A stretch of DNA of 64,000 nucleotides, taken from assembly GCF_000244975.1 (NCBI RefSeq), contig NZ_CM001440.1, positions 2,154,325 through 2,218,324 of the forward strand, written 5' to 3'. The DNA comes from Saccharomonospora cyanea NA-134 (lineage in GTDB: Bacteria > Actinomycetota > Actinomycetes > Mycobacteriales > Pseudonocardiaceae). Numbering within the stretch: position 1 is the first letter of the stretch; every line of letters starts with the position of its first letter. Below are positions 1 through 64,000 of this stretch, in pieces. The notes under the pieces are model-generated. The model saw only the letters and a list, made by a program, of their open reading frames with translations. It was not told where the DNA came from and ran no database searches. The position numbers were made by a program, and so were the translations under genes.

Positions 1-470
<470 letters not shown>

Positions 471-482
471 TTCCGCTGTGCA

Positions 483-526
483 CGGGCGAGCCCGGCTGAT
501 CTCGTGGATCGGCCGGGCTCGTCCCG
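483..526 (+). terminator. Hairpin terminator after katG
   Basis: A strong GC-rich inverted repeat begins 13 bases after the katG stop. Arms at about 483-496 and 511-526 pair almost perfectly (core GAGCCCGGC / GCCGGGCTC). There is no T-tract, which is common for actinobacterial terminators. Confidence 0.75.
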
Positions 527-697
527 TTGCCCAGGTGTGGTCACCGACCGCACCCACCACCATATTCGGGCCCGGCGACATCGAGTTCCGGATGGGCTCC
601 ACCGGCTCCACTGGCGAGGTCGACCTCGGCAACGGTGAGCTGTACCTGGCGTGATCGACACAACTCGGAAGATCCCGCTCGGGCGTCGCGTACTCGA

Positions 698-1075
698 TCA
701 GCGTGTCACGTAGGTGCTCAGGAGAGCTTGGACCTCGTAGACGTCGACTCCCTTGCCGAACTGCTTCGTGATCGGCTCCGAGTTTCCGGAAAGCCAGATC
801 TTCAGCTCGGCGTCGAGGTCGAAGGTACCGGCGGTCTCGACGGAGAAGTGGGTGATGCCGCGATACGGAATCGAGTGGTACTCGACCTTTCGGCCGGTCA
901 CACCCTGCTTGTCGACGAGGATCAGGCGCCGGTCGGTGAAGAGGAACGAGTCCCGGATCAGTTGGTAGGCGGCATGGATCTGCTCTCCCTGCGCCAGCAG
1001 CCGCCCGAACTCCCGCGTCGCCGCACGGGGATCGGTACGCGAAGCATTGCCCAGCATCCCGTCGAAAATGCCCAT
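698..1075 (-). CDS. PH domain-containing protein (bPH/DUF1696 type)
   Basis: A 125-residue cytoplasmic protein that reads as one bacterial pleckstrin-homology domain. The pattern FLFTDRRLILVDKQGVTGRK followed by SIPYRGITHFSVETAGTFDLDAELKIW is typical of the PF08000-like family. The start at the ATG of MGIFDGML is preferred over an in-frame ATG 28 codons upstream, because family members begin this way and a G-rich ribosome site precedes it. The gene converges on katG and has no operon partner. Molecular role is unknown; the family is thought to be a stress-related oligomeric scaffold. Confidence 0.85.
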   Translation of the reverse strand: MGIFDGMLGNASRTDPRAATREFGRLLAQGEQIHAAYQLIRDSFLFTDRRLILVDKQGVTGRKVEYHSIPYRGITHFSVETAGTFDLDAELKIWLSGNSEPITKQFGKGVDVYEVQALLSTYVTR

Positions 1076-1313
1076 GTGAACCCCCACTGAAGATCCGCGC
1101 CGTGCGATCACGATAGCGAAAAACGGGTGCTCGGCGGTGGCCCTTGAGGGCCGTAGCAAGCACCCGGCGCCGGGAACGCGCTCAGCGACCCCGCATCGTG
1201 GACTGGCCGTAGGTGGTCACGGTGAAGGCGTCCCCGCTGGTCGCGTGGTCGCGGACGTGCCGCGCGACCACCGTTCCACGGGTGGTGCGTGGGCTTCCGT
1301 GACCCGTGAGCTC

Positions 1314-1952
1314 ATGCGATCCGGGCGGGGGAACGTCACGGTCCCTTCGCACGTTGGGCTTTTCGTGGAGATTGTGACATCCGACCGGCTGGTCCTGCCC
1401 CTTGAAAACCGCGCACTGCTCGTGGTCGCCGGTCTGCCCGGGGCAGGCAAGAGCACCCTTCTGCGAGACGCCGCCGTCGACCCGGAGGTCACTCTGCTCG
1501 ACACCGACCACGTGCGCGCGAGGTTGGCCGCGTTCTTCCCTGCGGGCACCGCCTACTCCTACTACCGGCCGCTCGTGCACGTGTTGCACATCCTGCGACT
1601 CGTGTCGGCCGCGATCCGTGCCCCTGGGCCGGTGGTGGTGCACGATCCGGCCACCGGCGCCATCGCCAGGGCGGCGTTCGTCGTACTCGGTGCTCTCACC
1701 GGGCGCAGCAGGCACCTGCTCTGGATCGACTGCACGGTGAACGAGGCTCTGGCAGGGCAGCACCACCGTGGCCGGGTTCTCCTCGGCTGGTCGTTCGCGC
1801 GGCACGCTCGCAACGCGGCCCGGCTGCGCCGTCGCCTGCTCGCCGGTGCCGTACTCGCGAGCTGGCGCAACGTGACCATGACCGACCGTCAGGGGGCCCG
1901 GCGAGGCATGCGGATCGTGCGGACGGAACCGCACCGGAGGGGGCGTCAGTAG
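1314..1952 (+). CDS. P-loop NTPase, AAA/zeta-toxin-like kinase family
   Basis: A protein of about 210 residues with a Walker A motif GLPGAGKST near residue 40, followed by LLDTDHVRARLA, where an acidic pair and arginines could bind a phosphate acceptor. The layout resembles small P-loop kinases (gluconate kinase or zeta-toxin-like ATPases that phosphorylate small molecules). A second motif VVVHDPATGAIAR lies mid-protein and the C-terminus is very basic. The start is uncertain: ATG at 1314 is given here, but GTG at 1374, just after GTGGAG, would also keep the whole domain. Substrate is unknown. It stands alone between two minus-strand genes. Confidence 0.72.
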   Translation: MRSGRGNVTVPSHVGLFVEIVTSDRLVLPLENRALLVVAGLPGAGKSTLLRDAAVDPEVTLLDTDHVRARLAAFFPAGTAYSYYRPLVHVLHILRLVSAAIRAPGPVVVHDPATGAIARAAFVVLGALTGRSRHLLWIDCTVNEALAGQHHRGRVLLGWSFARHARNAARLRRRLLAGAVLASWRNVTMTDRQGARRGMRIVRTEPHRRGRQ

Positions 1953-2349
1953 CTCACGCGTGCCACGGGACCCCGTGAGGAATCCGGATGGCGGCCCAGA
2001 GACGGGAACGATGTCGGTAGCCGACAACGCGGGTCCTGTCCGGCAGAGTTGGCGCGGGAACACGGACCTCCCAGACCCGTCGTGCGAGTAACCGTGCGAA
2101 ACAGCCACGTCGGCAGAGCGGTCCGGGAACGTGCGAACCGTCCTGCACCGAGCGCATCCGGCACGGCTCGTGGCCGTTCTCGGGCAGAGGTGGCTCGCGA
2201 GCCGAGGTCGCTGAGCGCCCGCGATCCCGCGAGTCCGTGTGTCGGTGACCACCAACCCCAGGGGATCGGGTGACGTCGTCGACGTGAGGGCGAGGTCACC
2301 ACGCGCTCATGCGGAGGTTCTCCGCTGACGGGGTCTGCGGTGTTCGTGG
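1953..2349. other. Intergenic stretch, no gene supported
   Basis: These 397 bases lie between two convergent genes. Open frames on both strands have odd, Arg/Pro/Ser-rich translations with no recognisable domain, and I see no tRNA or clear terminator hairpin. Confidence 0.5.
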
Positions 2350-3027
2350 CTACGGGGTGATAGCGGTGGCTGCTTCGGCGGTGGCCTGGAGGACCGCTGC
2401 GGAGGGATTTCCGGTGAGTGGTTCGGTCTCGGCGAGGACCACTGACCGCCCCCTGGTCTTCGAGTCGTAGTGGTGACCGGTGAACGGCACGAGTGGTGCG
2501 ATCGGGTGGATGTCGCCGGTGCCGTGTTCGTCGATGAGGCGACGGAATCGCCGAGCCTGTGACGTTCGCCGCATGGTCACCTTGGAAACGGCCACCAGCA
2601 TCGTGTTGCCTGCCTCATCGGTGACCGGGTACTGCCAACGTTCGAGGCTTCGGCAGGGCGTGGTGAGGAAGAATCGCTGCACTTGCCCGAAGGTGAAAGA
2701 GACGCACTCGACGGCGTTCTCATGTCGCTCCGGACCTTTGCGCATCCGGAGCTGTTTCCAGGCGCTCTGGGAATTGCCCTGCCTCGCCATCCGTTTCGCC
2801 CTGGGGAGGTGGGACTCGATGTTGCGGACCACGGCGGACTCGGCCGCGGACAAGGTGGCGGAGCCACCCGACGATCCACCCACCGTGGAAAAGCCGCCAA
2901 TCCCGCCCGACGCACCGAGCGCCACCGCGGTGCCGACCGCCAGCGCGACCGGTGCGCCCCGCCCTTTCGTTCTGTTGACTGGAACTCTTCTTCCATCCGG
3001 TAGCGTCACCCATCTTTGTTCGGCCAT
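2350..3027 (-). CDS. Hypothetical protein with one N-terminal hydrophobic segment
   Basis: A 225-residue protein I do not recognise. It starts MAEQRWVTLPDGRRVPVNR, followed by a Gly/Ala/Ser-rich hydrophobic stretch (about residues 24-60) that could be a weak membrane segment or linker. A mostly soluble region follows, with KRMARQGNSQSAWKQLRMRK and a central FTFGQVQRFFLTTPCRSLERW. The start ATG has an excellent ribosome site, GAGGAGGAC, 1-4 bases away, so translation from this point is likely. It stands alone with a 712-base gap upstream. The C-terminal part is enriched in His/Thr/Arg. No function is proposed. Confidence 0.7.
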   Translation of the reverse strand: MAEQRWVTLPDGRRVPVNRTKGRGAPVALAVGTAVALGASGGIGGFSTVGGSSGGSATLSAAESAVVRNIESHLPRAKRMARQGNSQSAWKQLRMRKGPERHENAVECVSFTFGQVQRFFLTTPCRSLERWQYPVTDEAGNTMLVAVSKVTMRRTSQARRFRRLIDEHGTGDIHPIAPLVPFTGHHYDSKTRGRSVVLAETEPLTGNPSAAVLQATAEAATAITP

Positions 3028-3739
3028 CGTCCTCCTCTCGTCGGTGTAACGAGATTCTTGGTCAGCTGGCTGGGAACCTCGGGGAAACCGGGTTGCCACA
3101 CCCGAAAGGAGTAGCAAGGAGCGACTCGTTGACGGCTGCTCCGGACCAGTGACGCCGAACGACGCGCAGCCTGCTCGCAGGTGAGGTGGTCGTCGGAACG
3201 GGCCGGTCTGCGGCGAACCGTTGACACGAACCTCTCACTCGCGTTCGCTTGGTTCCGCGGACGCTCCTTTCGCCTTCGATCCGGGTCCCCTCTCCGAGCA
3301 GGCTCACCGCACCCGGTAGGGGACCGCCTGACCACCGCTCCCTGATCGAACGCCAACGTGTCAAAAGCTCGGAATCCCGGTCCCGCAGGTTTTCGGCAGA
3401 TGGCATTGGTCGAGAACCGATGCGCGCATCGGCACGAGACCACTCAGCACGCCGTTTCCGAAAACGGCATGACATGAAACGATCCGTGAATGACCACCCG
3501 TCCGTCCGAAGCCCGGTGACTCCGTGCCGATGGGGCCACGTGTGTGGGGTCAAGAACCCGTCACAACCACAGCGTGGTCAGCGGTTCCCAACCGTCCTCT
3601 ACGCGCGGTGACCGGAACCGGCCCCGATCGCCTCGAGGCCAGTTCCACGGACGGCCGCTGATGCTGATCCAGTAGCTCCCGGGCGAGCCCGTGTGTCCTC
3701 GATGTCGACCATTGTGCGATCGCTAGGTGAACGACCGGG
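3028..3739. other. Long intergenic region, no convincing gene
   Basis: About 0.7 kb between the hypothetical gene and the DUF5682 operon end. Open frames exist on both strands, but their translations (Arg/Ser/Pro-rich, no domain) look non-coding and the base composition is less GC-biased than neighbouring genes. A short hairpin GCCGTTT-CCGA-AAACGGC occupies 3451-3468. It may hold the promoter of the gene ending at 2350 and the trailer of the operon ending at 3740. Confidence 0.5.
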
Positions 3740-6505
3740 TCAGCGACTCAACAGTTCCCCGAGTGTCTTCGCCGTGTCCGGATACCGACCGACCAGGCTG
3801 ACGCCGCTCGTGCCACTACTGCCCTCCCAGGTGGCGTCACAACAGAGGAGATTCGCGACCGCGTCACAGGTTGCCGGGTAGGCAGCCAACAGTGAGACAC
3901 CACGGCTGCGTTGCGCACGCGGTGCGGCCGGGATGACATCTTCCGCCAGCCACGGCGGCACCCACTCGTCGAGTTCCGCGAGCCTGCTGGGGAAGATTCG
4001 ATCGGACTCGCGAATCAGCAGCGGAGCCAGCTCGGTGCCTCCGGCCCTCAACGTGGTGATCAGGATCGGCAGCCACGGCAGCAGAACGTGATCCGGCAGC
4101 CGGGCGAACGCGTTCGACACCACCTCCACCACGAAGTCCACCAGACCCGGCACGGGTTCCAGGGCGTGCACGAACCCGCTGAGGTACCGCGGATACGCGG
4201 GCAGCACCAGCGGGTTGTCCAGCAGCTCGTCGCATGTCGCGCGCAACTCAGCCCGGGTGAGTTTTCCGAGCTGCACCTGCGCCGACCACAACAACGCCAC
4301 CTTCGCCGGTTCCTCCGGGTGAGACTGTGACACCGCCAGTTCCAGCTGTGCCCGGTCGCAGCCCAGCGACAGCGCCAGGCCTTCCATGCTGAACAGGAAG
4401 CCCAGCATCGCGGCTACCTGATCGACACTCGTGTGCTCGTCGGTGAACGCGGTCGGCAGCAGGGTGCAGTAGTGCGCGTAACCGGCTTTGACGAAGGACT
4501 CGATCCACGGGGGCAACACCGGTTCGCTGGTTCGGTAGAACGCCAACAGCCGCCGCACCCGCCGCAGCACCTCCGGTGCACCGTCAACGCTGCGTTCGGT
4601 CGCCAGGACCTGCAGCGCTCGGGTTCCCAGCTCGTCGGCGAGTCGGGAACCGCGCAGGTACAGGGTCGCGTCCTCGACGGCCGCCAGCACGGTCGCCGCG
4701 GTCGACCGCGAGTCGTAGGCGCTCCGTCGCAGGCGTTGCTCCATCACCTGCTCGACGCTGACGCCCTCGTAACCCAGCTCGATGAGTGCTCGCTGGTGCG
4801 TGCCCAGCGCGAGGTCCCACGACTCCTGGATCGGGCGTTCACCCAGCCGCCGTTGCCCCATGATCGGCCGTGCCGCGCCGTGCGGCAACAGATACCGCAA
4901 CATCCACAGCAGGTCCGAGCACGGTTCCAGTTCCGGGTTCGACGCGATGTCGAGCAACGCCCGTTGCACGCCGCGTCGCTGCAGGGAGAGCTTCAACGGC
5001 GCGAGCCGGTCGTGAACGTCGCGGGCCAGGGGTGGCAGCGCGTCGTAGCCGACCTGGCCCAGCCGGTCGCCGCCCATCATGATTTCGACGATGCGGCGCA
5101 CGTCCCGGCGTCCCGGCACGGCGTCCTTCTCGAGACACGTGATCGCCGCGTCCTGGAAGTCGTACGGGGTGGGCTTGATCCGGTCGCGCATCCCCGCGAG
5201 GAGGATCGACGTCTCGAACACGGCAATGGCGTCGGCGGTCGCGGCGAGGTAACCGTTGCGGCGCGCGGCCCGTACGACCTCCACGGACCAGTCCAGCAGT
5301 TCGGCTTCGTCCAAGCGGTCGAGCACAGGTGGCCGTTGCAGGAAGCCGGTCAGGTTGTCCGACGGCGTGAGGGCCGGCGCGGGGTCAGGAAGCGCCTTGG
5401 TCTTCTTCCGCTTGCCACCGCCGAGTTGCCCCGCCAGCCGGAACGGCTTCACTCGAGAGCGCTTGACGTTCTTCGCCCACTCCGTCGCAGCGATCGACAC
5501 CGAGCCGGGAGCCAAACCGAACTGTGCCTCGATGGCCGCATGGCTGGATGGGATCAGCCCGTACTGCCACGTGCTCGCGCTTCTGGGGCTGATGCCGAAG
5601 GTGTCGGTGCCGTCGACGCCGAACTCCGCGACCCGGCTGGCGGCGTGGAACGCGCCACACACGTAAAGGCCGTCCTCCGGCGCACCACCGGTCGTCGCGA
5701 GGTGCTCCCGTATGCGTGTCCACATGTACCGTTCGCGGTCCTCGTCCACCCGGATCCGGTGCGAGTCCCCGGGTGCGAGACGCCGGAACAGACTGCCGAT
5801 CAGGAACATCACCTGCCGGTAGGTGTCGTGGTCACTGTCCCCGAGCGGCAGTTCGACGTACTGGTGCCACCACTCCGACCAGTGCCGCACCCTACCGTGG
5901 TGCAGCAGGTGCTCCTCCAGCTCGGCGAACCGCGGCCGCAGATCACCGAGTTCGACGCCGATCGCGTCGCCGTGCAGCGCCTCCTCCTCGCGTGGCGCCG
6001 TATCCGGGTCGGCGGGCCTCGTGTCCGGCGGCGTCCGTCTCCGTTCCCACTGAAAGACGTGATCGGACGACCGGTCGACCAGGACCAGCTCGACGCCAGG
6101 CGTGTCCAACGCGTACGCGATCGCCTGGTACTCCGCCGAGGCCTCGGTGATCGGCGCGACCACCGACAGCGGAGCCCACTCGGGCGGAAACCCGTCGACC
6201 TCGCTCGCGAACGCCTGCACCGCGACCGGAAGCCGGCAGTTGCGGAGTTCGGTCAACAGCGGTGCCATGTCCTCGCACAGCTCCAGGTAGACCACCTTCG
6301 GCTGCTTCTCCCGCAGCCGGCGGGCCATCGCGGTGGCCGACGCGGGCGAGTGATGACAAACCGGGAAGATCTCCAACCGTTCCCGGATCGCGCGGTCGAC
6401 GTCGTCGACGATGCCGAGCAGGAGTCCCTCCAGGGCGTCCGGCCCGTCCGCGAACGCGGCGGCGGCCTCCCGTAGCTGCGTGCGCAGCGCATCGAACTCG
6501 GTCAT
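3740..6505 (-). CDS. DUF5682 family protein (last gene of SWIM-VWA-MoxR operon)
   Basis: A 921-residue soluble protein matching DUF5682, the family that travels with MoxR ATPase and VWA genes (E. coli yehM-like). The N-terminal third carries the hallmark FPVCHHSPASATAMARRL (His51-His52), YLELCEDMAPLL (Glu75), RERYMWTRIREHL (about 258-270) and YVCGAFHAAS (His287). This spacing recalls EreA/ChaN/TIKI-type hydrolase folds, although that link is my inference. The remaining 600 residues look alpha-helical and repeat-like, with no known catalytic motif. Its ATG overlaps the MoxR stop (ATGA), so it is translationally coupled as the last of five genes. Biochemical activity is unknown. Confidence 0.9.
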   Translation of the reverse strand: MTEFDALRTQLREAAAAFADGPDALEGLLLGIVDDVDRAIRERLEIFPVCHHSPASATAMARRLREKQPKVVYLELCEDMAPLLTELRNCRLPVAVQAFASEVDGFPPEWAPLSVVAPITEASAEYQAIAYALDTPGVELVLVDRSSDHVFQWERRRTPPDTRPADPDTAPREEEALHGDAIGVELGDLRPRFAELEEHLLHHGRVRHWSEWWHQYVELPLGDSDHDTYRQVMFLIGSLFRRLAPGDSHRIRVDEDRERYMWTRIREHLATTGGAPEDGLYVCGAFHAASRVAEFGVDGTDTFGISPRSASTWQYGLIPSSHAAIEAQFGLAPGSVSIAATEWAKNVKRSRVKPFRLAGQLGGGKRKKTKALPDPAPALTPSDNLTGFLQRPPVLDRLDEAELLDWSVEVVRAARRNGYLAATADAIAVFETSILLAGMRDRIKPTPYDFQDAAITCLEKDAVPGRRDVRRIVEIMMGGDRLGQVGYDALPPLARDVHDRLAPLKLSLQRRGVQRALLDIASNPELEPCSDLLWMLRYLLPHGAARPIMGQRRLGERPIQESWDLALGTHQRALIELGYEGVSVEQVMEQRLRRSAYDSRSTAATVLAAVEDATLYLRGSRLADELGTRALQVLATERSVDGAPEVLRRVRRLLAFYRTSEPVLPPWIESFVKAGYAHYCTLLPTAFTDEHTSVDQVAAMLGFLFSMEGLALSLGCDRAQLELAVSQSHPEEPAKVALLWSAQVQLGKLTRAELRATCDELLDNPLVLPAYPRYLSGFVHALEPVPGLVDFVVEVVSNAFARLPDHVLLPWLPILITTLRAGGTELAPLLIRESDRIFPSRLAELDEWVPPWLAEDVIPAAPRAQRSRGVSLLAAYPATCDAVANLLCCDATWEGSSGTSGVSLVGRYPDTAKTLGELLSR

Positions 6506-7614
6506 GACAGGGTGGCGATCGCGTCGCGGCCGCCCTCCAGGAAGTCCGGCCAGTCTCCACCTTCGTCTTTGCTGCGCGGCTCGACGACACCGTGCAGGTA
6601 CTTGTTCAGGATGGCGAGGTCCTCGGGTTCACGCCGCGCCAGCGAGCCGACGAGGGAGGAGGCGAGGGTGCGGGCGGTCAGCGCGCGCTCGCCGAAGAAG
6701 TTGCTGTGCAGGATCGCGTCCTCCAACACACCGATCTGTTCGGCGGTGGACAACGCGGACTCCAGCTTCTCGTCGTCGCTGCCCGCAGAGGCAGCCGAAG
6801 CGCGCAGGTCGGCGAAGCTGCGCAGCAGCACGTCCAGCAGCGTCGGCGGCACGTCCAGCTCGATCTGGTGGCGACGCAGCAGCTCTTCGGTGCGGAAACG
6901 GACGATCTCCGCCTCGCTCTTCTTGTTCGTCACCACCGGAATGCGCACGAAGTTGAACCGACGCTTCAACGCCGAGGACAGATCGTTGACACCGCGGTCC
7001 CGACTGTTGGCGGTCGCGATGATGGAGAAGCCGGGCTTGGCGAACACGATGTTGTCGCTGTCCAGCTCGGGCACCGAGATGTACTTCTCCGACAGAATCG
7101 AGATCAGTGCGTCCTGCACGTCGCTCGTGGAACGGGTCAGTTCCTCGAAGCGGCCGATGGCACCCTGTTCCATCGCGGTCATGATCGGTGACGGGATCAT
7201 CGACTCCCGCGACTGGCCCTTCGCGATGACCATCGACACGTTCCACGAGTACTTGATCTGGTCCTCGGTGGTGCCGGCCGTGCCCTGCACCACGAGCGTC
7301 GAGTTCCGCGAGATCGCGGCGGCCAGCAGTTCGGCCAACCAGCTCTTGCCGGTGCCCGGGTCACCGATCAGCAGGAGGCCGCGGTCGGACGCCAGCGTGA
7401 CGATGGCCCGCTCGACGAAACTGCGGTCGCCGAACCACTTCTGCGAGATCTCCCTGTCCAGACCGTCGGCCCGCTCGGAGCCCAGAATGAACAGGCGGAC
7501 CATCTTCGGAGACAGTCGCCAGGCGAACGGTTTAGGGCTGTCGTCGATCGACTCCAGCCAGTCCAACTCCTCCGCATACTTGACCTCGGCGGGAGCGCGC
7601 AACAAGTCCGACAT
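6502..7614 (-). CDS. MoxR-type AAA+ ATPase
   Basis: A 370-residue AAA+ ATPase of the MoxR/YehL kind. Visible motifs are Walker A GDPGTGKS (84-91), Walker B around GAIGRFEELTR (151-161), sensor 1 IATANSRDRG (199-208) and an arginine-finger segment ALKRRFNF (215-222). MoxR proteins form hexamers that remodel partner proteins, normally in concert with a VWA-domain protein encoded beside them, exactly as here. The ATG of MSDLL is preferred; an in-frame TTG two codons earlier is also possible. AAAGG lies 8 bases upstream of that ATG. The VWA gene ends 18 bases upstream, and the stop overlaps the DUF5682 start. Confidence 0.93.
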   Translation of the reverse strand: MSDLLRAPAEVKYAEELDWLESIDDSPKPFAWRLSPKMVRLFILGSERADGLDREISQKWFGDRSFVERAIVTLASDRGLLLIGDPGTGKSWLAELLAAAISRNSTLVVQGTAGTTEDQIKYSWNVSMVIAKGQSRESMIPSPIMTAMEQGAIGRFEELTRSTSDVQDALISILSEKYISVPELDSDNIVFAKPGFSIIATANSRDRGVNDLSSALKRRFNFVRIPVVTNKKSEAEIVRFRTEELLRRHQIELDVPPTLLDVLLRSFADLRASAASAGSDDEKLESALSTAEQIGVLEDAILHSNFFGERALTARTLASSLVGSLARREPEDLAILNKYLHGVVEPRSKDEGGDWPDFLEGGRDAIATLS

Positions 7615-7632
7615 GCACAAGACCTTTCTGTG

Positions 7633-8985
7633 TCAGGCGGTGAGGAAAGCTTTGAGTTCGTGCACGAGTCTGCTGACATGGCCGGAGATCACCGGCGTGC
7701 CGAGATCCTTGAAACGTTCCCGGAACCAGGGGTTGACAGCACCACGGCCGGTGCTGCTCACCGAACCGACGGGAATGAACTTCGAGCCGGACCGATGAAT
7801 CGCGGTCATGGAGTCGAACAGCTGCTCGACTCGCGATTCGTAGAAGTCCGAGATCCACACGACGACGGTGTTACGCGGTTCGGGGATCTTCGGTCGGAGC
7901 AGCTCCATGGCCACCATGCCGTCGGTTCCGCCGCCGAGGTTGGTCCGCAACAGCGTTTCGAACGGGTCATGGACCCAGGGCGTGAGATCGAGAGCTTGTG
8001 TGTCGTAGGCGAGAAGGTGTACGTCCACCTTCGGTAGCCCCGCGAAGATGGACGCGAGGATCGCGCAGTTGACCATCGAGTCGACCATCGACCCTGACTG
8101 GTCGACGACCGCGATCAACCGCTGCGGCGTCGTCTTACGTGCGGTATGGCGATAGTAGAGCCGATCGACATGGAGCCGTTCCTCGTCGGGGCTCCAGTTG
8201 ACCAGGTTCTTCCAGATCGTGCGGTCGACGTCGAGGTTGCGGAACACCCGTTTCGGCGGAACCGAACGATCCGCTGTGCCGACGGACGCCTTCGCCACCT
8301 CGGTGCGCAGGACCTCGGCGACCTCGTCGACGAACCGGCGGATCAGTGCCTTGGCGTTGGCGAGCGCCATCCCGGAGAGGTTGTTCTTGTCACGCAGCAG
8401 CTGCTCGATCAGCGACATACTCGGGGTCAGGTGTGCGGCCAGTGCGGGATCAGCGAGGACCTCGCGCAGGTGCATGCGCTTGATGAGGTCGGCCTCGAGA
8501 TTCGCCAACTCAGGGCCGATGTCCGGGAGCAGCGTGTCGAGGTCGGAGCTCGTCCCACCACCGCTGGTCCTCTGCCCCGAACGGCCGCCGCGCAGGCTCC
8601 CCGGTGCACACCCCAGCGCTCGTTCGAGCCAGCCGGTGTCGGCCTGCCATTGCGACAGCTGTTCGGCGGTCACCGTGCCGGAGCGGTTGGCGAACACGTT
8701 GAGCAGCACCTTCGAGACGAGTGCCGCGCGCGACACCTCGGCGGCGCCGTCGCGTTCCGCATCGGGGTCCCGTACCATCAGGTGATCGAACTCCGCGGCC
8801 AGTTCGGGGTGACGCTGCACCACCGCGTCGACGGACACGTGAGGGTCCAGCAGCGCGCTCGGCAGGCCGATGTCGTCGACGACGGCGACACTTGCCGCCT
8901 CCAGGGACGCCCGCTCCTCAGGATCGAAGAGCCGCGCCAGGAGCCGCCAGTACAGGACCTGGCGCCGGTTGTCGTGGGACGTCAC
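7633..8985 (-). CDS. VWA domain protein, MoxR partner
   Basis: A 450-residue cytoplasmic protein. The C-terminal half is a von Willebrand factor A domain with the metal-ion-dependent adhesion site DQSGS (295-299), the GGGTDG loop (351-356) and VVVWISDFYE. The N-terminal half is helical. E. coli YehP has the same type of architecture. MIDAS-containing VWA proteins recruit substrates to MoxR ATPases. The GTG start overlaps the TGA of the gene before it (GTGA). Longer in-frame extensions upstream read through the neighbour's coding sequence in another frame and are rejected. It is the third gene of the five-gene operon. Confidence 0.92.
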   Translation of the reverse strand: MTSHDNRRQVLYWRLLARLFDPEERASLEAASVAVVDDIGLPSALLDPHVSVDAVVQRHPELAAEFDHLMVRDPDAERDGAAEVSRAALVSKVLLNVFANRSGTVTAEQLSQWQADTGWLERALGCAPGSLRGGRSGQRTSGGGTSSDLDTLLPDIGPELANLEADLIKRMHLREVLADPALAAHLTPSMSLIEQLLRDKNNLSGMALANAKALIRRFVDEVAEVLRTEVAKASVGTADRSVPPKRVFRNLDVDRTIWKNLVNWSPDEERLHVDRLYYRHTARKTTPQRLIAVVDQSGSMVDSMVNCAILASIFAGLPKVDVHLLAYDTQALDLTPWVHDPFETLLRTNLGGGTDGMVAMELLRPKIPEPRNTVVVWISDFYESRVEQLFDSMTAIHRSGSKFIPVGSVSSTGRGAVNPWFRERFKDLGTPVISGHVSRLVHELKAFLTA

Positions 8986-10373
8986 TTGCGCAACAACCTT
9001 CCCGCCCGCTCCCGCAGCACCGTGACGGCGGTGGTAGCGGCCTTCTCGGCCTTGATGCCGTTCTTGTCGGTGGTACCCCCGGCCCACGCTCCAGCCTGGA
9101 CCGCAACACCCTTCTTCCGCTTGACCGTGGTTTCCACAGCGAGCGGCTGGACGACGAACGTGCCGTCATCCCAGCGGAGCAGTCCGATACACGCGGTCGA
9201 CGCGGCGACTCCGTCAGGGGTGAGCGGCCCAGCGACCGGGAGACGGTCGGTCTCCACGGACAACCGATGCCCGGCGACAGTGAACGTCAGCACGTCGTCG
9301 TCTTCGTCAGCGGTGTAGCCCTCCAGGAAGACCGGCACGGCGATGTGGGCAGGGTGTCGGTTCAGCGGAGCGGTCGCCGAGGTGGTCGCGGTGGGCAACA
9401 CCACGCGTGCGGTGGTGAACGGCTCGGCGGGTTCCCCGGGGCGGGCGTGCTCATCGCTCCAGAGCAGATCGCCTTCGGAGGTGAGTGGCATGCCGTCGAC
9501 GTCCATCGACCGGCCCTCACTGACGGCGGTCAGAAGTGACAGGTGCGGGCGCAGCAGCTGCCAGATGCCGGCGCTGACGACGGAGTCGGGTTTCGGCGCC
9601 GACACACTGGCACGCACGAGCCGGGGTGTGCCGCCGTCCTCGGGTTCGAAGACGGCGTGCACCTGTGCCTGCGCGGCTGTGGCGTGCTCGTGCATGTCCA
9701 CACCCAGTGGCAGGAGTCGTCCGGTGACCGTTTCGATCGCGGGCACGTCGGCCGCGCCGGGCAGTGTCAACACCATTGCGCGAGACCACAGATCACCCCA
9801 GCGGCGAACCGGGACGCGGTCGAGCATTGTGTCGGGACAGGAAGCGGCGAGTTCCGCGGCGAAGCCGTCGAGCAGCACAGCGAGACGGCGTAGCTCCGGA
9901 TCGGGCAACATCGCGGAGACGACCTGAGCCGATCCGGACACCAGGTCATGATCGATGCCCCGCCACCCGGTGCGAGCCACATCGGACAGCCAGGACCGTG
10001 CCGCCCCAAGGAGGTTCGGCATCTGCCGCTGCCCGGGCTCGCTCGCGATCTCCTCGCCACGCGGACGGCCTGTGGCCTCGTCGATCCGTGCCACCAACGC
10101 GTCGTGGACCGAGCCGAGCAGTGCGGTGCGGGCGGCGGCGATCACGACGAGGTGATCCTCGCTCGCAGCGCCCACCGCCACCTTCTCCACGGCTTCGGCG
10201 ACCGGGCCGGCGAGCGGTGTGCCTGCGACACCGTCCGCCAACTCGGTCAGTGCCGCGACCTGGTCGGGCTGCGGACGCAGCAGCCCGTCGACGAGTGTCC
10301 GATCACAGGCATCGACCACCGCCAACGCCTCGCCGAGTCCGGCGATATCCCCGGCGAGCAGGTCGGCCCGCAT
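8982..10373 (-). CDS. Conserved companion protein of the SWIM/MoxR/VWA operon
   Basis: A 463-residue protein with no catalytic motif I can name. It has an alpha-helical N-terminal half (around ADLLAGDIAGLGEALAVVDA), a conserved-looking centre VPVRRWGDLWSRAMVLTL, and a beta-rich C-terminal half ending in a Lys/Arg tail. Proteins like this follow SWIM genes in such loci; in E. coli-type YehQ the SWIM finger and a long partner region are one polypeptide, so this could be the detached remainder (inference). Its ATG shares bases with the SWIM gene's TGA stop (TGATG) and its own TGA overlaps the VWA start, so it is tightly coupled. Function unknown. Confidence 0.8.
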   Translation of the reverse strand: MRADLLAGDIAGLGEALAVVDACDRTLVDGLLRPQPDQVAALTELADGVAGTPLAGPVAEAVEKVAVGAASEDHLVVIAAARTALLGSVHDALVARIDEATGRPRGEEIASEPGQRQMPNLLGAARSWLSDVARTGWRGIDHDLVSGSAQVVSAMLPDPELRRLAVLLDGFAAELAASCPDTMLDRVPVRRWGDLWSRAMVLTLPGAADVPAIETVTGRLLPLGVDMHEHATAAQAQVHAVFEPEDGGTPRLVRASVSAPKPDSVVSAGIWQLLRPHLSLLTAVSEGRSMDVDGMPLTSEGDLLWSDEHARPGEPAEPFTTARVVLPTATTSATAPLNRHPAHIAVPVFLEGYTADEDDDVLTFTVAGHRLSVETDRLPVAGPLTPDGVAASTACIGLLRWDDGTFVVQPLAVETTVKRKKGVAVQAGAWAGGTTDKNGIKAEKAATTAVTVLRERAGRLLRK

Positions 10374-10873
10374 CACACCACCGCCCTGGTCGGCGGGAAC
10401 CACTGCATCTCAGGCAATGGCGCGGTGGTCGGAGTGAGCTCCAGGTAGGCGAGGTGACGTAGAAACCTGCTGAAAACGGTCGCGGCGGCGCTGCTGTCTG
10501 CCGGTGTGGGCTGGGTGTTACTCATCTCCAGGGCGATCAGCTGTCCGGTCACCTCGTCAGCGACGTCGACCCGCAGATAACGGGCAACCCGCTCGCCGCC
10601 GTACTGCAGCACCGCCTCGTTGAGCAGGGCCGGAATGTGGTTGCAGAACGTACCCCGCGCACCACCACAGGGCCGATTGTTGTTGGTACTGCAGGAAAAG
10701 GCGTAACTGCTCGCCTCCACTGAGGAGACGTAGACCCGCCCGAGATCCGATCCGCTCGACACCACACCCTGCACACGCCCGTCGGTCAACTCGACGAACG
10801 GGACCTTGGCCAGCTTGCGTGGGCGAGCGGGCAGTAACACCCGCGCCGTGCTGGATCTCTCCCAAACGGACAA
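10373..10873 (-). CDS. SWIM zinc-finger protein, first gene of the operon
   Basis: A 166-residue protein with a SWIM-like finger. The ligands are Cys61, Cys69, Cys77 and His79 in FSCSTNNNRPCGGARGTFCNH. The canonical SWIM pattern is CxC-xn-CxH; here the first two cysteines are seven residues apart instead of one, an atypical spacing. SWIM fingers bind DNA or proteins. The TTG start at 10873 follows GGGAGA at a sensible distance, so a non-ATG start is accepted. It leads a minus-strand operon SWIM, companion, VWA, MoxR, DUF5682 spanning 10873 to 3740, with overlaps or an 18-base gap at each junction. Confidence 0.85.
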   Translation of the reverse strand: MSVWERSSTARVLLPARPRKLAKVPFVELTDGRVQGVVSSGSDLGRVYVSSVEASSYAFSCSTNNNRPCGGARGTFCNHIPALLNEAVLQYGGERVARYLRVDVADEVTGQLIALEMSNTQPTPADSSAAATVFSRFLRHLAYLELTPTTAPLPEMQWFPPTRAVV

Positions 10874-11296
10874 CGCACTATCTCCCTTGGCTCACACCGC
10901 TCACCGTGCTCCCCGGCGAGGCTCCACAGGAGACTATCGGCCACCACCGACAATTCTGCTGCCGAGAGCGGGGAGGCTCGGGGCGCGGCCGCTGCGCGCT
11001 GTTCCCTCGGGTGTACCAGTGATGACAGGGGACCGGCAGACCGGCAGACCGGCAGATCAACGCCGTGGTCGCTGCCGGAGTGTGGTGTGGTCGCGAGAGG
11101 GCGGGTGGGTCAGCCTCTGCCGATGTGTTACAAGGACGGCGTCGGCGCCGGGGCGACAGCGACCAGTGGTGCAGGCACAGCTGTCGACTCACGCTGGAAC
11201 CCCGCGACCGCGTCGAAGTACCAGCGTGAGCCCGTGCCGATGCGGCAGGTGCTCGCCGAGGGACCTGGACAGCGGTGTACTCGTGTCCTCGCCCGC
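10874..11296. other. Gap between Wadjet and SWIM operon; likely promoter region
   Basis: 423 bases separate the end of jetD from the SWIM gene, both on the minus strand. It should contain the SWIM-operon promoter unless transcription runs through from jetD. The only structure I see is a short tandem repeat at 11031-11054. Open frames across it are not convincing. Confidence 0.5.
11031..11054. repeat. Three tandem copies of an 8-base unit
   Basis: GACCGGCA is repeated three times head to tail without error. It lies 158 bases upstream of the SWIM gene start, where an activator or repressor could bind. Whether it is regulatory or simple slippage is not known. Confidence 0.8.
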
Positions 11297-12529
11297 TCAC
11301 CCCTGGCCGTCCACGACCTGCAGCAGCCGGGTCACGGCGTGGGCGAGGGGGATGGCTTCCTGCTCGATCCGGCGGAACGGGGTGGGGCCCGCGGTCGCGA
11401 TGGTGTCGTACGCGGTTCTTTCGGCTTCGGTCAGGTGTGGCAAGAGCTCCGGTGACGGCTTGATAGGACGACCGTTCTTGTCGTGGTCAACGCCGTACTC
11501 GGCGTAGTGATGCAGGTCGGTGGCGTCCATGAGGATGGAGGTGACCGGCTTCGCCGGAGCCCCGTCCGGTGCGGGTGCGGCCAGAGTGCCGCGAAACCGG
11601 TCGAGGATCGCGTACCCGTCCGCATCGATGTCGCCCCAGTAGACGATGTGCTCCGCGGCACGGATCCAGGGCACTCCTCCCAGGAGGGCGGCTGCGGCTT
11701 TCCCACCGCCCTCGACCACGATCGTGTCCCTGACCGGCGGGAACCAGAGGCGGGAGTCTCGGTTCTCCACGACGAGGACGACGCGCGGCCGGTAGGCGAT
11801 GTCGTGCACGTCACCGGTTGTCCAGGCGTCGTGCCTGCGGCGGCCCGATGCAGCGTGGTCAGGGTCGACATAGGTCAGGTGCGTGACGGTCAGCCGGGGC
11901 CGGACCTCTTCCCGGACGTCACGTCCAGCGACATCGCGCAGCAGTGCGCCGTGGGAGTCCAGCCATTTGGTGTGCATACCTGGGATCGGGAGTTGCCGCA
12001 GGGTCCAGGTGCCGGCATCGGGGTGTTGCCGTAACCAGGTCACGGCGCCCAGCAGCACCTCCACGTCGATGGCCCGAAGACGGTAGGCAGCCCGGAGCGT
12101 GGCCGGGGTGAGAGTCGCGCCGGCGGCTCGCAGCGCCGACGCGAGCTCACGGGCACGGCGGATGTCCACTGTGGGTGGTTCAGCACCGGTGCGGGTGTCG
12201 GCGAGGAGCGTGACGGCACCGTCCAGATCCGCCTTGAGCGTCGCGGGGAAACCACCGGCGACTCCACGGATGGTCACCGCTTTGCGAACGATTTCGACAC
12301 CGGCGGGAAGCCGGCTCGCGAACTCACGCCAACGCCTGTGCCACTCGTGCCATGCGGCGTGCCCGAGCTGCTCGACGGCCTTGCCCGTCGACACGCCGGG
12401 GCGAAGCGGAACGGAGAAGATGACCCGGTCGCCGACGCCGAAGCCCGCGCACACGGCTTCCGCCCACTTCTGGCCGAGCTTGCGGCGGACCGCCGTCAGG
12501 GCGTCCTCCGGGTTGACGAGTGCGCTCAT
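11297..12529 (-). CDS. jetD: Wadjet protein JetD, Toprim-like nuclease
   Basis: A 410-residue DUF3322/DUF2220 protein, the nuclease subunit of Wadjet. The N-terminal region (about 1-180) is the DUF3322 part. PIPGMHTKWLDSH (181-193) precedes the Toprim-like domain, with the acidic motifs VENRDS (Glu255) and WGDIDADG (Asp300, Asp302). In characterised type I systems this subunit cleaves small circular DNA after JetABC extrudes it. All expected acidic residues appear intact. It is the last gene of jetABCD; its ATG overlaps the jetC stop (ATGA). A 423-base gap follows before the next operon. Confidence 0.95.
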   Translation of the reverse strand: MSALVNPEDALTAVRRKLGQKWAEAVCAGFGVGDRVIFSVPLRPGVSTGKAVEQLGHAAWHEWHRRWREFASRLPAGVEIVRKAVTIRGVAGGFPATLKADLDGAVTLLADTRTGAEPPTVDIRRARELASALRAAGATLTPATLRAAYRLRAIDVEVLLGAVTWLRQHPDAGTWTLRQLPIPGMHTKWLDSHGALLRDVAGRDVREEVRPRLTVTHLTYVDPDHAASGRRRHDAWTTGDVHDIAYRPRVVLVVENRDSRLWFPPVRDTIVVEGGGKAAAALLGGVPWIRAAEHIVYWGDIDADGYAILDRFRGTLAAPAPDGAPAKPVTSILMDATDLHHYAEYGVDHDKNGRPIKPSPELLPHLTEAERTAYDTIATAGPTPFRRIEQEAIPLAHAVTRLLQVVDGQG

Positions 12530-15500
12530 TCGTCACCAACCCCGACCAGAGGCTTCGCCCACGATCGGCCCTCGGAGTTCTTGAGAATCAGGTACTCCGC
12601 GTCCACGTGTGGCTCGATCGCGCTGTGCTTGTCGTTGGGAGCGCCGATGATCAGCTGGAAACCGAGTCCGCGCCACGCGCCGATGGCCCGGCCGGTGAGG
12701 CGCGCGTCCGCCTTGATCAGCGCTTCGTCGAGGAAGATGGGGGCGTAGCGGGGACGCTCGGCGCCCGCGTCACCCAGCTGGTACCGCAACGCGGCACCGA
12801 CGATGAACGCCACCAGTTCCTGCGACTCGCCCCCGGACTTCTCGCCGATGTGGTCGTACACGGCGACGTGCCTGCCGTCGAGGTCCCGTTTCTCGGCGCT
12901 GATTCGGACGTGGTTGCGGACGTCGACGAGGTCGGCGAAGTCGGGGGCGGTGCGGCGGATCCGGTCGATCACCTTGGCCATCCGGTGATAGGCGCGTTCC
13001 CGGTCGGCGTCCGTTTCCGCCCGGTCGATGAAGGCGCGAACGTCGCGCAGCTCCTTGCGGAACCGGGCGCGCACCGTGGAATGGCTCTCCTGCGGGTCGA
13101 TGCGCAGTCGGTGGTTGTCGTCGGCGAACGGCAGTTCGGCGAGGATGCGGTTGACCGGGTCGATCCGGTCACGGATCTCCCGAACCGCGGCGGCCAGCTC
13201 GCTGTCCAGGCCGGTGAGGTCGTTGCCGGACAGTTTGAGCAGACTGTCCCTCCACTCGGCCTCCAGCTCGTGCAGACCGCTGGTCTCCAGGTCGGTGAGT
13301 ACGCGGTCGAAGTCGCGGTACGAGGCGTCCGGGTCGGTACCGAGGTTCGGGTTCGGCCAGCGTTCGAGGAACGTCGAGAACGTGTCCTCCAACGCCTTCC
13401 TCGACCGGCCGATCGTCTCCGTCGCCGAGCGTCGGTCGGCGACGAGTCTGTCGGTGGCCAGTTTCACCGCCGCGTCGAACTCCGCGAGCTCCGTCGCCGG
13501 GGTGGCGCTGTCCGGGACGCTGTCGAACAACGCCTCCAGGTACTCCTGGTGTTCCGGAAGGACGACCGTGCCTGTCTCCGCGGCCGCGTCGAGCGCCGAC
13601 TGGGCGCGGTCCACCTCGTCGACGGTCGCCTCCCAGCTCTCGCCGAGCACCTCCACGGTCTTCTTCTGTTGACCTGCGCGCTCGGTGAGGTCCCTGACCC
13701 GCTCCTTGAGCTCATCCACCTGTCGCTGCAGCTGGTCGATCTTCGGATTGCCTGCGCGGACCTCGTCGACGACACGGTTCCACCGGTCCCGTTCCGCCTG
13801 GACCGACTCGACGTCCACCTGGTCCCACGACAACTCGGTCAGGGTCCGGTAGGCCGCACGCCTGGCCTCGAACGAGTTGAGCTCGTCCTCCGCCCGCGAC
13901 ACCCAAGCGACGGCCTCGTCGAGGCGGTGGCGCGCGAGGCCGATCCGATGGTCCAGGTCGGCGAGCAGCCTGCTGTTGGTGAAGCCGAGCACGTTGGCGC
14001 GGCCGTGGCCGCCGTGCGCGCCCCGACTGCCTTGCGACATCTGCCCGTCGATCGTGAGCGCCTTGGGGTACTGCGCGAGCAGCCGGGGTGTCTCGACACA
14101 GACGAAGTCGAACCGGCGGGCGAGCTCGCTCTTGAGCCAGGCGGTGAACGGCGACGGCCGGTAGTCGAGCCTGCCGGGGAGCGTCTTCGCGTTGAGTCCG
14201 ACCTCGTCGCGCAACCCCGTGCGCACGCCCTCGAACTGCACTCGTCGAGCTGTCCTGACCTTGTTGATGGCCTCTCGGAACGCGTTCAACCGTCCGATGT
14301 CGATGAGCATCCGCGTGGCGAACCCGCCGAGTGCCAGGTTGAACGCCTCGCGCCACGGCTCGAACTCGGTGCTGACCTCGATCAGCTCGCCGACGAACGG
14401 CAGGTCGTCCGGCGTCAGGCCGGCGGCCTCGGCCCACGCCGCGCGAGCCGCGTGCAGCTCGGTCGGGATGTTCCCCCTCCGCGACTTGACCGCCTTGTGC
14501 TCGGCGCGCAACTCGGCCAGTTCGGCTTCGGTTTGCTTCTTCTCCGCCATCGCCTCGGCGAACCGGGTCTGGGCGGTTCGCCTGGCTTCCGTGTCGGCCA
14601 GGGACCGATGGGCCGTCTCGACCAGTGCGGCGAAGTCCTCGCCGGTCGACACCGTAGTGCCGAGGGTGTCGAGTGCCCGGTCCAGCTGCTTCCGTGCTCG
14701 TTCGACGTCGAGCAACCGTTGCTCGACGCCACGCAACTCCCGGAGCGCGGTGTCCAGGCGGTCACCACCGGAGGCGCGAAGCGTGTCGGCCGCCCCTTCG
14801 CACTGCGCTTCGGTCGCTTCGACGAGGGCGTTGGTCTCCCTCAATTCCTCCTTGGCCCGGCGGTGCCGTCGGGCCAGGTCCCTCTCGGCCGCGCGGAGGA
14901 GATCGAGCCGACGTTCATGACGCCACAACGCGGCAGGGGACGACGCCTCGCTGAACGAGCCGACCGCGTCGATCAGTCGCAGCTGTTCCTCCGCTTCGTC
15001 GATGGCGCGGCGATGCTCGCGGATCGGAGTCAACGCCTTCACCTGCTGGCGAGCGACGATCATCCGCTTCCGGATTTCGGACAGCTCGTCGAACTGCTGG
15101 ACCACCGCGTCCGCAGTGGCCAAAGTGGACGGTTCTTCGAGGACCATCGTCTTGTACAGGGCGTCGACGGTGGTGATCTGCTGGCCGGCCTGGATCCGAC
15201 CGAGCAGCGCGACCGCCTTGTGTCCGTCGCCCGCGGCGCCGATGCCGAGCGTGGTGTGGAGCCGTGCGGTGAAGTCCCGGTCGGTTTCGAAGCAGGTCAA
15301 TCCGGTCGCCTCGACCTCGGTGCGGGCGAGCCGCTTGCCCGCCGGGCCTTCCAACGCCCGCAGTGAGTAGTGGTGGTCGCAGGTGGCGCGCACCGCCACG
15401 ACGTCGTCGAGGGTGCGGGCAGACGACGGAACGTACCAGGCGCGGAGCGCCGTGAACTCGGCACCGGTGTGATCGACCCAGGTCATCGCGATGGCCGACC

Positions 15501-15870
15501 AGGTATCGCGGCCGTCTCCGCGCAGCACCCGCACCTTCGTCTCACCGTCAGCTCGGGACTCGTCGAGCTTGCCGCGCGCATAGGAGAGGATGTTGCGCTG
15601 ATCCTTGCCCCGGGGTCTGCCGACCACCCCGCCGTTGGACGCCCCGTTGAAAGGAGTCGTATGCGGCATGAGCAACGCGATGTAGGAGTCCATCAGCGTC
15701 GACTTACCTGAGCCCGAACCGCCACTGAGCAGGGTCGCGCCAGGCGCGAAACGCACGGTGTGATACCCGTCGTAGCCGCCCCAGTTCACCAGTTGCAGGT
15801 CCCGTGCCACCCACTGCTGGCCCCGCGATGCCGCCGGGATCAACCCGAACAGCGTGTCGATCATGCTCAC
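12526..15870 (-). CDS. jetC: Wadjet protein JetC, SMC-like ATPase
   Basis: About 1,114 residues, an SbcC/MukB/SMC-like ATPase. The N-terminus has Walker A GSGSGKST (51-58) after [19 protein letters not shown] long coiled-coil centre, rich in Glu/Arg/Leu, runs from about 250 to 930 and is broken by a hinge-like region ([19 protein letters not shown]). The C-terminus has the ABC signature [10 protein letters not shown] (near 1012) and Walker [14 protein letters not shown] (near 1045). It is the loop-extruding motor that inspects circular DNA. A GTG start at 15870 is chosen because it overlaps the jetB stop (GTGA) and has CGAGG seven bases upstream; ATG at 15864 is the alternative. Confidence 0.95.
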
Positions 15871-16535
15871 GCCGTGGCCTCGTTTCGTTCGCGCAACCAC
15901 TGTTCCAACTCGGCGAGCTTCGCGGTACTCAGCACGACCTCCACCAGCGGGGTGATCCGATACCGGCCCGCGGACTCCTCGACGAGCAGGCCTTCGGTGA
16001 CCAGCCGCTGCACCGCACTGCGAACCTCCTGTTGGGTGCGGGCCAGGTTGTGGTCGTTGGGATCGAAGTAGGTCAGCACGGTCTGTTCCAGCTCCTCGAT
16101 GTCCACGCGTGCGGACGTCTCTCCCGTGCCGCGTTCCCGTTGGAAGACGGTCCGCAGGTGCACCAGCACCAACGTCTCGGCCCGGTTGTAGGGCTCGTCC
16201 CTGAGCAGGATCGGCACGTCCAGCTCCGTCGAACGCACCTGCTGCTTGTACGCGATGCCCCGGTCGTGATCGACCACAAGACGGACGAACAGGTCGTGCA
16301 TCCGTGACTCGATGATCTGCTGGTTCTCCAGCAACGTGCGCCACTGCGCCGGGTTCTTCTCGGCCAACAGGAACTTGCGACGCAACAACTGGACCAACAC
16401 CCGCCGCACGTCCGCGTCGAGCGTGCCCGCGTCCCCGGGGAACAACTCGGTCGGATCGTCCTCCATCGGAACCGGGTCGATGAACCCGGCGGTCGAGCCG
16501 GCCGACCAGCCGTCGCCGGGATCGAGCTCACTCAT
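15867..16535 (-). CDS. jetB: Wadjet protein JetB (DUF4194, KITE-like subunit)
   Basis: A 222-residue DUF4194 protein, the MukE/KITE-type partner that bridges JetA and JetC. Typical segments are [19 protein letters not shown] near the N-terminus and the winged-helix-like end [19 protein letters not shown] followed by [12 protein letters not shown]. Its ATG overlaps the jetA stop and its stop overlaps the jetC start, so stoichiometric coupled synthesis is expected. The length is usual for the family and I see no damage. Confidence 0.94.
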
Positions 16536-18031
16536 CGGTCACCGCTTTCGTCAGCGCTCGCCGGGTTCGCCGCCACCACACCACCGAGGGCGAACCGTCG
16601 CCTGGTCCCGTCGGGTCGGACCGTGTCGACCATGGCGACCTCGGCTGTCTCGGTCATCCCGGAGTCGTGTGCGATCTCCAGCAAACCGAGCAGGTCGACC
16701 GGCCGCTGGAGATCCTCGTCCGCCGCGCGGAAGGCCGCCGCGACATCCACGTTCTCCGCGTCGCCCGCGAACGTCACCAAGTGCGCCTGCAGTGCGGCGT
16801 ACCGGGGGCCACCCCATGCCCGGGTGTCCGCGGTCGTCACGTCCTCGGTCTCATCCCACTCACGCAACGGCGCGGGCGGCTGCGGCGGCCGTAGGTCACT
16901 CATCCGCTGCCGCAGGTGCCCGACGTCGGCCACCGGTAGACGACGGAGCGGCTCGACGGCCTCGCCGCGGCGTGAACCGGGGACCCACTCGTGGAGACCG
17001 GCCATCACGTTCCTCAGCAGCTCGTCGACCTGGCGGTCCCGCATCGGATCGTGGTTGCGTACCTGGGTGGTGATCACATGGGATGCCTGCCGCTGCGCGG
17101 TCAGCACCTCACTGACGCCCTGCTCGACCCGGCGCGAGATCTCGGTGAGCTCCCGCCGCTGCTGCTCCGGCAGCAGATCGGTGAACCTGTGCCGTAGCAC
17201 TGTTCGCAGCTGACTCCACAGGTTATGGATCTGCGCCGGATCACCGATCAGCCGCAACGCCCCCGCGAACGCACGGCCCTCCGGGGTCGCGTCCAGGATT
17301 CGCTTGCCGCGATCCAGGTACTCCCGGAGGACCTCACCGGTCGGCCGCACGTCGTGCCGCAGCTCGGCGACGACGTCGCGCTGGACGGCTTTGATCGACT
17401 CGGCCACGCGGGCGAAGTCCGCCGGCAGTTCCCGCGCCAGGTGCAGCACGTTCTCGGCCGCCTCAAGCAGCTGCTCGTCGGCGACCGTCTCGACTGTGCC
17501 GCCCCGTTCGAGCCGGGTGAGCTCCTTCTGACGTTGCTGGATCTCTTCGTGGAGACGCGCGATCCGGGCCATCACGTCCGGATCGGCGTCCTGCGCGAGC
17601 CGCTCGATCGCTTCCAGCAGTGTCCTGACCCGCGACTCCGACACCCTGGTTCGCACTCCGCCGACCCGGCCCGCGACCTCGAGCGCACCGACGCCGTACG
17701 CGGACAGGCGGTACACCTCGACGTCGTCGTCGGACACCTGCCGCACCAACCAGCCCGCCTGCACCCACTGCCTGCAGAGGTCCCGCGCGTTCCCAGCCGG
17801 CAACGGCTGGTTGTCCTCGTCCCCGTAGCCCGCGGCCCGCAACTGGTCGAGGGCGTCGTTGATCTCCGCGTGCGCGTCCGCCACCGCCACGCTCGGCCGC
17901 TCCGCGGTGAAGACCATCGCCAGCACCGTCACCACGAACGGCGCGTGCGTCTGGTGAAGCAGGGCGAGCATCGGGTTCTGGAACGCCCGGAGCGCACCCT
18001 GGTACGCGCCTTCTATGCCTCGTGTAGCCAT
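16532..18031 (-). CDS. jetA: Wadjet protein JetA (DUF3375, kleisin-like subunit)
   Basis: A 499-residue DUF3375 protein, the MukF/kleisin-like subunit of the Wadjet complex. The N-terminal winged-helix region contains [20 protein letters not shown], and the middle (about 140-330) is coiled coil ([20 protein letters not shown]). The ATG of [11 protein letters not shown] is preferred over an in-frame start 21 codons upstream, whose extra residues are Arg/Pro-rich and atypical. It is the first gene of the minus-strand jetABCD operon. A divergently oriented methyltransferase lies upstream with a palindrome between them. Confidence 0.94.
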
Positions 18032-18119
18032 CGCCGCGTAGCGTACGGCGTGAGTCCGACACGGTCGGTGACCGCGCCGCGTTGGCGGGATCACGGCTGG
18101 TCACACCTCCAGCAGATCT

Positions 18120-18133
18120 TCGGCAATTGCCGA
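18120..18133. promoter_or_regulatory. Palindrome between jetA and methyltransferase genes
   Basis: TCGGCAATTGCCGA is a perfect 14-base palindrome in the 167-base divergent intergenic region, 89 bases upstream of jetA. It is a possible operator for either gene. No cognate regulator is encoded next to it. Confidence 0.4.
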
Positions 18134-18198
18134 GCCCGCTCTTACTGGCGTCGAAATCGGGGTGGGCGGGGGCCGTTGCGGGCGTAGCGTTGGCGACC

Positions 18199-18972
18199 GT
18201 GACGAAATACCGGAATGCGGGAGACGATCCGGCGGACGGCTGGTTTCCCGAGAGCGTGGCCGCAGGGTACGACGCTCCGGGCGGCGCGAACGCGCCCGAG
18301 GTGGTGACTCCCGTGGTCGATGTCCTCGAGGATCTTGCTGATGGAGTCGTACTCGAGTTCGCTGTCGGGACTGGGCGCATCGCCGCGCCGTTGGCCGCTC
18401 GCGGGGTGCCGGTGAGTGGCATCGAGCTCAGCCGGGCGATGGCAGCGCGCATCGCGAGCAAGCCGGGCGGTGACGCGGTCGAGGTCACGATCGGCGACAT
18501 GACGACGACGCGGGTGGCCGGTCGGTTCTCGCTGGTCTACCTGGTGTTCAACACGATCAGTAACGTGACCACACAGGACGGGCAGGTCGACGTCTTCCGC
18601 AATGCGGCCGCGCACCTGCGGTCGGGCGGGCTGTTCCTCGTCGAGGTGAGTCTGCCGGACCTGCGTCGCCTGCCGCCCGGGCAGGACACGGTCCCGTTCG
18701 AGGTGGCGCCCGCCGCCGACAGTGGTGGCTATGTCGGGTTCGACCAGTACGACGTCGTGACGCAGCAGTTCACCTCGAACCACGTCACCGTGTCGCCGGA
18801 CGGGAAGGGGTCGTTCCGCCGCATTCCCTTCCGGTATGCCTGGCCGTCCGAGTTGGACCTCATGGCGCGCATAGCCGGGATGAGCCTGAAGCACCGCTGG
18901 GCCGACTGGGATCGTTCGGAGTTCACGGCTGACAGCACCAAGCACGTGTCGATCTGGGGGAAGAACCGGTGA
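18199..18972 (+). CDS. Class I SAM-dependent methyltransferase
   Basis: A 257-residue protein with a class I Rossmann methyltransferase fold. Motif I is LEFAVGTGRIAAPLA (from about residue 52), the motif II region is SGIELSRAM, and the post-I region is GDMTTTRVAGRFSLVYLVFNT, followed by LRSGGLFLVEV. The start is a GTG (VTKYRNAGDDP), the first plausible start before the conserved N-terminus; longer in-frame readings overlap the jetA upstream region and are less likely. Substrate is unknown. It is not obviously part of the Wadjet system, being divergent from it. Confidence 0.88.
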   Translation: MTKYRNAGDDPADGWFPESVAAGYDAPGGANAPEVVTPVVDVLEDLADGVVLEFAVGTGRIAAPLAARGVPVSGIELSRAMAARIASKPGGDAVEVTIGDMTTTRVAGRFSLVYLVFNTISNVTTQDGQVDVFRNAAAHLRSGGLFLVEVSLPDLRRLPPGQDTVPFEVAPAADSGGYVGFDQYDVVTQQFTSNHVTVSPDGKGSFRRIPFRYAWPSELDLMARIAGMSLKHRWADWDRSEFTADSTKHVSIWGKNR

Positions 18973-19207
18973 CAGCGGCCGCGGCATACACGGACTGACG
19001 CGGGCTCACGGGTTCCGTTACACCCGGAAGTCAACATCAGTGAGCGGCAAGGGGAATGCCCGCGCGGTGAACTGGCACAGGCCGAGCCCACCGCACGCCG
19101 CGTCGCGAACGAGCATGTGCTACTCGATGTCTCTGTCACCGTAGGACGGGTCCTTCGCCTTACGTGCCGTCGGTCGACACGACGGCGGGCCGGAGCGCGG
19201 CGGGTGG

Positions 19208-19705
19208 TCACCAGGTCCGGGGCCGGTAGCGGGTGAGGGTGTCGCGGAGATGGTGACCGGGGCCGCGCAGGAACAGGGCGTCCAGTTCGTTGACGGGGAC
19301 GGTGAGGGGGCGGCCGTCCCCGTCGGGGTCGTCGTCGGCCGGGGGATACTCGTCGGCGCGGCTGACGGGGATGGTGACATAGGGTTGATCGTTTCCGAGA
19401 CCCTGGGGATCGGGTTCGGGCCGGCACCGCCACTGCGCCCCGTAGTGGCGGACGTGGACCTCTCCGAGGTACCAAGCGGCGACGCTGACGAGCTCGGTGT
19501 CATGGGCCGCCATGATGTCCTCGTAGGAAGCGAAGCGGCGGCGCAGCAGGTCCTCGAGCCGGTCAAGGGACTCGATGCTGAAATCCCATCCGCCACTGTC
19601 GAGCGGGGAGCGTGTTTCGAAGGCGGCAGCCTGTGCGGCGGTCCATAGGTTCAGCCGGGGGTTGTCCGCCCACTTCTCCTCGCCCCTGCGCTGCCGTCCC
19701 TCCAC
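19208..19705 (-). CDS. Hypothetical protein, DUF3806-like pattern
   Basis: A 165-residue acidic protein I do not recognise with confidence. The central pattern MAAHDTELVSVAAWYLGEVH followed by RHYGAQWRC resembles the 'a-ylGe-i--g-W' core seen in DUF3806-type and some immunity-like proteins of actinobacteria. No signal peptide, membrane segment or catalytic motif is visible. It sits alone upstream of the tRNA-Leu terminator, on the same strand as the tRNA. Confidence 0.7.
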   Translation of the reverse strand: MEGRQRRGEEKWADNPRLNLWTAAQAAAFETRSPLDSGGWDFSIESLDRLEDLLRRRFASYEDIMAAHDTELVSVAAWYLGEVHVRHYGAQWRCRPEPDPQGLGNDQPYVTIPVSRADEYPPADDDPDGDGRPLTVPVNELDALFLRGPGHHLRDTLTRYRPRTW

Positions 19706-19793
19706 GCGGGTGACCCTACGCGGTACCAGACTCGGCTCGGCGTGCTTCGTGTGTCCATGCCGTCGTCGTGCGGCGCCGCGCCTGGAAGCGCAC

Positions 19794-19832
19794 TAAGAAA
19801 CAAAAGAACCGGCCGCCTGCGACGACCGGTTC
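19794..19832 (-). terminator. Intrinsic terminator downstream of tRNA-Leu
   Basis: On the minus strand a hairpin with arms GAACCGG and CCGGTTC (19832-19826 and 19812-19806) is followed by a T-rich run TTTTGTTTCTT. This is a classical rho-independent terminator just after the tRNA. Confidence 0.85.
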
Positions 19833-19850
19833 ATCACCTGGCACTCAGAG

Positions 19851-19934
19851 TGTCCGAGGGGGGACTTGAACCCCCACGCCCTTTACGGGCACTAGCACCT
19901 CAAGCTAGCGCGTCTGCCATTCCGCCACTCGGAC
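19851..19934 (-). tRNA. tRNA-Leu (anticodon GAG)
   Basis: An 84-base tRNA with the long variable arm of class II. The acceptor stem GTCCGAG pairs with CTCGGAC and the discriminator is A. The D-arm region is TGGCGGAATGGCAGACGCG, the anticodon stem CTAGC/GCTAG holds loop TTGAGGT (anticodon GAG), the variable arm TGCCCGTAAAGGGCG pairs on itself, and the T-arm is GGGGGTTCAAGTCCCCC. CCA is not encoded. It reads CUC/CUU leucine codons. No integrase or attachment repeat is next to it. Confidence 0.97.
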
Positions 19935-20035
19935 TTGCTGGGGAATAGAGTAGCGGACGCCCGAACAGCTCGTGCACGGGGGGTGCCCTTTCGCGCCCAC
20001 AGCGAGCTCACCTGCGCGAATGATAGGAAGGTGCG

Positions 20036-21358
20036 GTGACCGAACCCAATCTGATCGACGAGGCCGCCGACGAAGCCGTCACGCTGACGAGCGAGCTGAT
20101 CCGCATCGACACCACCAACACGGGCGATCCGGCGACGCTGGCCGGCGAGCGCGAGGCCGCCGAATACGTGGCCGAGAAGCTCACCGAGGTCGGCTACGAG
20201 ATCACCTACGTGGAGTCCGGCGCGAAGAGCCGGCACAACGTGATCGCGCGCCTGGCGGGCGCCGACCCGAGCCGGGGTGCGCTGCTCGTGCACGGCCATC
20301 TGGACGTCGTACCCGCCGACCCCTCCGAGTGGTCGGTTCACCCGTTCTCCGGAGCCGTCCAGGACGGCTACGTGTGGGGCCGCGGGGCGGTGGACATGAA
20401 GGACATGGTCGGCATGTCCCTGGCCCTGGCGCGGCACTACAAGCGCCACGGCATCGTGCCGCCGCGTGACATCATCTTCGCGTTCCTCGCCGACGAGGAG
20501 GCGGGCAGCCAGTACGGCGCGCAGTGGCTGGTCGAGCACCGACCGGAGTTGTTCGAGGGCGCGACCGAGGCCATCAGCGAGGTCGGCGGTTTCTCGATCA
20601 CGCTGCGTGACAACGTGCGTGCCTACCTCATCGAGACCGCCGAGAAGGGCATCCGCTGGATGACGCTGCGGGTGCGTGGCACGGCGGGCCACGGCTCGAT
20701 GCTGCACCACGACAACGCCGTCACGAAGCTGTCGGAGGCCGTGGCACGGCTCGGCAACCACCGGTTCCCGCTCGTTTTGACCGACTCGGTGCGCGAGTTC
20801 CTCGCGGGCGTCACCGAGATCACCGGCTGGGACTTCCCCGAGGACGACATCGAGGGCGCGGTGGCCAAGCTCGGCAACATCTCGCGCATGATCGGCGCGA
20901 CGCTGCGTGACACGGCCAACCCGACCATGCTCAACGCCGGGTACAAGGCCAACGTCATCCCGTCCACGGCCGAGGCCACCGTCGACTGCCGCATCCTGCC
21001 CGGTCGGGTCGAGGCCTTCAACCGCGAGCTCGACGAGATCCTCGGCCCGGACATCGAGAAGGAGTGGCTGGAGCTGCCGCCGGTCGAGACGACCTTCGAC
21101 GGTGCGCTGGTCGACGCGATGAGCGCCGCCGTGCTCGCCGAGGACCCCGGTGCGCGCACGCTGCCGTACATGCTGTCGGGAGGCACCGACGCGAAGGCGT
21201 TCCAGAAGCTCGGGATCCGCAACTTCGGGTTCGCGCCGCTGAAGCTGCCGGACGACCTCGACTTCTCGGCGCTGTTCCACGGCGTCGACGAGCGCGTTCC
21301 CGTGGACGCGCTGAAGTTCGGCACACGCGTGCTGGACCGGTTCTTCCGCAACGCGTGA
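20036..21358 (+). CDS. M20/M25/M40 family metallopeptidase
   Basis: A 440-residue cytoplasmic di-zinc hydrolase of the M20 family (ArgE/DapE/carboxypeptidase relatives). Metal-site motifs are LVHGHLDVVPAD (His88, Asp90), WGRGAVDMKDM (Asp120) and FLADEEAGS (Glu154, Glu155). The dimerisation domain follows at about 205-320 (RVRGTAGHGSM), and a C-terminal LSGGTDAKAF and ALFHGVDERVP carry the last ligand His. The GTG start is preceded by AGGAAG five bases away. Members cleave an amino-acid or acyl group from small peptides or acylated amino acids; the exact substrate cannot be told from sequence. Confidence 0.93.
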   Translation: MTEPNLIDEAADEAVTLTSELIRIDTTNTGDPATLAGEREAAEYVAEKLTEVGYEITYVESGAKSRHNVIARLAGADPSRGALLVHGHLDVVPADPSEWSVHPFSGAVQDGYVWGRGAVDMKDMVGMSLALARHYKRHGIVPPRDIIFAFLADEEAGSQYGAQWLVEHRPELFEGATEAISEVGGFSITLRDNVRAYLIETAEKGIRWMTLRVRGTAGHGSMLHHDNAVTKLSEAVARLGNHRFPLVLTDSVREFLAGVTEITGWDFPEDDIEGAVAKLGNISRMIGATLRDTANPTMLNAGYKANVIPSTAEATVDCRILPGRVEAFNRELDEILGPDIEKEWLELPPVETTFDGALVDAMSAAVLAEDPGARTLPYMLSGGTDAKAFQKLGIRNFGFAPLKLPDDLDFSALFHGVDERVPVDALKFGTRVLDRFFRNA

Positions 21359-21359
21359 G

Positions 21360-21395
21360 CTTCGTGGGGCCCGCGCCCGTGCGGGCCCCACGAAG
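21360..21395. terminator. Perfect 15-bp hairpin between convergent genes
   Basis: CTTCGTGGGGCCCGC (21360-21374) pairs perfectly with GCGGGCCCCACGAAG (21381-21395) around a six-base loop. It lies directly after the peptidase stop and 25 bases before the end of the convergent helicase gene, so it can serve as a bidirectional terminator. Confidence 0.85.
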
Positions 21396-21420
21396 CCGGA
21401 TGGTCCGCTTCGCCTTCCGG

Positions 21421-24400
21421 TCACTCGGTAGGCAGGCGACCCTCCCTCACACCGAACTTCAACGCCTTGCTCAGAACGTCATGGGCCTGCTGTGTCAGGC
21501 TCCGGTGGCCCAGCAATTCCAGCGTCGCACGGAAGAGCTTCTCCTCCGTCGTCGGCTGCTCGGAGGTCAGCACCTCTCGCATGGCGTTGGTGATCTCCTC
21601 CGGTGCGATCTCGCCGACCTTGCGGTCGCCGGGCCTCTGCGTCACGCGATAGCCGCACCAGGTGTCCGGGTCAAGGTGCGGTGGCCAGACGAACACGCCG
21701 AGACCGCTTTTCCGCTTGCGGAGACTCCTCGGCAGACAGACCAGCGCCTCCTGTTCGCGGTTCTGTCGCACCCGGCTGAAATCGAAGGACCTGACGACCG
21801 CGTTCGCCAGTCGACCGATCTCGACCGGGCCTTCGAACCGGGTGATCTCGATGAACAGGTCGGCCACCAGTCGTCGCACCCGCTTGTCGTGCGGCAGAGC
21901 CTCGAAGTCCTCCTTCGATCCGACGATCTCCGGTTTGAACGGCACGAACGGGGCAGGGCCGTCCACGGGTGCGGCGGCCTCACGCATCGACTCGTCGTCG
22001 CGTGACCGGGGATCACTCCCGGTCGATGGCGAAAGTGGTCGTGGTCGCACCGTGGTTGCCTGGTTCGCGATGAACCCCGTCCCCGCGTCGGCTTCGGGGA
22101 GCGCCACGATGCCCTTCACAGCCTCCGTTTCGTCGGCCTCCTCGATCACCTCTGCCTCGTGCTGCTGTGGTCCGGGCGAGGCTTTCTCGGCGTCCCGGTG
22201 AATCGGTGCCAGGATGCGCGTCGGTTGTTCGGTCTCCCTGGGCGTCTCGGCACCCGTGTCGGCTGTGTCGGTCCGTGCCTGAGCAGCCGATGCCTCCTTG
22301 ATCGCGCGTTCGATCTTGTCCAGGACCGCGTCCTGGTTCCTGATCCATTCGGGCAGCCAGATCCGCACGGTCGCGGGCCAGCGCATGAGCTTTCCAAGCA
22401 GTTGTGGAGCCGCGTCCCGGTCGGCCACCGTCGGTTTCGACGCCCACGCCGGTCCGTCCAGCAGCGCCGCGACCTGCCAGCGGTCACTGCCCGGTTCCCG
22501 GACAGCGAGGTCGACGGTGAACTGGGACAGCCCGAAGTGTGTGGCCACCCTGTAACCGCGGGATCGAAGTGTCTGCGCCACCTCGTCCAGAACGCGTTCG
22601 CCACCAGGGGTGTCGTGGGATTGTGGTTGGCCGAGCTGGTCGAAACCGTGGGCGGCCAGGTCCAGGTACGCCCGCAGATGCCGGGTTCCGGTCGCGTTCG
22701 TCCGCGACAGGTCGATGTCCTTCGGATCGAAGGAGCTGAACAAGATCACCCGTTGCCGAGCGCGTGTCACGGCGACATTCAGCCTGCGTTCCCCACCCGC
22801 CCTGGTCAACGGCCCGAAGTTGAGCGGTAGTTTGCCGTTGTCGTCCAGGGAGAACGCCAGCGAGAACAGCACGACATCCCGTTCGTCGCCCTGCACGTTC
22901 TCCAGGTTCTTCACGAACAGGGGCTCGTCCTCTCGTGCCAGTGCCGCCTGGACGCGGGGATCGGAGCTCTCCTCCAGCAGGTTCAGGATCAGGTCCCGTT
23001 GCTGGACGTTGAATGTCACGACCCCGATGGACTGCTTCTTCTTGCCCGTGTTCTGCCCGGCGAGCAGATGGCCGATCTGGTCGACGACCGCTTCCGCCTC
23101 GATCCGGTTGGTACGGGTGCCACGCTTGCCGCGGTCGAACACACCGTCGACGCGCCGCCACGTCACCGCCGCGTCCTCCGGTCCGCCGGGAGCGGGCAGA
23201 CTGTGCAGCTTGCCCTCGTAGTAGTGGTGGTTCGAGAACGTGATGAGTGTTTCGTCGGTACTGCGATAGTGCCAGGTCAGCCACTCCTGTGGCAGCCCGG
23301 ATTCCACGCACTCCTCGAGAATGCTCTCCAGGTCGGCGAGCGCGGCCGTGGTGTCGTCGTCGGTCGGTGCGTCGTCGTCCAGATCGCCGTGACCGGCTTC
23401 CATGACGCTCGTGGGCGGCATCTGCTTGGAGTCGCCGACCACGACCACCGACCGGGCCCTGCCCATCGCCCCGATCGCCTGCGCCACCCGGATCTGGGAA
23501 GCCTCGTCGAAGACCACCAGGTCGAACTCGATCGCTCCCGGTTCGAGGAACGTGGCCACCGACGCCGGACTCATCAGGAAGCACGGGGTCAGCGCGGTCA
23601 CCGTGTCCGGGTACTTCGCGAGCAACTGCCGGAAGGAAAGATGGTTACGACCACCACGGCGAGACGGCTTCAGGTGACGCAGGAACTCACCTCCCCGGTC
23701 TCGGGCGTTCTCCTCCAGCCGAGGCCGCCTGCTGACGATCTCGGTCGCCATGCGTTCGGGCAGCAACGTCCTCAGCTCGCCACCGAGCCGGAGGTATTCG
23801 CGGACGTGGTGTTCGTGATCCTCGCCGTCGAAGAAGCGCAGCCCGTTCCCGTCGAGACGTTCCTGGAGCGCTGATCGTGCCACTCCCCGCAGATACGCGA
23901 GTTCGAGTTCCGCGGCAGGCAACGTACCACGCAGAACCCGCTCGCGGAATTCGTGGAGACCGCACCGGGCGAGCACGTCGGTGTGGGCGAGCAGAGTGCC
24001 CCACCGCTGCAACGGAAGCAGACCTTGTTGCCGCAACTCACCGAGCCAGACGGCGCCGTCGGTCTCCCATGCATGTGCCCAACCCCGGCCTTCGCTCCAC
24101 AGAGCGAACTCCTCATCGCTCACGTTGAGCAGCAACAACCATCGGCCCCACGCCGACACGAACCGTTCGAGCACCTCCACGGGCGTGGCCGTGCCGAGAC
24201 TACCGAGGGCCTGCCACAGCCCCGGCATGTCGGCGCGCAGGGTGCGCGCGGTGATGAGGGCGTCACGCCGCTCGTGAACCGCGGTGACGGCGTTGGGCAG
24301 CACCGGTGTCCAGTCGAGTGGCAGGGACAGGCCCGCGACACTGTGGGCTCGCTGGTACAGCCAAGCCGCCGCCTCGCGGGCCGCCATCACCTCGGCCATC

Positions 24401-27159
24401 ACAGGAACAACCCGATCCGGGTCGAGTTCGGCGCCGGCGACGAGGTAGGGGCTCAGCCGTTCGGTGAGAGCCTGCTTCCTCTTCTTCCTACCGAACAAAC
24501 CCTTGTCGGCGTCGGCCGCTTCCGCTGCCAGTGTGGGCAGGTCGGCGTGGACGAACAACTCGGGTCGGAACGTGGCGAGAACCCGGGCGTGGTCGAGCCG
24601 GAACCTGTCGATGTCGCTGAGCAGCGTGGCCACCATGTCGTCCCATCCCGGCACGGCGGCTGCCGCTGTGTCCTGCGGGCCGGGCAGCCTTCCCGACGCG
24701 GACAGCCGGGCGGTGGGAAGCGCGGCACCGGCGTACTGGGGCCGGGGCAGTGCGGCGAGGCGGTCCCGTAGCTGTGGCGGCAACTCGTGGAATCGCTGCT
24801 GAGCTGCGGCCAGGTCTTCAGCGGCCTGCACAAGCTCGGCCACGCTCACCCCGGAAACGTCCCGCAGGCCGCTGATCGCCCATGGATGGTGAGACCGCAA
24901 CCGGGCGGACTCGGCGGCTGTGGGCAGAGCCCGAGCGGCGGTCTCGGTTTGGGAACGCCGCTCATCGTCGAGGGCGAAGAACGCGGTAGGTACGTCGGCA
25001 ACCGGGCCCTCACTGTGCACGGTGGATGCCGCGTAGGCAGACCATACGGACATCCCGGCCGCGTTGGGGGAGTGCAGCTTGGCCGGGTAGCCCCGCAACC
25101 TGGTGAAGCTGCGTCGGAACGCCGCTTCCGTCGCGTTCCAGCCGTGCTCGTCGAACCGGGCGGTGCGAGCCCGCGCTGTGCGCAACTGTGCCTTGATACT
25201 GGCCAACGACTGTTTCCGGCCGTGCAGGTCGAGACAGAAGTCGCCGAGTCCGTTCGCGGCGAGCCTGCGTTTGACCACGTCGAGCGCGGCTTGTTTCTCC
25301 GCGACGAACAGCACCGTCCTGCCCTGTGCCATGGCATGGGCGATCAGGTTGGTGATCGTCTGCGACTTGCCGGTGCCGGGGGGTCCTTCGAGAACGAACG
25401 ACCGCCCCTGCGCAGCCATGACGATCGCCCGTTGCTGTGATCCGTCGGCGGCGATGGGCAGGTGCAACCGGCCTTCGTCGAACGAGTCCTCCCCGGCGAC
25501 AGGATCGACGAAGGCGTGGCCGGGCTTCTCCACCAGATGCCGGACGACGGGATTGTCCAGGAACCGCTGCCAGTGGTCGGTGAGGTCTCGCCACATCTGG
25601 AACGTCGAGAACTGCAACAGGCGTAGACTCGCGCGCTCGTCGATGCGGTAGTGCAGGTTGTTCTCGACCAGGCTGGTGCGGATCGCTTCGAGAGAACGGT
25701 CGATGTCGATACCGTCCTCGTCGAGGATCGGGTTTTCCAGTTCGGGAATGCGCACGCCGTGTCGGACACGTAGCCATTCGATGAGGCAGTAGTTCGGCGT
25801 GGCGATCTCGTCACCGTCGATCACGATCGTGTACGGCTTGTGGCCCGTGCCTCCGTCGATGCGGACGGGAAGCAGGAACAGCGGTGCGTGTGCCTCGCCG
25901 GAGGGCCCGGGATGCACGAGCGTTCCCAGCGTCAGATAGAGGTAGTTGCTGCCGGTTTCCTGCTGCAGAGTGCGCGCTTCGCGTTGCAGAGCTCGCATCT
26001 TCGTCACATAGCGGTGGTCGGACACCGCCACGTGAATGCGGTGGTCACGCCGCAGTTCCTCGGCGAGGACGTCATCGGGAAGTTCCTGCGCCCGGGAGAC
26101 GCGGCGCATCCGGTCCACGCCACCGATGTGGTCTTCCGGTACCAGCCGCACCGGCTTTCCGGCGTGTACGAGGTCGTCGAGTACGGGCAGCGCGCTGACG
26201 GGCACGTGCAGGTCCACACCCTTGCCGGTACGGGGGAGTTTCAGTAGCGGGTTGCGCAGGCTGAGATCGAGCAACGCCTTGCGCCACTGCTTGATCCGCT
26301 CGGGCGCACCGTCGTCACCACCGCGCACGGCGAGGTTCTCCTCGCCGCGCAGTGCACCCGACCGCAGAAGCTCGGCCGGTAGCGCCAGCGTGGTCCTGGC
26401 CGGGGGCTGTTCGATGTCGGGTTCGTCCGCGCGCAGTCGGTCCTGCGACGGCAGGGCCTTGACGCCGTTGCGGTGTGCCAGAGCGATGTCGACCATGCCG
26501 AGCAGAGTGTGGTCGTCGGCACGGAAATGCGCGTCCGCGGCCGCCACGGCGTCGGCGAACGACATCGAATCCCGACCCGGCCCCACCCCGGTCAGCTCGA
26601 CCGCGATCGCGCGGCGCGCCTCGACAAGGTTGGTCATATGGTTGGCGTCGAGCGAGACGGTCTCAGGAAGCCGTTCCTCGTCGAGGAAGAATCCGGCGAA
26701 GGCATGGCCCGAGACGATGAAGACGAGGGGATGCAAGCCTGCCGCTTCCAGGCACGCCGCGTACGTGACGGACAGGTCCAGACAGTTGCCCAGTTGCTCG
26801 CGTAGTACGGCGGAGGTCGTACGTACCTTCTGGCCTGTGCGTTCGAAGGACGCCTGGGTGCTGACGTAGCTGATGCGGTGTTGCCGCAAGGCCTCGTACA
26901 CCGCTCCGCCGATGAGCGCGGCTCGTTCCGGGCCGGCCTGGTAGCCCTGGATCGAGCTGGAACCCGTTTCTCGTTCGAGCAACTCACGGGCGCTGCGTAG
27001 CACCCGACCGACGGAGGAGGTGTTGGGTTGCACGAACGCGGCGATGGAGTCGTAGAGCGTGGGAGAGTTGAACCACTCGTTGTGAGCGAGAACCCGCGGA
27101 GTTGATGCGATCCAGGTGCTCAGGCTCGGCCCTGCGCTCGAAGAGCGCCTCCAGCGCAT
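21421..27159 (-). CDS. DUF4011-type SF1 helicase with nuclease-like domain, 5' end truncated by recombination
   Basis: About 1,900 residues. Starting at about residue 22 is a transglutaminase-like/DUF4011 N-terminal region (EQLGNCLDLSVTYAACLEAAG). A superfamily 1 helicase follows, with Walker A LEGPPGTGKSQTITNL (near 590), motif II LVVFDEASQIRVAQ (near 1215) and WHYRSTDETLI (near 1296). Next comes a Vsr/DUF559-like nuclease segment (about 1500-1620, RVATHFGLSQFTVDLAV) and a C-terminal DUF3320-like domain (about 1740-1912). Similar helicase-nuclease proteins are antiphage candidates. Homology begins abruptly at VLAHNEWFN near base 27090; residues before it are encoded by an alternate frame of a CGNR gene remnant, so the native start and N-terminal part are missing. 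Whether it is still expressed is unclear. Confidence 0.88.
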   Translation of the reverse strand: MRWRRSSSAGPSLSTWIASTPRVLAHNEWFNSPTLYDSIAAFVQPNTSSVGRVLRSARELLERETGSSSIQGYQAGPERAALIGGAVYEALRQHRISYVSTQASFERTGQKVRTTSAVLREQLGNCLDLSVTYAACLEAAGLHPLVFIVSGHAFAGFFLDEERLPETVSLDANHMTNLVEARRAIAVELTGVGPGRDSMSFADAVAAADAHFRADDHTLLGMVDIALAHRNGVKALPSQDRLRADEPDIEQPPARTTLALPAELLRSGALRGEENLAVRGGDDGAPERIKQWRKALLDLSLRNPLLKLPRTGKGVDLHVPVSALPVLDDLVHAGKPVRLVPEDHIGGVDRMRRVSRAQELPDDVLAEELRRDHRIHVAVSDHRYVTKMRALQREARTLQQETGSNYLYLTLGTLVHPGPSGEAHAPLFLLPVRIDGGTGHKPYTIVIDGDEIATPNYCLIEWLRVRHGVRIPELENPILDEDGIDIDRSLEAIRTSLVENNLHYRIDERASLRLLQFSTFQMWRDLTDHWQRFLDNPVVRHLVEKPGHAFVDPVAGEDSFDEGRLHLPIAADGSQQRAIVMAAQGRSFVLEGPPGTGKSQTITNLIAHAMAQGRTVLFVAEKQAALDVVKRRLAANGLGDFCLDLHGRKQSLASIKAQLRTARARTARFDEHGWNATEAAFRRSFTRLRGYPAKLHSPNAAGMSVWSAYAASTVHSEGPVADVPTAFFALDDERRSQTETAARALPTAAESARLRSHHPWAISGLRDVSGVSVAELVQAAEDLAAAQQRFHELPPQLRDRLAALPRPQYAGAALPTARLSASGRLPGPQDTAAAAVPGWDDMVATLLSDIDRFRLDHARVLATFRPELFVHADLPTLAAEAADADKGLFGRKKRKQALTERLSPYLVAGAELDPDRVVPVMAEVMAAREAAAWLYQRAHSVAGLSLPLDWTPVLPNAVTAVHERRDALITARTLRADMPGLWQALGSLGTATPVEVLERFVSAWGRWLLLLNVSDEEFALWSEGRGWAHAWETDGAVWLGELRQQGLLPLQRWGTLLAHTDVLARCGLHEFRERVLRGTLPAAELELAYLRGVARSALQERLDGNGLRFFDGEDHEHHVREYLRLGGELRTLLPERMATEIVSRRPRLEENARDRGGEFLRHLKPSRRGGRNHLSFRQLLAKYPDTVTALTPCFLMSPASVATFLEPGAIEFDLVVFDEASQIRVAQAIGAMGRARSVVVVGDSKQMPPTSVMEAGHGDLDDDAPTDDDTTAALADLESILEECVESGLPQEWLTWHYRSTDETLITFSNHHYYEGKLHSLPAPGGPEDAAVTWRRVDGVFDRGKRGTRTNRIEAEAVVDQIGHLLAGQNTGKKKQSIGVVTFNVQQRDLILNLLEESSDPRVQAALAREDEPLFVKNLENVQGDERDVVLFSLAFSLDDNGKLPLNFGPLTRAGGERRLNVAVTRARQRVILFSSFDPKDIDLSRTNATGTRHLRAYLDLAAHGFDQLGQPQSHDTPGGERVLDEVAQTLRSRGYRVATHFGLSQFTVDLAVREPGSDRWQVAALLDGPAWASKPTVADRDAAPQLLGKLMRWPATVRIWLPEWIRNQDAVLDKIERAIKEASAAQARTDTADTGAETPRETEQPTRILAPIHRDAEKASPGPQQHEAEVIEEADETEAVKGIVALPEADAGTGFIANQATTVRPRPLSPSTGSDPRSRDDESMREAAAPVDGPAPFVPFKPEIVGSKEDFEALPHDKRVRRLVADLFIEITRFEGPVEIGRLANAVVRSFDFSRVRQNREQEALVCLPRSLRKRKSGLGVFVWPPHLDPDTWCGYRVTQRPGDRKVGEIAPEEITNAMREVLTSEQPTTEEKLFRATLELLGHRSLTQQAHDVLSKALKFGVREGRLPTE

Positions 27160-27359
27160 CGCGGAGGCGGAAGGCCTCTCGGTGCCCCCGCTCCGTCCTC
27201 AGCGGAGGAGAGCGGCAGGCCGGCGGAGCGCATCCACTCCGCCAGCTCCTGATCATCGGCGATCGTGTCGCGAGGACGTGTGGACCAGCGCTCGCGCAGG
27301 GTGTTGACGAAGTCGATGCTGAGCGCCCCACCCGTGAAAAGCCAGTCGCGACGGCCCAT
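27096..27359 (-). pseudogene. CGNR/ABATE-domain regulator, truncated and frameshifted
   Basis: The ATG at 27359 begins MGRRDWLFTGGALSIDFVNT, the hallmark ABATE N-terminus of CGNR zinc-finger transcription factors, followed by LAEWMRSAGLPL. Near 27175-27200 the frame breaks: the continuation FRLRDALEALFERRAEPEHL is in another frame. Homology ends at about 27096, where the helicase gene begins, so the C-terminal CGNR finger is lost. It is divergent from the hydrolase at 27420, its probable former target. Confidence 0.8.
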
Positions 27360-27419
27360 CCAGCTAGCGTACGCCGACGCGCGCTTGACCTAACCCCGTC
27401 AGATGGCTAGAAACAGAGC

Positions 27420-28253
27420 GTGCCTTCCATCGCCCTGTCAGAACTGACCATGCACTACGAGCGGCGAGGGAAGGGTCCGTTGCTCGTCCTGCTGCACGGC
27501 TGGCCCCAGACCTCGGCCTGCTGGCGCAAGCTTCTCCCCGCGCTCGCCGAGCACTACGACGTCGTGGCTCCCGATCTGCGGGGGTACGGACACACCGACA
27601 AGGTCGTCGGCGATTACCGCAAGCGACGCATGGCGCAGGATGTCGTCGAGCTGGTTCACGCGCTCGGCCACGACACCATGCGCCTAGTGGGCCACGACCG
27701 CGGCGCGCGGGTGGCGCATCGCCTGGCGCTCGACCATGGGGCGATGGTCTCCCACCTCACGCTGCTGGACATTGCTCCGACCCTGCACACCATGCACCAG
27801 GGCGGTCCCCGCGCGGCCAAGGGCTACTGGCACTGGCTCTTCCACGAGCAGCCGGACCTTCCCGAGCGCCTCGCGGGCGCCGATGTCGCCGGTTACCTGG
27901 GGTACTTCTTCGAGCGCTGGGCGGTCGAGCGCGCTGCGCTCGACGACGCCATCCCGCACTACGTGGAGGCGTTCTCCCGACCCGGAGCACTGCGAGCCGG
28001 GTTCGATGACTACCGCGCCACCGACGGCGATCTCGCCGACGATCTCGCGGATGCCGAGGCCGGTCGCATCCTGGATCTGCCGGTTCAGGTGCTCTGGGGG
28101 GAGCATGGGCTTCCGCGCGGAGATGTCGTCGCCGCCTGGAAGCCATTCGCCCCACGAGCCTTCGGGGAGGCGATCCCGGGCTGCGGTCATTTCATCGCAG
28201 AGGAGAAGCCCGAGACCCTCGTGCGCCACCTGCTCGCCTACCTGGCGGCCTGA
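27420..28253 (+). CDS. Alpha/beta hydrolase, haloacetate dehalogenase/epoxide hydrolase type
   Basis: A 277-residue cytoplasmic alpha/beta hydrolase. The oxyanion-hole motif is LLHGWPQTS (24-32), the nucleophile elbow is VGHDRGAR (Asp93, so an aspartate nucleophile as in dehalogenases and epoxide hydrolases), and the catalytic histidine is in PGCGHFIAEEKPE near the C-terminus. The GTG start is the first in frame. Fluoroacetate/haloacetate dehalogenases share the GHDRG elbow, but the substrate is not proven. The damaged CGNR regulator lies divergently upstream, so the gene may now be deregulated. Confidence 0.9.
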   Translation: MPSIALSELTMHYERRGKGPLLVLLHGWPQTSACWRKLLPALAEHYDVVAPDLRGYGHTDKVVGDYRKRRMAQDVVELVHALGHDTMRLVGHDRGARVAHRLALDHGAMVSHLTLLDIAPTLHTMHQGGPRAAKGYWHWLFHEQPDLPERLAGADVAGYLGYFFERWAVERAALDDAIPHYVEAFSRPGALRAGFDDYRATDGDLADDLADAEAGRILDLPVQVLWGEHGLPRGDVVAAWKPFAPRAFGEAIPGCGHFIAEEKPETLVRHLLAYLAA

Positions 28254-28382
28254 CGTCGGCGGCGCGCCCGGCCGGCATGCGTCCGGTCAGGCAGGCTGGC
28301 TGCTGGCTCTGCTGGCCACCGCGCCCGACGCGTTCGCCTGAGGCAGGTGGCCGCGCGAGCCGAGCCGTGCCTCCGGAAGCGG

Positions 28383-28970
28383 CTACGGGCGCCGGCTGAG
28401 CAGCGCGTCGAGAGGGAGCCGCCCACGCGGCACCGTGCTCACGCCCCGCGGCGGAGCACCCTCGTGCCGGTACCCCAGCGCGAGCACGTGTCGGGGCAGC
28501 CAAGCCCGGGACAGGCCCAGGGCCTTCCTCGCCTCATCGAGGTTGCTCGAGGGGTAGAGCGTTGCGGGACAGGACCCGAGACCGTGCGCGGCCGCAGCGA
28601 GCACGATCGTCTGCGTCACGCGACCGACATCGAACTCCGTGTCGGCGAACCCGTTGTCCTCAGACGCGATCGCGAGAGCCACGGGCGCCCGCGCGAGGAA
28701 CTGGGCGTATGCACCAAGGCGCGACAGGTGCTCCAGCGTGCCCCGGTCTCGTACCTCGACGAAGCGCCACGGCTGCCGGTTGCGCGCGGATCCGGTCCGA
28801 CGGGCGATGTCGACGAGGCGAGCCACCGTCGCTGAGGAGACGGTCCGCTGCGGATCGAATCGACGCACGGCCGGCTGGGCGACGAGCGCGGCCAGGCACG
28901 CGGCGTCGGCATCGCGCGGCTCCTGACCGGGCCACTCGGCCGCGGATCCCCGCTCGCGGCTGGCGGTCAT
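28383..28970 (-). CDS. Nitroreductase family protein
   Basis: A 195-residue FMN-dependent nitroreductase-like protein. Family features are the N-terminal VRRFDPQRTVSS, the RRTGSARNRQPWRFVEVRD FMN-binding segment, and the C-terminal HGLGSCPATLYPSSNL. Members use NAD(P)H and FMN to reduce nitro groups or quinones in the cytoplasm. The ATG start (MTASRERGSA) overlaps the stop of the upstream nucleotidyltransferase (ATGA), so the two form an operon. A longer in-frame reading upstream runs through that neighbour and is rejected. Confidence 0.88.
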   Translation of the reverse strand: MTASRERGSAAEWPGQEPRDADAACLAALVAQPAVRRFDPQRTVSSATVARLVDIARRTGSARNRQPWRFVEVRDRGTLEHLSRLGAYAQFLARAPVALAIASEDNGFADTEFDVGRVTQTIVLAAAAHGLGSCPATLYPSSNLDEARKALGLSRAWLPRHVLALGYRHEGAPPRGVSTVPRGRLPLDALLSRRP

Positions 28971-29755
28971 GCCGCGTCCGTCCCGCCGGCTATCCGAGCG
29001 GTCGCGCTCTCCAGGCGGGCGCGGGCAAGGGCGCCGGCGCGCGCGACGGCCTCCGCCAGCGCGTCGTCGCCTGCCGCCGCGATCACCGCGTCGATCTCCT
29101 GCAGGCCGGCCGCATGCAGGAGCCTCTTGTCGTTCGTCGTCCATGTGCCCTCCGCGGCGAGGACAGCATGGGCAAACTGGCATGCGGCGATCGCGATCGA
29201 TCCGACGCACTGGGTAACCATGCCGCGGGGGGCGTGATTCGCCGCGGCGTAGCCGAGGGTGAGCTCCGCCATCTGCGACCACCGCGCCGCCGCGGAACGA
29301 CGCAGCGCGGCGGGGTAGTCGTCGACGGCCGGCACCTCCCCGCGCAGCGTCCGCCCCAGGGCGAGCTCCGCGACGATCAGGTAGGTCGGGATGCCCGCGA
29401 GGTGGAACATCAGGGGCTCGACATCGAACTCGCCACGCTGGGCCCGCGCGATCTCCGCTTCGGCCACATCGAGGTCGCGGTAGTGCACGTCGACCCTGCG
29501 TCCCTCGATGGTGAGCCAGGCTCCCCCGTTGAACACGCCTCCGCCCCACCCGCCGATGGCGGACACCTCGCCTTCCCATCCGATGGCGCGCAGGTGGTCG
29601 GGATCGAACGCGCCTCGGTAGTAGATCGCGAGATCCCAGTCGCTGTCGGCTCCGGCGGTACCCTGAGCGCGCGAGCCGCCGAGCGCGACGCCCTCGACAG
29701 CCGGCAGAGCCGCAAGAGCGTCCGCGACGCCGTTCAGGAATGTGTCGTCGGTCAT
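28967..29755 (-). CDS. Nucleotidyltransferase domain protein
   Basis: A 262-residue protein with a Pol-beta-like nucleotidyltransferase fold. The signature GGSRAQGTAGADSDWDL (26-42) gives the GS motif and the two metal-binding aspartates (Asp39, Asp41); a third acidic residue is in RRVDVHYRDLDV. The helical C-terminal part resembles substrate-binding domains of aminoglycoside-modifying or MNT-like enzymes. Target is unknown. The stop overlaps the nitroreductase start, so the pair is co-transcribed. The start ATG is preceded by GAGAGAGAA at a usual distance. Confidence 0.87.
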   Translation of the reverse strand: MTDDTFLNGVADALAALPAVEGVALGGSRAQGTAGADSDWDLAIYYRGAFDPDHLRAIGWEGEVSAIGGWGGGVFNGGAWLTIEGRRVDVHYRDLDVAEAEIARAQRGEFDVEPLMFHLAGIPTYLIVAELALGRTLRGEVPAVDDYPAALRRSAAARWSQMAELTLGYAAANHAPRGMVTQCVGSIAIAACQFAHAVLAAEGTWTTNDKRLLHAAGLQEIDAVIAAAGDDALAEAVARAGALARARLESATARIAGGTDAA

Positions 29756-29823
29756 CTTCTCTCTCCTTCGCTCGTTCGCACCCGCTCGTGCTCTGTATCA
29801 CATGGGTAGGAGGCGACTTCGGG

Positions 29824-31350
29824 TCATCCGCGGGACCCGATTGAACGTCGCCGAAGTGCGAAGGCCAGCAGGACGCCCGCGAGCAGGCACACACCGGCAC
29901 CGATCAGCGAGGCGGTGACGACGCCGTCCCCGTAGGCCGCGATCACCGCCTGCAGCATCTCTGCGTCGCCCCGAAAGACCTCCATGCCGCCGGCGACCGT
30001 CTCGAACGCGCGGGGCTCCGACGGCGCGAGTTCCTGCATGACGCGGGTGTACACCGTCGCCGCCGCCGTCCCGAGAATCGCGATTCCCATCGCGCCACCG
30101 AGTTCGGTGCTGCTCTCAGCCAGGCCGGACGCACTGCCCGTGCGGGCCTGCGGGGCCTCCGAGAGGATGAGGGTGCTTGCCGTCGGGGTGGCGAGACCGG
30201 CGCCGGTCGTGATCACGAGGTAGCCGAAGAGGAACGTCCAAAGTGTACCCGGCACCCCCCACCAGGCCACGACGCAGAACCCGACTCCGGCGATCACCAC
30301 GCCGGCAACCAGGATCGCGGCACGGGGGAAGCGGAGCGGAATCGCTGCGGCCATACCGGCACCGAGGAGCGTGCCGGCGAACGCGGGGAGGGCCCACATC
30401 GCGGCCTGCAGCGCACTGAACGAGTGGGTCGTCTGCACGAAAGTGAACGCGAGGGAGCCGAGACCGGTGAGGGCCAATGCGATCGCCGCGTTGGCTGCCA
30501 CCGCGGAGCTGAAGCGCCTGTTGCGGAACAGCGATGCGTCGAGCAGCGGGTAGGCGATGCGGCGATGGCGCAGGACGTAGGCGGTGACCCCGATCGCAGC
30601 GATCACGGCGGCGGCCGCGGATGCGGCGCCGGGCCCCGCAGAGACGGTGTGCTTCACGGCGAACGCCGCCGCGACGATGCTCACCGTCACGAGCGCGGCT
30701 CCTGGCAGATCGTACGGATGCGGCGTGGCGCTGCGAGACTCCAGGAGCAACCACGGCGCTGCCAAGACCAGCACCAGCATCACGGGCACGTTCACCAGGA
30801 AGACCGATCCCCACCAGAAGTGTTCCAGCAGTACCCCGCCCACGATGGGTCCCAGCACCGACCCGCCGGCGAACGCCACCGTCCACGCAGACACCGCGAT
30901 GCCTCGCTGTCGCTCTGCCGTGAACATGTCTCGGATCAACGCCAACGTCGAGGGGGCGAGCGTGGCTCCGCCGACGGCGAGGACCGCTCTTGCGACGATG
31001 AGGATCTCCGCCGTCGGCGCGAAGGCCAGGAATGCGGAAGCGATGCCGAACAGGACCGCGCCGATGATGAGCAGCCGCCGTCGCCCGATCCGATCGCCGA
31101 GGCCTCCCATCGGCAGCAGCAGACCCGCGATCACAAAGCCGTAGATGTCCATCGCCCACACCATCTGCGAAGCAGTGGGCTCCAGTGCGACGGATATCTC
31201 CGGTGCGGCCACGAACAGGATCGAGATGTCCATGGAGACCAACAGGGCGGGCAGAAGTAGCAGCACGAGACCCACCCACGTCCTCGCGGTGGCAGGTGCA
31301 TGGGGCGGGGATGTGGAGGACACGTTCTCACTTTTCGTTCGTATGTCCAT
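29824..31350 (-). CDS. MFS drug efflux transporter, DHA2 (14-TM) family
   Basis: A 508-residue inner-membrane proton antiporter of the QacA/SmvA/LfrA kind. Transmembrane segments start at VGLVLLLLPALLVSMDISIL. The DHA signatures are MGGLGDRIGRRRLLI (motif A) and FAGGSVLGPIVGGVL (motif C). It expels cationic drugs or dyes; exact substrates cannot be read. It is transcribed divergently from a TetR-family gene 32 bases away, the standard arrangement of a repressed efflux pump. Confidence 0.92.
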   Translation of the reverse strand: MDIRTKSENVSSTSPPHAPATARTWVGLVLLLLPALLVSMDISILFVAAPEISVALEPTASQMVWAMDIYGFVIAGLLLPMGGLGDRIGRRRLLIIGAVLFGIASAFLAFAPTAEILIVARAVLAVGGATLAPSTLALIRDMFTAERQRGIAVSAWTVAFAGGSVLGPIVGGVLLEHFWWGSVFLVNVPVMLVLVLAAPWLLLESRSATPHPYDLPGAALVTVSIVAAAFAVKHTVSAGPGAASAAAAVIAAIGVTAYVLRHRRIAYPLLDASLFRNRRFSSAVAANAAIALALTGLGSLAFTFVQTTHSFSALQAAMWALPAFAGTLLGAGMAAAIPLRFPRAAILVAGVVIAGVGFCVVAWWGVPGTLWTFLFGYLVITTGAGLATPTASTLILSEAPQARTGSASGLAESSTELGGAMGIAILGTAAATVYTRVMQELAPSEPRAFETVAGGMEVFRGDAEMLQAVIAAYGDGVVTASLIGAGVCLLAGVLLAFALRRRSIGSRG

Positions 31351-31356
31351 TCAATT

Positions 31357-31376
31357 TGACGTACGTACGATAGCAT
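31357..31376. promoter_or_regulatory. Operator/promoter between efflux pump and TetR gene
   Basis: The 32-base divergent gap holds the palindrome CGTACGTACG (31360-31369), a fitting TetR-family operator. TAGCAT (31371-31376) lies six bases before the GTG of the regulator and could be a -10 box of a leaderless mRNA. Both assignments are by position only. Confidence 0.5.
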
Positions 31377-31382
31377 GGCGTC

Positions 31383-31970
31383 GTGAGCCAACGTGAGGAC
31401 CTGCTAAAAGCCGCGAAGCACTGCATCGTCGAGAAGGGATACCACCGCACCACCGCGCGCGACATCGCGACGGCGGCCGGGTCGCACCTCGCGTCGATCG
31501 GGTACCACTTCGGATCAAAGGACGCACTGATGAACCTCGCGGCGATCGAGGCTCAGAGCGAATGGGGCGACCTCATTACGGATGCCGTGCAGAACGCGCA
31601 GGCAGCCAGCTCGTCGGAGCGGCTCGCCATCGCCCTCCGCGCACTGCTGTCGTCGATGCCTGAGCGCCGGGAGCTGCTCGTCGCGAGCGTCCAGGCTTTC
31701 GCACACGCCGCCTTCGCGGAGGATATCCGCGAATCGCTGGCGTACGCGACGGCCGAGGCTCGACGGGAGCTGGCCGGACTCGTGCTGGACGGGGCCGGCC
31801 CGAAGGCGGCGGGGGAACGAGGGGAAGCGGTGGGCAGCGTTGTCCACGCGCTCGTCGTCGGCCTCGCGATGCAGGCGCTCCTGGACCCGGATTCGCTTCC
31901 GCCCCAGGAGGAGATCACGGCCGCGCTTGCTACCGTCGGCACATCCACAACCTCCGAGGAGAGCCGATGA
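31383..31970 (+). CDS. TetR/AcrR family transcriptional regulator
   Basis: A 195-residue repressor. The N-terminal HTH is classical: EDLLKAAKHCIVEKGYHRTT followed by RDIATAAGSHLASIGYHFGSK (about 5-50). The C-terminal ligand-binding domain is helical and resembles TetR_C family members that sense drugs. The GTG start at 31383 may coincide with the transcription start. It is divergent from the DHA2 pump, which it probably represses, and its stop overlaps the next gene (ATGA). Confidence 0.93.
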   Translation: MSQREDLLKAAKHCIVEKGYHRTTARDIATAAGSHLASIGYHFGSKDALMNLAAIEAQSEWGDLITDAVQNAQAASSSERLAIALRALLSSMPERRELLVASVQAFAHAAFAEDIRESLAYATAEARRELAGLVLDGAGPKAAGERGEAVGSVVHALVVGLAMQALLDPDSLPPQEEITAALATVGTSTTSEESR

Positions 31971-32524
31971 CACACAACCGCACCTGGCGTGGTCGTTCCT
32001 TCCTGGCCATGAGCCTGGACGGATTCATTGCCCGACCGGATGGGGATGTGAGGTGGCTCGAGAGTCTGCCGACGGACAGAGGCCACGTCACGACGAGCGC
32101 AGCGAACCCCGCGCTTGTGTGGGAGACGTTCTTCCCCGACATCGACACTCTTGTGATGGGGCGAGGTACGTACGAGAAGGTCTTGACCTTCGGCGACTGG
32201 CCCTTCCCCGGCCTGACGACGCTGGTGCTCAGCAGTGCCCTCGACACCGACGACGGCAACATCGAGCTGGTCCGGACCGTCGACGAGGCGACCAACCGGC
32301 TGTCCGCTCGGGGTGCGAGCGAGGTCTATGTCGACGGGGGTGTGACCATCCGGTCCTTCCTGCGTCAGGGGCTGATCGACGAGCTGACGGTGTCGATCGC
32401 GCCGGTGATCCTTGGTGACGGCCTGCCCCTCTTCGGGGAGGGCACACCAGAACGCTCGCTGCGCGTGCGCGGATCGCACGTGACGGACGAGGGCCTCGTC
32501 CGCATCACCTACGACCTCGTCTAA
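31967..32524 (+). CDS. Dihydrofolate reductase family protein (RibD C-terminal type)
   Basis: A 185-residue protein of the RibD_C/DHFR superfamily (PF01872-like). Motifs are FLAMSLDGFIARPDGDVRWL at the N-terminus, DTLVMGRGTYEKVL (NADPH region), and VYVDGGVTIRSFLRQGLIDE with APVILGDGLPLF at the C-terminus. Members are NADPH-dependent reductases; most stand-alone YyaP/YwjB-like proteins lack a known substrate. Its ATG overlaps the TetR stop, so the regulator and enzyme are co-translated. Confidence 0.9.
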   Translation: MTHNRTWRGRSFLAMSLDGFIARPDGDVRWLESLPTDRGHVTTSAANPALVWETFFPDIDTLVMGRGTYEKVLTFGDWPFPGLTTLVLSSALDTDDGNIELVRTVDEATNRLSARGASEVYVDGGVTIRSFLRQGLIDELTVSIAPVILGDGLPLFGEGTPERSLRVRGSHVTDEGLVRITYDLV

Positions 32525-32826
32525 GACCGAGCGCGCGTACGAGCTGGCTTGAGCGTAACCCTGCGTCGGGCAGGCGGCCCAGTCGGGCCAACGGCGAGGA
32601 AGCCACGAAGACGATCGTGAGCAGGGGTCTGCTGAACGAATAGGTGACAGTTTCGGTTAGGTGTGATGTCCGGGGACGTTGTTTCCCGACGCGGGGTTGA
32701 GCTTGTGATCCGTCCACATCACCACCGCGGGAACCATGGCGTACCGACGCTCCCGCGACGACAATCCCTGAGACCGCGCCACCGAAAACGTTGCCGTAGC
32801 GGCCGGCTCATCGACTACCGCGGATA
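32525..32826. other. Intergenic stretch, no gene supported
   Basis: About 300 bases between the DHFR-like gene and a degraded minus-strand gene. A short plus-strand frame and a minus-strand frame across it show no recognisable domain. It may contain residues of a lost gene. Confidence 0.4.
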
Positions 32827-33242
32827 TCACAGCGAGCCCGGCAGGACGATATCGATCTCTGAAGGGCGGACCTCCTACAGCGACATAGCGCCGACGAAGT
32901 CGCCGGGTTCGACGACCCAGCCCTCTCTCACGGCGACCGTCGGCTTGAGGCGAACGCGGTACAGGTAGAACTGCCTGTTGTGATCGGCCTGACCATCGAT
33001 GCGCCACAGCATGTTGTGGATCGCAGCCTCGTACGTGCCGGCGTGGAGAGCTTTCGCTCGCTGACGCTCGGTCCAAGCGGCGACCCGTTGGTCTCCACCC
33101 ATCCGCAACCGGGTCTCGGCGGTCAGCCCGACGGCTGGGTCGGCTCCCATCGGTCGGTCCAGTCCAGACCGACGAGGAATCGTTGAGCGCAGCCCCCGCA
33201 CAGCATGTGCCGGTCACGCGAGAAGTCGATCTGCCGTTCCAT
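32827..33242 (-). pseudogene. Broken hypothetical gene (frameshift and internal stop)
   Basis: The ATG at 33242 opens MERQIDFSRDRHMLCGGCAQ and a coding-like segment that ends at a stop near 33125. A coding-like continuation is in another frame (RQRAKALHAGTYEAAIHNML, RIDGQADHNRQFYLYRVRL). A TAG at 32875-32877 interrupts it, but reading through gives EVRPSEIDIVLPGSL and a stop at 32827. The parent is an unrecognised small protein with a CGGC pair. The start, one frameshift and one nonsense codon are seen directly; that the pieces form one ancestral gene is inferred. Confidence 0.55.
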
Positions 33243-33334
33243 GGCTCCATTCTCCGGCGCGGCAGGCGGGTTCGACTCGCGTCTGGCACGTGTCCGTGTC
33301 GCGCCACCGTTCGGCGTGAACGGGTATTGAATTA

Positions 33335-33755
33335 CTAGTCGACAGCGTCGTCCGGGTCATCGACAGGTTCGTACGCAACCTTGCCCAGGGGCGGGATCTC
33401 GCCATCGTCGAGCGCCCGCACAGCGAGGATGTTCGCGGTCGGGTAGTAGTCGCCGAAACCTGGTCCGAGGAAGACGCAGGGCTCGCTGATGACGACCTCG
33501 TGGCGTCGCGCGATCCGCTGCTGCGCCGTCGAGGTCTGTCGGCTCAGGTTCGGGCGCTCCGGGATAGTGCACGGTCCCGACCCGTCCCTGCCACTGGCCG
33601 TCGACGTTGTGCTCCGGTCGGCCATCACCGGAAATCCGCATCCGCCGCACACAGCCGTCGGGATCGCGCAGGTCGACGAGGTGCCGGGTGCCATGCACGG
33701 TCGTGATCTCCCACACCCGGCCTGGAGTGAGTGGGACGCGTTGCCTCGTCGTCAT
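33335..33755 (-). pseudogene. Broken hypothetical gene (frameshift)
   Basis: The ATG at 33755 begins MTTRQRVPLTPGRVWEITTV, followed by HLVDLRDPDGCVRRMRISGD, coding-like for about 65 codons. Near 33540 the plausible protein moves to another frame: HEVVISEPCVFLGPGFGDYY, then NILAVRALDDGEIPPLGKVA, ending at 33335. No family is recognised. Together with the preceding broken gene on the same strand it suggests decay of a small operon inside the acquired region. Confidence 0.55.
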
Positions 33756-33952
33756 GGCTTCGTTCTCCCCGCCGAGACCGCGTGCGTCGTCTCGGAGCAG
33801 ACATGATCCTCTCACCGAGTCCGGCTCACCCAAGTGCACAGAGCTCATCCAGCGAGCCGTAGACGGCGCAGGGCGAACACCTGGCTGGCGAAGAGGGCGA
33901 TGTGGACGGCGACCCGACGCTCAAGCTCGCTCCTGCGTAGCGATGACAGTTC

Positions 33953-34879
33953 CTACCCGCTCGTCGCCAGGCTCGCGCGTTCGAGGAGCTCGGCGAGGGC
34001 GAAGAGCGCCGGACTTGAGTGGTCGGTGCGCCAGACGAGCCCGAGCTGGCTGGTGGCCTCAAGGCCGCGGACAGGGAGGTAGCGCAGATCGCTGCGTTCG
34101 TGGTGTTCGGCCAGAGGGCGGCAGGCGAGCATGGCGTACCGGCCGGAGGCGGCCAGGGTGATGCCCTGCTGGATGGTGGTGATGCCCGCGGTGGACAGGA
34201 TCGGGACTCCGCCGGGCGTGACGGGCGGGGTGCGGGCGGCCTTCCAGTAGTCGGGGGCGTCGCCGGTGCGGTGCAGCAGATCGAGTTCGGCGAGGTCCTC
34301 GACGTCGAGGGCGTCCCGGTTGGCCAGCGGGTGCTCGGCGCTGAGCATGACGAACTGGTCCTGGGCGGGAAACCGGAACCCGACCGTCAGTTCGGGTTCG
34401 TGGACGGGAAGCTCGACGATCACGGCGTCGACCTCGCCGCCCAGCACGGCGGCGAAGGGCGAGCCGAGCGGCAGGTCGTGGGTGTGCACGGCCACGCCGT
34501 GCTGGTCGTGCAGGGCGCGGAAGGTGGCGGTGATCTCCTCGTAGACCATGCCGGTGAACCCGATCCGCAGCTCTTCCAGGGCTCCGCGCATCGCCCGTTC
34601 CCGGGCGCGGTCGAAGGTGCGCAGCAGACCCCGGTAGGCGGGGCGGACCTCCTTGACGAACTGCGCGCCGACCCGGGTCAGGGAGACTCTGCGGCTGGTG
34701 CGGGCGACGAGCCGGGCCCCGACCCGTGATTCGAGGGTGGCGATGAGCTGGCTGACCCGTGACTGCGAGAGTCCGAGCCGCTCGGCGGTGCGCCCGAAGT
34801 GCAGCTCTTCGGCCAGGGTGATCAGGCACTCGATCTGCTGCAGATGCGCTTGGTGCATCGTGGTCAGCCCTGCGCTCAT
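33953..34879 (-). CDS. LysR family transcriptional regulator
   Basis: A 308-residue LTTR. The winged HTH (about 15-75) reads CLITLAEELHFGRTAERLGL and SQSRVSQLIATLESRVGARL. The substrate-binding domain (about 100-300) has the type 2 periplasmic fold pattern IGFTGMVYEEITATFRALHD. ATG at 34879 is given; ATG at 34858 (MHQAHLQQ) is possible. It is divergent from an MFS transporter, with a perfect palindrome between them, and most likely controls that pump in response to an unknown effector. Confidence 0.92.
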   Translation of the reverse strand: MSAGLTTMHQAHLQQIECLITLAEELHFGRTAERLGLSQSRVSQLIATLESRVGARLVARTSRRVSLTRVGAQFVKEVRPAYRGLLRTFDRARERAMRGALEELRIGFTGMVYEEITATFRALHDQHGVAVHTHDLPLGSPFAAVLGGEVDAVIVELPVHEPELTVGFRFPAQDQFVMLSAEHPLANRDALDVEDLAELDLLHRTGDAPDYWKAARTPPVTPGGVPILSTAGITTIQQGITLAASGRYAMLACRPLAEHHERSDLRYLPVRGLEATSQLGLVWRTDHSSPALFALAELLERASLATSG

Positions 34880-34899
34880 GACCCATGAGCCTACCAGCC

Positions 34900-34924
34900 G
34901 ATCGATGAGCCAAGCTCATCGATC
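34900..34924. promoter_or_regulatory. Palindromic LysR operator
   Basis: GATCGATGAGC (34900-34910) and GCTCATCGATC (34914-34924) form a perfect 11-base inverted repeat with a 3-base spacer, in the divergent region between the LysR gene and the MFS gene. A further CATGAGC half-site lies near 34884-34890. Likely the binding site of the adjacent regulator. Confidence 0.75.
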
Positions 34925-34976
34925 GATGAGGAGATCGGCGTTGTTCCCGCCCCTTGCAGACGATGGAGTGGAGGGC

Positions 34977-36191
34977 ATGAGCTGTTCTGTGACTTCCCCC
35001 GATGCGATCCGTGGCGAGCGGACCTCCCTGCACCAGTGGGTCGCCGTCGGCGTGCTCACGCTGGCGACGTTCCTGGTCGTGACCTCCGAGATGCTGCCGG
35101 TCGGTGTGCTCACCCCGATGGCTGAGGGGCTCGGCATCTCCGCGGGGGCGACCGGGACGAGCCTGACGATCACCGGCCTGGTCTCGGCAGTCACCGCCCC
35201 CGTGGTGCCCCGCCTGCTCGGGAACCTCGACCGCCGCGTCGTGCTCGCTGTCGCGATGGTGGTGCTCGCGATCGGCAACGGGCTCACGATGATCGCCGGC
35301 GGCTTCGGCATGCTCGTGGTCTCGCGTGTCATCCTCGGCGTCGGCATGGGAGTCGTGTGGGGGATGGCCTCGGCGGTCGCGACCCGGCTCGTCGCGCCCC
35401 GCAGCATCGCCCTGGCGGTGTCGTTCGCCGTCAGCGGGGTGGCGTCGGCCTCGGTGCTCGGTGTGCCGCTGGGCACCTTCGTCGGCAACGCCTTCGGCTG
35501 GCGGGCCGCCTTCGGCTCCCTCGCGGCCATCGCGCTGGTCGCCGCGGCAGCCCTGCTGCTCGCGCTGCCGGTCCTGCGCCGTCCCGAGGCGACGGACAAT
35601 CGCGTGGAGACCGGGCAGCGGGCCTCGCTGGCGCGGCCAGCGGTCATCACCGGACTGACCGTCGTCGTGCTGCTGGTCACCGCCCACTTCGCCGCGTACA
35701 CCTACGTGCGGCCCGCGCTCGAGGAGCTGCCGCGGATGTCGGCGAACGCGATCGCACTGCTGCTTCTGCTCTACGGGGTCTTCGGGCTGATCGGCAACTT
35801 CGCCGCCGGAGCCGCCGCTGGCCGCAAGCCGCGCCTGACGGTGCTGCTGCTCGCGGCAGGAATCAGCCTCGCCCTGGCGATCCTCGCCGTCTTCGGCACC
35901 AGCGCCCTGGTCGCGGGGCTCGCGATCGCTGTGTGGGGCGTAGCCTATGGCGGGCTCTCGGTGGGTGCGCAGCTGTGGATGACCACCGCCGCCCCGGACA
36001 GGGTCGAGCACGTCACCGGCCTCTACGTCGGCGTGTTCACGGGCTCCATCGCCCTCGGTGCGTTCGCCGGCGGTCTCGTGGTCGAAGGGGCGGGCATCGT
36101 GCCGCTGCTGTGGACGGCCGCCGCCGTGGCGCTGGCCTCGCTGCTGGTCGGCCTCGTCGGGCCCGGGCCGAAGCGGGGCCTGCGTGTCTGA
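34977..36191 (+). CDS. MFS transporter, DHA1 (AraJ/Bcr-like) family
   Basis: A 404-residue membrane transporter with about 12 hydrophobic helices. N-terminal helix QWVAVGVLTLATFLVVTSEM is followed by LPVGVLTPMAEGLGISAGA, typical of AraJ/YdhP-like sugar or drug exporters, and the C-terminal half ends in LLWTAAAVALASLLVGLV. The ATG at 34977 follows GGAGTGGAGGG; longer in-frame readings would run into the LysR gene. Under control of the divergent LysR regulator. Substrate unknown. Confidence 0.9.
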   Translation: MSCSVTSPDAIRGERTSLHQWVAVGVLTLATFLVVTSEMLPVGVLTPMAEGLGISAGATGTSLTITGLVSAVTAPVVPRLLGNLDRRVVLAVAMVVLAIGNGLTMIAGGFGMLVVSRVILGVGMGVVWGMASAVATRLVAPRSIALAVSFAVSGVASASVLGVPLGTFVGNAFGWRAAFGSLAAIALVAAAALLLALPVLRRPEATDNRVETGQRASLARPAVITGLTVVVLLVTAHFAAYTYVRPALEELPRMSANAIALLLLLYGVFGLIGNFAAGAAAGRKPRLTVLLLAAGISLALAILAVFGTSALVAGLAIAVWGVAYGGLSVGAQLWMTTAAPDRVEHVTGLYVGVFTGSIALGAFAGGLVVEGAGIVPLLWTAAAVALASLLVGLVGPGPKRGLRV

Positions 36192-36273
36192 GGCCGGCGA
36201 GATCGTCAGTCCGGTGCCGTGCCTACGGTCCATGCGTCGCGGTGCCGAACGGGTTGTCGATGACCCACAGAGA

Positions 36274-36783
36274 TCAAGGTGTGAGGAGGATCTTCCCTGC
36301 TGGGCGACCGGTGAGACTCAGCCGCAGGGCGTCGGCTGCTCGCGCCAGGGGGGATGTCTCGCCGATCTTGACAGTGAGCCCGCCTCGCGCGGCGATCGCG
36401 ACGGTCTGCTCCAGTTCATCGTCGGGGTGCCGCACCCACGGAATGCTGGCGGCGCGGGAGTGCTCGTCGCCCTACGCCGTCACCGCACGGCCACCCTCAA
36501 CGAGCACGGCCCGGGTCGCGGCGACGAGTCCGTTCCCATAGGGGACGGGGATCGTCCCCTATGGGAACGCAGGTACGAGTGGTTGTGGGCAGAGGCCGTG
36601 CCGATGACGCGGGGACCCCGGTCGAGAGCAATCCGCACGGTCGCGGACCCGACATTCCCCGCAGCTCCGTGCACGAGCAGCGTGTCGGCGCTCGTGATCG
36701 CAAGGTTCTGCACCATCGAGAACCCGCGGCCTTCGCGGCCACGGGTTCTCGTGTCGACGGTCGTAGCACCATCGGATAATCGA
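36274..36783 (-). pseudogene. NADP-dependent zinc-type oxidoreductase, fragment with frameshift and stop
   Basis: Minus-strand remnant of a quinone oxidoreductase/alcohol dehydrogenase. It keeps the NADP motif LLVHGAAGNVGSATVRIALD, then RVIGTASAHNHSYLRS. A perfect palindrome (36531-36569) shifts the frame. Afterwards VPYGNGLVAATRAVLVEGGR resumes in another frame, a TAG replaces a tyrosine-like codon before GDEHSRAASIPWVRHPDDEL, and the end LTVKIGETSPLARAADALRL is intact to a stop at 36274. The N-terminal third is missing. The gene cannot make an active enzyme. Confidence 0.8.
36531..36569. repeat. Perfect 16-bp inverted repeat inside the oxidoreductase pseudogene
   Basis: CGTTCCCATAGGGGAC and GTCCCCTATGGGAACG surround a 7-base loop. 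One arm fits the expected coding sequence (VPYGN) while the other does not, so the repeat looks like a quasi-palindrome converted to a perfect one, which also caused the frameshift. It can form a cruciform or strong RNA hairpin. Confidence 0.85.
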
Positions 36784-37030
36784 TCATGCGACGCTCTTGC
36801 ATGCCTCCAACTGTGCGGCGTGAGGTGCCTTGTCCGCCGCAGCCCGCGTCGCGATCCACCCGGTGAGCGCCGGCGCGAGCACGGCGGGGGCCAGCGCCCA
36901 TGCGGCGAGGTCGGCCGCCCCGATTCCGGCGGTGAGCAGCGCGCCCCGAGTGCTGCGCCGACGGCGGAGCCGAGGTACATCGCGGCCATCTGGAAAGCGA
37001 TGATCGACATCGCCTGTGCAGGGCGGTCGA
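36784..37030 (-). pseudogene. MFS transporter C-terminal fragment
   Basis: A short minus-strand remnant. RPAQAMSIIAFQMAAMYLGS followed by AVGAALGA in one frame and LTAGIGAADLAAWALAPAVL in another match the last helices of a DHA1-type MFS transporter. A frameshift lies near 36955. It is joined on both sides to unrelated fragments, so it is recombination debris and not a working gene. Confidence 0.6.
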
Positions 37031-37337
37031 GTTCGCCGCTCTGGCGACGTCGTTGAGGTTGCCGCCGATGTTGGCCAGCACCCCGACGCTGCTGCCACAG
37101 CTGCTCGATCAACCGCTCCACCACCGCCCGCTCGGTTCTGTCACGCCCGGCGTTGCGGCGGGACGCGGCCTGCACCGCGGTCGCCGAGATCCACGCTCCC
37201 GGCTTCCTCCCCGCCACCGCCGCGGCCGCGCACACCGCAGCCCACTCCCGCTCGGTCAACCACACCGAGGTCCGTGACCGCCGCCGCCCCTGCCCAGCCG
37301 CCGCCTGACCCCGCGTGCTCGATCCCCTCACCGCCAT
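37031..37337 (-). pseudogene. mobC-like plasmid mobilisation gene, frameshifted
   Basis: The ATG at 37337 opens MAVRGSSTRGQAAAGQGRRR, followed by SVWLTEREWAAVCAAAAVAG, then AVVERLIEQLWQQ. After a frameshift near 37085 comes LANIGGNLNDVARAANSTA, the hallmark C-terminal motif of MobC relaxosome accessory proteins, which assist relaxase nicking at an origin of transfer. No relaxase gene is intact nearby. This is the best evidence that the region came on a mobilisable element. Confidence 0.65.
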
Positions 37338-37588
37338 CGCCGCCCCTTCGACTCCGGCCCGCCGGCCCGAGGCCCCCTCCTCCGGCGACGTGCCCTCATG
37401 CTGCCAGCGGCCGACGACGTCGTCGGCCGCGATCTGACAGTTCTTCGGTATCTTGCTCCGCGGGCCGGGCGGTGAAGAGGCACTGCGCAGCACATCTTGC
37501 TCCGCGCGGAGGCCGCGCAGAATGGCCCGCTTCGGTGAGGATCAGGCGTTCGCGCCACACGTGATCACGCGCGCGGCATAGTGCTGTC

Positions 37589-38947
37589 GTGAAGTGGAGA
37601 GTCCGAGCGGCCCAATCGCGGTTAGGGTTCTGGTGGCGGGGATGGTTGTGGCGTCGTCGTCTTCGGAAGGAGGCTGCGACCCGGAAGCATCGGCGGTTGT
37701 CGTGGTGGTGGGTAGGCTTCTGCGCCGTCACAGCGGTGAGTATCGGGGCGGGTGTGATGTGGTGGTCGTGGCCGCCCGAGTTCCCGACACCGACCGAGGC
37801 GAAGGACAGGATCTCGGCGGTGGCCGAGGAGACCAAGGCCCGGACCGACGCTATCCGGACCGGGTTGGCGGCCGCAGGCGGTGTGGGCGCGGTGTGCACG
37901 TTGCTGTTGGCGGTGCGGCGGCAGCGTACGACGGAGGAGGATTCGCAACAGCAGCGGATGACCGAGCTTTACACCGTTGCGGTCGAACAGCTCGGCCACG
38001 ACAGTGCCGCGGTGCGGCTCGGTGCTTTGTATGCGTTGCAGAGGCTGGGCCGTACTTATCCCGAGCAGCGGCAGGCGATCGTCAACGTGTGGTGCGCCTA
38101 CCTGCGCATGCCCTTCCGCGATCCTGAGGCGGCCAACGTGCGTGAAGAGGAAGCCGCCGAGCTGCGCCAAGAGCTGGAAGTGCGGCTGACTGTGCAGGAG
38201 CTGCTGCGCGAGCACGTCCACTCCAGCCCGTGGAGAGGTAGGCCCGTGTCAGCGCAGTACTGGGACAACGTCTTGTCTGTGAATCTGGCCGGGGCAGACT
38301 TGTACGACCTCAACCTCACCCATTGCCTCCTCCATGAGACGACAGGCTTCAGACGAGCCCGGTTTTTCGGACGCACCTCCTTTGAGGATGCTGGGTTCTG
38401 CGTCCCTTGGTTCGAAGGTGCCAAATTCCTCGGCGAGACCTCTTTTGACGAAGCCATCTTCGGCCTCGGCGTCGGCAAACTCGGAGATGTCCCGAGCGGC
38501 TTCGGCATCGCCTCGTTCGAAGGCGTGACGTTCGGCAAGCGCATCTCGTTCGACGGCGCGATAGCACCCCTCAACGGTGCGCACACCTGGCCGGAGGGAT
38601 GGGAACTGCGGCCAGCCGAGGATGTGGAGGCACCGGAAGGTGGTGATCCAACTGTCCCGTGGGGTCGGTTGGCCCGGGTGCCGGACCCGGGCCTCGAGGG
38701 TGGCTCGGGGCTGGCGGAGGACGCGTCCGTGGAACCGGTGAGTGACCGACGCGCTGATGCGGACAGCCGCACTTTCTGCTACACAACGGAGATTTCGTGG
38801 ATACACTGGCAGGTCTGCCGACGGAAGGGTCCGTGCCTGTCGCGTGCCGTCCGCGAGCGACACACGACTATGAGGGCCAACCTGCTCATCGCGAGAGGTC
38901 GTGTCGTTCCGCGTCCGCGGCAACCTATTCGAGATACTTGTGGGTGA
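37589..38947 (+). CDS. Pentapeptide-repeat membrane protein
   Basis: A 452-residue protein. Near the N-terminus are two membrane segments (WWWVGFCAVTAVSIGAGVMW and AAGGVGAVCTLLLAV), then a helical stretch with YALQRLGRTYPEQRQAIVNV, then loosely repeated pentapeptides of the F/A-type (NLAGADLYDLNL, FRRARFFGRTSFEDAGF, FEGAKFLGETSFDEAIF). Many actinomycete paralogues share this layout; function is unknown. The GTG start lies six bases after CATAGT, a possible leaderless promoter. The last 60-70 residues are unlike the rest and the reading may pass a recombination point near 38.77 kb. Confidence 0.82.
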   Translation: MKWRVRAAQSRLGFWWRGWLWRRRLRKEAATRKHRRLSWWWVGFCAVTAVSIGAGVMWWSWPPEFPTPTEAKDRISAVAEETKARTDAIRTGLAAAGGVGAVCTLLLAVRRQRTTEEDSQQQRMTELYTVAVEQLGHDSAAVRLGALYALQRLGRTYPEQRQAIVNVWCAYLRMPFRDPEAANVREEEAAELRQELEVRLTVQELLREHVHSSPWRGRPVSAQYWDNVLSVNLAGADLYDLNLTHCLLHETTGFRRARFFGRTSFEDAGFCVPWFEGAKFLGETSFDEAIFGLGVGKLGDVPSGFGIASFEGVTFGKRISFDGAIAPLNGAHTWPEGWELRPAEDVEAPEGGDPTVPWGRLARVPDPGLEGGSGLAEDASVEPVSDRRADADSRTFCYTTEISWIHWQVCRRKGPCLSRAVRERHTTMRANLLIARGRVVPRPRQPIRDTCG

Positions 38948-38960
38948 CATGAATCTCTGA

Positions 38961-39608
38961 CATCGAGCGAGTTCGCGCAGCCGAGCCATCGCCGGGGAGT
39001 TTTCGTTCGAGGATCCCACCGCCGAGCTGACCCGCCGCAGGGAGGAAGCACGCGCGGTCATCGCACGGGCCGTCGTCGCGTACATCTTTCAGGGGGATTC
39101 CCGGCTCGGCGGACGTATTCCGCTCGACTCCCGTAGCGCGAGCGGATTCCACCTGACCCGGGCGACCGAGTGGTTCGTCATCAGTCACGAGCTGGGACAC
39201 CTCCTGGCCGGCCACCTGGACGTGTCGCGGACCCGCACCGAGTCCGGCGAGCTGATCCGGAAAACGCGGTCCCAGGAGTTCGAGGCCGACGAGATCGGTG
39301 CGCTGCTGGTACTGCGTGGTCTCGAATCCCGTGACCGGCTCTGGGCCAACTTGGCGCTCGCCGGGCCGTTTCTCTTCTTCGCCATCGACCACCTCGTGAC
39401 CCGGGTGCGGAACGAGGTCCAGGACATCCCCGAGGCCCTGGTGGTCACCGACCATCCTCCCTCCGACGAGCGCGCAGCGGCCCTGCGCCGGGTGTTCCGG
39501 GAGCACGCGGGTGTCGGCGCACTGCAGTTCGCCAACGCCACACTTTCGTGGCTCTCGAATCAGGAAGACGACATCCTCGACACGGTGGACCGGATGGTGC
39601 ACTCGTGA
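38961..39608 (+). pseudogene. Metallopeptidase-like gene lacking its 5' end
   Basis: An open frame of 215 codons with no ATG, GTG or TTG before base 39222, by which point the zinc motif SHELGHLLAGH (HELGH, near 39187) has passed. Flanking segments such as ARAVIARAVVAYIFQG and RSQEFEADEIGALLVLRGLE look like normal coding for an HExxH membrane- or cytosol-associated peptidase. The N-terminal start is missing, probably lost at the right border of the acquired region. A shortened translation from 39222 would lack the catalytic site. Confidence 0.65.
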
Positions 39609-39790
39609 CCGCTCACCGTTTCCGTGTGCCATCCGGTGCCGCTCCGCCCGGTCTCGTCCGGACGGGTCGCCACTGTGGGGTGAACCGTGGTGCCGCCTGG
39701 GCGGAGGTTCGCAGCGACACGGGTGTTCGCGTCCGAAGGGGACTGCTCGCCCGCCGGTCGGCGCGGGCCCGCCGTGTCAGACTGCGTTTC

Positions 39791-40627
39791 GTGCGAGGTC
39801 TCGCAGCACACGCCGTGGCTCTGGTGCGCGCCAGCCATCCGGAACCGACCGTGGTCGTCACGGCCGTCGCCGTGGGGCTGGCGCTGAGCACCGGACGGGA
39901 CGGTGCCGGGGTGGTCGCGGTGGCGGTGGCGGTGCTGTCGGGACAGCTCTCGGTGGGGTGGCTCAACGACTTCCTCGACGCCGACCGTGACCGGCTGGCC
40001 GGGCGGCGGGACAAGCCCGTGGTCACCCGCGCGGTCTCGCGGCGCGCTCTGGCGCTGGCGACGCTTGCCGCCGCCGTCGTGTGCGTGCCCGCGTCACTCG
40101 CGTCGGGCCCGGTGGCGGGTGTGGTCCACCTGCTGGCCGTGGCATCGGCGTGGGGCTACAACCTCGGCGTGAAGTCGACGCCGCTGTCGGTGCTGCCCTA
40201 CGCACTCTCGTTCGGGCTGCTTCCCACTTTCGTGGTGCTCGGGCTTCCCGGCGCGCCGGCACCACCCTGGTGGTTGCCCGCCGTAGGCGCGCTGCTCGGT
40301 GCGGGAGCGCATTTCACCAACGTGCTGCCCGACCTCGCCGCCGACGCGGTGACCGGCGTTCGGGGGCTGCCACACCGGATCGGTGCCGCCGGGAGCCGGG
40401 TCGCGGCAGCGGCCCTGCTGTTGACCGCCTCGCTCGTCCTCGCGGTGGCGGCGTCGGTGGAGCCGTTCGTGGCGGTCGTCGTCCCGGTACTGGCCACGGC
40501 GGTGCTGGTGACGGGTTTCCTGCTGGGCCGCCGGGGAGGGTCGCGCGCACCGTTTCGTGCGGTGCTGGCCGTGGCGTTGCTCGACCTCGCCCTGCTGCTC
40601 ACGGCCGGTCACACGATCGTGGGGTGA
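39791..40627 (+). CDS. UbiA-family prenyltransferase
   Basis: A 278-residue integral membrane protein of the UbiA superfamily. It has the two aspartate-rich motifs NDFLDADRDR (first, binding Mg-diphosphate) and NVLPDLAADAVTG (second), with about eight hydrophobic helices. It attaches an isoprenoid chain to an aromatic or related acceptor. The GTG at 39791 (VRGLAAHAVALVRA) is chosen because the helices begin there; an earlier GTG near 39680 would add an Arg-rich stretch. It heads a four-gene cluster with a methyltransferase, acyl-CoA dehydrogenase and type III polyketide synthase, whose product it may prenylate. Confidence 0.88.
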   Translation: MRGLAAHAVALVRASHPEPTVVVTAVAVGLALSTGRDGAGVVAVAVAVLSGQLSVGWLNDFLDADRDRLAGRRDKPVVTRAVSRRALALATLAAAVVCVPASLASGPVAGVVHLLAVASAWGYNLGVKSTPLSVLPYALSFGLLPTFVVLGLPGAPAPPWWLPAVGALLGAGAHFTNVLPDLAADAVTGVRGLPHRIGAAGSRVAAAALLLTASLVLAVAASVEPFVAVVVPVLATAVLVTGFLLGRRGGSRAPFRAVLAVALLDLALLLTAGHTIVG

Positions 40628-40689
40628 GTGGCTCACCATGACGGTTTCCGTGGCCAGCCGGCAGCGGCGGGATCGGTGACACTGCAGGA

Positions 40690-41436
40690 GTGCTTGCCTT
40701 ACCGGAGGTCCGGACGCGGCGGCGTTCTCACCCGGAGCTGTTCCGAGGCCGCAACGATCCGGCACAGTACGACGATCTCGCGGGGGAGTGGTGGCGGCCT
40801 CGCGGGGCGTTCGCGGCGTTGCACTGGCTGGCCGCCGCCCGGGCGGACCTGGTGCCGCCGGCCGACCGCCCCGGCGCGGTGCTGGTCGACCTCGGCTGTG
40901 GCGCGGGGCTGCTGGCTCCACACCTCGCGGGCAAGGGTTACCACCACATCGGGGTGGACCTCGGCGCCTCCGCGCTGACGCAGGCCGCCCGCCACGGCGT
41001 GACCGCCGTCCGCGGTGACGTGCTGCGCGTTCCCCTGGCCGACGGCTGCGCGGACGTGGTCACCGCCGGGGAGATTCTCGAACACGTCACCGACCTGGCG
41101 AGGGCCGTCGGCGAAGCCTGTCGGCTTCTCCGCACCGGAGGGCTGCTGGTGATCGACACTCTGGCCGCGACGGCGGCGGCGCGCTTCCTCGCGGTGACGG
41201 TGGCCGAGCGGGTTCCCGGCGGCCCGCCACGAGGAATCCATGATCCTGTGCTGTTCGTCGACCGTGCCGCGCTCGTGCGGGAATGCGCGGCTCACGGGGT
41301 GAGGCTGCGGCTGCGTGGTCTCAGACCCTGTCTCACCGATTCCGTGCGGTGGCTGGCCGGACGCACCGACCACGTCCGGATGCGGCCGACGCGGTCCACG
41401 GCGGTGCTCTTCCAGGCTGTGGGGCGGCGCGGATGA
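40690..41436 (+). CDS. UbiG/UbiE-like SAM methyltransferase
   Basis: A 248-residue class I methyltransferase. The N-terminus NDPAQYDDLAGEWWRPRGAF resembles UbiG O-methyltransferases; motif I is VLVDLGCGAGLLAPHLA, then VDLGASALTQAA and a catalytic-region GEILEHVTDLARAV. A GTG start (LALPEVRTRRR) is used. Its stop overlaps the acyl-CoA dehydrogenase start. Within the cluster it would methylate a phenolic or quinol polyketide product (inference). Confidence 0.87.
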   Translation: MLALPEVRTRRRSHPELFRGRNDPAQYDDLAGEWWRPRGAFAALHWLAAARADLVPPADRPGAVLVDLGCGAGLLAPHLAGKGYHHIGVDLGASALTQAARHGVTAVRGDVLRVPLADGCADVVTAGEILEHVTDLARAVGEACRLLRTGGLLVIDTLAATAAARFLAVTVAERVPGGPPRGIHDPVLFVDRAALVRECAAHGVRLRLRGLRPCLTDSVRWLAGRTDHVRMRPTRSTAVLFQAVGRRG

Positions 41437-42623
41437 CGAGCACGAAGCGAACGAGTCCGGCCGCGGCGGCGCGGGAACTGGCTCCGGGGCTGGCGCGCCG
41501 CGCCGCGGAGTACGACGAGCTGGCCTCCTTTCCTCAGGCCGACTTCGACGACCTGCGCGCGGCCGGGCTGCTGGGACTGATGGTGCCCACCCGGCTCGGT
41601 GGGTCCGGTGCCCGCTTCGCCGACTACACCGCCGTCGCGAGTGAACTCGCCGCCGGATCGGGTGCGACAGCCCTGATCTTCAACATGCACGCGTCGGTGA
41701 CGGGTGCGCTGGCGCACACACCCGACGACGTGGCCCGGTCGATGGGGGCACCGCCGGGTTACTTCGCCGCGCGCGACCGGATCCTCGCCGACGCGGCCGC
41801 CGGTGCCCTCTACGCCGTGGCCATGAGCGAGCGCGGCGTCGGCTCCCGACTGTCCCGGCTGACGACGTGTTACGAGCGGACCGCCGGAGGGTTCCACATC
41901 ACCGGCTCCAAGGCGTTCGTGTCCGGGGCCGGACACGCCGACGCCTACCTGGTGGCGGCCCGGGCCCCGGAACCGGGCCCGGACGACCGGCCGGTCGTGT
42001 CGTACTTCCTCGTGCCGGCCTGCGCCGGAGTGACCGTCGAACCGACGTGGAACTCGCTGGGCATGCGGGCCACCGGAAGCCACGACCTGCACCTGGACGT
42101 CACCGTCCCCGCCGACGCGCTGCTCGGTGGGGTGGAAGGGCTCACCCTCCTGCTGGCGCAGGTCATGCCGCACTGGCTGGTCGCCTCCTACGCGGCGGTC
42201 TACGTCGGGGTGGCCCAGTCCGCGGTCGACGCCGCCTCGGCGCACCTGACCGAACGAGGACTGAACGACCTGCCCGCCGCGCGGGCACGGATCGGGCGGG
42301 CGGACACGGCGGTGGCCGCGGCCCGCCTCGCCGTCACCGAGGCCGCACGGCGGGTCGACGCCGACCCCGGAGCGGAGGAGACACGTCGTGCGGCCTGGCG
42401 GGCGAAACTGCTCGCCGGTGACACGGCCGCGCAGGTCGCCACCAGCATGCTCGAGGCGGCGGGCACGTCGGCCACCCGCCGTGGTCACCCCCTCGAACGC
42501 ATCTTCCGGGACGCCCGATGCGGCGCGCTGCAACCACCGACCTCCGACGTCTGCGCCGACTGGCTCGGAGTCGCGGCGCTGGGCGGTGACCCCGAACGGG
42601 ATACGGCGACTCCTCGATGGTGA
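41433..42623 (+). CDS. Acyl-CoA dehydrogenase family protein
   Basis: A 396-residue FAD enzyme. It contains the dehydrogenase N-terminal domain (FDDLRAAGLLGLMVPTRLGG), the middle-domain pattern AMSERGVGSRLSRLTT and SKAFVSGAGHADAYLVAA, and the C-terminal four-helix domain (LLAQVMPHWLVASYAAVYVG). It oxidises or desaturates an acyl chain, or acts as a hydroxylase-like flavoprotein as some cluster homologues do. ATG overlaps the methyltransferase stop; the downstream PKS start overlaps its stop. Likely supplies or tailors the acyl starter of the PKS. Confidence 0.9.
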   Translation: MTSTKRTSPAAAARELAPGLARRAAEYDELASFPQADFDDLRAAGLLGLMVPTRLGGSGARFADYTAVASELAAGSGATALIFNMHASVTGALAHTPDDVARSMGAPPGYFAARDRILADAAAGALYAVAMSERGVGSRLSRLTTCYERTAGGFHITGSKAFVSGAGHADAYLVAARAPEPGPDDRPVVSYFLVPACAGVTVEPTWNSLGMRATGSHDLHLDVTVPADALLGGVEGLTLLLAQVMPHWLVASYAAVYVGVAQSAVDAASAHLTERGLNDLPAARARIGRADTAVAAARLAVTEAARRVDADPGAEETRRAAWRAKLLAGDTAAQVATSMLEAAGTSATRRGHPLERIFRDARCGALQPPTSDVCADWLGVAALGGDPERDTATPRW

Positions 42624-43669
42624 GCACGACCGCCCACCTCACCGGTTTCGGGATCGCGACGCCCGCTCGCGTCGACCAGGAGACGCTGTGGGAGGACTTC
42701 TTCGCCCGGCACTTCTCCGGTGCTCGGGCGGCGGGACGGGTGTTCCGGTCCTCCACGGTGCGTCGACGTCACGCAGCGGTGAACCCTCTCGTCGAGGACG
42801 TGTCGACGTGGTCGACCGAGGCGCGGATGCGGCGTTACGCGCGGGAGGCGCCCCCGCTGGGAGCGAGCGCGGTGGCCGCCGCCCTGGCCGACAGTGGTCT
42901 GGCCGCCGAGGACGTCGGGCTGTTCGCGGTGGCCTCCTGCACCGGCTACACCACACCCGGGCTGGACATCCGGGTCACCACCGACCTCGGGATGCCGCCC
43001 GACGTCCAGCGGCTGTTGATCGGCCACATGGGCTGCTACGCGGCGATCCCCGGTCTCGGCGCGGTCGCGGATTTCGTGGTGGCCCGGCGGAAGGCGGCGG
43101 TGCTGCTGTGTCTGGAACTCACCTCACTGCACCTGCAACCGGCCACCGGAAGCCTGGACCAGGCCGTGGCGCACTCGCTGTTCAGCGACGCGGCGGCCGC
43201 GGTGGTCGTGCGGCCGGAACCCACGCGGGGAGCGCTCGCGATCGTGGACATCGCGGCGCTGACCGACCCGGCGGGCGCCGACCACATGACCTGGAACGTC
43301 ACCAACCTCGGGTTCCGCATGGGCCTGTCCCCCCGCGTCCCGGACGTGCTGTCCCGCCACGTCGGCCCGATGATCACCGGGCTGCTCGCCCGGCACGGCC
43401 TCACCCCGGCGGACGTCGACGCCTGGGCCGTACACCCCGGAGGGCCTCGCATCCTGGAGGCGGTGGGCGACGGACTGGCACTGCCCGACGCCGCCCTCGC
43501 GCAGTCCCGGCACGTGCTGGCCGAACACGGCAACTGCTCGTCGGCGACGGTGTTCCTCGTGCTGGAGGCGTTGCGGTGCGGTGGCCGTCCCCGAGCGGGA
43601 CGCTACGGGGTCGCGATGGCGTTCGGGCCTGGTCTGACCCTGTACGCCGCCCTGGTGCAGGCGACGTGA
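42617..43669 (+). CDS. Type III polyketide synthase (chalcone synthase-like)
   Basis: A 350-residue homodimeric chalcone/stilbene synthase-type enzyme. The catalytic triad is visible: Cys140 in IGHMGCYAAIPGL, His273 in AWAVHPGGPRI, and Asn306 in EHGNCSSATVF. It condenses an acyl-CoA with malonyl-CoA units and cyclises the chain to a pyrone or resorcinol. The N-terminus VSTTAHLTGFGIATP and length fit the family. It is the core gene of the cluster with UbiA, methyltransferase and acyl-CoA dehydrogenase, so a prenylated or methylated aromatic lipid is a plausible product, but none is known. Confidence 0.93.
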   Translation: MVSTTAHLTGFGIATPARVDQETLWEDFFARHFSGARAAGRVFRSSTVRRRHAAVNPLVEDVSTWSTEARMRRYAREAPPLGASAVAAALADSGLAAEDVGLFAVASCTGYTTPGLDIRVTTDLGMPPDVQRLLIGHMGCYAAIPGLGAVADFVVARRKAAVLLCLELTSLHLQPATGSLDQAVAHSLFSDAAAAVVVRPEPTRGALAIVDIAALTDPAGADHMTWNVTNLGFRMGLSPRVPDVLSRHVGPMITGLLARHGLTPADVDAWAVHPGGPRILEAVGDGLALPDAALAQSRHVLAEHGNCSSATVFLVLEALRCGGRPRAGRYGVAMAFGPGLTLYAALVQAT

Positions 43670-43741
43670 GCACGCACCGAGTACCGGACTGGCCACGGAT
43701 GGGAACGTGTGTTCGGGTTCACCGTTCTGGACTCGGTCATT

Positions 43742-43760
43742 TTCTTGAATGATTCCAGAA
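43742..43760. promoter_or_regulatory. Fur-like operator upstream of furA-catalase
   Basis: TTCTTGAATGATTCCAGAA is a 19-base near-palindrome (TTCT-GAAT-G-ATTC-AGAA with one mismatched pair) that ends 19 bases before the furA start. Actinobacterial FurA/CatR regulators bind AT-rich palindromes of this kind and autoregulate with the catalase gene. Confidence 0.75.
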
Positions 43761-43779
43761 AAGGTGCTTACCTGGAGAC

Positions 43780-44205
43780 ATGCGACCCTCCCACCACGAC
43801 CTGCTCCGCCACGTCGGGCTGCGGGTCACCGCTCCGCGACTGGCGGTGTTGGAGGTGGTCGAAGCCAGTCCCCACGCCGACGCGGACACCGTCCGCAGCC
43901 GGGTGGTCGACCGGCTGGGAGCCGTGTCGACACAGGCGGTCTACGACATCCTGCACACCCTCACCGATGCGGGAATCCTCCGGCGCACCGAGCCCGCGGG
44001 CTCACCCAGCCGGTACGAGATCGCCACCGGCGACAACCACCATCACCTCGTGTGCCGGGGTTGCGGTGACGTCGTCGACGTGCCCTGCGCCGTCGGTGAG
44101 ACGCCGTGCCTGCACGCGAGCGACGACCGCGGTTTCCTCATCGACTCGGCCGAGGTCATCTACTGGGGCTACTGCCCCTCCTGCCTGTCCAACTCCGCTT
44201 CCTAA
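43780..44205 (+). CDS. furA: Fur-family peroxide-sensing regulator (FurA/CatR type)
   Basis: A 141-residue repressor. The N-terminal winged helix runs through [20 protein letters not shown] with recognition helix [20 protein letters not shown]. The C-terminal domain has a metal site [15 protein letters not shown] (His87-His89, Cys92, Cys95) and the zinc-binding CPSC (132-135). Peroxide oxidises such metal sites and releases DNA, inducing the catalase gene, which starts 11 bases after its stop. The Fur-like box upstream suggests autoregulation. Confidence 0.92.
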
Positions 44206-44216
44206 AAGGAGAACGC

Positions 44217-45689
44217 ATGTCCGACACCACGGGCACCCCGTACCACGAGACGCCGTCGACGCGCGAGAACGGCGCACCCGCCGTCAGCGACCGCAACTCG
44301 CTGAGCGTGGGCAGCAACGGACCGCTGCTGCTGCACGACGTCCGGCTGGTCGAGACGCTCGCGCACTTCAACCGGGAGCGCGTGCCGGAGCGCAACCCGC
44401 ACGCCAAGGGCGCGGGGGCGTTCGGCGTCTTCGAGACCACGGAGGACGTCTCCCGGTACACGAAGGCCGCGCTGTTCCAGAAGGGCGCCAGGACCGAGAT
44501 GCTGGCCCGGTTCTCCACCGTGGCCGGTGAGCAGGGCTCGCCCGACACGTGGCGCGACGTGCGTGGTTTCTCGCTGAAGTTCTACACCAGCGAGGGCAAC
44601 TACGACCTCGTCGGCAACAACACGCCGGTGTTCTTCCTGCGTGACCCGATGAAGTTCCCGCACTTCATCCGCTCCCAGAAGCGCATGCCGGGCACCGGTC
44701 TGCGTGACAACAACATGCAGTGGGACTTCTGGACGCTGAACCCGGAGTCGGCGCACCAGGTCACGTACGTGATGGGCGACCGCGGCCTGCCGCGCACCTG
44801 GCGTCACATGAACGGCTACGGCTCCCACACCTACATGTGGGTCAACGCCGAGGGCGAGAAGTTCTGGGTGAAGTACCACTTCAAGTCCGACCAGGGCGTC
44901 GAGTGCATGTCCAACGAGGAGGCCGAGCGCCTCGCGGGCAAGGACGCCGAGTACCACCGGCGTGACCTCTCCGATGCCATCGAGCGTGGCGAGTACCCGA
45001 GCTGGACGCTGTACGTGCAGGTGATGCCGTACGCCGACGCGAAGACCTACCGGTTCAACCCGTTCGACCTGACCAAGGTGTGGTCGCACGCGGACTACCC
45101 GCTCATCAAGGTCGGCACCATGACGCTGAACCGGAACCCGGAGAACTTCTTCGCCGAGATCGAGCAGGCCGCGTTCGCGCCGTCGAACCTCGTGCCGGGC
45201 ATCGGTGTGTCGCCGGACAAGATGCTGCTCGGCCGCACCTTCGCCTACGCCGACGCCCAGCGCGCCCGGATCGGCACGAACTACTTCCAGCTGCCGGTGA
45301 ACCGGCCGAAGGTGAAGACCAACTCCTACACCTTCGACGGCAACATGGCGTTCGAGCACTCCGGCAGGGCCCCGGTCTACGTGCCGAACTCCTACGGTCG
45401 TCCGTGGGCCGACGAGACCGGCCCGGTGGAGGACGGCTGGGAGTCCGACGGCGAGATGGTGCGCAGCGCCTACTCGCTGCACCCGGAGGACGACGACTTC
45501 TCCCAGGCGGGCACCCTCGTGCGCGAGGTGTTCGACGACGCGCAGCGTGACCGCCTCGTCGACACGGTGTCCGGCAGCCTGGCCGACGGTGTCGAGGAGC
45601 CCGTGCTGTCGCGGGCCTTCCAGTACTGGCGCAACATCGACGCCACCATCGGTGAGCGCATCGAGAAGGCGTACTACGAGAAGAAGTGA
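44217..45689 (+). CDS. katA: Monofunctional heme catalase
   Basis: A 490-residue small-subunit (clade 3) catalase converting hydrogen peroxide to water and oxygen. The active-site region reads [15 protein letters not shown] (distal His), the Asn motif [11 protein letters not shown], and the proximal-heme motif [19 protein letters not shown] with the Tyr ligand. A strong AAAGGAG lies just before the ATG. It is co-transcribed with furA, which is therefore its probable regulator, and followed by a strong hairpin. Together with the katG at the window start it gives two catalase systems. Confidence 0.96.
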
Positions 45690-45714
45690 GCCCCTTCCCG
45701 CAGCGGGTGAACAA

Positions 45715-45753
45715 CGAGGGCCCGGCCGTCCCGATGGGGCGGCCGGGCCCTCG
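45715..45753 (+). terminator. Hairpin terminator after catalase
   Basis: CGAGGGCCCGGCC (45715-45727) pairs with GGCCGGGCCCTCG (45741-45753), 13 perfect base pairs around a 13-base loop, 25 bases after the catalase stop. Confidence 0.85.
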
Positions 45754-45854
45754 CCGTCCGTGGCGCCCGGCACGGCACCGGAACGCCGGGATCCGTCTTC
45801 GAAGATCGCTAGTGCGATGTCCGTGGACCTTCGCCGGCTCGCTAACCTCAAGAC

Positions 45855-46298
45855 ATGGGTAAGGAAGATCGGCTCGCCATGGTCGAGAGCCTGCTCGCCC
45901 TGCCCTTTCCCGGGACGCACACGCAAGAGAAGGATCGCTCCGGCGGGCCTGGCTACCACGTGTGCGTTCTCCAGGCCAGCCAGGACTTCTGGGACGACCG
46001 CAGCGAAGAAACCGTCGAGGCGGCCAGGGAGGAAGTCGAGGCCACTTTCCAAACGCTGGTGACTGCGTTGACGGCGCGTTGGGGCGGGCCCAAGCCGATC
46101 GATCTGGAACGGTATCTCTGGAGTCAGAGCCTAGCTCCGGAGCCGATGAACCAGCTCTGCCAGCTCAGCGGCGAGATGCTCGTCTGGTGGCGGCCGGAAG
46201 TCGACAGGTGGATCGGACTCGCCGTCGGACAGGGTGACCCGGAGTTTCCCATCGAGTTGCTCGTGGCGGTTGGCGAGGCCTCGATCCCCTTAACTTGA
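45855..46298 (+). CDS. Hypothetical protein
   Basis: A 147-residue acidic protein (MGKEDRLAMVESLLALPFPG) with a helical stretch VEAAREEVEATFQTLVTALT and aromatic-rich LVWWRPEVDRWIGLAVGQGD. No signal peptide or catalytic motif. Its shape resembles small actinobacterial immunity-like proteins, but I do not recognise a family. Single gene between the catalase terminator and a response-regulator operon. Confidence 0.7.
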   Translation: MGKEDRLAMVESLLALPFPGTHTQEKDRSGGPGYHVCVLQASQDFWDDRSEETVEAAREEVEATFQTLVTALTARWGGPKPIDLERYLWSQSLAPEPMNQLCQLSGEMLVWWRPEVDRWIGLAVGQGDPEFPIELLVAVGEASIPLT

Positions 46299-46451
46299 GT
46301 GCGTCCAGCCTTCCTCCGTCCGAGGTACAGGGGAAGCCGATGAGGTTGACCGGCAAAAGATCAACACAGGCGCGGCAGGACGATCACTGCGCGTACGGGC
46401 AGCGAGATTCAAGCGCCTCTGGCGCGAGAAGCCGGAAGGTCGAAACTCAAG

Positions 46452-47093
46452 CTAGCGGCGGATGAGGCCGAGTTCGGTAGCGGTGGCGACGGCGGCGGTG
46501 CGGGAGTCGACGCCGAGCTTGGTGTAGACGCGAGCCAGGTGCGATTTGACGGTGCCCTCGGTGAGGTGGAGCCGGGTGGCGATGGCGTGGTTGGACAGAC
46601 CCGCGGCGACCAGCGTCAGGACCTCGGTCTCGCGCCGGGTCAGGGAGGTGCCGGGGGAGCGCAGCCGGTGCAGCAGCCGGTCCGCGACGGCCGGTGCGAG
46701 CGTGGTGCGGCCCGCGGCGGCGGTGCGGACGGCGGCGGCCAGGTCCTCCGGCGGCGCGTCCTTGAGGAGGTAGCCGGTCGCACCGGCCTCGATGGCGGGC
46801 AGGGTGTCGGCGTCGGTGTCGTAGGTGGTCACGATCACCACGCGGGGAGCGTCGGGACGCGCGGTGATCGCCGCGGTGGCCTCGGCGCCACTCATCCCAC
46901 CCCCGAACTGCAGGTCCATGAGGACGACGTCGATGTCGCCTCCGGCCGCGCGGGCGACGGCCTCCTCGGCGGTGGCGGCCTCGGCCACCACCGCCATGCC
47001 GGGTTCGGTCTGGAGCACGGCGCGCAGCCCGGCACGGACGACGGGATGGTCGTCGGCGAGGAGCAGGCGGATGACGGTGTCGGTGTCGGTCAC
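46452..47093 (-). CDS. NarL/LuxR-family response regulator
   Basis: A 213-residue two-component regulator. The receiver domain has the acidic pair ADDHPVVRAGL and phosphoacceptor Asp60 in DVVLMDLQFGG; the C-terminal LuxR-type HTH reads LTRRETEVLTLVAAGLSNHA then LHLTEGTVKSHLARVYTKLG. The ATG overlaps the stop of the upstream histidine kinase (ATGA), so kinase and regulator are one operon. The divergent ABC transporter beyond the kinase is a likely target. Confidence 0.94.
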   Translation of the reverse strand: MTDTDTVIRLLLADDHPVVRAGLRAVLQTEPGMAVVAEAATAEEAVARAAGGDIDVVLMDLQFGGGMSGAEATAAITARPDAPRVVIVTTYDTDADTLPAIEAGATGYLLKDAPPEDLAAAVRTAAAGRTTLAPAVADRLLHRLRSPGTSLTRRETEVLTLVAAGLSNHAIATRLHLTEGTVKSHLARVYTKLGVDSRTAAVATATELGLIRR

Positions 47094-48310
47094 AGGTGGT
47101 CCTCGGATGCGGCTGTGGTGGGGTGCCCGACGGGAAGCCGGGCGGTGAGGGCGGTGCCCCGCCCGGGTGCGGAGTCGACGGTGAAGGTCCCGCCGAGGGA
47201 CTGGACACGGGCTCGCATCGCGGCGAGCCCGAACCCACCGGTCTGCGGGCCGGCCGAGGGCAGGCGGCCGGGCACGAAGCCGCGTCCGTCGTCGACGACG
47301 TCCACCTCGACGCGGTCACCGAGGTAGCGGAGGGTGACTTCGGCGCTGGTGGCGTGGGCGTGGCGGACGGTGTTCGCGATGGCGGACTGGACGATGCGCA
47401 GCAGCGCGACCTCGTGGGCGGTCGGCAACGGTACGGCCTCGCCCGAGAGCCGGAACCGCGCGGTGATCGGGTGGCGGGTGCTGGTGGTGGCGCACAGGCG
47501 TTCCAGCGCACCGGCGAGGGTGGTGTCCTCCAGGGCGGGCGGGGCGAGGGCGGCGACGAACCGGCGGGCCTCGGCGAGGTTGTCCACGGCGGCCTGCCGT
47601 GCCTGGTCCACGTAGCCGGCGGCGGTCTCCGGCGTGCCGGGCAGCGCTCGTTCGGCGGCGCGCAGCAGCAGTTGGATGCTGGACAGTCCCTGCGCGAGGG
47701 TGTCGTGGATCTCGCGGGCCAGCCGTTCGCGCTCGGCCAGCACACCGGCGGTGTGCTGCGCGGCGGCCAGATCGGCGCGGGTGTCGGTGAGCTCCTCGAT
47801 CAGGCGCCTGCGCTGTTCACTCTCCCGGTACAGGGCCTGGTATCCCCTGACCACCGCCACCGCCACGGCGGCACCGAGAGCGGGCCCGATCGCCATCGCC
47901 GCGCCGAAGGAACCCTGGTGCGCCGCGAAGCCCGCGACGGCCGCCGCCGCGGTGAGCACCACGGCGACCAGCCCGGCGCGGCGCGGCAGCAGGTGGAGCT
48001 GGAGGAAGTACAGCGGGAACGCCACCCAGACACCGTCGGCGGACAGGGCCAGCAACACCAGCCAGGCGGCCCCCACGGCGGTCAGCCAAAGCGCGGCGGC
48101 CCGCCGGGAACGCCTGACGTGTGGCAGTACGGGGCCCACCGCGTACACCAGACCGCATGCCGTGGCCGCCGCCACGACCGCTCCGGCGCGTGGGTCACCC
48201 GCGGCCACGGCCCGTCCGGCGGCCAGGACGAGGAGCCCGAGCACCAGCAGGTGCAAGCACCAGGCCAGAGCACGAGTGGTGGGGGTCAGGGCCGGCGCGG
48301 TGGTGTTCAC
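47090..48310 (-). CDS. Sensor histidine kinase (HPK7/NarX-like)
   Basis: A 406-residue membrane kinase with six or so hydrophobic helices in the first 155 residues. A dimerisation motif ERERLAREIHDTLAQGLSSI carries the phosphorylated His202, and a GHKL ATPase core follows with VVDDGRGFVPGRL and GGFGLAAMRARVQSLGGTF. No separate extracellular sensor domain is visible, so it probably senses through its membrane region, as envelope-stress or antibiotic sensors do. Pairs with the response regulator; divergent from an ABC exporter. Confidence 0.93.
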   Translation of the reverse strand: MNTTAPALTPTTRALAWCLHLLVLGLLVLAAGRAVAAGDPRAGAVVAAATACGLVYAVGPVLPHVRRSRRAAALWLTAVGAAWLVLLALSADGVWVAFPLYFLQLHLLPRRAGLVAVVLTAAAAVAGFAAHQGSFGAAMAIGPALGAAVAVAVVRGYQALYRESEQRRRLIEELTDTRADLAAAQHTAGVLAERERLAREIHDTLAQGLSSIQLLLRAAERALPGTPETAAGYVDQARQAAVDNLAEARRFVAALAPPALEDTTLAGALERLCATTSTRHPITARFRLSGEAVPLPTAHEVALLRIVQSAIANTVRHAHATSAEVTLRYLGDRVEVDVVDDGRGFVPGRLPSAGPQTGGFGLAAMRARVQSLGGTFTVDSAPGRGTALTARLPVGHPTTAASEDHL

Positions 48311-48477
48311 AGTCCTTCCAGCCTAGGGAGAAACCCGCGAGCGGGCCTCCGTCGAAAGTAAGAACCGGCCTGCCGCTTTTCGTCGTGCCGATTGCCGACC
48401 CGCGTCGGATGCCGTCCGGAGGGAGCGGCGGCCACCGTGGAATGACATCCCGCTTCGTTTAGGAAGGGCAACCGATC

Positions 48478-49566
48478 GTGTTCGTCGCCTGGAGAGATCT
48501 CAGGTACGCCAAGGGGCGCTTCGCTCTGGTGGGCGCTGTCATCGTGCTGATCACCCTGCTGGTCGGACTGCTGTCCGGGCTGACCGAGGGGCTGGGCCAG
48601 CGGAACGTCTCAGCGATCACGTCACTGCCCGCCGACAGGATCGCCTTCGGGGCGCCCGATGCGAGGCAGGGGCTGTCGTACGCGAACTCCACCGTGACCG
48701 AGAAACAGTGGCGGCAGTGGGCCACGACGCCCGGCGTGACCGACGCCGAACCGCTGGGTATCGGCACCACGAAGGCCGTTGCCGGCGACAGGAGCGTCAC
48801 CGTGTCCGCCTTCGGCGTCCGGCCCGGCTCGCCGCTCGCGCCCGACAGTGGCCGGATCGACGACCAGGCGGCGGTGCTGTCCACCACCGCCGCCGAGGAC
48901 CTCGGCGTGGTGGTGGGCGACACCGTGACCCTCGCCGGGCAGCCGGTCACCGTCGCTGCGGTGAGCGGTGACGCCTCCTTCAGCCACACTCCCGTCGTCT
49001 GGTCCAGTCTCACCACCTGGCAGGCGGTCGCGCCCCGCCCGGCCACGACCGGCGAGCCGACCGCCACTGTCATCGCGCTGAACGCCGCCCCCGGCACCGA
49101 TCTGGCCGCCGCCGACCTGGCAGCGGGCACGAAAACGGTCGCCAGGGACGACTCGTTGTCGGCGATCGGCTCCTACGCGGCGGAGAACGGCTCGCTGCAA
49201 CTCATGCGCGGTTTCCTGTTCGTGATCTCCGCACTCGTCATCGGTGCCTTCTTCACCGTGTGGACCATCCAGCGCAGCGCCGACGTCGCCGTGCTCAAGG
49301 CACTGGGCGCCTCCACAGCTGGTCTGCTGAGGGACGCGCTCGGGCAGGCCGCCGTCCTGCTGGTCGGTGGCACGCTCGTCGGCAGTGGCATCGCGGCAGG
49401 CCTCGGAGCCGTCGTCTCCGGATCGGCCGTGCCGTTCGTCCTCACGCCCGCCACCATCCTCGTCCCCGCGCTCGTGCTGATCGCGCTCGGCGTGCTCGGA
49501 GCCGCCGTGTCCGTCCGCCGCATCACCTCCGTCGACCCGCTGACCGCTCTGGGGAGTGCCCGATGA
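48478..49566 (+). CDS. ABC transporter permease, FtsX/MacB type
   Basis: A 362-residue permease. The N-terminal helix RFALVGAVIVLITLLVGLLS is followed by a large extracytoplasmic MacB-like domain (about 45-235) and a C-terminal set of three helices (GFLFVISALVIGAFFTVWTI and AAVLLVGGTLVGSGIAAGLG visible). Such proteins export lipids or peptides, or act as mechanotransmitters. GTG start with AGGAAGGG upstream. The stop overlaps the ATPase gene. Divergent from, and probably controlled by, the adjacent two-component system. Confidence 0.9.
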   Translation: MFVAWRDLRYAKGRFALVGAVIVLITLLVGLLSGLTEGLGQRNVSAITSLPADRIAFGAPDARQGLSYANSTVTEKQWRQWATTPGVTDAEPLGIGTTKAVAGDRSVTVSAFGVRPGSPLAPDSGRIDDQAAVLSTTAAEDLGVVVGDTVTLAGQPVTVAAVSGDASFSHTPVVWSSLTTWQAVAPRPATTGEPTATVIALNAAPGTDLAAADLAAGTKTVARDDSLSAIGSYAAENGSLQLMRGFLFVISALVIGAFFTVWTIQRSADVAVLKALGASTAGLLRDALGQAAVLLVGGTLVGSGIAAGLGAVVSGSAVPFVLTPATILVPALVLIALGVLGAAVSVRRITSVDPLTALGSAR

Positions 49567-50246
49567 GTCTGCGTCTGACCGGTATCACACTCACCTACCG
49601 CGACGGTGACTCCCGCCTGACCGCCCTCGACGACGTCAGCCTGGACGTGCCCGGAGGTAGCCTGACGGCGGTCGTCGGCCCCTCCGGCTCCGGCAAGTCC
49701 AGCCTCCTCGCGGTCGCCGCCACCCTCATCACCCCGGATACCGGCACCGTCGTCATCGACGGCACCGACACCGCGGGCCTGAGCCGGGGAGAACTGACCG
49801 GCCTGCGTCGCCGTAAGGTCGGGATCGTCTTCCAGCAGCCCAACTTGTTGCCTTCCCTCACCGCTGCCGAACAGCTCCAGGTCATGGCACAGCTCGACGG
49901 CCGCAAACCGCGCGGTGTCCGGAAGCGGGCCCTCGAAATTCTCGACGCCGTCGGCCTTGCCGACCAGGCGAACCGACGGCCGCATCAGCTCTCCGGCGGT
50001 CAGCGTCAGCGTGTCAACATCGCCAGGGCTCTCGTGAACGACCCCACCGTTCTCCTGGTCGACGAACCCACCAGCGCACTCGACCACGAACGCGGCGCCG
50101 CCGTCATGGACGTGATCACCCGCCTCACCCACCAACAGGCCACGGCGACCGTCCTGGTCACCCATGACCGCACTCACCTCACCGCGGTCGACCAGGTCGC
50201 CGAGATGCACGACGGCCGCCTCCGCCGTCCCGCGGCGATCCCATAG
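49563..50246 (+). CDS. ABC transporter ATP-binding protein (LolD/MacB family)
   Basis: A 227-residue ATPase subunit. Walker A is GPSGSGKS (39-46), the Q-loop is in VFQQPNLLPSLTAAEQ, the signature is HQLSGGQRQR (about 140-149), Walker B LLVDEPTSALDHE, and the H-loop VTHDR. The ATG overlaps the permease stop, so it powers the FtsX-like permease above. No third component gene is present, so the transporter is a two-gene system. Confidence 0.94.
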   Translation: MSLRLTGITLTYRDGDSRLTALDDVSLDVPGGSLTAVVGPSGSGKSSLLAVAATLITPDTGTVVIDGTDTAGLSRGELTGLRRRKVGIVFQQPNLLPSLTAAEQLQVMAQLDGRKPRGVRKRALEILDAVGLADQANRRPHQLSGGQRQRVNIARALVNDPTVLLVDEPTSALDHERGAAVMDVITRLTHQQATATVLVTHDRTHLTAVDQVAEMHDGRLRRPAAIP

Positions 50247-50333
50247 CCGACCGGACCACGGACGTGTCCCGGGAAACCGGTGCGCGGTGCCGGATGAGCA
50301 CGGGCGGTCGCCGGACGCGAAGCCCTCAAAGCG

Positions 50334-50756
50334 TCACCCCGCGGGCCGGAACGCCGCCACCGCGGCTTCGGCGATGGCTTGGTCCTGTTCGCCGGTCCCG
50401 CCGCTGACGCCCACGGCGCCGACGACCTGGCCGTCCTGCTGGAGCGGGATCCCGCCCGCGAAGACCATCACCCGACCCCTGTTGGAGACGTGGATCCCGA
50501 AGAACTGCGATCCGGGTTGCGCGTTGTCGGCGAGGTCTCCGGTCTGGATGTCGAAGGCGCGGGCGGTGAAGGCCTTGTTGATGGAGATGTCGATGCTGCC
50601 GATCCAGGCGCCGTCCATGCGCGCGTGTGCGACCAGGTTGCCGCCCGCGTCGACCACCGCGATGTTGGCCGGCTGCCCGACTTCCCGCGCTCTGCGTTCA
50701 CCTGCCGCGATGATCTCGCGTGCTTCGTCCAGCGATACCGACGGCAGCTGCCGCAT
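50334..50756 (-). CDS. GlcG/HbpS-family heme-binding-like protein
   Basis: A 140-residue protein of the GlcG/HbpS (DUF336) fold: SLDEAREIIAAGERRAREVG, IAVVDAGGNLVAHARMDGAW, KAFTARAFDIQTGDL and VGAVGVSGGTGEQDQAIAEA are typical. Members bind heme or corrinoids, or modulate redox sensors. The ATG is preceded by GGAGG. No signal peptide is seen. The divergent neighbour is a PLP lyase; the relation is unclear. Confidence 0.87.
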   Translation of the reverse strand: MRQLPSVSLDEAREIIAAGERRAREVGQPANIAVVDAGGNLVAHARMDGAWIGSIDISINKAFTARAFDIQTGDLADNAQPGSQFFGIHVSNRGRVMVFAGGIPLQQDGQVVGAVGVSGGTGEQDQAIAEAAVAAFRPAG

Positions 50757-50937
50757 GGTCGTCACCTCCGCGTGTGAGTGGCCGCCTGTCGGCCACACCG
50801 GCCACCTACCACCGAGGAACGGGTCGAAACACCGACGACGCGTCGACTCCTCGGCGCCGTCCGTGGTCGATCGGTCACCCCGTTCCAGTGCGTGGTACGC
50901 CCCTCCGAGGGCGGCCTTCCCGATCGAGAATGGGCGC

Positions 50938-52143
50938 ATGACAACCCGACCGGACAAACGTCTGCCCGACACGCTGTCGTTCCCGACGAACGCCGTTCAC
51001 GCGGGTAACGAGATCGATGCCGGTTCGGGGGCGATCCGCACCCCGATCGTCATGGCCAACTCCTACGCGCTGCCCGAGGACCCGGCCCAGTTGAGCTGGT
51101 CGGGGACCGACGTCCCGCTCTACACCCGTAACTCGGGCGCCAACCAGCTCGCGCTGCAGAACAAGCTGGTGGCCTTGGAAGGCGGCGAGGACGCCGTCGT
51201 GCTGGCGTCCGGAGTCGCCGCGCTGCACGCGGTGTTCTTCACCCACCTGCGCACGGGTGACCACGTGGTCGTCGCCGACGTCACCTACGAGGCGACCTGG
51301 CGGTTGTTCGCCGAGCTGCTGCCGGCTCGCTACGGTATCGAGGCCACCTTCGTCGACATGACCGATCTCGACGCCGTGCGGGCGGCGATCCGGCCCAACA
51401 CGCGGATGGTGCACGTCGAGACCATCGCCAACCCGACCACCAAGGTCACCGACATCGCCGCGGTGGCGTCGATCGCGCACGACGCGGGAGCGATCCTGGT
51501 CGTCGACTCCACGTTCACCCCACCGCCGCTGTACCGGCCGCTGTCCGACGGCGCGGACCTGGTCGTGCACTCGCTGACGAAGTACATCAACGGACACGGT
51601 GACGCGATGGGCGGCGCGGTGATCGGCTCGGCCGAGCTGATCGCCCCGATCAAGAACGACGCGATGGTGGACGTGGGCGGGGTGATCTCGCCGTTCAACG
51701 CGTGGCTGATCACCCGTGGTTCCGTGACTCTGCCGCTGCGCCTGCGCCAGCAGAACTCCTCCGCCGCGCGGATCGCGGCCCGGCTGCGGGAGGACCCGCG
51801 CATCGCCTACGTGGCGTATCCGGGACTGCCCGACCACGCGCAGCACGACGTCGCGACACGGCAGTTCGGCGGTCGTGGTTACGGGGCGATGATGGCGTTC
51901 GCCGTCGCGGGCGATCCCGAGACACAGAACCGGTTCGTCGCGAACCTGCGTGTCATCACCTCGGCGGTGTCGCTCGGCCACGACGAGTCCCTCATCGTGC
52001 ACGTCGGCACCGAGGGGCCACGGGTCGCGCACTACCCGGAGGAGTTCCGCAAGTGGGGCCATCTGCGGTTCTCGGTCGGTATCGAGGACCCGGACGACCT
52101 GATCGCCGACCTGACCTGCGCGCTCGACGAGACCTTCGGGTGA
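50938..52143 (+). CDS. Cys/Met-metabolism PLP-dependent enzyme (gamma-lyase/gamma-synthase type)
   Basis: A 401-residue fold-type I PLP enzyme of the Cys/Met family. The PLP lysine is in HSLTKYINGHGD (Lys215); VVDSTFTPPPL carries Asp190, and LYTRNSGANQLALQNKLVAL and VLASGVAALHAVF are typical. Candidates are methionine gamma-lyase, O-succinylhomoserine sulfhydrylase or cystathionine gamma-synthase; the sequence does not decide. The ATG at 50938 fits family N-termini (LPDTLSFPTNAVHAG). Confidence 0.9.
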   Translation: MTTRPDKRLPDTLSFPTNAVHAGNEIDAGSGAIRTPIVMANSYALPEDPAQLSWSGTDVPLYTRNSGANQLALQNKLVALEGGEDAVVLASGVAALHAVFFTHLRTGDHVVVADVTYEATWRLFAELLPARYGIEATFVDMTDLDAVRAAIRPNTRMVHVETIANPTTKVTDIAAVASIAHDAGAILVVDSTFTPPPLYRPLSDGADLVVHSLTKYINGHGDAMGGAVIGSAELIAPIKNDAMVDVGGVISPFNAWLITRGSVTLPLRLRQQNSSAARIAARLREDPRIAYVAYPGLPDHAQHDVATRQFGGRGYGAMMAFAVAGDPETQNRFVANLRVITSAVSLGHDESLIVHVGTEGPRVAHYPEEFRKWGHLRFSVGIEDPDDLIADLTCALDETFG

Positions 52144-52210
52144 GGGGTTCGTAGCCCGACAGAGCGGGCGCCGCCGGAGCACCTCCTCCCCGGAAGCGCT
52201 CCGGCAGCGC

Positions 52211-54292
52211 TCACCGCATCGCGGCGTGGCGGGCGACGTCGGCGGCCTGCTCCATCGACTCGACGAGCAGGTCCCGGTACTTCGCCGCCGTGGCGGCGTC
52301 TCCCGCGGCGATGGCGTCGTCGATCGCGGACAGTGGCTGCACCGCGTAGCCGGTGTAGAGGCCGGGGGCGTAGACCATGTGCTTGAACCACTCGCGGCCG
52401 GGCAGCCCCTCTTCCTGGATCAGGGCACGTTCCTGGGCGATCAGCGCGTCGTTGACGGCGTCGAGGCCGTGGCCCTCGGCACGGACCGCCGCGTTCTCCA
52501 GTTGCCGTGTGGCCGCCCGCCAGTCGCGGGCCGCGTCGTAGGCGGGACGGAGGTCGACCACGGCAGCGTCGGCCTGTGCCTCGTCCAGCGCCCGCAGGTG
52601 CCGTACCACCTCGGCCGCGTAGTCGGAGTAGGTCATCGGCAGGACGTCGGAGTCGGCCATGCGCAACGCGAACGTCCCGGCGTAGGCGGCGGCGACCGCG
52701 TGATAGGTGTAGCCGGGGTCGAGGAAGTTGCGCATCATGTGCAGGTCGTCGTAGGCGCTGTGGTACTCCCCCGAGGGCGTCGACGTCCCGAAGTCGGCCG
52801 ACGCGATGCCGAGGTGGTCGAGGAACGCGGTGTAGTCCGAGCCGCTGCCCAGCCTGTCCGGCACGGGCCGTTGCTTGCCCGAGGACTGCTGCCAGTTGGC
52901 GTACACCGTGCCGTGGTGGGGATCCTCGACCGTCTTCGCGATGTCGACGAGTACCTCGTCGAGCGCGGGCACGGAGCCGGCGGAGAAGTTCCTCCCGCCG
53001 CCCGCGCCGTCCATGTTGAGGTAGACCACCGCGTTCTCGATCAGGTCGGCCCGGTGCTGCTCCGCCCACTCGGTGGCGCCCAGCAGGCCGTACTCCTCGC
53101 CGTCCCAGCCGGCCAGCACGATGGTGCGCTCGGGCCGCCATCCCCGGTCGAGCAGTGTCGACATCGCCCTGGCGGTCTCCATCAGGGTCGTCCACCCCGA
53201 CACGTCGTCCTTGGTGCCGTAGGTCCAGGAGTCGTAGTGGGCGCCGAGCACGACCTTCTGCTCCGGGTGCACCGAGCCGGGGATCTCGACGACGACGTCG
53301 TTGACCGGGATCCGCTCGTAGTCGATGTCCAGGTCGAGATCGACGGTGGTGGGGCCCGGGCCGATCCGGTAGTCGAGGTCCAGACCACCCTGCCAGCCCG
53401 CCGGGGCCCGCGGACCTTCCAGCGCGGCCAGCAGGTGCCGGGCCTGTCCGTAGGAGATGGGGGTGGTCGGAACCCCGGGCAGGTTCTCCGCCTCGGACGG
53501 GTCGAGTCGCGGCGTGCCGGGGATCGACGGCTCGCCCGGGGTGAGCGGGTCGCCGGGGTAGGTGAAGATGTACTGCACGCTGCCACGCTGGATGCCGTCG
53601 GCGTTGCGCCACGGACCGTCCGGGTAGACCGGGCCTCGCGTGAAGCCGTCGTCGGCGGGGTCGGAGTACAGGATCACGCCCGCCGCGCCGTGTTCCTCCG
53701 CGACCTTCGACTTCACTCCACGGAAACTGTTCCCGTACCGTGCCAGCACGATCTTGCCCTCGACGTCGACGCCCAGCTCTTCGAGCTTCGCGTAGTCCTC
53801 GGGCAGCCCGTAGTTGACGTAGACCACCTCGGCGGTGACGTCACCGGCGGGGGAGTAGGCGTTGTAGCCGACGACGACGTCGTCGAAGTTCTCGTGCCAC
53901 GGGAAAGGCGGCTCCTTGACCTCCAACGCCCGCCGCTCGGGACCGGTCATCGTCACGGAGACGTCCCTCGGCACGGAGGCGTAGACGTCGTAGCTCTCCA
54001 GCTTCGCGTCCAGCCCCCACGAGGTCAGCATGTCCACCGAGTACTCCGCCCTGCGCGCGGCACCCTCGGTGCCCACGAGGCCGGGGTGGACGGACATCGC
54101 CTCGCTCATCCGCGCGGCGCTGGCGGCGTCCACTTCCTCCCGGAGTGCACGCTCCCACGAGCGGGGGTCATCCGACCGGTGCGGTGCCGCGACCGCCGTG
54201 GTGGCGGCGGTGAGCCCGGCGACGAGCGCGGTGACCACCGCTGCCGAACCGAGTGCTCTGCCGAGCCGTCGGCGTGCTGAAAGACGTGCCAT
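52211..54292 (-). CDS. Secreted M28-family aminopeptidase/carboxypeptidase (glutamate carboxypeptidase-like)
   Basis: A 693-residue exported zinc peptidase. The N-terminal signal peptide (about 1-36, RRLGRALGSAAVVTALVAGL) is followed by a PA domain, and then the M28 catalytic domain with GAHYDSWTYG (near 350), TKDDVSG, WDGEEYGLLG, YLNMDGAG and YHSAYDDLH, giving the expected five metal ligands. A helical dimerisation domain ends the protein. The layout matches GCPII/PSMA-like peptidases that trim peptides outside the cell. The ATG follows AGGAGGACGGG. Confidence 0.93.
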   Translation of the reverse strand: MARLSARRRLGRALGSAAVVTALVAGLTAATTAVAAPHRSDDPRSWERALREEVDAASAARMSEAMSVHPGLVGTEGAARRAEYSVDMLTSWGLDAKLESYDVYASVPRDVSVTMTGPERRALEVKEPPFPWHENFDDVVVGYNAYSPAGDVTAEVVYVNYGLPEDYAKLEELGVDVEGKIVLARYGNSFRGVKSKVAEEHGAAGVILYSDPADDGFTRGPVYPDGPWRNADGIQRGSVQYIFTYPGDPLTPGEPSIPGTPRLDPSEAENLPGVPTTPISYGQARHLLAALEGPRAPAGWQGGLDLDYRIGPGPTTVDLDLDIDYERIPVNDVVVEIPGSVHPEQKVVLGAHYDSWTYGTKDDVSGWTTLMETARAMSTLLDRGWRPERTIVLAGWDGEEYGLLGATEWAEQHRADLIENAVVYLNMDGAGGGRNFSAGSVPALDEVLVDIAKTVEDPHHGTVYANWQQSSGKQRPVPDRLGSGSDYTAFLDHLGIASADFGTSTPSGEYHSAYDDLHMMRNFLDPGYTYHAVAAAYAGTFALRMADSDVLPMTYSDYAAEVVRHLRALDEAQADAAVVDLRPAYDAARDWRAATRQLENAAVRAEGHGLDAVNDALIAQERALIQEEGLPGREWFKHMVYAPGLYTGYAVQPLSAIDDAIAAGDAATAAKYRDLLVESMEQAADVARHAAMR

Positions 54293-54592
54293 CCCGTCCT
54301 CCTGTCCCGAGAGGCGAATAGTGAGCACACCATCTTTACAGAAAGCACCCGGAATTGTGCGGTGAGTAATCACGACATGCGTCCGGCCCAGGGAAGCCCG
54401 GCCGCTCCGCCGGTGCCTCCGCGGTGGGGCCGGTGTCCGGTGGTGCTCACCACGTGGAACCCGCACCGTGTCGACCGGTAGAGTCTTCGGCGGCCGCACC
54501 AGGGGTGCGGCCAGTTGGCTGTGCATCTACCGGCCGTCGGGACCCCGACGGACAGCGGCGGCACTCAACCACCGCGTCCGTGGAGGTGTTCC

Positions 54593-55840
54593 GTGACCCA
54601 GACGGTCGAGAAGCCCCTGCCCTCGTCGGCCCCGACCCTGCTCCGTACGGCGGGACTGCCCTACTTCCTCATCGCCTTCGTCGCGCGTCTGCCGTTCGCG
54701 ATGATGGTCGTCGGTGTCCTCACCCTCGTCGTCTCCGCCCGAGGGTCGATCTCACTCGGCGGGCTCAACTCGGCCGCCGTCGGCGCGGGCACCGCCTGTT
54801 TCGGCGCGCTCCTGGGTGCGGCCGCCGACCGTTTCGGACAGCGGCGAGTGCTCCTCGTGCTCGCCGCCGCGAACGCCGCGATGCTGCTCGCCTTCGCGGT
54901 GGTCGCCTACAGCGACGCCCCGGACGGTGCCGTCCTGGTGGCCGCGTTCGGAATCGGTGCCACGGCGCCCCAGGTCGCGCCGCTGTCACGCTCACGCCTG
55001 GTCACGCTGATCACCGAGCGGATGGATCCCGCCCGCCGGGCGCGGACCCTCTCGTCGACCATGGCGTACGAGTCCGCAGCGGACGAGACCGTGTTCGTCA
55101 TCGGGCCGTTCGTCGTCGGATTGCTCGCCTCCGCCGTCGCGCCGTGGGCGCCACTGGTCGGGGCCGCCGCGCTCACCGTGTTGTTCGTCGGCGCGTTCGC
55201 CCTGCACCCGAGTGGCCGTCTCGTCGCTGCCGCCCGTGGTGCGGACGGGAGGGCGCCGTCCCCGGTACGCGAACTGTTCCGTGTTCGCCTGCTCGTCGTC
55301 GTGGTCGGGATCTTCGGTGTCGGCACCTTCTTCGGCACGATGCTCACCTCGCTGACCTCGTTCATGGCTGACCGCGGCCTCTCCGAGCAGGCCGGACTCA
55401 TGTACGGGGTGATGGGCATCGGTTCCGCGGCGTTCGCTCTCGGCGTCGCGCTCCTGCCCGCGCGGTTCTCGATGCGCGCCCGCTGGGCGACGTTCTCCGC
55501 GATCCTCTTCACGGGCAGCCTGCTGCTCCTGCTCGTGGAGGACGTTCCCGGGATGATCGGCGCCCTCGCGCTCATCGGCGTCGGTATCGGCCCGACCCTG
55601 GTCACCCAGTACAGCTTCGGCGCCACCCGCAGCCCCGCCGGGCGCACGGCGACCGTGATGACGATGCTGGGATCAGGGGTCATCGTCGGTCAGTCGTTGG
55701 GTGCCGCCGTCACCGGTGAGGTCGCCGAGCGCGCCGGAACGCACCCGGCCCTCCTGCTCCCCGTCCTGGCGGCGGCGATCGTCGCCGCCGCGGGAGCGGT
55801 GAACTGGTTCCTCACCGGTGCCGGGAGCGAAAGCCGGTAG
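54593..55840 (+). CDS. MFS transporter
   Basis: A 415-residue membrane transporter with about 12 helices, of the 'MFS_1' drug or unknown-substrate group: YFLIAFVARLPFAMMVVGVL, ALLGAAADRFGQRRVLLVLA (motif A), VFVIGPFVVGLLAS, and MTMLGSGVIVGQSLGAAVTG. A GTG start with GGAGG six bases upstream is used; an earlier in-frame ATG gives a Pro/Gly-rich leader and is less likely. No regulator adjoins it. Confidence 0.88.
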   Translation: MTQTVEKPLPSSAPTLLRTAGLPYFLIAFVARLPFAMMVVGVLTLVVSARGSISLGGLNSAAVGAGTACFGALLGAAADRFGQRRVLLVLAAANAAMLLAFAVVAYSDAPDGAVLVAAFGIGATAPQVAPLSRSRLVTLITERMDPARRARTLSSTMAYESAADETVFVIGPFVVGLLASAVAPWAPLVGAAALTVLFVGAFALHPSGRLVAAARGADGRAPSPVRELFRVRLLVVVVGIFGVGTFFGTMLTSLTSFMADRGLSEQAGLMYGVMGIGSAAFALGVALLPARFSMRARWATFSAILFTGSLLLLLVEDVPGMIGALALIGVGIGPTLVTQYSFGATRSPAGRTATVMTMLGSGVIVGQSLGAAVTGEVAERAGTHPALLLPVLAAAIVAAAGAVNWFLTGAGSESR

Positions 55841-55847
55841 GGCGGAC

Positions 55848-56276
55848 TCAGCAGTCGCCGTCGAAACAGAACGACGACTCGGCCTCGTCGGTCTTCACGA
55901 CCTTCAGCCGGATCTCCGTGTCCGTGTCCCGCCTGCCGGTAGGGGTCTGCTCCACGACCTTCCAGTTGGCGTAGTTGATCGCGACAGCGTGCCCGTCCAC
56001 CGGCACGACCTCCACGTCGCGGAAACCGGCGTCGCCCAGCTCGCCGTAGGCGGTCGACAACAGCTCACCCTCCACGTCGGGCACCTCCGCCGTGGAAGGT
56101 GCCTCGCTGGTTTCCTCGAAGCCACTGCCGATGTCGGCCGCGATGTTGGTGTCGGCACTGGCGGTGGTGGTCTTCACCTCGCCCTCGCCACCGTTGGTGA
56201 CGGTTCCGATGACGGCGAGGACGACGACGGCGCCCACGCCGATCGCGAGGTTCCGGGATGTGTCAGACACGAACAT
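55848..56276 (-). CDS. Membrane-anchored PASTA-like domain protein
   Basis: A 142-residue protein with one N-terminal transmembrane helix (LAIGVGAVVVLAVIGTVT, about 10-27), a Thr/Ser-rich linker, and a C-terminal PASTA-like domain starting VPDVEGELLSTAYGELGDAG. Ends in SSFCFDGDC with two cysteines that may form a disulfide. It probably faces outside and binds peptidoglycan or muropeptides. ATG preceded by AGGAAGG. The gene ends seven bases after the stop of the convergent MFS gene. Confidence 0.85.
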   Translation of the reverse strand: MFVSDTSRNLAIGVGAVVVLAVIGTVTNGGEGEVKTTTASADTNIAADIGSGFEETSEAPSTAEVPDVEGELLSTAYGELGDAGFRDVEVVPVDGHAVAINYANWKVVEQTPTGRRDTDTEIRLKVVKTDEAESSFCFDGDC

Positions 56277-56602
56277 GGCCTTCCTGAGAGAAGTGAACGG
56301 ATTGGCGGGTGGGAAGCACCCGCCCGTATACGGAGGAAGGCGCACCGCATGACGCGGACGGGCCTGTTCGTTATCGACTCTCCACCCGATCGAGTGACGT
56401 GGCCTCTCTGTCGAGTGCCCACCCCCGCAGGTCGGCCTGTACCGCCGGGGAGAGTGCTGAAGCCGCAGGCACGGTGGCGGACTGGGTTGTGACCGCCGTC
56501 CGCGTCGCCGGGTTTCCCGGCGTGGCGGCGGTGGTAGCCGATCAGCCAGGCATTCCGGCGCCCCGTGCGGTCGCCCTTCACGGAGGAACCCAGGAGGAAG
56601 CC
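56277..56602. other. Divergent promoter region
   Basis: 326 bases between the PASTA gene (minus) and the NDH-2 gene (plus). It should hold both promoters. I see no clear palindrome or terminator. A ribosome site GGAGGAAG is just before the NDH-2 start. Confidence 0.5.
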
Positions 56603-57961
56603 ATGGAACCACCGCGCATCCTGGTGGTCGGCGGAGGGTTCGCCGGCGTGGAGTGCGTGCGCCGACTGGAACGGTTGCTCACCCCGGACGAAGCGTCGAT
56701 CACGTTGGTGGCCGCGCGTAACTACCAGCTCTACCTGCCGCTGCTGCCTCAGGTGGCGGCAGGCATGCTCACACCGCAGTCGGTCGCGGTGTCGTTGCGC
56801 AGGCTGTTGCGGCGCACCCGGGTCGCGCCCGGCGCGGCGCTCGGGGTGGACCTCGACGCGAAGGTCTGCGTCGTCCGGGGACTGTCGGGGCGGATTCGCG
56901 TCGAGCCGTACGAGTATCTCGTACTCGCACCGGGCAGCGTCACACGCACTTTCGACATCCCCGGGTTGGCCGAGCACGCCCGGGGCATGAAGACCCTCGC
57001 CGAGGCGGCGTACCTGCGTGACCACGTGATCGCGCAGCTCGACATCGCCGCGGCCGCACCGGAGCGCGATGAGCAGGAGGCCCGCCTGCAGTTCGTCGTG
57101 GTGGGCGGCGGCTACTCGGGCACGGAGACGGCGGCCGCGCTGCACCGGCTCACGTCCGCGGCCGCAGGGCGGTACCCGGGGCTCGATCCGCACGCGATCA
57201 AGTGGCACCTCGTCGACATCGCCCCCAAGCTGATGCCCGAACTCGGTGACGACCTGGGTGAGAAAGCCACCGACCTGCTGCGACAACGCGGCATCGACGT
57301 CTCGCTCGGCGTGTCGGTGGCCGAGGCCGACGCGGAGACCGTGCGGTTGACCGATGGCCGAGTGCTGCCGTGCCACACCCTCATCTGGACCGCGGGGGTG
57401 CGGCCGAGCCCGCTGATCGACACGCTCGGCGCGGAGACCGTGCGCGGACGGCTCAAGGTCACCGAGAACATGGACGTCCCGGAACGTCCCGGTGTGTTCG
57501 CGGTCGGGGACGCCGCCGCGGTGCCCGACATCTCCAAGGGCGACGGTGCCGTCTGCCCACCCACCGCACAGCACGCGCAGCGGCAGGGACGGGCGGTCGC
57601 TCGTAACGTCGCCGCCACGCTCCGTGGCCAGCCCATGGAGCCGTACCAGCACCGGGACATGGGGCTGGTCGTGGATCTGGGGGGTACGGACGCGGTGGCG
57701 AATCCGCTCGGCGTGCCGCTGACGGGCCTGCCCGCGCAGGCCGTCACGCGCGGTTACCACATGGTCGCCCTGCACACGTCCGTCGCCAGGGCGCGAGTGC
57801 TGACGAACTGGGTGCTCAACGCCACGTCCGGGGACGACTACGTCCGCATGGGCTTCCTCGCCAACCAGCCCGCGACGCTGCGGGAACTGGAGCATACGGA
57901 CGCCTACCTGAGCGCGGACCAACTCCGCAGCTACACCAGACCGTCCGACGTGCCCGGGTAA
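56603..57961 (+). CDS. Type II NADH:quinone oxidoreductase-like FAD protein
   Basis: A 452-residue membrane-associated flavoprotein. Two Rossmann motifs are visible: FAD-binding VVGGGFAGVECVRRL (8-22) and NADH-binding VVVGGGYSGTETAAAL (near 165). The C-terminal FAD motif is PGVFAVGDAAAVPD, and a conserved LIWTAGVRP follows the NADH domain. NDH-2 passes electrons from NADH to menaquinone without pumping protons. The ATG (MEPPRILVVGG) follows GGAGGAAG. A longer in-frame reading upstream is non-coding in style. Confidence 0.92.
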   Translation: MEPPRILVVGGGFAGVECVRRLERLLTPDEASITLVAARNYQLYLPLLPQVAAGMLTPQSVAVSLRRLLRRTRVAPGAALGVDLDAKVCVVRGLSGRIRVEPYEYLVLAPGSVTRTFDIPGLAEHARGMKTLAEAAYLRDHVIAQLDIAAAAPERDEQEARLQFVVVGGGYSGTETAAALHRLTSAAAGRYPGLDPHAIKWHLVDIAPKLMPELGDDLGEKATDLLRQRGIDVSLGVSVAEADAETVRLTDGRVLPCHTLIWTAGVRPSPLIDTLGAETVRGRLKVTENMDVPERPGVFAVGDAAAVPDISKGDGAVCPPTAQHAQRQGRAVARNVAATLRGQPMEPYQHRDMGLVVDLGGTDAVANPLGVPLTGLPAQAVTRGYHMVALHTSVARARVLTNWVLNATSGDDYVRMGFLANQPATLRELEHTDAYLSADQLRSYTRPSDVPG

Positions 57962-58307
57962 CCGCTCGTCAAGTCGGGGACCCTCGGCGCGGAAACCGTC
58001 CACAGAGGACGCCCCTTCTACGCCGGGCAGATCGAACGAGCCCGAAAGCACCAGCACTCTCGGGTAGTCGCGGGAGCGCAGCGGTTCCGACGGACTGCGT
58101 GGCGTGGTCGCCCGAGGCGATCCCAACACGATCGGCAGTGCCGACGCGAAGACGATGCCTGCCACTGCTCGGTCGGAGGGCTGCGGCCGACGCCCTGCCG
58201 GGACTGCGTGACGTGCGTAGGCTCGTTCGTCAGAAACGCAACCGGCGCCTCGACGAAGATCACTGGTGCTTGCGAGCAGGCTGACCCACCGCGAGGGAAG
58301 GTGAGAG
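57962..58307. other. Intergenic stretch, no gene supported
   Basis: 346 bases between NDH-2 and a GNAT gene. One minus-strand frame begins with a signal-like MAGIVFASALPIVLG, but it continues open through the antisense of NDH-2 and has no domain. I see no RNA gene or strong hairpin. Confidence 0.45.
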
Positions 58308-58613
58308 ATGGCCCTGCAGGTGATCGACTCCCCAGAGCGGCAGCGCTACGAGGCGGTGCGCGAGGGAACGGTTCTCGGCTTCACCGCCTACGAACACATG
58401 AACCAGGTGCTCGTCCTCACCCACACGGAGGTCGACCCTGCGCTGGAAGGGCAGGGAATCGGAGGCGCGCTGACCCGGGCCGTGCTGGATCAGGCGCGTA
58501 GCCGGCGACTGCGGGTTCTCGCGCTCTGCCCGTTCGTCCGCGTGTGGCTGGAGAACCACCCGGACTACCACGACCTGGAATACCGGCTCCCGGCGAGCAG
58601 GGTCACGGACTGA
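58308..58613 (+). CDS. Small GNAT-fold acetyltransferase (YjdJ/GtfA-like)
   Basis: A 101-residue minimal GNAT domain. The acetyl-CoA loop is EGQGIGGALTRAVLDQARSR (about 47-66), preceded by LVLTHTEVDPALEGQGIGG; the C-terminal CPFVRVWLENHPDYHDL is typical of YjdJ-like N-acetyltransferases. Substrate unknown. It ends immediately before the NhaA fusion (stop and next ATG adjacent), so the two are co-transcribed. Confidence 0.9.
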   Translation: MALQVIDSPERQRYEAVREGTVLGFTAYEHMNQVLVLTHTEVDPALEGQGIGGALTRAVLDQARSRRLRVLALCPFVRVWLENHPDYHDLEYRLPASRVTD

Positions 58614-60485
58614 ATGGCCCGCGGATTCGCAGGCAGGCAGACCCGCGTGAAACGGCGGGCGCTGCCGGGACAGGTCCCCACTCCGGCGCGTCGGTTCCTC
58701 CGCACCGAGGCGGGCAGCGCGTCGTTGCTCCTCGCCGCGACGGTGGTGGCGTTGCTCTGGGCGAACTCGCCGTGGTCCGACACCTACGAAGCCGTGTGGG
58801 GCGCGGAGTTGTCCCTCTCACTGGCGGGCTGGGATCTGTCGATGGACCTGAAGCACTGGGTCGTCGACGGCCTGATGGCGCTGTTCTTCTTCGCGGTCGG
58901 GCTGGAGGTTCGTCGTGAGTTCTCCGTCGGGGAGCTCACCGACCGACGACGGGCCGCGATCGCGGTGGTCGCGGCACTCGGGGGGATGGTGGTCCCCGCG
59001 GTGCTCTACCTCCTCCTGATGCCCCGAGGGGAGGCCGGGCACGGCTGGGGGGTGGTCATCGGGACCGACACGGCGTTCCTGCTCGGCGCGCTCGCCGTGG
59101 TGGGACCGGCGTTCGCCACCCAGCTCCGCGTCTTCCTGCTCACGTTGACGGTGATCGACGACATCATGGCCGTCAGCGTGATCGGGATCTTCTATTCCGA
59201 GTCGATCGATCTACTCGCGCTGCTCGTCGCGCTGCTGTTCGGTGGAGTGCTCTGGGCGCTCGGCCGGGTCGGCGTGTGGCGCGCGACCCCGTATGTCGTC
59301 GTCGTGGTCGGGCTGTGGCTCGCCACGGTGGAGTCCGGGCTTCACGCCGCGATCGCCGGAATGCTGGGTGGGCTGCTGGTGGGCGCCCACAACCCCGTTC
59401 GGGAGGAGGTCGAGCGGGCGGCGCTTCGCTTCCGCGCGTTCCGGCAGTCGCCGCGCGTCGACGTCGGTCGCACGGCACGCTCGGGGCTGGAGCGGGCGAT
59501 CTCGGTGAACGAGCGGCTCCAAGCGGCCGTGCACCCCTGGGCGAGTTACGTCGTGGTGCCCCTGTTCGCTCTCGCCAACGCAGGGGTCGACCTTCGTCAC
59601 GGCATGTTGACCGAGGCACTCCGCTCACGTGTGACGTGGGCGGTGGTGGTCGCGTTGGTGGTCGGCAAGCTGGTGGGGATCAGCGTGTGCACGGTGATCG
59701 GTGTTCGGTTCGGCGTTGGCCGTCTGCCCCGGGGTGTCGGGCTCGGACACGTCTTCGGTGGCGCGGCGCTGTCGGGCATCGGGTTCACGGTGTCGCTGCT
59801 CATCGCCTGGCTCGCGTTCGACGATCCGGCCTTGCGTGACCAGGCAACCGTCGGTGTGCTGCTCGCGGCGGTGCTTGCGACGGCCGTGGGCTGGGTGGCG
59901 TTCCGGGTAGCCGCGCGGTTCGGGGGACGGACCGACGCGGACCTGCCTCGCCGTCTCGACCCACCGGTCGATGCGGCGAGGGACAACATCCGGGGCGCAC
60001 CCGACGCTCCGCTCACGCTCGTCGAGTACGGCGACTTCGAATGCCCTTTCTGTTCCCGCGCCACCGGAGTGACCCGCGAGTTGCGGGCGAGATTCGGCCC
60101 GAACCTGCGGTACGTGTTCCGGCACCTGCCGCTGGCGGACGTGCACCCCCATGCCGAGTTCGCGGCGCGTGCCGCGGTGGCCGCGCAGCGGCAGGGCAGG
60201 TTCTGGGAGATGCACGACATCCTCTTCGACCACCAGGACGAGCTCGATTTCGAGGACGTCGTCGGTTACGCCTCGGAGCTGGGGCTGGACGTCGAGACGT
60301 TCCTGCGGGATCTGGAGGCCGACGAGACGGCCGCCGTGGTGCGAGCGGACCTGGCGAGCGCGGAAGCCAGCGGGGCGAGGGGCACGCCGACCTTCTTCGT
60401 CGGTGCGGTGCGGCACGTGGGTCCACACGACACGGAGACGTTGGCCGCGGCGCTCGAAGCGTCCCGCAACCGCTCGGGTGTCTGA
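58614..60485 (+). CDS. nhaA: NhaA-type Na+/H+ antiporter fused to a DsbA-like thioredoxin domain
   Basis: A 623-residue fusion. Residues about 30-440 are NhaA, with the ion-binding pair IDDIMAV (Asp182, Asp183), [10 protein letters not shown] (Asp152) and [11 protein letters not shown]. Residues about 460-620 are a DsbA/thioredoxin-fold domain with active-site CPFC (477-480) in [13 protein letters not shown] and a cis-Pro [13 protein letters not shown]. Such fusions occur in actinobacteria; the thioredoxin domain probably faces outside and may form or sense disulfides. NhaA exchanges Na+ for protons. The ATG directly follows the GNAT stop. Confidence 0.93.
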
Positions 60486-60487
60486 CA

Positions 60488-60507
60488 CGGCACGCGAGTC
60501 CGTGCCG
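60488..60507 (+). terminator. Hairpin just after nhaA
   Basis: CGGCACG (60488-60494) pairs with CGTGCCG (60501-60507), two bases after the nhaA stop. A second weak stem (TACCCGG/CCGGGTA) occurs at 60539-60559. Confidence 0.5.
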
Positions 60508-60597
60508 ACGGCCCGCCTGGTGACTCCACGCGCCCGCATACCCGGGTTTCTGCCGGGTAGTCCCGAAGCGAGGTGACACCAGGTTCAGGAGAGGCAC

Positions 60598-60891
60598 ATG
60601 GACGGCCCCTGTGAGCACGTCGGCCTGGTGAACGAGGTCGAGCCGTAGGCCGACGGTTGTGAGGAACGTCTTCGTACCGGTGATGCGTGGGTGCACCTGC
60701 GCATCTGGATGTCGTGCGGACACGTCGGTTGCTGTGACAGCTCGCCGAACCGGCACGTCACGGCTCACGGGCACAGCCAGCCCGAGCACCCGATCGTACG
60801 GTCGTTCGAGCCGGGCGAGAACTGGTGGTGTTATCCCGAAGCGCGGCTCTTCGACGTCGCGTCGGCAACGCCCGCACCGTCGCACAGCTGA
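60598..60891 (+). pseudogene. UBP-type zinc-finger protein gene, inactivated by a stop codon
   Basis: The ATG follows CAGGAGAGG. It reads MDGPCEHVGLVNEVEP, then TAG at codon 17 (60646-60648), then the rest of a small UBP finger: ADGCEERLRTGDAWVHLRIW, MSCGHVGCCDSSPNRHVTAH, RSFEPGENWWCYPEARLFD. Two expected zinc cysteines are replaced (C to R in GCEER; C to W in RIWMSCGH). Related proteins are about 90 residues and have no stop. Broken, though readthrough cannot be excluded from sequence alone. Confidence 0.8.
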
Positions 60892-60896
60892 GGACG

Positions 60897-61427
60897 GTGG
60901 TGCGTGTGCAGGCCTCGTGGCCCACACTTCCGGTGGCGGACCGGCAGCCGACCCGGGACGCCCTGACCTCTGGCTGCAGGTCATCGGCAAGATCCGCATC
61001 GCCCGCACGCCGCTGACCAACCACTGGTGGAACACGCCGCTCTACCTCGCCGGGCGTGGACTGACGACCTCTCGCTCCCGCAGGTCCGCCCCACCGTGTC
61101 CCGGTGGGGTGCCGAACTGCGGTCCCCACGTGATGCACGAGGCCTACTCGCAGGAGGTGAGCAGCTAGCGGGTACTGGCCGGGCGGTGAGGGAGAGGGCG
61201 TCTTCTGGGCCTACGCGTGCCCGGAACCCGGGGGCTGTCGCAGGAGACGAGCCGGCCTCTCGGCGGTGCGGTTCGACGAGGGGCCGGGCGAGCTCGTGCT
61301 TCCCCGCACCGCTGTGCGGGCCGCGCGCGAACCCGACGACGTGCTTCTCGAGTTCCTGCAGTGCACGTACGAGGCAGCGGCGGACACCGGCCGCTGGGAC
61401 CGCGGGCCTGGAGCGTGTGACACCCAC
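60897..61427 (+). pseudogene. DUF5996 family gene, multiply frameshifted
   Basis: Begins VVRVQASWPTLPVADRQPTR, typical of DUF5996, then a frameshift near 60965 continues LWLQVIGKIRIARTPLTNHW followed by WNTPLYLAGRGLTTS. A later piece HVMHEAYSQEVSS ends at a stop, and further pieces (VRFDEGPGELVLPRTAVRAA, DVLLEFLQCTYEAAAD) lie in other frames. Intact relatives are about 300 residues. At least two frameshifts and one stop are needed, so it is dead. It follows another pseudogene. Confidence 0.75.
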
Positions 61428-61480
61428 GGGATAGGTACTACGGCGGCCGGAGCAGCGGTCACGGTAGCCGAACAGTGTGA

Positions 61481-61834
61481 CTACGCGTCCGTCCGCACGG
61501 CTGTTCCAGCGTGGTGCAGCAGCAGCCACGTCCCCGCGGAACGGGTCCAGACCGACGTCCGCAGCGAGGCGGCCGCGCCGCGGCGGGCCGTGTAGGTGAG
61601 CAGGATCGCGTCCGGTCCCAACCGCACCGGGCGGAGGTCCTCGGCGGTTATGCGCTCTGCCGTGTCCGCTCTCGTCGCTTCCACGATCGACCGGCGGTCC
61701 CACACCCTGCCCGTGGAGCCGAACTCGCGGAAGTCGTCGTGCAGTAGTTCCCGCACCGCGTCGTCATCCGCCCTGACCGTCGGATCGAGCAGTCGCAGTT
61801 CGCGGGCGATGACGGCCTCGAAGTCTCGTTCCAT
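61481..61834 (-). CDS. NTF2-like/DUF4440 protein
   Basis: A 117-residue cytoplasmic protein with the NTF2-like fold of DUF4440/SnoaL relatives: VIARELRLLDPTVRADDDAV, LLHDDFREFGSTGRVWDRRS and TSVWTRSAGTWLLLHHAGT. Members bind small molecules or are uncharacterised stand-alone enzymes. No partner gene. The ATG lies close to the divergent GntR region. Confidence 0.85.
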   Translation of the reverse strand: MERDFEAVIARELRLLDPTVRADDDAVRELLHDDFREFGSTGRVWDRRSIVEATRADTAERITAEDLRPVRLGPDAILLTYTARRGAAASLRTSVWTRSAGTWLLLHHAGTAVRTDA

Positions 61835-61933
61835 GGGGAAGGATCCTGCCTCATCGTGCGGAACGTGGCGAGAGAACGCTTTGGGCCGGCGAGGGCCCGT
61901 GACCGGTCCAGAATTCGACCATTCAAAAAGGCT

Positions 61934-61947
61934 ATTGACCGGTCAAT
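61934..61947. promoter_or_regulatory. Palindromic operator upstream of GntR gene
   Basis: ATTGACCGGTCAAT is a perfect 14-base palindrome 22 bases before the GntR start. A related site TGACCGGTCCA lies at 61900-61910. This fits operator pairs of HutC-type GntR regulators and suggests autoregulation. Confidence 0.65.
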
Positions 61948-61969
61948 TGAGGTCGGCTAGTTTTCCGGC

Positions 61970-62695
61970 ATGGCGACACCGACGTACCTGCGCATTCGAG
62001 CGGAGCTCGAACAGCGGATCCGTTCGGGGGAGTTGCCACCCGGCAGCCGGCTGCCCACCGAGGCCGAGCTGCAACGGCGCCACTCGATCAGCCGCTCCAC
62101 GGCACAGCGGGTCCTCAACGAACTCGCCCAGGCCGGGCTGGTCGAACGCCATCGGCGACGGGGAACCTTCGTCGCCCAGACCGCTCGCCGGGAGAACCTG
62201 CTGCGACTGGTCAACCCGACGCTGTCCGGACCGGAAATCCCGGGACGGCACGCAGTGGAGACGGCGGCGGTGGTTCCCGCCCGTGAGGCGGACGTCGCCC
62301 TGCCGGGTGTCGACGACGACACACCCGTGAACCAGCTGCGCCGTCTGAAGTTCGACACCGACGACAACCCCATCGCCATCGAGCTGTCCGCGGTGCCCTT
62401 CGCGCTGGCGCCCGCACTGCTCGACGAGGAACTCGCACACCTCACCGTCCACGACTACTTCGCCCGCCACGGCATCCCGGCGGCGACGTCCCGGGTCTAC
62501 ATCGACCCCGTGCTGCTGGGCGACACCGAAGCCCGGCAGCTCGCCTGTGAACCCGGCCGCCCGGTGATCCGGCTGCGTCGGCTGACCTGGCTCGTCGACG
62601 GCCGCCTCGCCGAGGCGATGTGGCACTTGTTCCGGCCGGATTTGGTGGAGTTCTTCATCGAGCAGTCGGTGCTCCCCGTCACCGACCCCGCCTGA
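61970..62695 (+). CDS. GntR-family regulator, HutC subfamily (UTRA domain)
   Basis: A 241-residue repressor. The N-terminal wHTH reads YLRIRAELEQRIRSGELPPG then TEAELQRRHSISRSTAQRVL and LVERHRRRGTFV (about 5-65). The C-terminal UTRA effector-binding domain (about 90-235) contains FDTDDNPIAIELSAVPFALA and HDYFARHGIPAATSRVYIDP. It likely binds the palindromes just upstream and controls the following amine-oxidase gene on the same strand; the effector may be an amine or amino-acid derivative. Confidence 0.93.
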   Translation: MATPTYLRIRAELEQRIRSGELPPGSRLPTEAELQRRHSISRSTAQRVLNELAQAGLVERHRRRGTFVAQTARRENLLRLVNPTLSGPEIPGRHAVETAAVVPAREADVALPGVDDDTPVNQLRRLKFDTDDNPIAIELSAVPFALAPALLDEELAHLTVHDYFARHGIPAATSRVYIDPVLLGDTEARQLACEPGRPVIRLRRLTWLVDGRLAEAMWHLFRPDLVEFFIEQSVLPVTDPA

Positions 62696-62749
62696 CATTC
62701 CCCGCACGCTTCCCGTGTCCCTTCGGGCACCCGCGCCCCAGGAGTGAGC

Positions 62750-63883
62750 ATGTCCCCATCTCCGCGCGTCGCCGTCGTCGGTACCGGCGTGATCGGCGCC
62801 ATGACCGCCTGGCACCTCGCCCGCCGTGGCGCCGAGGTCCTCGCCCTCGACACCTACTCGCCCGGCCACGACCGGGGTGCCTCCGCGGGTGAGTCCCGCA
62901 TCTTCCGCACCGTCTACAAGGAAGGCGCTGAGTACGTTCCGCTGCTGCAGCGCTCCGGGCAGTTGTGGCGGGAACTCGAAGCCGCCACCGGCAGCGCCCT
63001 GCTCACGCTGTGCGGTGGGCTCACGATCGGCCCGGCCGACGACCCGGACGTCGCGGCCGTGCGGGCGTGCGCCGAGGAGTGCGGTCTCGACCACGAGGTA
63101 CTCGACGCCGCCGAGGTCGGTGTTCGGTTCCCGCAGCACCGGCTGGACACCGACGAGATCGCCGTGCTCGATCCGGCCGCCGGTGTGTTGCGGCCGGAGC
63201 CCGCGGTGCAGGCCGCGCTGCGGGCGGCCGAGGCCGCGGGCGCCCGGCTACTGCCGTACCACCCGGTCGACGACGTCACCGAGACCGCCGGGGGATGGCG
63301 GATCCGGAGCGCCGAGCGCGTCTACGACGTGGACCACGTGGTGTTCGCGCCTGGCCCCTGGGCCCGGCGGTTGGCCCCATTGCGGGAGTCGCCCGTGGAG
63401 GCCCGCCTGATCACCGCGTGCTGGTTCGCGGCGCGGGACGTGGCCGCGCACCGGCCGAATCGGCTGCCGATCGCGATCCGTCGACACCGGGAGGCCGGTT
63501 TCTCCTGCTTCCCCGCACTCGACGGAGCGGCGATCAAGATCGTTCCGCACCATCTCGGCTGGCCTGTGCTGGACGATCCGGACCACCTGCCGCGCACCGC
63601 CGACGTGGAGTTCGTCCGCAGGGCCTCGGCCGCCGCCGAACGTCTGCTGCCCGGCGTGGTACCACACCCGGTCCGGATCGGCACCTACGTCGAGGGCTTC
63701 ACGCCCGACGACCACGCCCTGCTCGGTCCGGTCCCCGGCTGCGCCAACGCCACCGTCCTCACCGGATTCTCCGGGCACGGCTTCAAGCTCGCCCCCGTGT
63801 TCGGCGAACTCGCCGCCGAACTCGTGTTGACCGGGACGACCTCGCACGACATCGACAGGCTCGACCCGGCTCGCTTCGCCTGA
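62750..63883 (+). CDS. FAD-dependent amine oxidase (monomeric sarcosine oxidase/MSOX-like)
   Basis: A 377-residue flavoenzyme. The N-terminal dinucleotide motif is VAVVGTGVIGAMTAWHLARR (7-26); the substrate region has GASAGESRIFRTVYKEGAEY (arginine 'SRIFR' motif of MSOX), and the C-terminal end reads PGCANATVLTGFSGHGFKLA. It probably oxidises N-methylated amino acids such as sarcosine or N-methyltryptophan. The ATG at 62750 is chosen over GTG at 62744 because GGAG overlaps the latter. It follows the GntR gene by 54 bases. Confidence 0.9.
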   Translation: MSPSPRVAVVGTGVIGAMTAWHLARRGAEVLALDTYSPGHDRGASAGESRIFRTVYKEGAEYVPLLQRSGQLWRELEAATGSALLTLCGGLTIGPADDPDVAAVRACAEECGLDHEVLDAAEVGVRFPQHRLDTDEIAVLDPAAGVLRPEPAVQAALRAAEAAGARLLPYHPVDDVTETAGGWRIRSAERVYDVDHVVFAPGPWARRLAPLRESPVEARLITACWFAARDVAAHRPNRLPIAIRRHREAGFSCFPALDGAAIKIVPHHLGWPVLDDPDHLPRTADVEFVRRASAAAERLLPGVVPHPVRIGTYVEGFTPDDHALLGPVPGCANATVLTGFSGHGFKLAPVFGELAAELVLTGTTSHDIDRLDPARFA

Positions 63884-63964
63884 GCCCCACACCCCACGCA
63901 CTCCGCGTCGACCACGCGGCCGTAACGCCTGCTCTCTCCCTGCCCATGCCCTGGAGGCAGAGCC

Positions 63965-64000
63965 ATGCCCACTGGTTCCACCGGTCAGATCGTCGGAATC
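63965..64000 (+). CDS. Start of the next gene (partial)
   Basis: The ATG with CTGGAGGCAG upstream begins MPTGSTGQIVGI and runs off the window. Only 12 codons are seen, so no function is given. Its position after the amine oxidase suggests it belongs to the same operon, perhaps a transporter. Confidence 0.6.
   Translation, partial: MPTGSTGQIVGI

Follow-up and report, generated by a model that had tools for sequence, protein, structure and literature searches.

A five-gene MoxR-VWA-DUF5682 operon beside Wadjet in Saccharomonospora cyanea is most likely part of the PafBC DNA-damage regulon

What is the role of an operon that combines a MoxR ATPase and a VWA protein with a zinc finger and a large DUF5682 protein, directly beside a Wadjet system? 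Such an operon lies in the stretch of 64,000 nucleotides from Saccharomonospora cyanea NA-134 that we analysed (the window), with jetABCD directly upstream, 423 bases from the SWIM start. A preliminary description, made from the sequence alone, had reported a run of five minus-strand genes joined by overlaps or an 18-base gap, and all of these ORFs were found at their coordinates (Table 1). The SWIM stop and the companion ATG overlap by one base at 10373, while four-base overlaps join companion to VWA (8982-8985) and MoxR to DUF5682 (6502-6505). The 18 bases separate VWA from MoxR (7633 to 7614); the starts at this junction and at companion/VWA are those picked by the ORF caller.

Table 1. Features of the operon and its upstream neighbourhood, in window coordinates.
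Feature	Position	Strand	Remarks
SWIM-like zinc-finger protein, 166 aa	10373..10873	-	C61-x7-C69 ... C77-x-H79
Companion protein, 463 aa	8982..10373	-	helical N-terminal part, beta-rich regions after; OB-fold-like in predicted model
VWA_CoxE-type VWA protein, 450 aa (start picked by ORF caller)	7633..8985	-	MIDAS DQSGS / GGTDG / SD
MoxR-type AAA+ ATPase (AAA_5), 370 aa	6502..7614	-	Walker A GDPGTGKS, Walker B RFEE, RR finger
DUF5682 protein, 921 aa	3740..6505	-	N-terminal TraB/TIKI-like motif set, C-terminal HEAT-like helices
Wadjet type I jetABCD (jetA start 18094 or 17971)	11297..18094	-	neighbour, judged outside module
RecA-NDp/PafBC-type DNA-damage promoter motif TTGTCGGTG-N8-TAGTCT	10931..10953	-	80 bp upstream of SWIM start

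The pairing of a MoxR AAA+ ATPase with a MIDAS-type VWA protein held up, with the motifs of both intact. The MoxR protein matched Pfam AAA_5 (E=2.8e-37), and its Walker A and B motifs were invariant in 45 of 45 sequences (44 of 45 loci plus the window, one short sequence being left out). The VWA protein matched VWA_CoxE (E=1.6e-29). Its MIDAS DxSxS did not vary among the 42 sequences aligned, which came from the window and 41 of the 45 loci after short sequences were left out; the third loop has a T in 12 of them and an N in 30. In a Pfam scan nothing matched a VMAP component, and the VWA protein showed no fused effector domain.

The zinc finger was only partly as described. Its C and H ligands were invariant in 47 of 47 sequences, but they are spaced C-x7-C...C-x-H and not in the standard C-x-C...C-x-H arrangement that marks the SWIM finger of the YehLMPQ family. 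Because of this constant spacing and the lack of a Pfam SWIM match, we speak of a variant. Neither it nor the companion had a Pfam or PADLOC match, or an NCBIfam match above cut-off. The predicted model of the companion (pLDDT 86) resembled SSB, CST or RPA proteins in five of its best ten PDB matches, at E 0.028 or worse; the other five were unrelated, for example attachment glycoproteins, carbonic anhydrase and CheA. Among viral structures, four of the best ten matches were to baculovirus LEF-3, and these four reached 5.5e-4 but had TM-scores of at most 0.26 and an rmsd of 10-12 Å. The companion profile found nothing useful among PDB sequences. Among phage records there was no companion match, and one viral contig turned up. 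First comparisons of the companion with YehQ, of which it might have been a part, were not significant; a richer profile reached a score of 29.8 (P=0.011), where none of 150 shuffles went above 25.0. It had no detectable homology to DUF5691 and no relation was found to type-A SWIM proteins.

The DUF5682 protein matched its Pfam family with E=5.8e-28 (98 bits, cut-off 26). Its N-terminal part contains a TraB/TIKI-like motif set (HH51-52, E75, R257 and GxxH 284-287), in which the first G of the GxxH pattern is P48 in the window's protein. Aligned to TraB with hhalign, the family reached a score of 31.8, which 200 column shuffles did not approach beyond 20.4; the probability was only 10-17%. A forced full-length alignment brought both GxxH motifs, the E and the R into register. 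The predicted model is poor in the N-terminal domain (mean pLDDT 64); no TraB-type protein was among its 50 PDB matches listed, and the profile found nothing useful among PDB sequences. From these motifs, DUF5682 is a possible TraB/TIKI-like hydrolase.

All 45 loci compared have the five genes in the same order, with the DUF5682 gene interrupted in two, and this constancy places the gene set far beyond chance. It was also kept in 77 of 80 further loci. The module is present in 49 of 397 genomes of the order and in 2 of 12 of the genus, and in another genus 59 of 151 genomes contain it when partial and weak matches are included. Grouped by neighbourhood under our own criterion, the 124 loci form 65 groups.

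The likeness to E. coli yehLMPQ noted previously was borne out, since MoxR, DUF5682, VWA and SWIM proteins lie in one gene run there too. However, MoxR leads the order in E. coli (YehL-YehM-YehP-YehQ), whereas SWIM leads in the window. E. coli has one SWIM protein, YehQ, where the window has a SWIM-like protein and a companion whose homology to YehQ is only putative, and YehM is just 19% identical to the window's DUF5682 protein. The YehL subfamily of MoxR ATPases has been named before (PMC3893208). A second kind of operon, SWIM-DUF5691-MoxR-DUF5682-VWA, is found on Rhizobium and Deinococcus plasmids and on actinomycete chromosomes; it shares the same four families and the presence of a fifth gene, but has a different gene order and, where the window has the companion, DUF5691, to which the companion shows no detectable homology. 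Methylosinus and Hymenobacter records contain this set without the VWA gene. DUF5682 operons range over E. coli, actinomycetes, Deinococcus and Rhizobium, and the locus is an actinobacterial variant ('type D') of a widespread MoxR-VWA-DUF5682-SWIM family. Calling it an undescribed system is fair as to function, as we met none for DUF5682 operons in the open-access literature searched, but public records already contain gene sets of this sort with each gene annotated by name.

We then turned to the upstream regions. The commonest shared 8-mers found de novo were TGTCAGTG and overlapping words, which cluster near -80; TGTCAGTG itself was present in 32 of 64 groups and in 0 of 64 of the background. 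Under the consensus used here, these words match the RecA-NDp/PafBC DNA-damage motif, of which the window has an exact copy. The full motif was exact in 64 of 125 module upstream regions (124 loci plus the window) and had at most one mismatch in 90, spanning 46 of the 65 syntenic groups. For flanking genes, by contrast, only 1 of 1218 upstream regions had it exactly and 8 had it within one mismatch. It was missing, with at least two mismatches, in 35 of the 125 regions (e.g. L016, L018, L057, L079 and L086). Among the loci listed, genus g40 and its relatives seemed to lack the exact form. A LexA box with 0-1 mismatch was absent from all 124 upstream regions and one with two mismatches occurred in 32; given control rates of 3.5% and 28%, the LexA box is not enriched. 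PMC6789036 and PMC8223512 supply the name of the motif but not the letters used here.

Across the 5.4-Mb genome there were four exact sites, including that of the module, and none for a reversed-pattern control; within one mismatch there were 24 and 4. A gene start called within 300 bp accompanied 16 of the 24 sites, and the other eight had none. Ten of these 16 proteins, picked by eye with six left out, were scanned for families. Seven were an NAD-dependent DNA ligase, an RNase_T exonuclease, a proteasomal ATPase, a Y-family polymerase, a tyrosine recombinase, UvrA and a RadA-like ATPase, and the remaining three were a glyoxalase-like protein, an acetyltransferase and a protein without a family. 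The motif at about -80 is common to the module and to repair genes of the same genome. The RecA-NDp/PafBC regulon of Actinobacteria is known for repair genes, whereas this operon is of the DUF5682 type, and we did not meet DUF5682 operons as regulon members in the literature searched. Judged by its promoter, the locus is most likely part of this LexA/RecA-independent DNA-damage regulon. The motif and its sharing with repair genes are new since the preliminary description and back the DNA-related role suggested there; the promoter signature points to a role in handling damaged or foreign DNA.

The place beside jetABCD had also been read as a clue to function, and this the evidence did not support. 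A Wadjet accessory module, co-inherited with it as a single functional unit, would fit the adjacency in the window and in G004, a genome of the same genus. However, apart from the window itself, a Wadjet like the window's neighboured the module in just one of the 127 fetched loci, that of G004, and there a methyltransferase gene intervenes. The search used the type I Wadjet of this genus as its query, so that more distant Wadjets could be missed, and it took in roughly 9-12 kb on the upstream side of the module and 3-4 kb on the downstream side, less in some loci. Within the genus, five genomes have the window-type Wadjet and two the module, and Wadjet stands without the module in G001, G005 and, at the same site, G003. 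Across these loci and genomes the module has no conserved association with jetABCD. Because of the rare adjacency and the Wadjet genomes without the module, we reject a partnership; this reading is largely refuted and extremely improbable. The arrangement probably reflects a local defence-rich neighbourhood: three sister genomes (G001, G004 and G005) have CRISPR I-E or NACHT genes close to this Wadjet.

The module could also be a stand-alone anti-phage or anti-plasmid system, in which the SWIM-like protein and companion sense foreign nucleic acid and MoxR-VWA releases a DUF5682 effector. Its patchy presence, its spread over many neighbourhood groups and the CRISPR and NACHT genes near Wadjet are consistent with this, as are the proposal of MoxR-vWA ternary systems as conflict systems (PMC7159879) and the association of CRISPR loci with vWA-MoxR-VMAP genes (PMC10910872). 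The VMAP-type systems share the MoxR and vWA core pair with the window (PMC7159879), but the module has neither a VMAP match nor a fused effector, and its third component is fixed, not swapped, the same five genes being found in all 45 loci. PADLOC models matched the five proteins only as generic AAA or VWA. Nor were defence genes enriched near homologues, the check proposed in the preliminary description: 119 neighbour proteins matched 29 PADLOC families, whereas 120 control genes matched 49. The test is coarse, since it tallies families and not proteins (25 of the 29 and 25 of the 49 listed) and chance inclusion of one CRISPR III locus raised the control. The neighbours were one first or second gene per side (80-900 aa) in one member of each of the 65 groups (121 listed, two cut by locus ends left out), and the controls were drawn at random from 20 stretches, whose places in 20 genomes had been picked by hand. 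Single matches among those listed for neighbours included AriA (two members, best 2.1e-24) and WYL (1e-51). Repair fits the DNA-damage promoter at least equally. We consider stand-alone defence unlikely.

Alternatively, a CoxE-type MoxR-VWA pair might act as a metal-insertion or assembly chaperone that matures a DUF5682 metalloenzyme for general stress metabolism and not for DNA. The intact MIDAS of the VWA_CoxE domain and the His, Glu and Asp residues of DUF5682, invariant across 18 diverse sequences, agree with this. So might MolR, the family of the genes next to E. coli yehLMPQ. According to citations in PMC8533742 and PMC4245954, MolR owes its name to the use of molybdate. However, the response of the DUF4132 genes of D. 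radiodurans was not shared by two molybdate genes, moeA and moeB (PMC8533742). NorQD remodels its target to insert metal (PMC13036017), and NorQ-NorD and RavA-ViaA, like the window, pair a MoxR AAA+ protein with a MIDAS VWA partner (PMC13036017, PMC3893208); their client differs, and the window adds the zinc-finger/OB-like pair and DUF5682. A chaperone role leaves the SWIM-like and OB-like proteins and the DNA-damage promoter unaccounted for, and appears quite unlikely.

Our preferred explanation, a type D variant in the PafBC regulon that works in four steps, has as a whole an even chance of being right. DNA damage or an invader's single-stranded DNA would activate PafBC and switch on the operon via the motif at 10953-10931; the site itself is there to be read, and inducibility through it is highly probable. 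Binding to single-stranded DNA, or to a target made of nucleoprotein, would then fall to the SWIM-like finger together with the companion and its OB-like fold, two proteins that are naturally fused into one in a relative (locus L115); this assignment is tentative and is suggested by the weak fold match. A MoxR hexamer with the MIDAS-bearing VWA protein would next remodel and thereby activate DUF5682, or load its metal, as NorQD does for its own target, for which family knowledge leaves the balance level. Finally, DUF5682, with its GxxH-E-R-GxxH TraB/TIKI-type pattern and HEAT-like scaffold, might hydrolyse its substrates, which would probably be proteins at the damaged DNA, although this step is doubtful.

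Extended to the whole DUF5682 family, yehLMPQ included, the four steps would describe a DNA-damage-induced AAA+ machine, in which SWIM/OB modules recognise single-stranded DNA or nucleoprotein and MoxR-VWA drives a protease-like hydrolase of the TIKI/TraB type against DNA-stuck proteins. We regard this generalization as a long shot. If true, the machine would be a bacterial counterpart of DNA-protein-crosslink proteolysis, with crosslinks or an invader's replication complexes as targets. The DNA-damage promoter suggests what each component of the module does, and its occurrence before type D and other types makes the orphan DUF5682 family a testable part of the damage response. At 14 starts of operons with other types of DUF5682, the motif was exact in five, all from one genus (g99), had one mismatch in three and was missing in six; the motif-bearing operons belong to three other architectural types. 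The second DUF5682 operon of the S. cyanea genome is one of these 14, and a copy of the motif with a single mismatch lies 84 bp upstream of it.

The five minus-strand ORFs that the preliminary description had read as a SWIM-like, companion, VWA, MoxR and DUF5682 operon (here called type D) were found at the same positions, confirming the presence of the operon. It represents a previously undescribed variant within a recognised family that has no explained function. Along the direction of transcription, the first two genes overlap by 1 base and the next two by 4 bases, VWA and MoxR are 18 bases apart, and the last two genes again overlap by 4 bases. A type I Wadjet system (jetABCD) lies 423 bases upstream. 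Pfam gave firm matches for the MoxR, VWA and DUF5682 proteins, while the SWIM-like protein and the 463-aa companion had no match in Pfam or PADLOC and none above the cut-off in NCBIfam. Four zinc-ligand-type residues of the SWIM-like protein, spaced C-x7-C...C-x-H, were invariant in 47 of 47 sequences, as was the MIDAS DxSxS of the VWA protein in 42. Across 45 MoxR sequences there was no variation in the Walker A and B motifs or the RR finger, and hardly any in the sensor stretch. In one relative a single 648-residue ORF naturally joins the SWIM-like protein to the companion, and therefore this pair probably acts as one unit.

Coordinates of the operon, its promoter motif and related features
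Feature	Location	Strand	Basis or remark
Type D operon	window 3740-10873	-	SWIM-like, companion, VWA, MoxR, DUF5682
RecA-NDp-type motif TTGTCGGTG-GTGGCCGA-TAGTCT	window 10953-10931	-	match to the consensus
Wadjet type I (jetABCD)	window 11297-18094	-	
Variable Wadjet neighbourhood	window, from 698-1075 (one end) to 20036-21358 (other end)		
DUF4011/AAA_11/AAA_12/REase_MTES_1575 protein, 1912 aa	window 21421-27159	-	PADLOC PDC-S37 5e-271, Hhe 1.6e-123
Second DUF5682 operon of the genome	L020 4663-14541		DUF4132(WGR)-MoxR-DUF5682-VWA-SWIM; lies outside the window
Fused SWIM-like/companion ORF of a relative	L115 4659-6605		
Sister-species loci of the Wadjet neighbourhood	L249/L250 (G003), L253/L012/L013 (G004), L247 (G001), L251/L252 (G005)		

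Occurrence was counted by the companion, the operon's most specific part. It was present in 6 of 61 relatives, across the order in 49 of 397 genomes and, with partial and weak matches counted in, in 59 of 151 genomes of one other genus. The order of the five genes was identical in all 45 loci compared, and 80 loci of named actinobacteria, which rank highest among at least 293 confirmed matches, had the complete ordered set in 77 cases. In the remaining three no more than the leading three or four genes were seen; their contigs may end there. Gene junctions were short or overlapping in most loci, with VWA starts being approximate. After removal of three duplicates, the 124 loci formed 65 neighbourhood groups by our own grouping criterion, which suggests that the operon shifts between genomic sites as a unit. 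Other sequence interrupts the DUF5682 gene in two relatives (L071 and L077), and a contig from IMG/VR, presumed viral, encodes a companion relative of 46% identity (L269).

A de novo 8-mer comparison of the 300 bp upstream of the operon in 64 of the 65 groups returned TGTCAGTG (32 of 64 groups versus 0 of 64 in the background) and overlapping words as the commonest, and the shared words were concentrated some 80 bp ahead of the start. We take them to be the RecA-NDp promoter, whose consensus is tTGTCRGTG-N8-TAnnnT. Of 125 upstream regions (the 124 loci and the window), 64 had this full pattern exactly and 90 had it with at most one mismatch, versus 1 and 8, respectively, of 1218 upstream regions of flanking genes. 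Of 4300 windows of 300 bp placed at random in the fetched loci, 9 contained it exactly, and these may include true sites. Since the motif was weak or absent in 35 of the 125 regions, the control predicted from it does not extend to all loci or differs between lineages. Two loci (L057 and L079) have a common TTTGTCG...GATACAACT stretch upstream of the SWIM gene, perhaps a form of the promoter particular to their lineage.

The genome has four exact sites in all, the window's among them. At one mismatch there were 24 sites, compared to four for a reversed-pattern control, and our ORF caller placed a gene start within 300 bp of 16 of the 24. Ten of those 16 products were scanned, picked by eye, which inflates the share given here; seven were a DNA ligase, an exonuclease, a proteasomal ATPase, a Y-family polymerase, a tyrosine recombinase, UvrA and a RadA-like protein. 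The remaining three, a glyoxalase-like protein (L272), an acetyltransferase (L291) and one without a family (L274), are possibly further members of a DNA-damage regulon, or lie behind RecA-NDp-like sites by chance.

Any DUF5682 gene was found in 21 of 296 genomes of a phylum sample. Type D DUF5682 scored weakly in five sampled genomes (G000, G050, G095, G438 and G571), each of which also has another DUF5682 system. The second DUF5682 operon of the present genome is like the E. coli kind of system. In other actinomycetes SWIM and DUF5691 genes adjoin MoxR-DUF5682-VWA, and all five are consecutive on Rhizobium and Deinococcus plasmids; in records for Methylosinus and Hymenobacter the set appears with no VWA gene listed. 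DUF5682-VWA fusions occur in some actinomycetes. Three loci (L119, L126 and L129) show a further architecture of the family, in which both matches fall within a single ORF of about 1170-1254 aa next to a DUF4132-type gene and another, large gene, as checked with Pfam on L119. At the genome's second DUF5682 operon the motif lies 84 bp upstream and differs at one position. In a set of 14 operon starts of other types, this one included and all assigned by us, the motif was exact in five, one mismatch away in three and worse in six. The five exact sites belong to three SWIM-DUF5691, one DUF4132 and one fused type, all from a single genus.

PafBC acts through the RecA-NDp motif, which extends to other Actinobacteria (PMC6789036, PMC8223512). 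Most mycobacterial DNA-damage genes are upregulated by PafBC, and a 2025 title names single-stranded DNA as its trigger. In D. radiodurans, of another phylum, DUF4132 and WGR genes reportedly rise on depletion of the DNA-damage repressor DdrO, and E. coli MolR is said to be a LexA-regulon member (PMC8533742). Judging from the promoter sequences, DNA damage probably induces the operon through the RecA-NDp-type motif; we stop short of a higher rating because the exact motifs of other types all belong to one genus and the regulon members that we scanned had been picked by eye. The motif is a fresh, testable regulatory lead for the DUF5682 family.

The companion gave a good structural model (pLDDT 86). 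Its ten best PDB matches were five SSB, CST or RPA proteins and five unrelated ones, all with E-values of 0.028 or more, and its four best matches in a viral library were baculovirus LEF-3 (best E-value 5.5e-4), a protein that binds single-stranded DNA. These structural matches suggest that the companion may contain OB folds. In DUF5682, HHxP, E75, E125, D144, W213, RE257-258 and G284xxH287 are among the residues shared by 18 of 18 diverse sequences. When the DUF5682 profile was compared with that of the TraB family, the R...GxxH segment was aligned, as were the first GxxH and E once the alignment was forced over the whole domain. The score was 31.8 versus at most 20.4 in 200 column-shuffled controls, with an hhalign probability of just 17%. 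The AlphaFold model is poor in this domain (pLDDT 64 overall), and its structural matches are HEAT-like or other helical-repeat proteins. We favour a machine that would be induced by DNA damage, in which MoxR-VWA would remodel or activate a putative DUF5682 hydrolase and the SWIM-like/companion pair would guide the hydrolase to single-stranded DNA or nucleoprotein.

A defence function is a possible alternative, as single-stranded DNA also arises from invading DNA and as the operon is mobile and patchily distributed. The neighbourhoods outside this genus, however, do not favour it. A coarse test found no defence enrichment beyond the genus (29 PADLOC families near the module in the 65 groups versus 49 families among control genes), and the 25 commonest of 145 Pfam families among near neighbours were mostly metabolic, transport or regulatory. 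Of the role first proposed from the position next to Wadjet, defence or DNA-related, the DNA-related part is supported; the link to Wadjet was not borne out. A Wadjet resembling the window's was near the module in only one of 127 fetched loci, in a genome of the same genus (G004). Another sister genome (G003) has Wadjet without the module between two conserved markers, the genes for a PH-domain protein and for an M20 peptidase, which enclose both systems in the window and G004. The markers are arranged otherwise in G001 and G005.

Within the genus, 5 of 12 genomes have jetC at 88-100% identity and a sixth has a 28% match, while the companion occurs in two of the 12. The surroundings of Wadjet here are locally defence-rich and variable. 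The large helicase-nuclease in the window, PDC-S37/Hhe-like by its PADLOC matches, is a probable second defence gene near Wadjet. Ten large cargo proteins near Wadjet in four sister genomes were hand-picked and scanned; four belong to CRISPR type I-E, namely Cas3e (once in G004, twice in G005) and Cas8e (G004), and a fifth, from G001, carries a NACHT domain.
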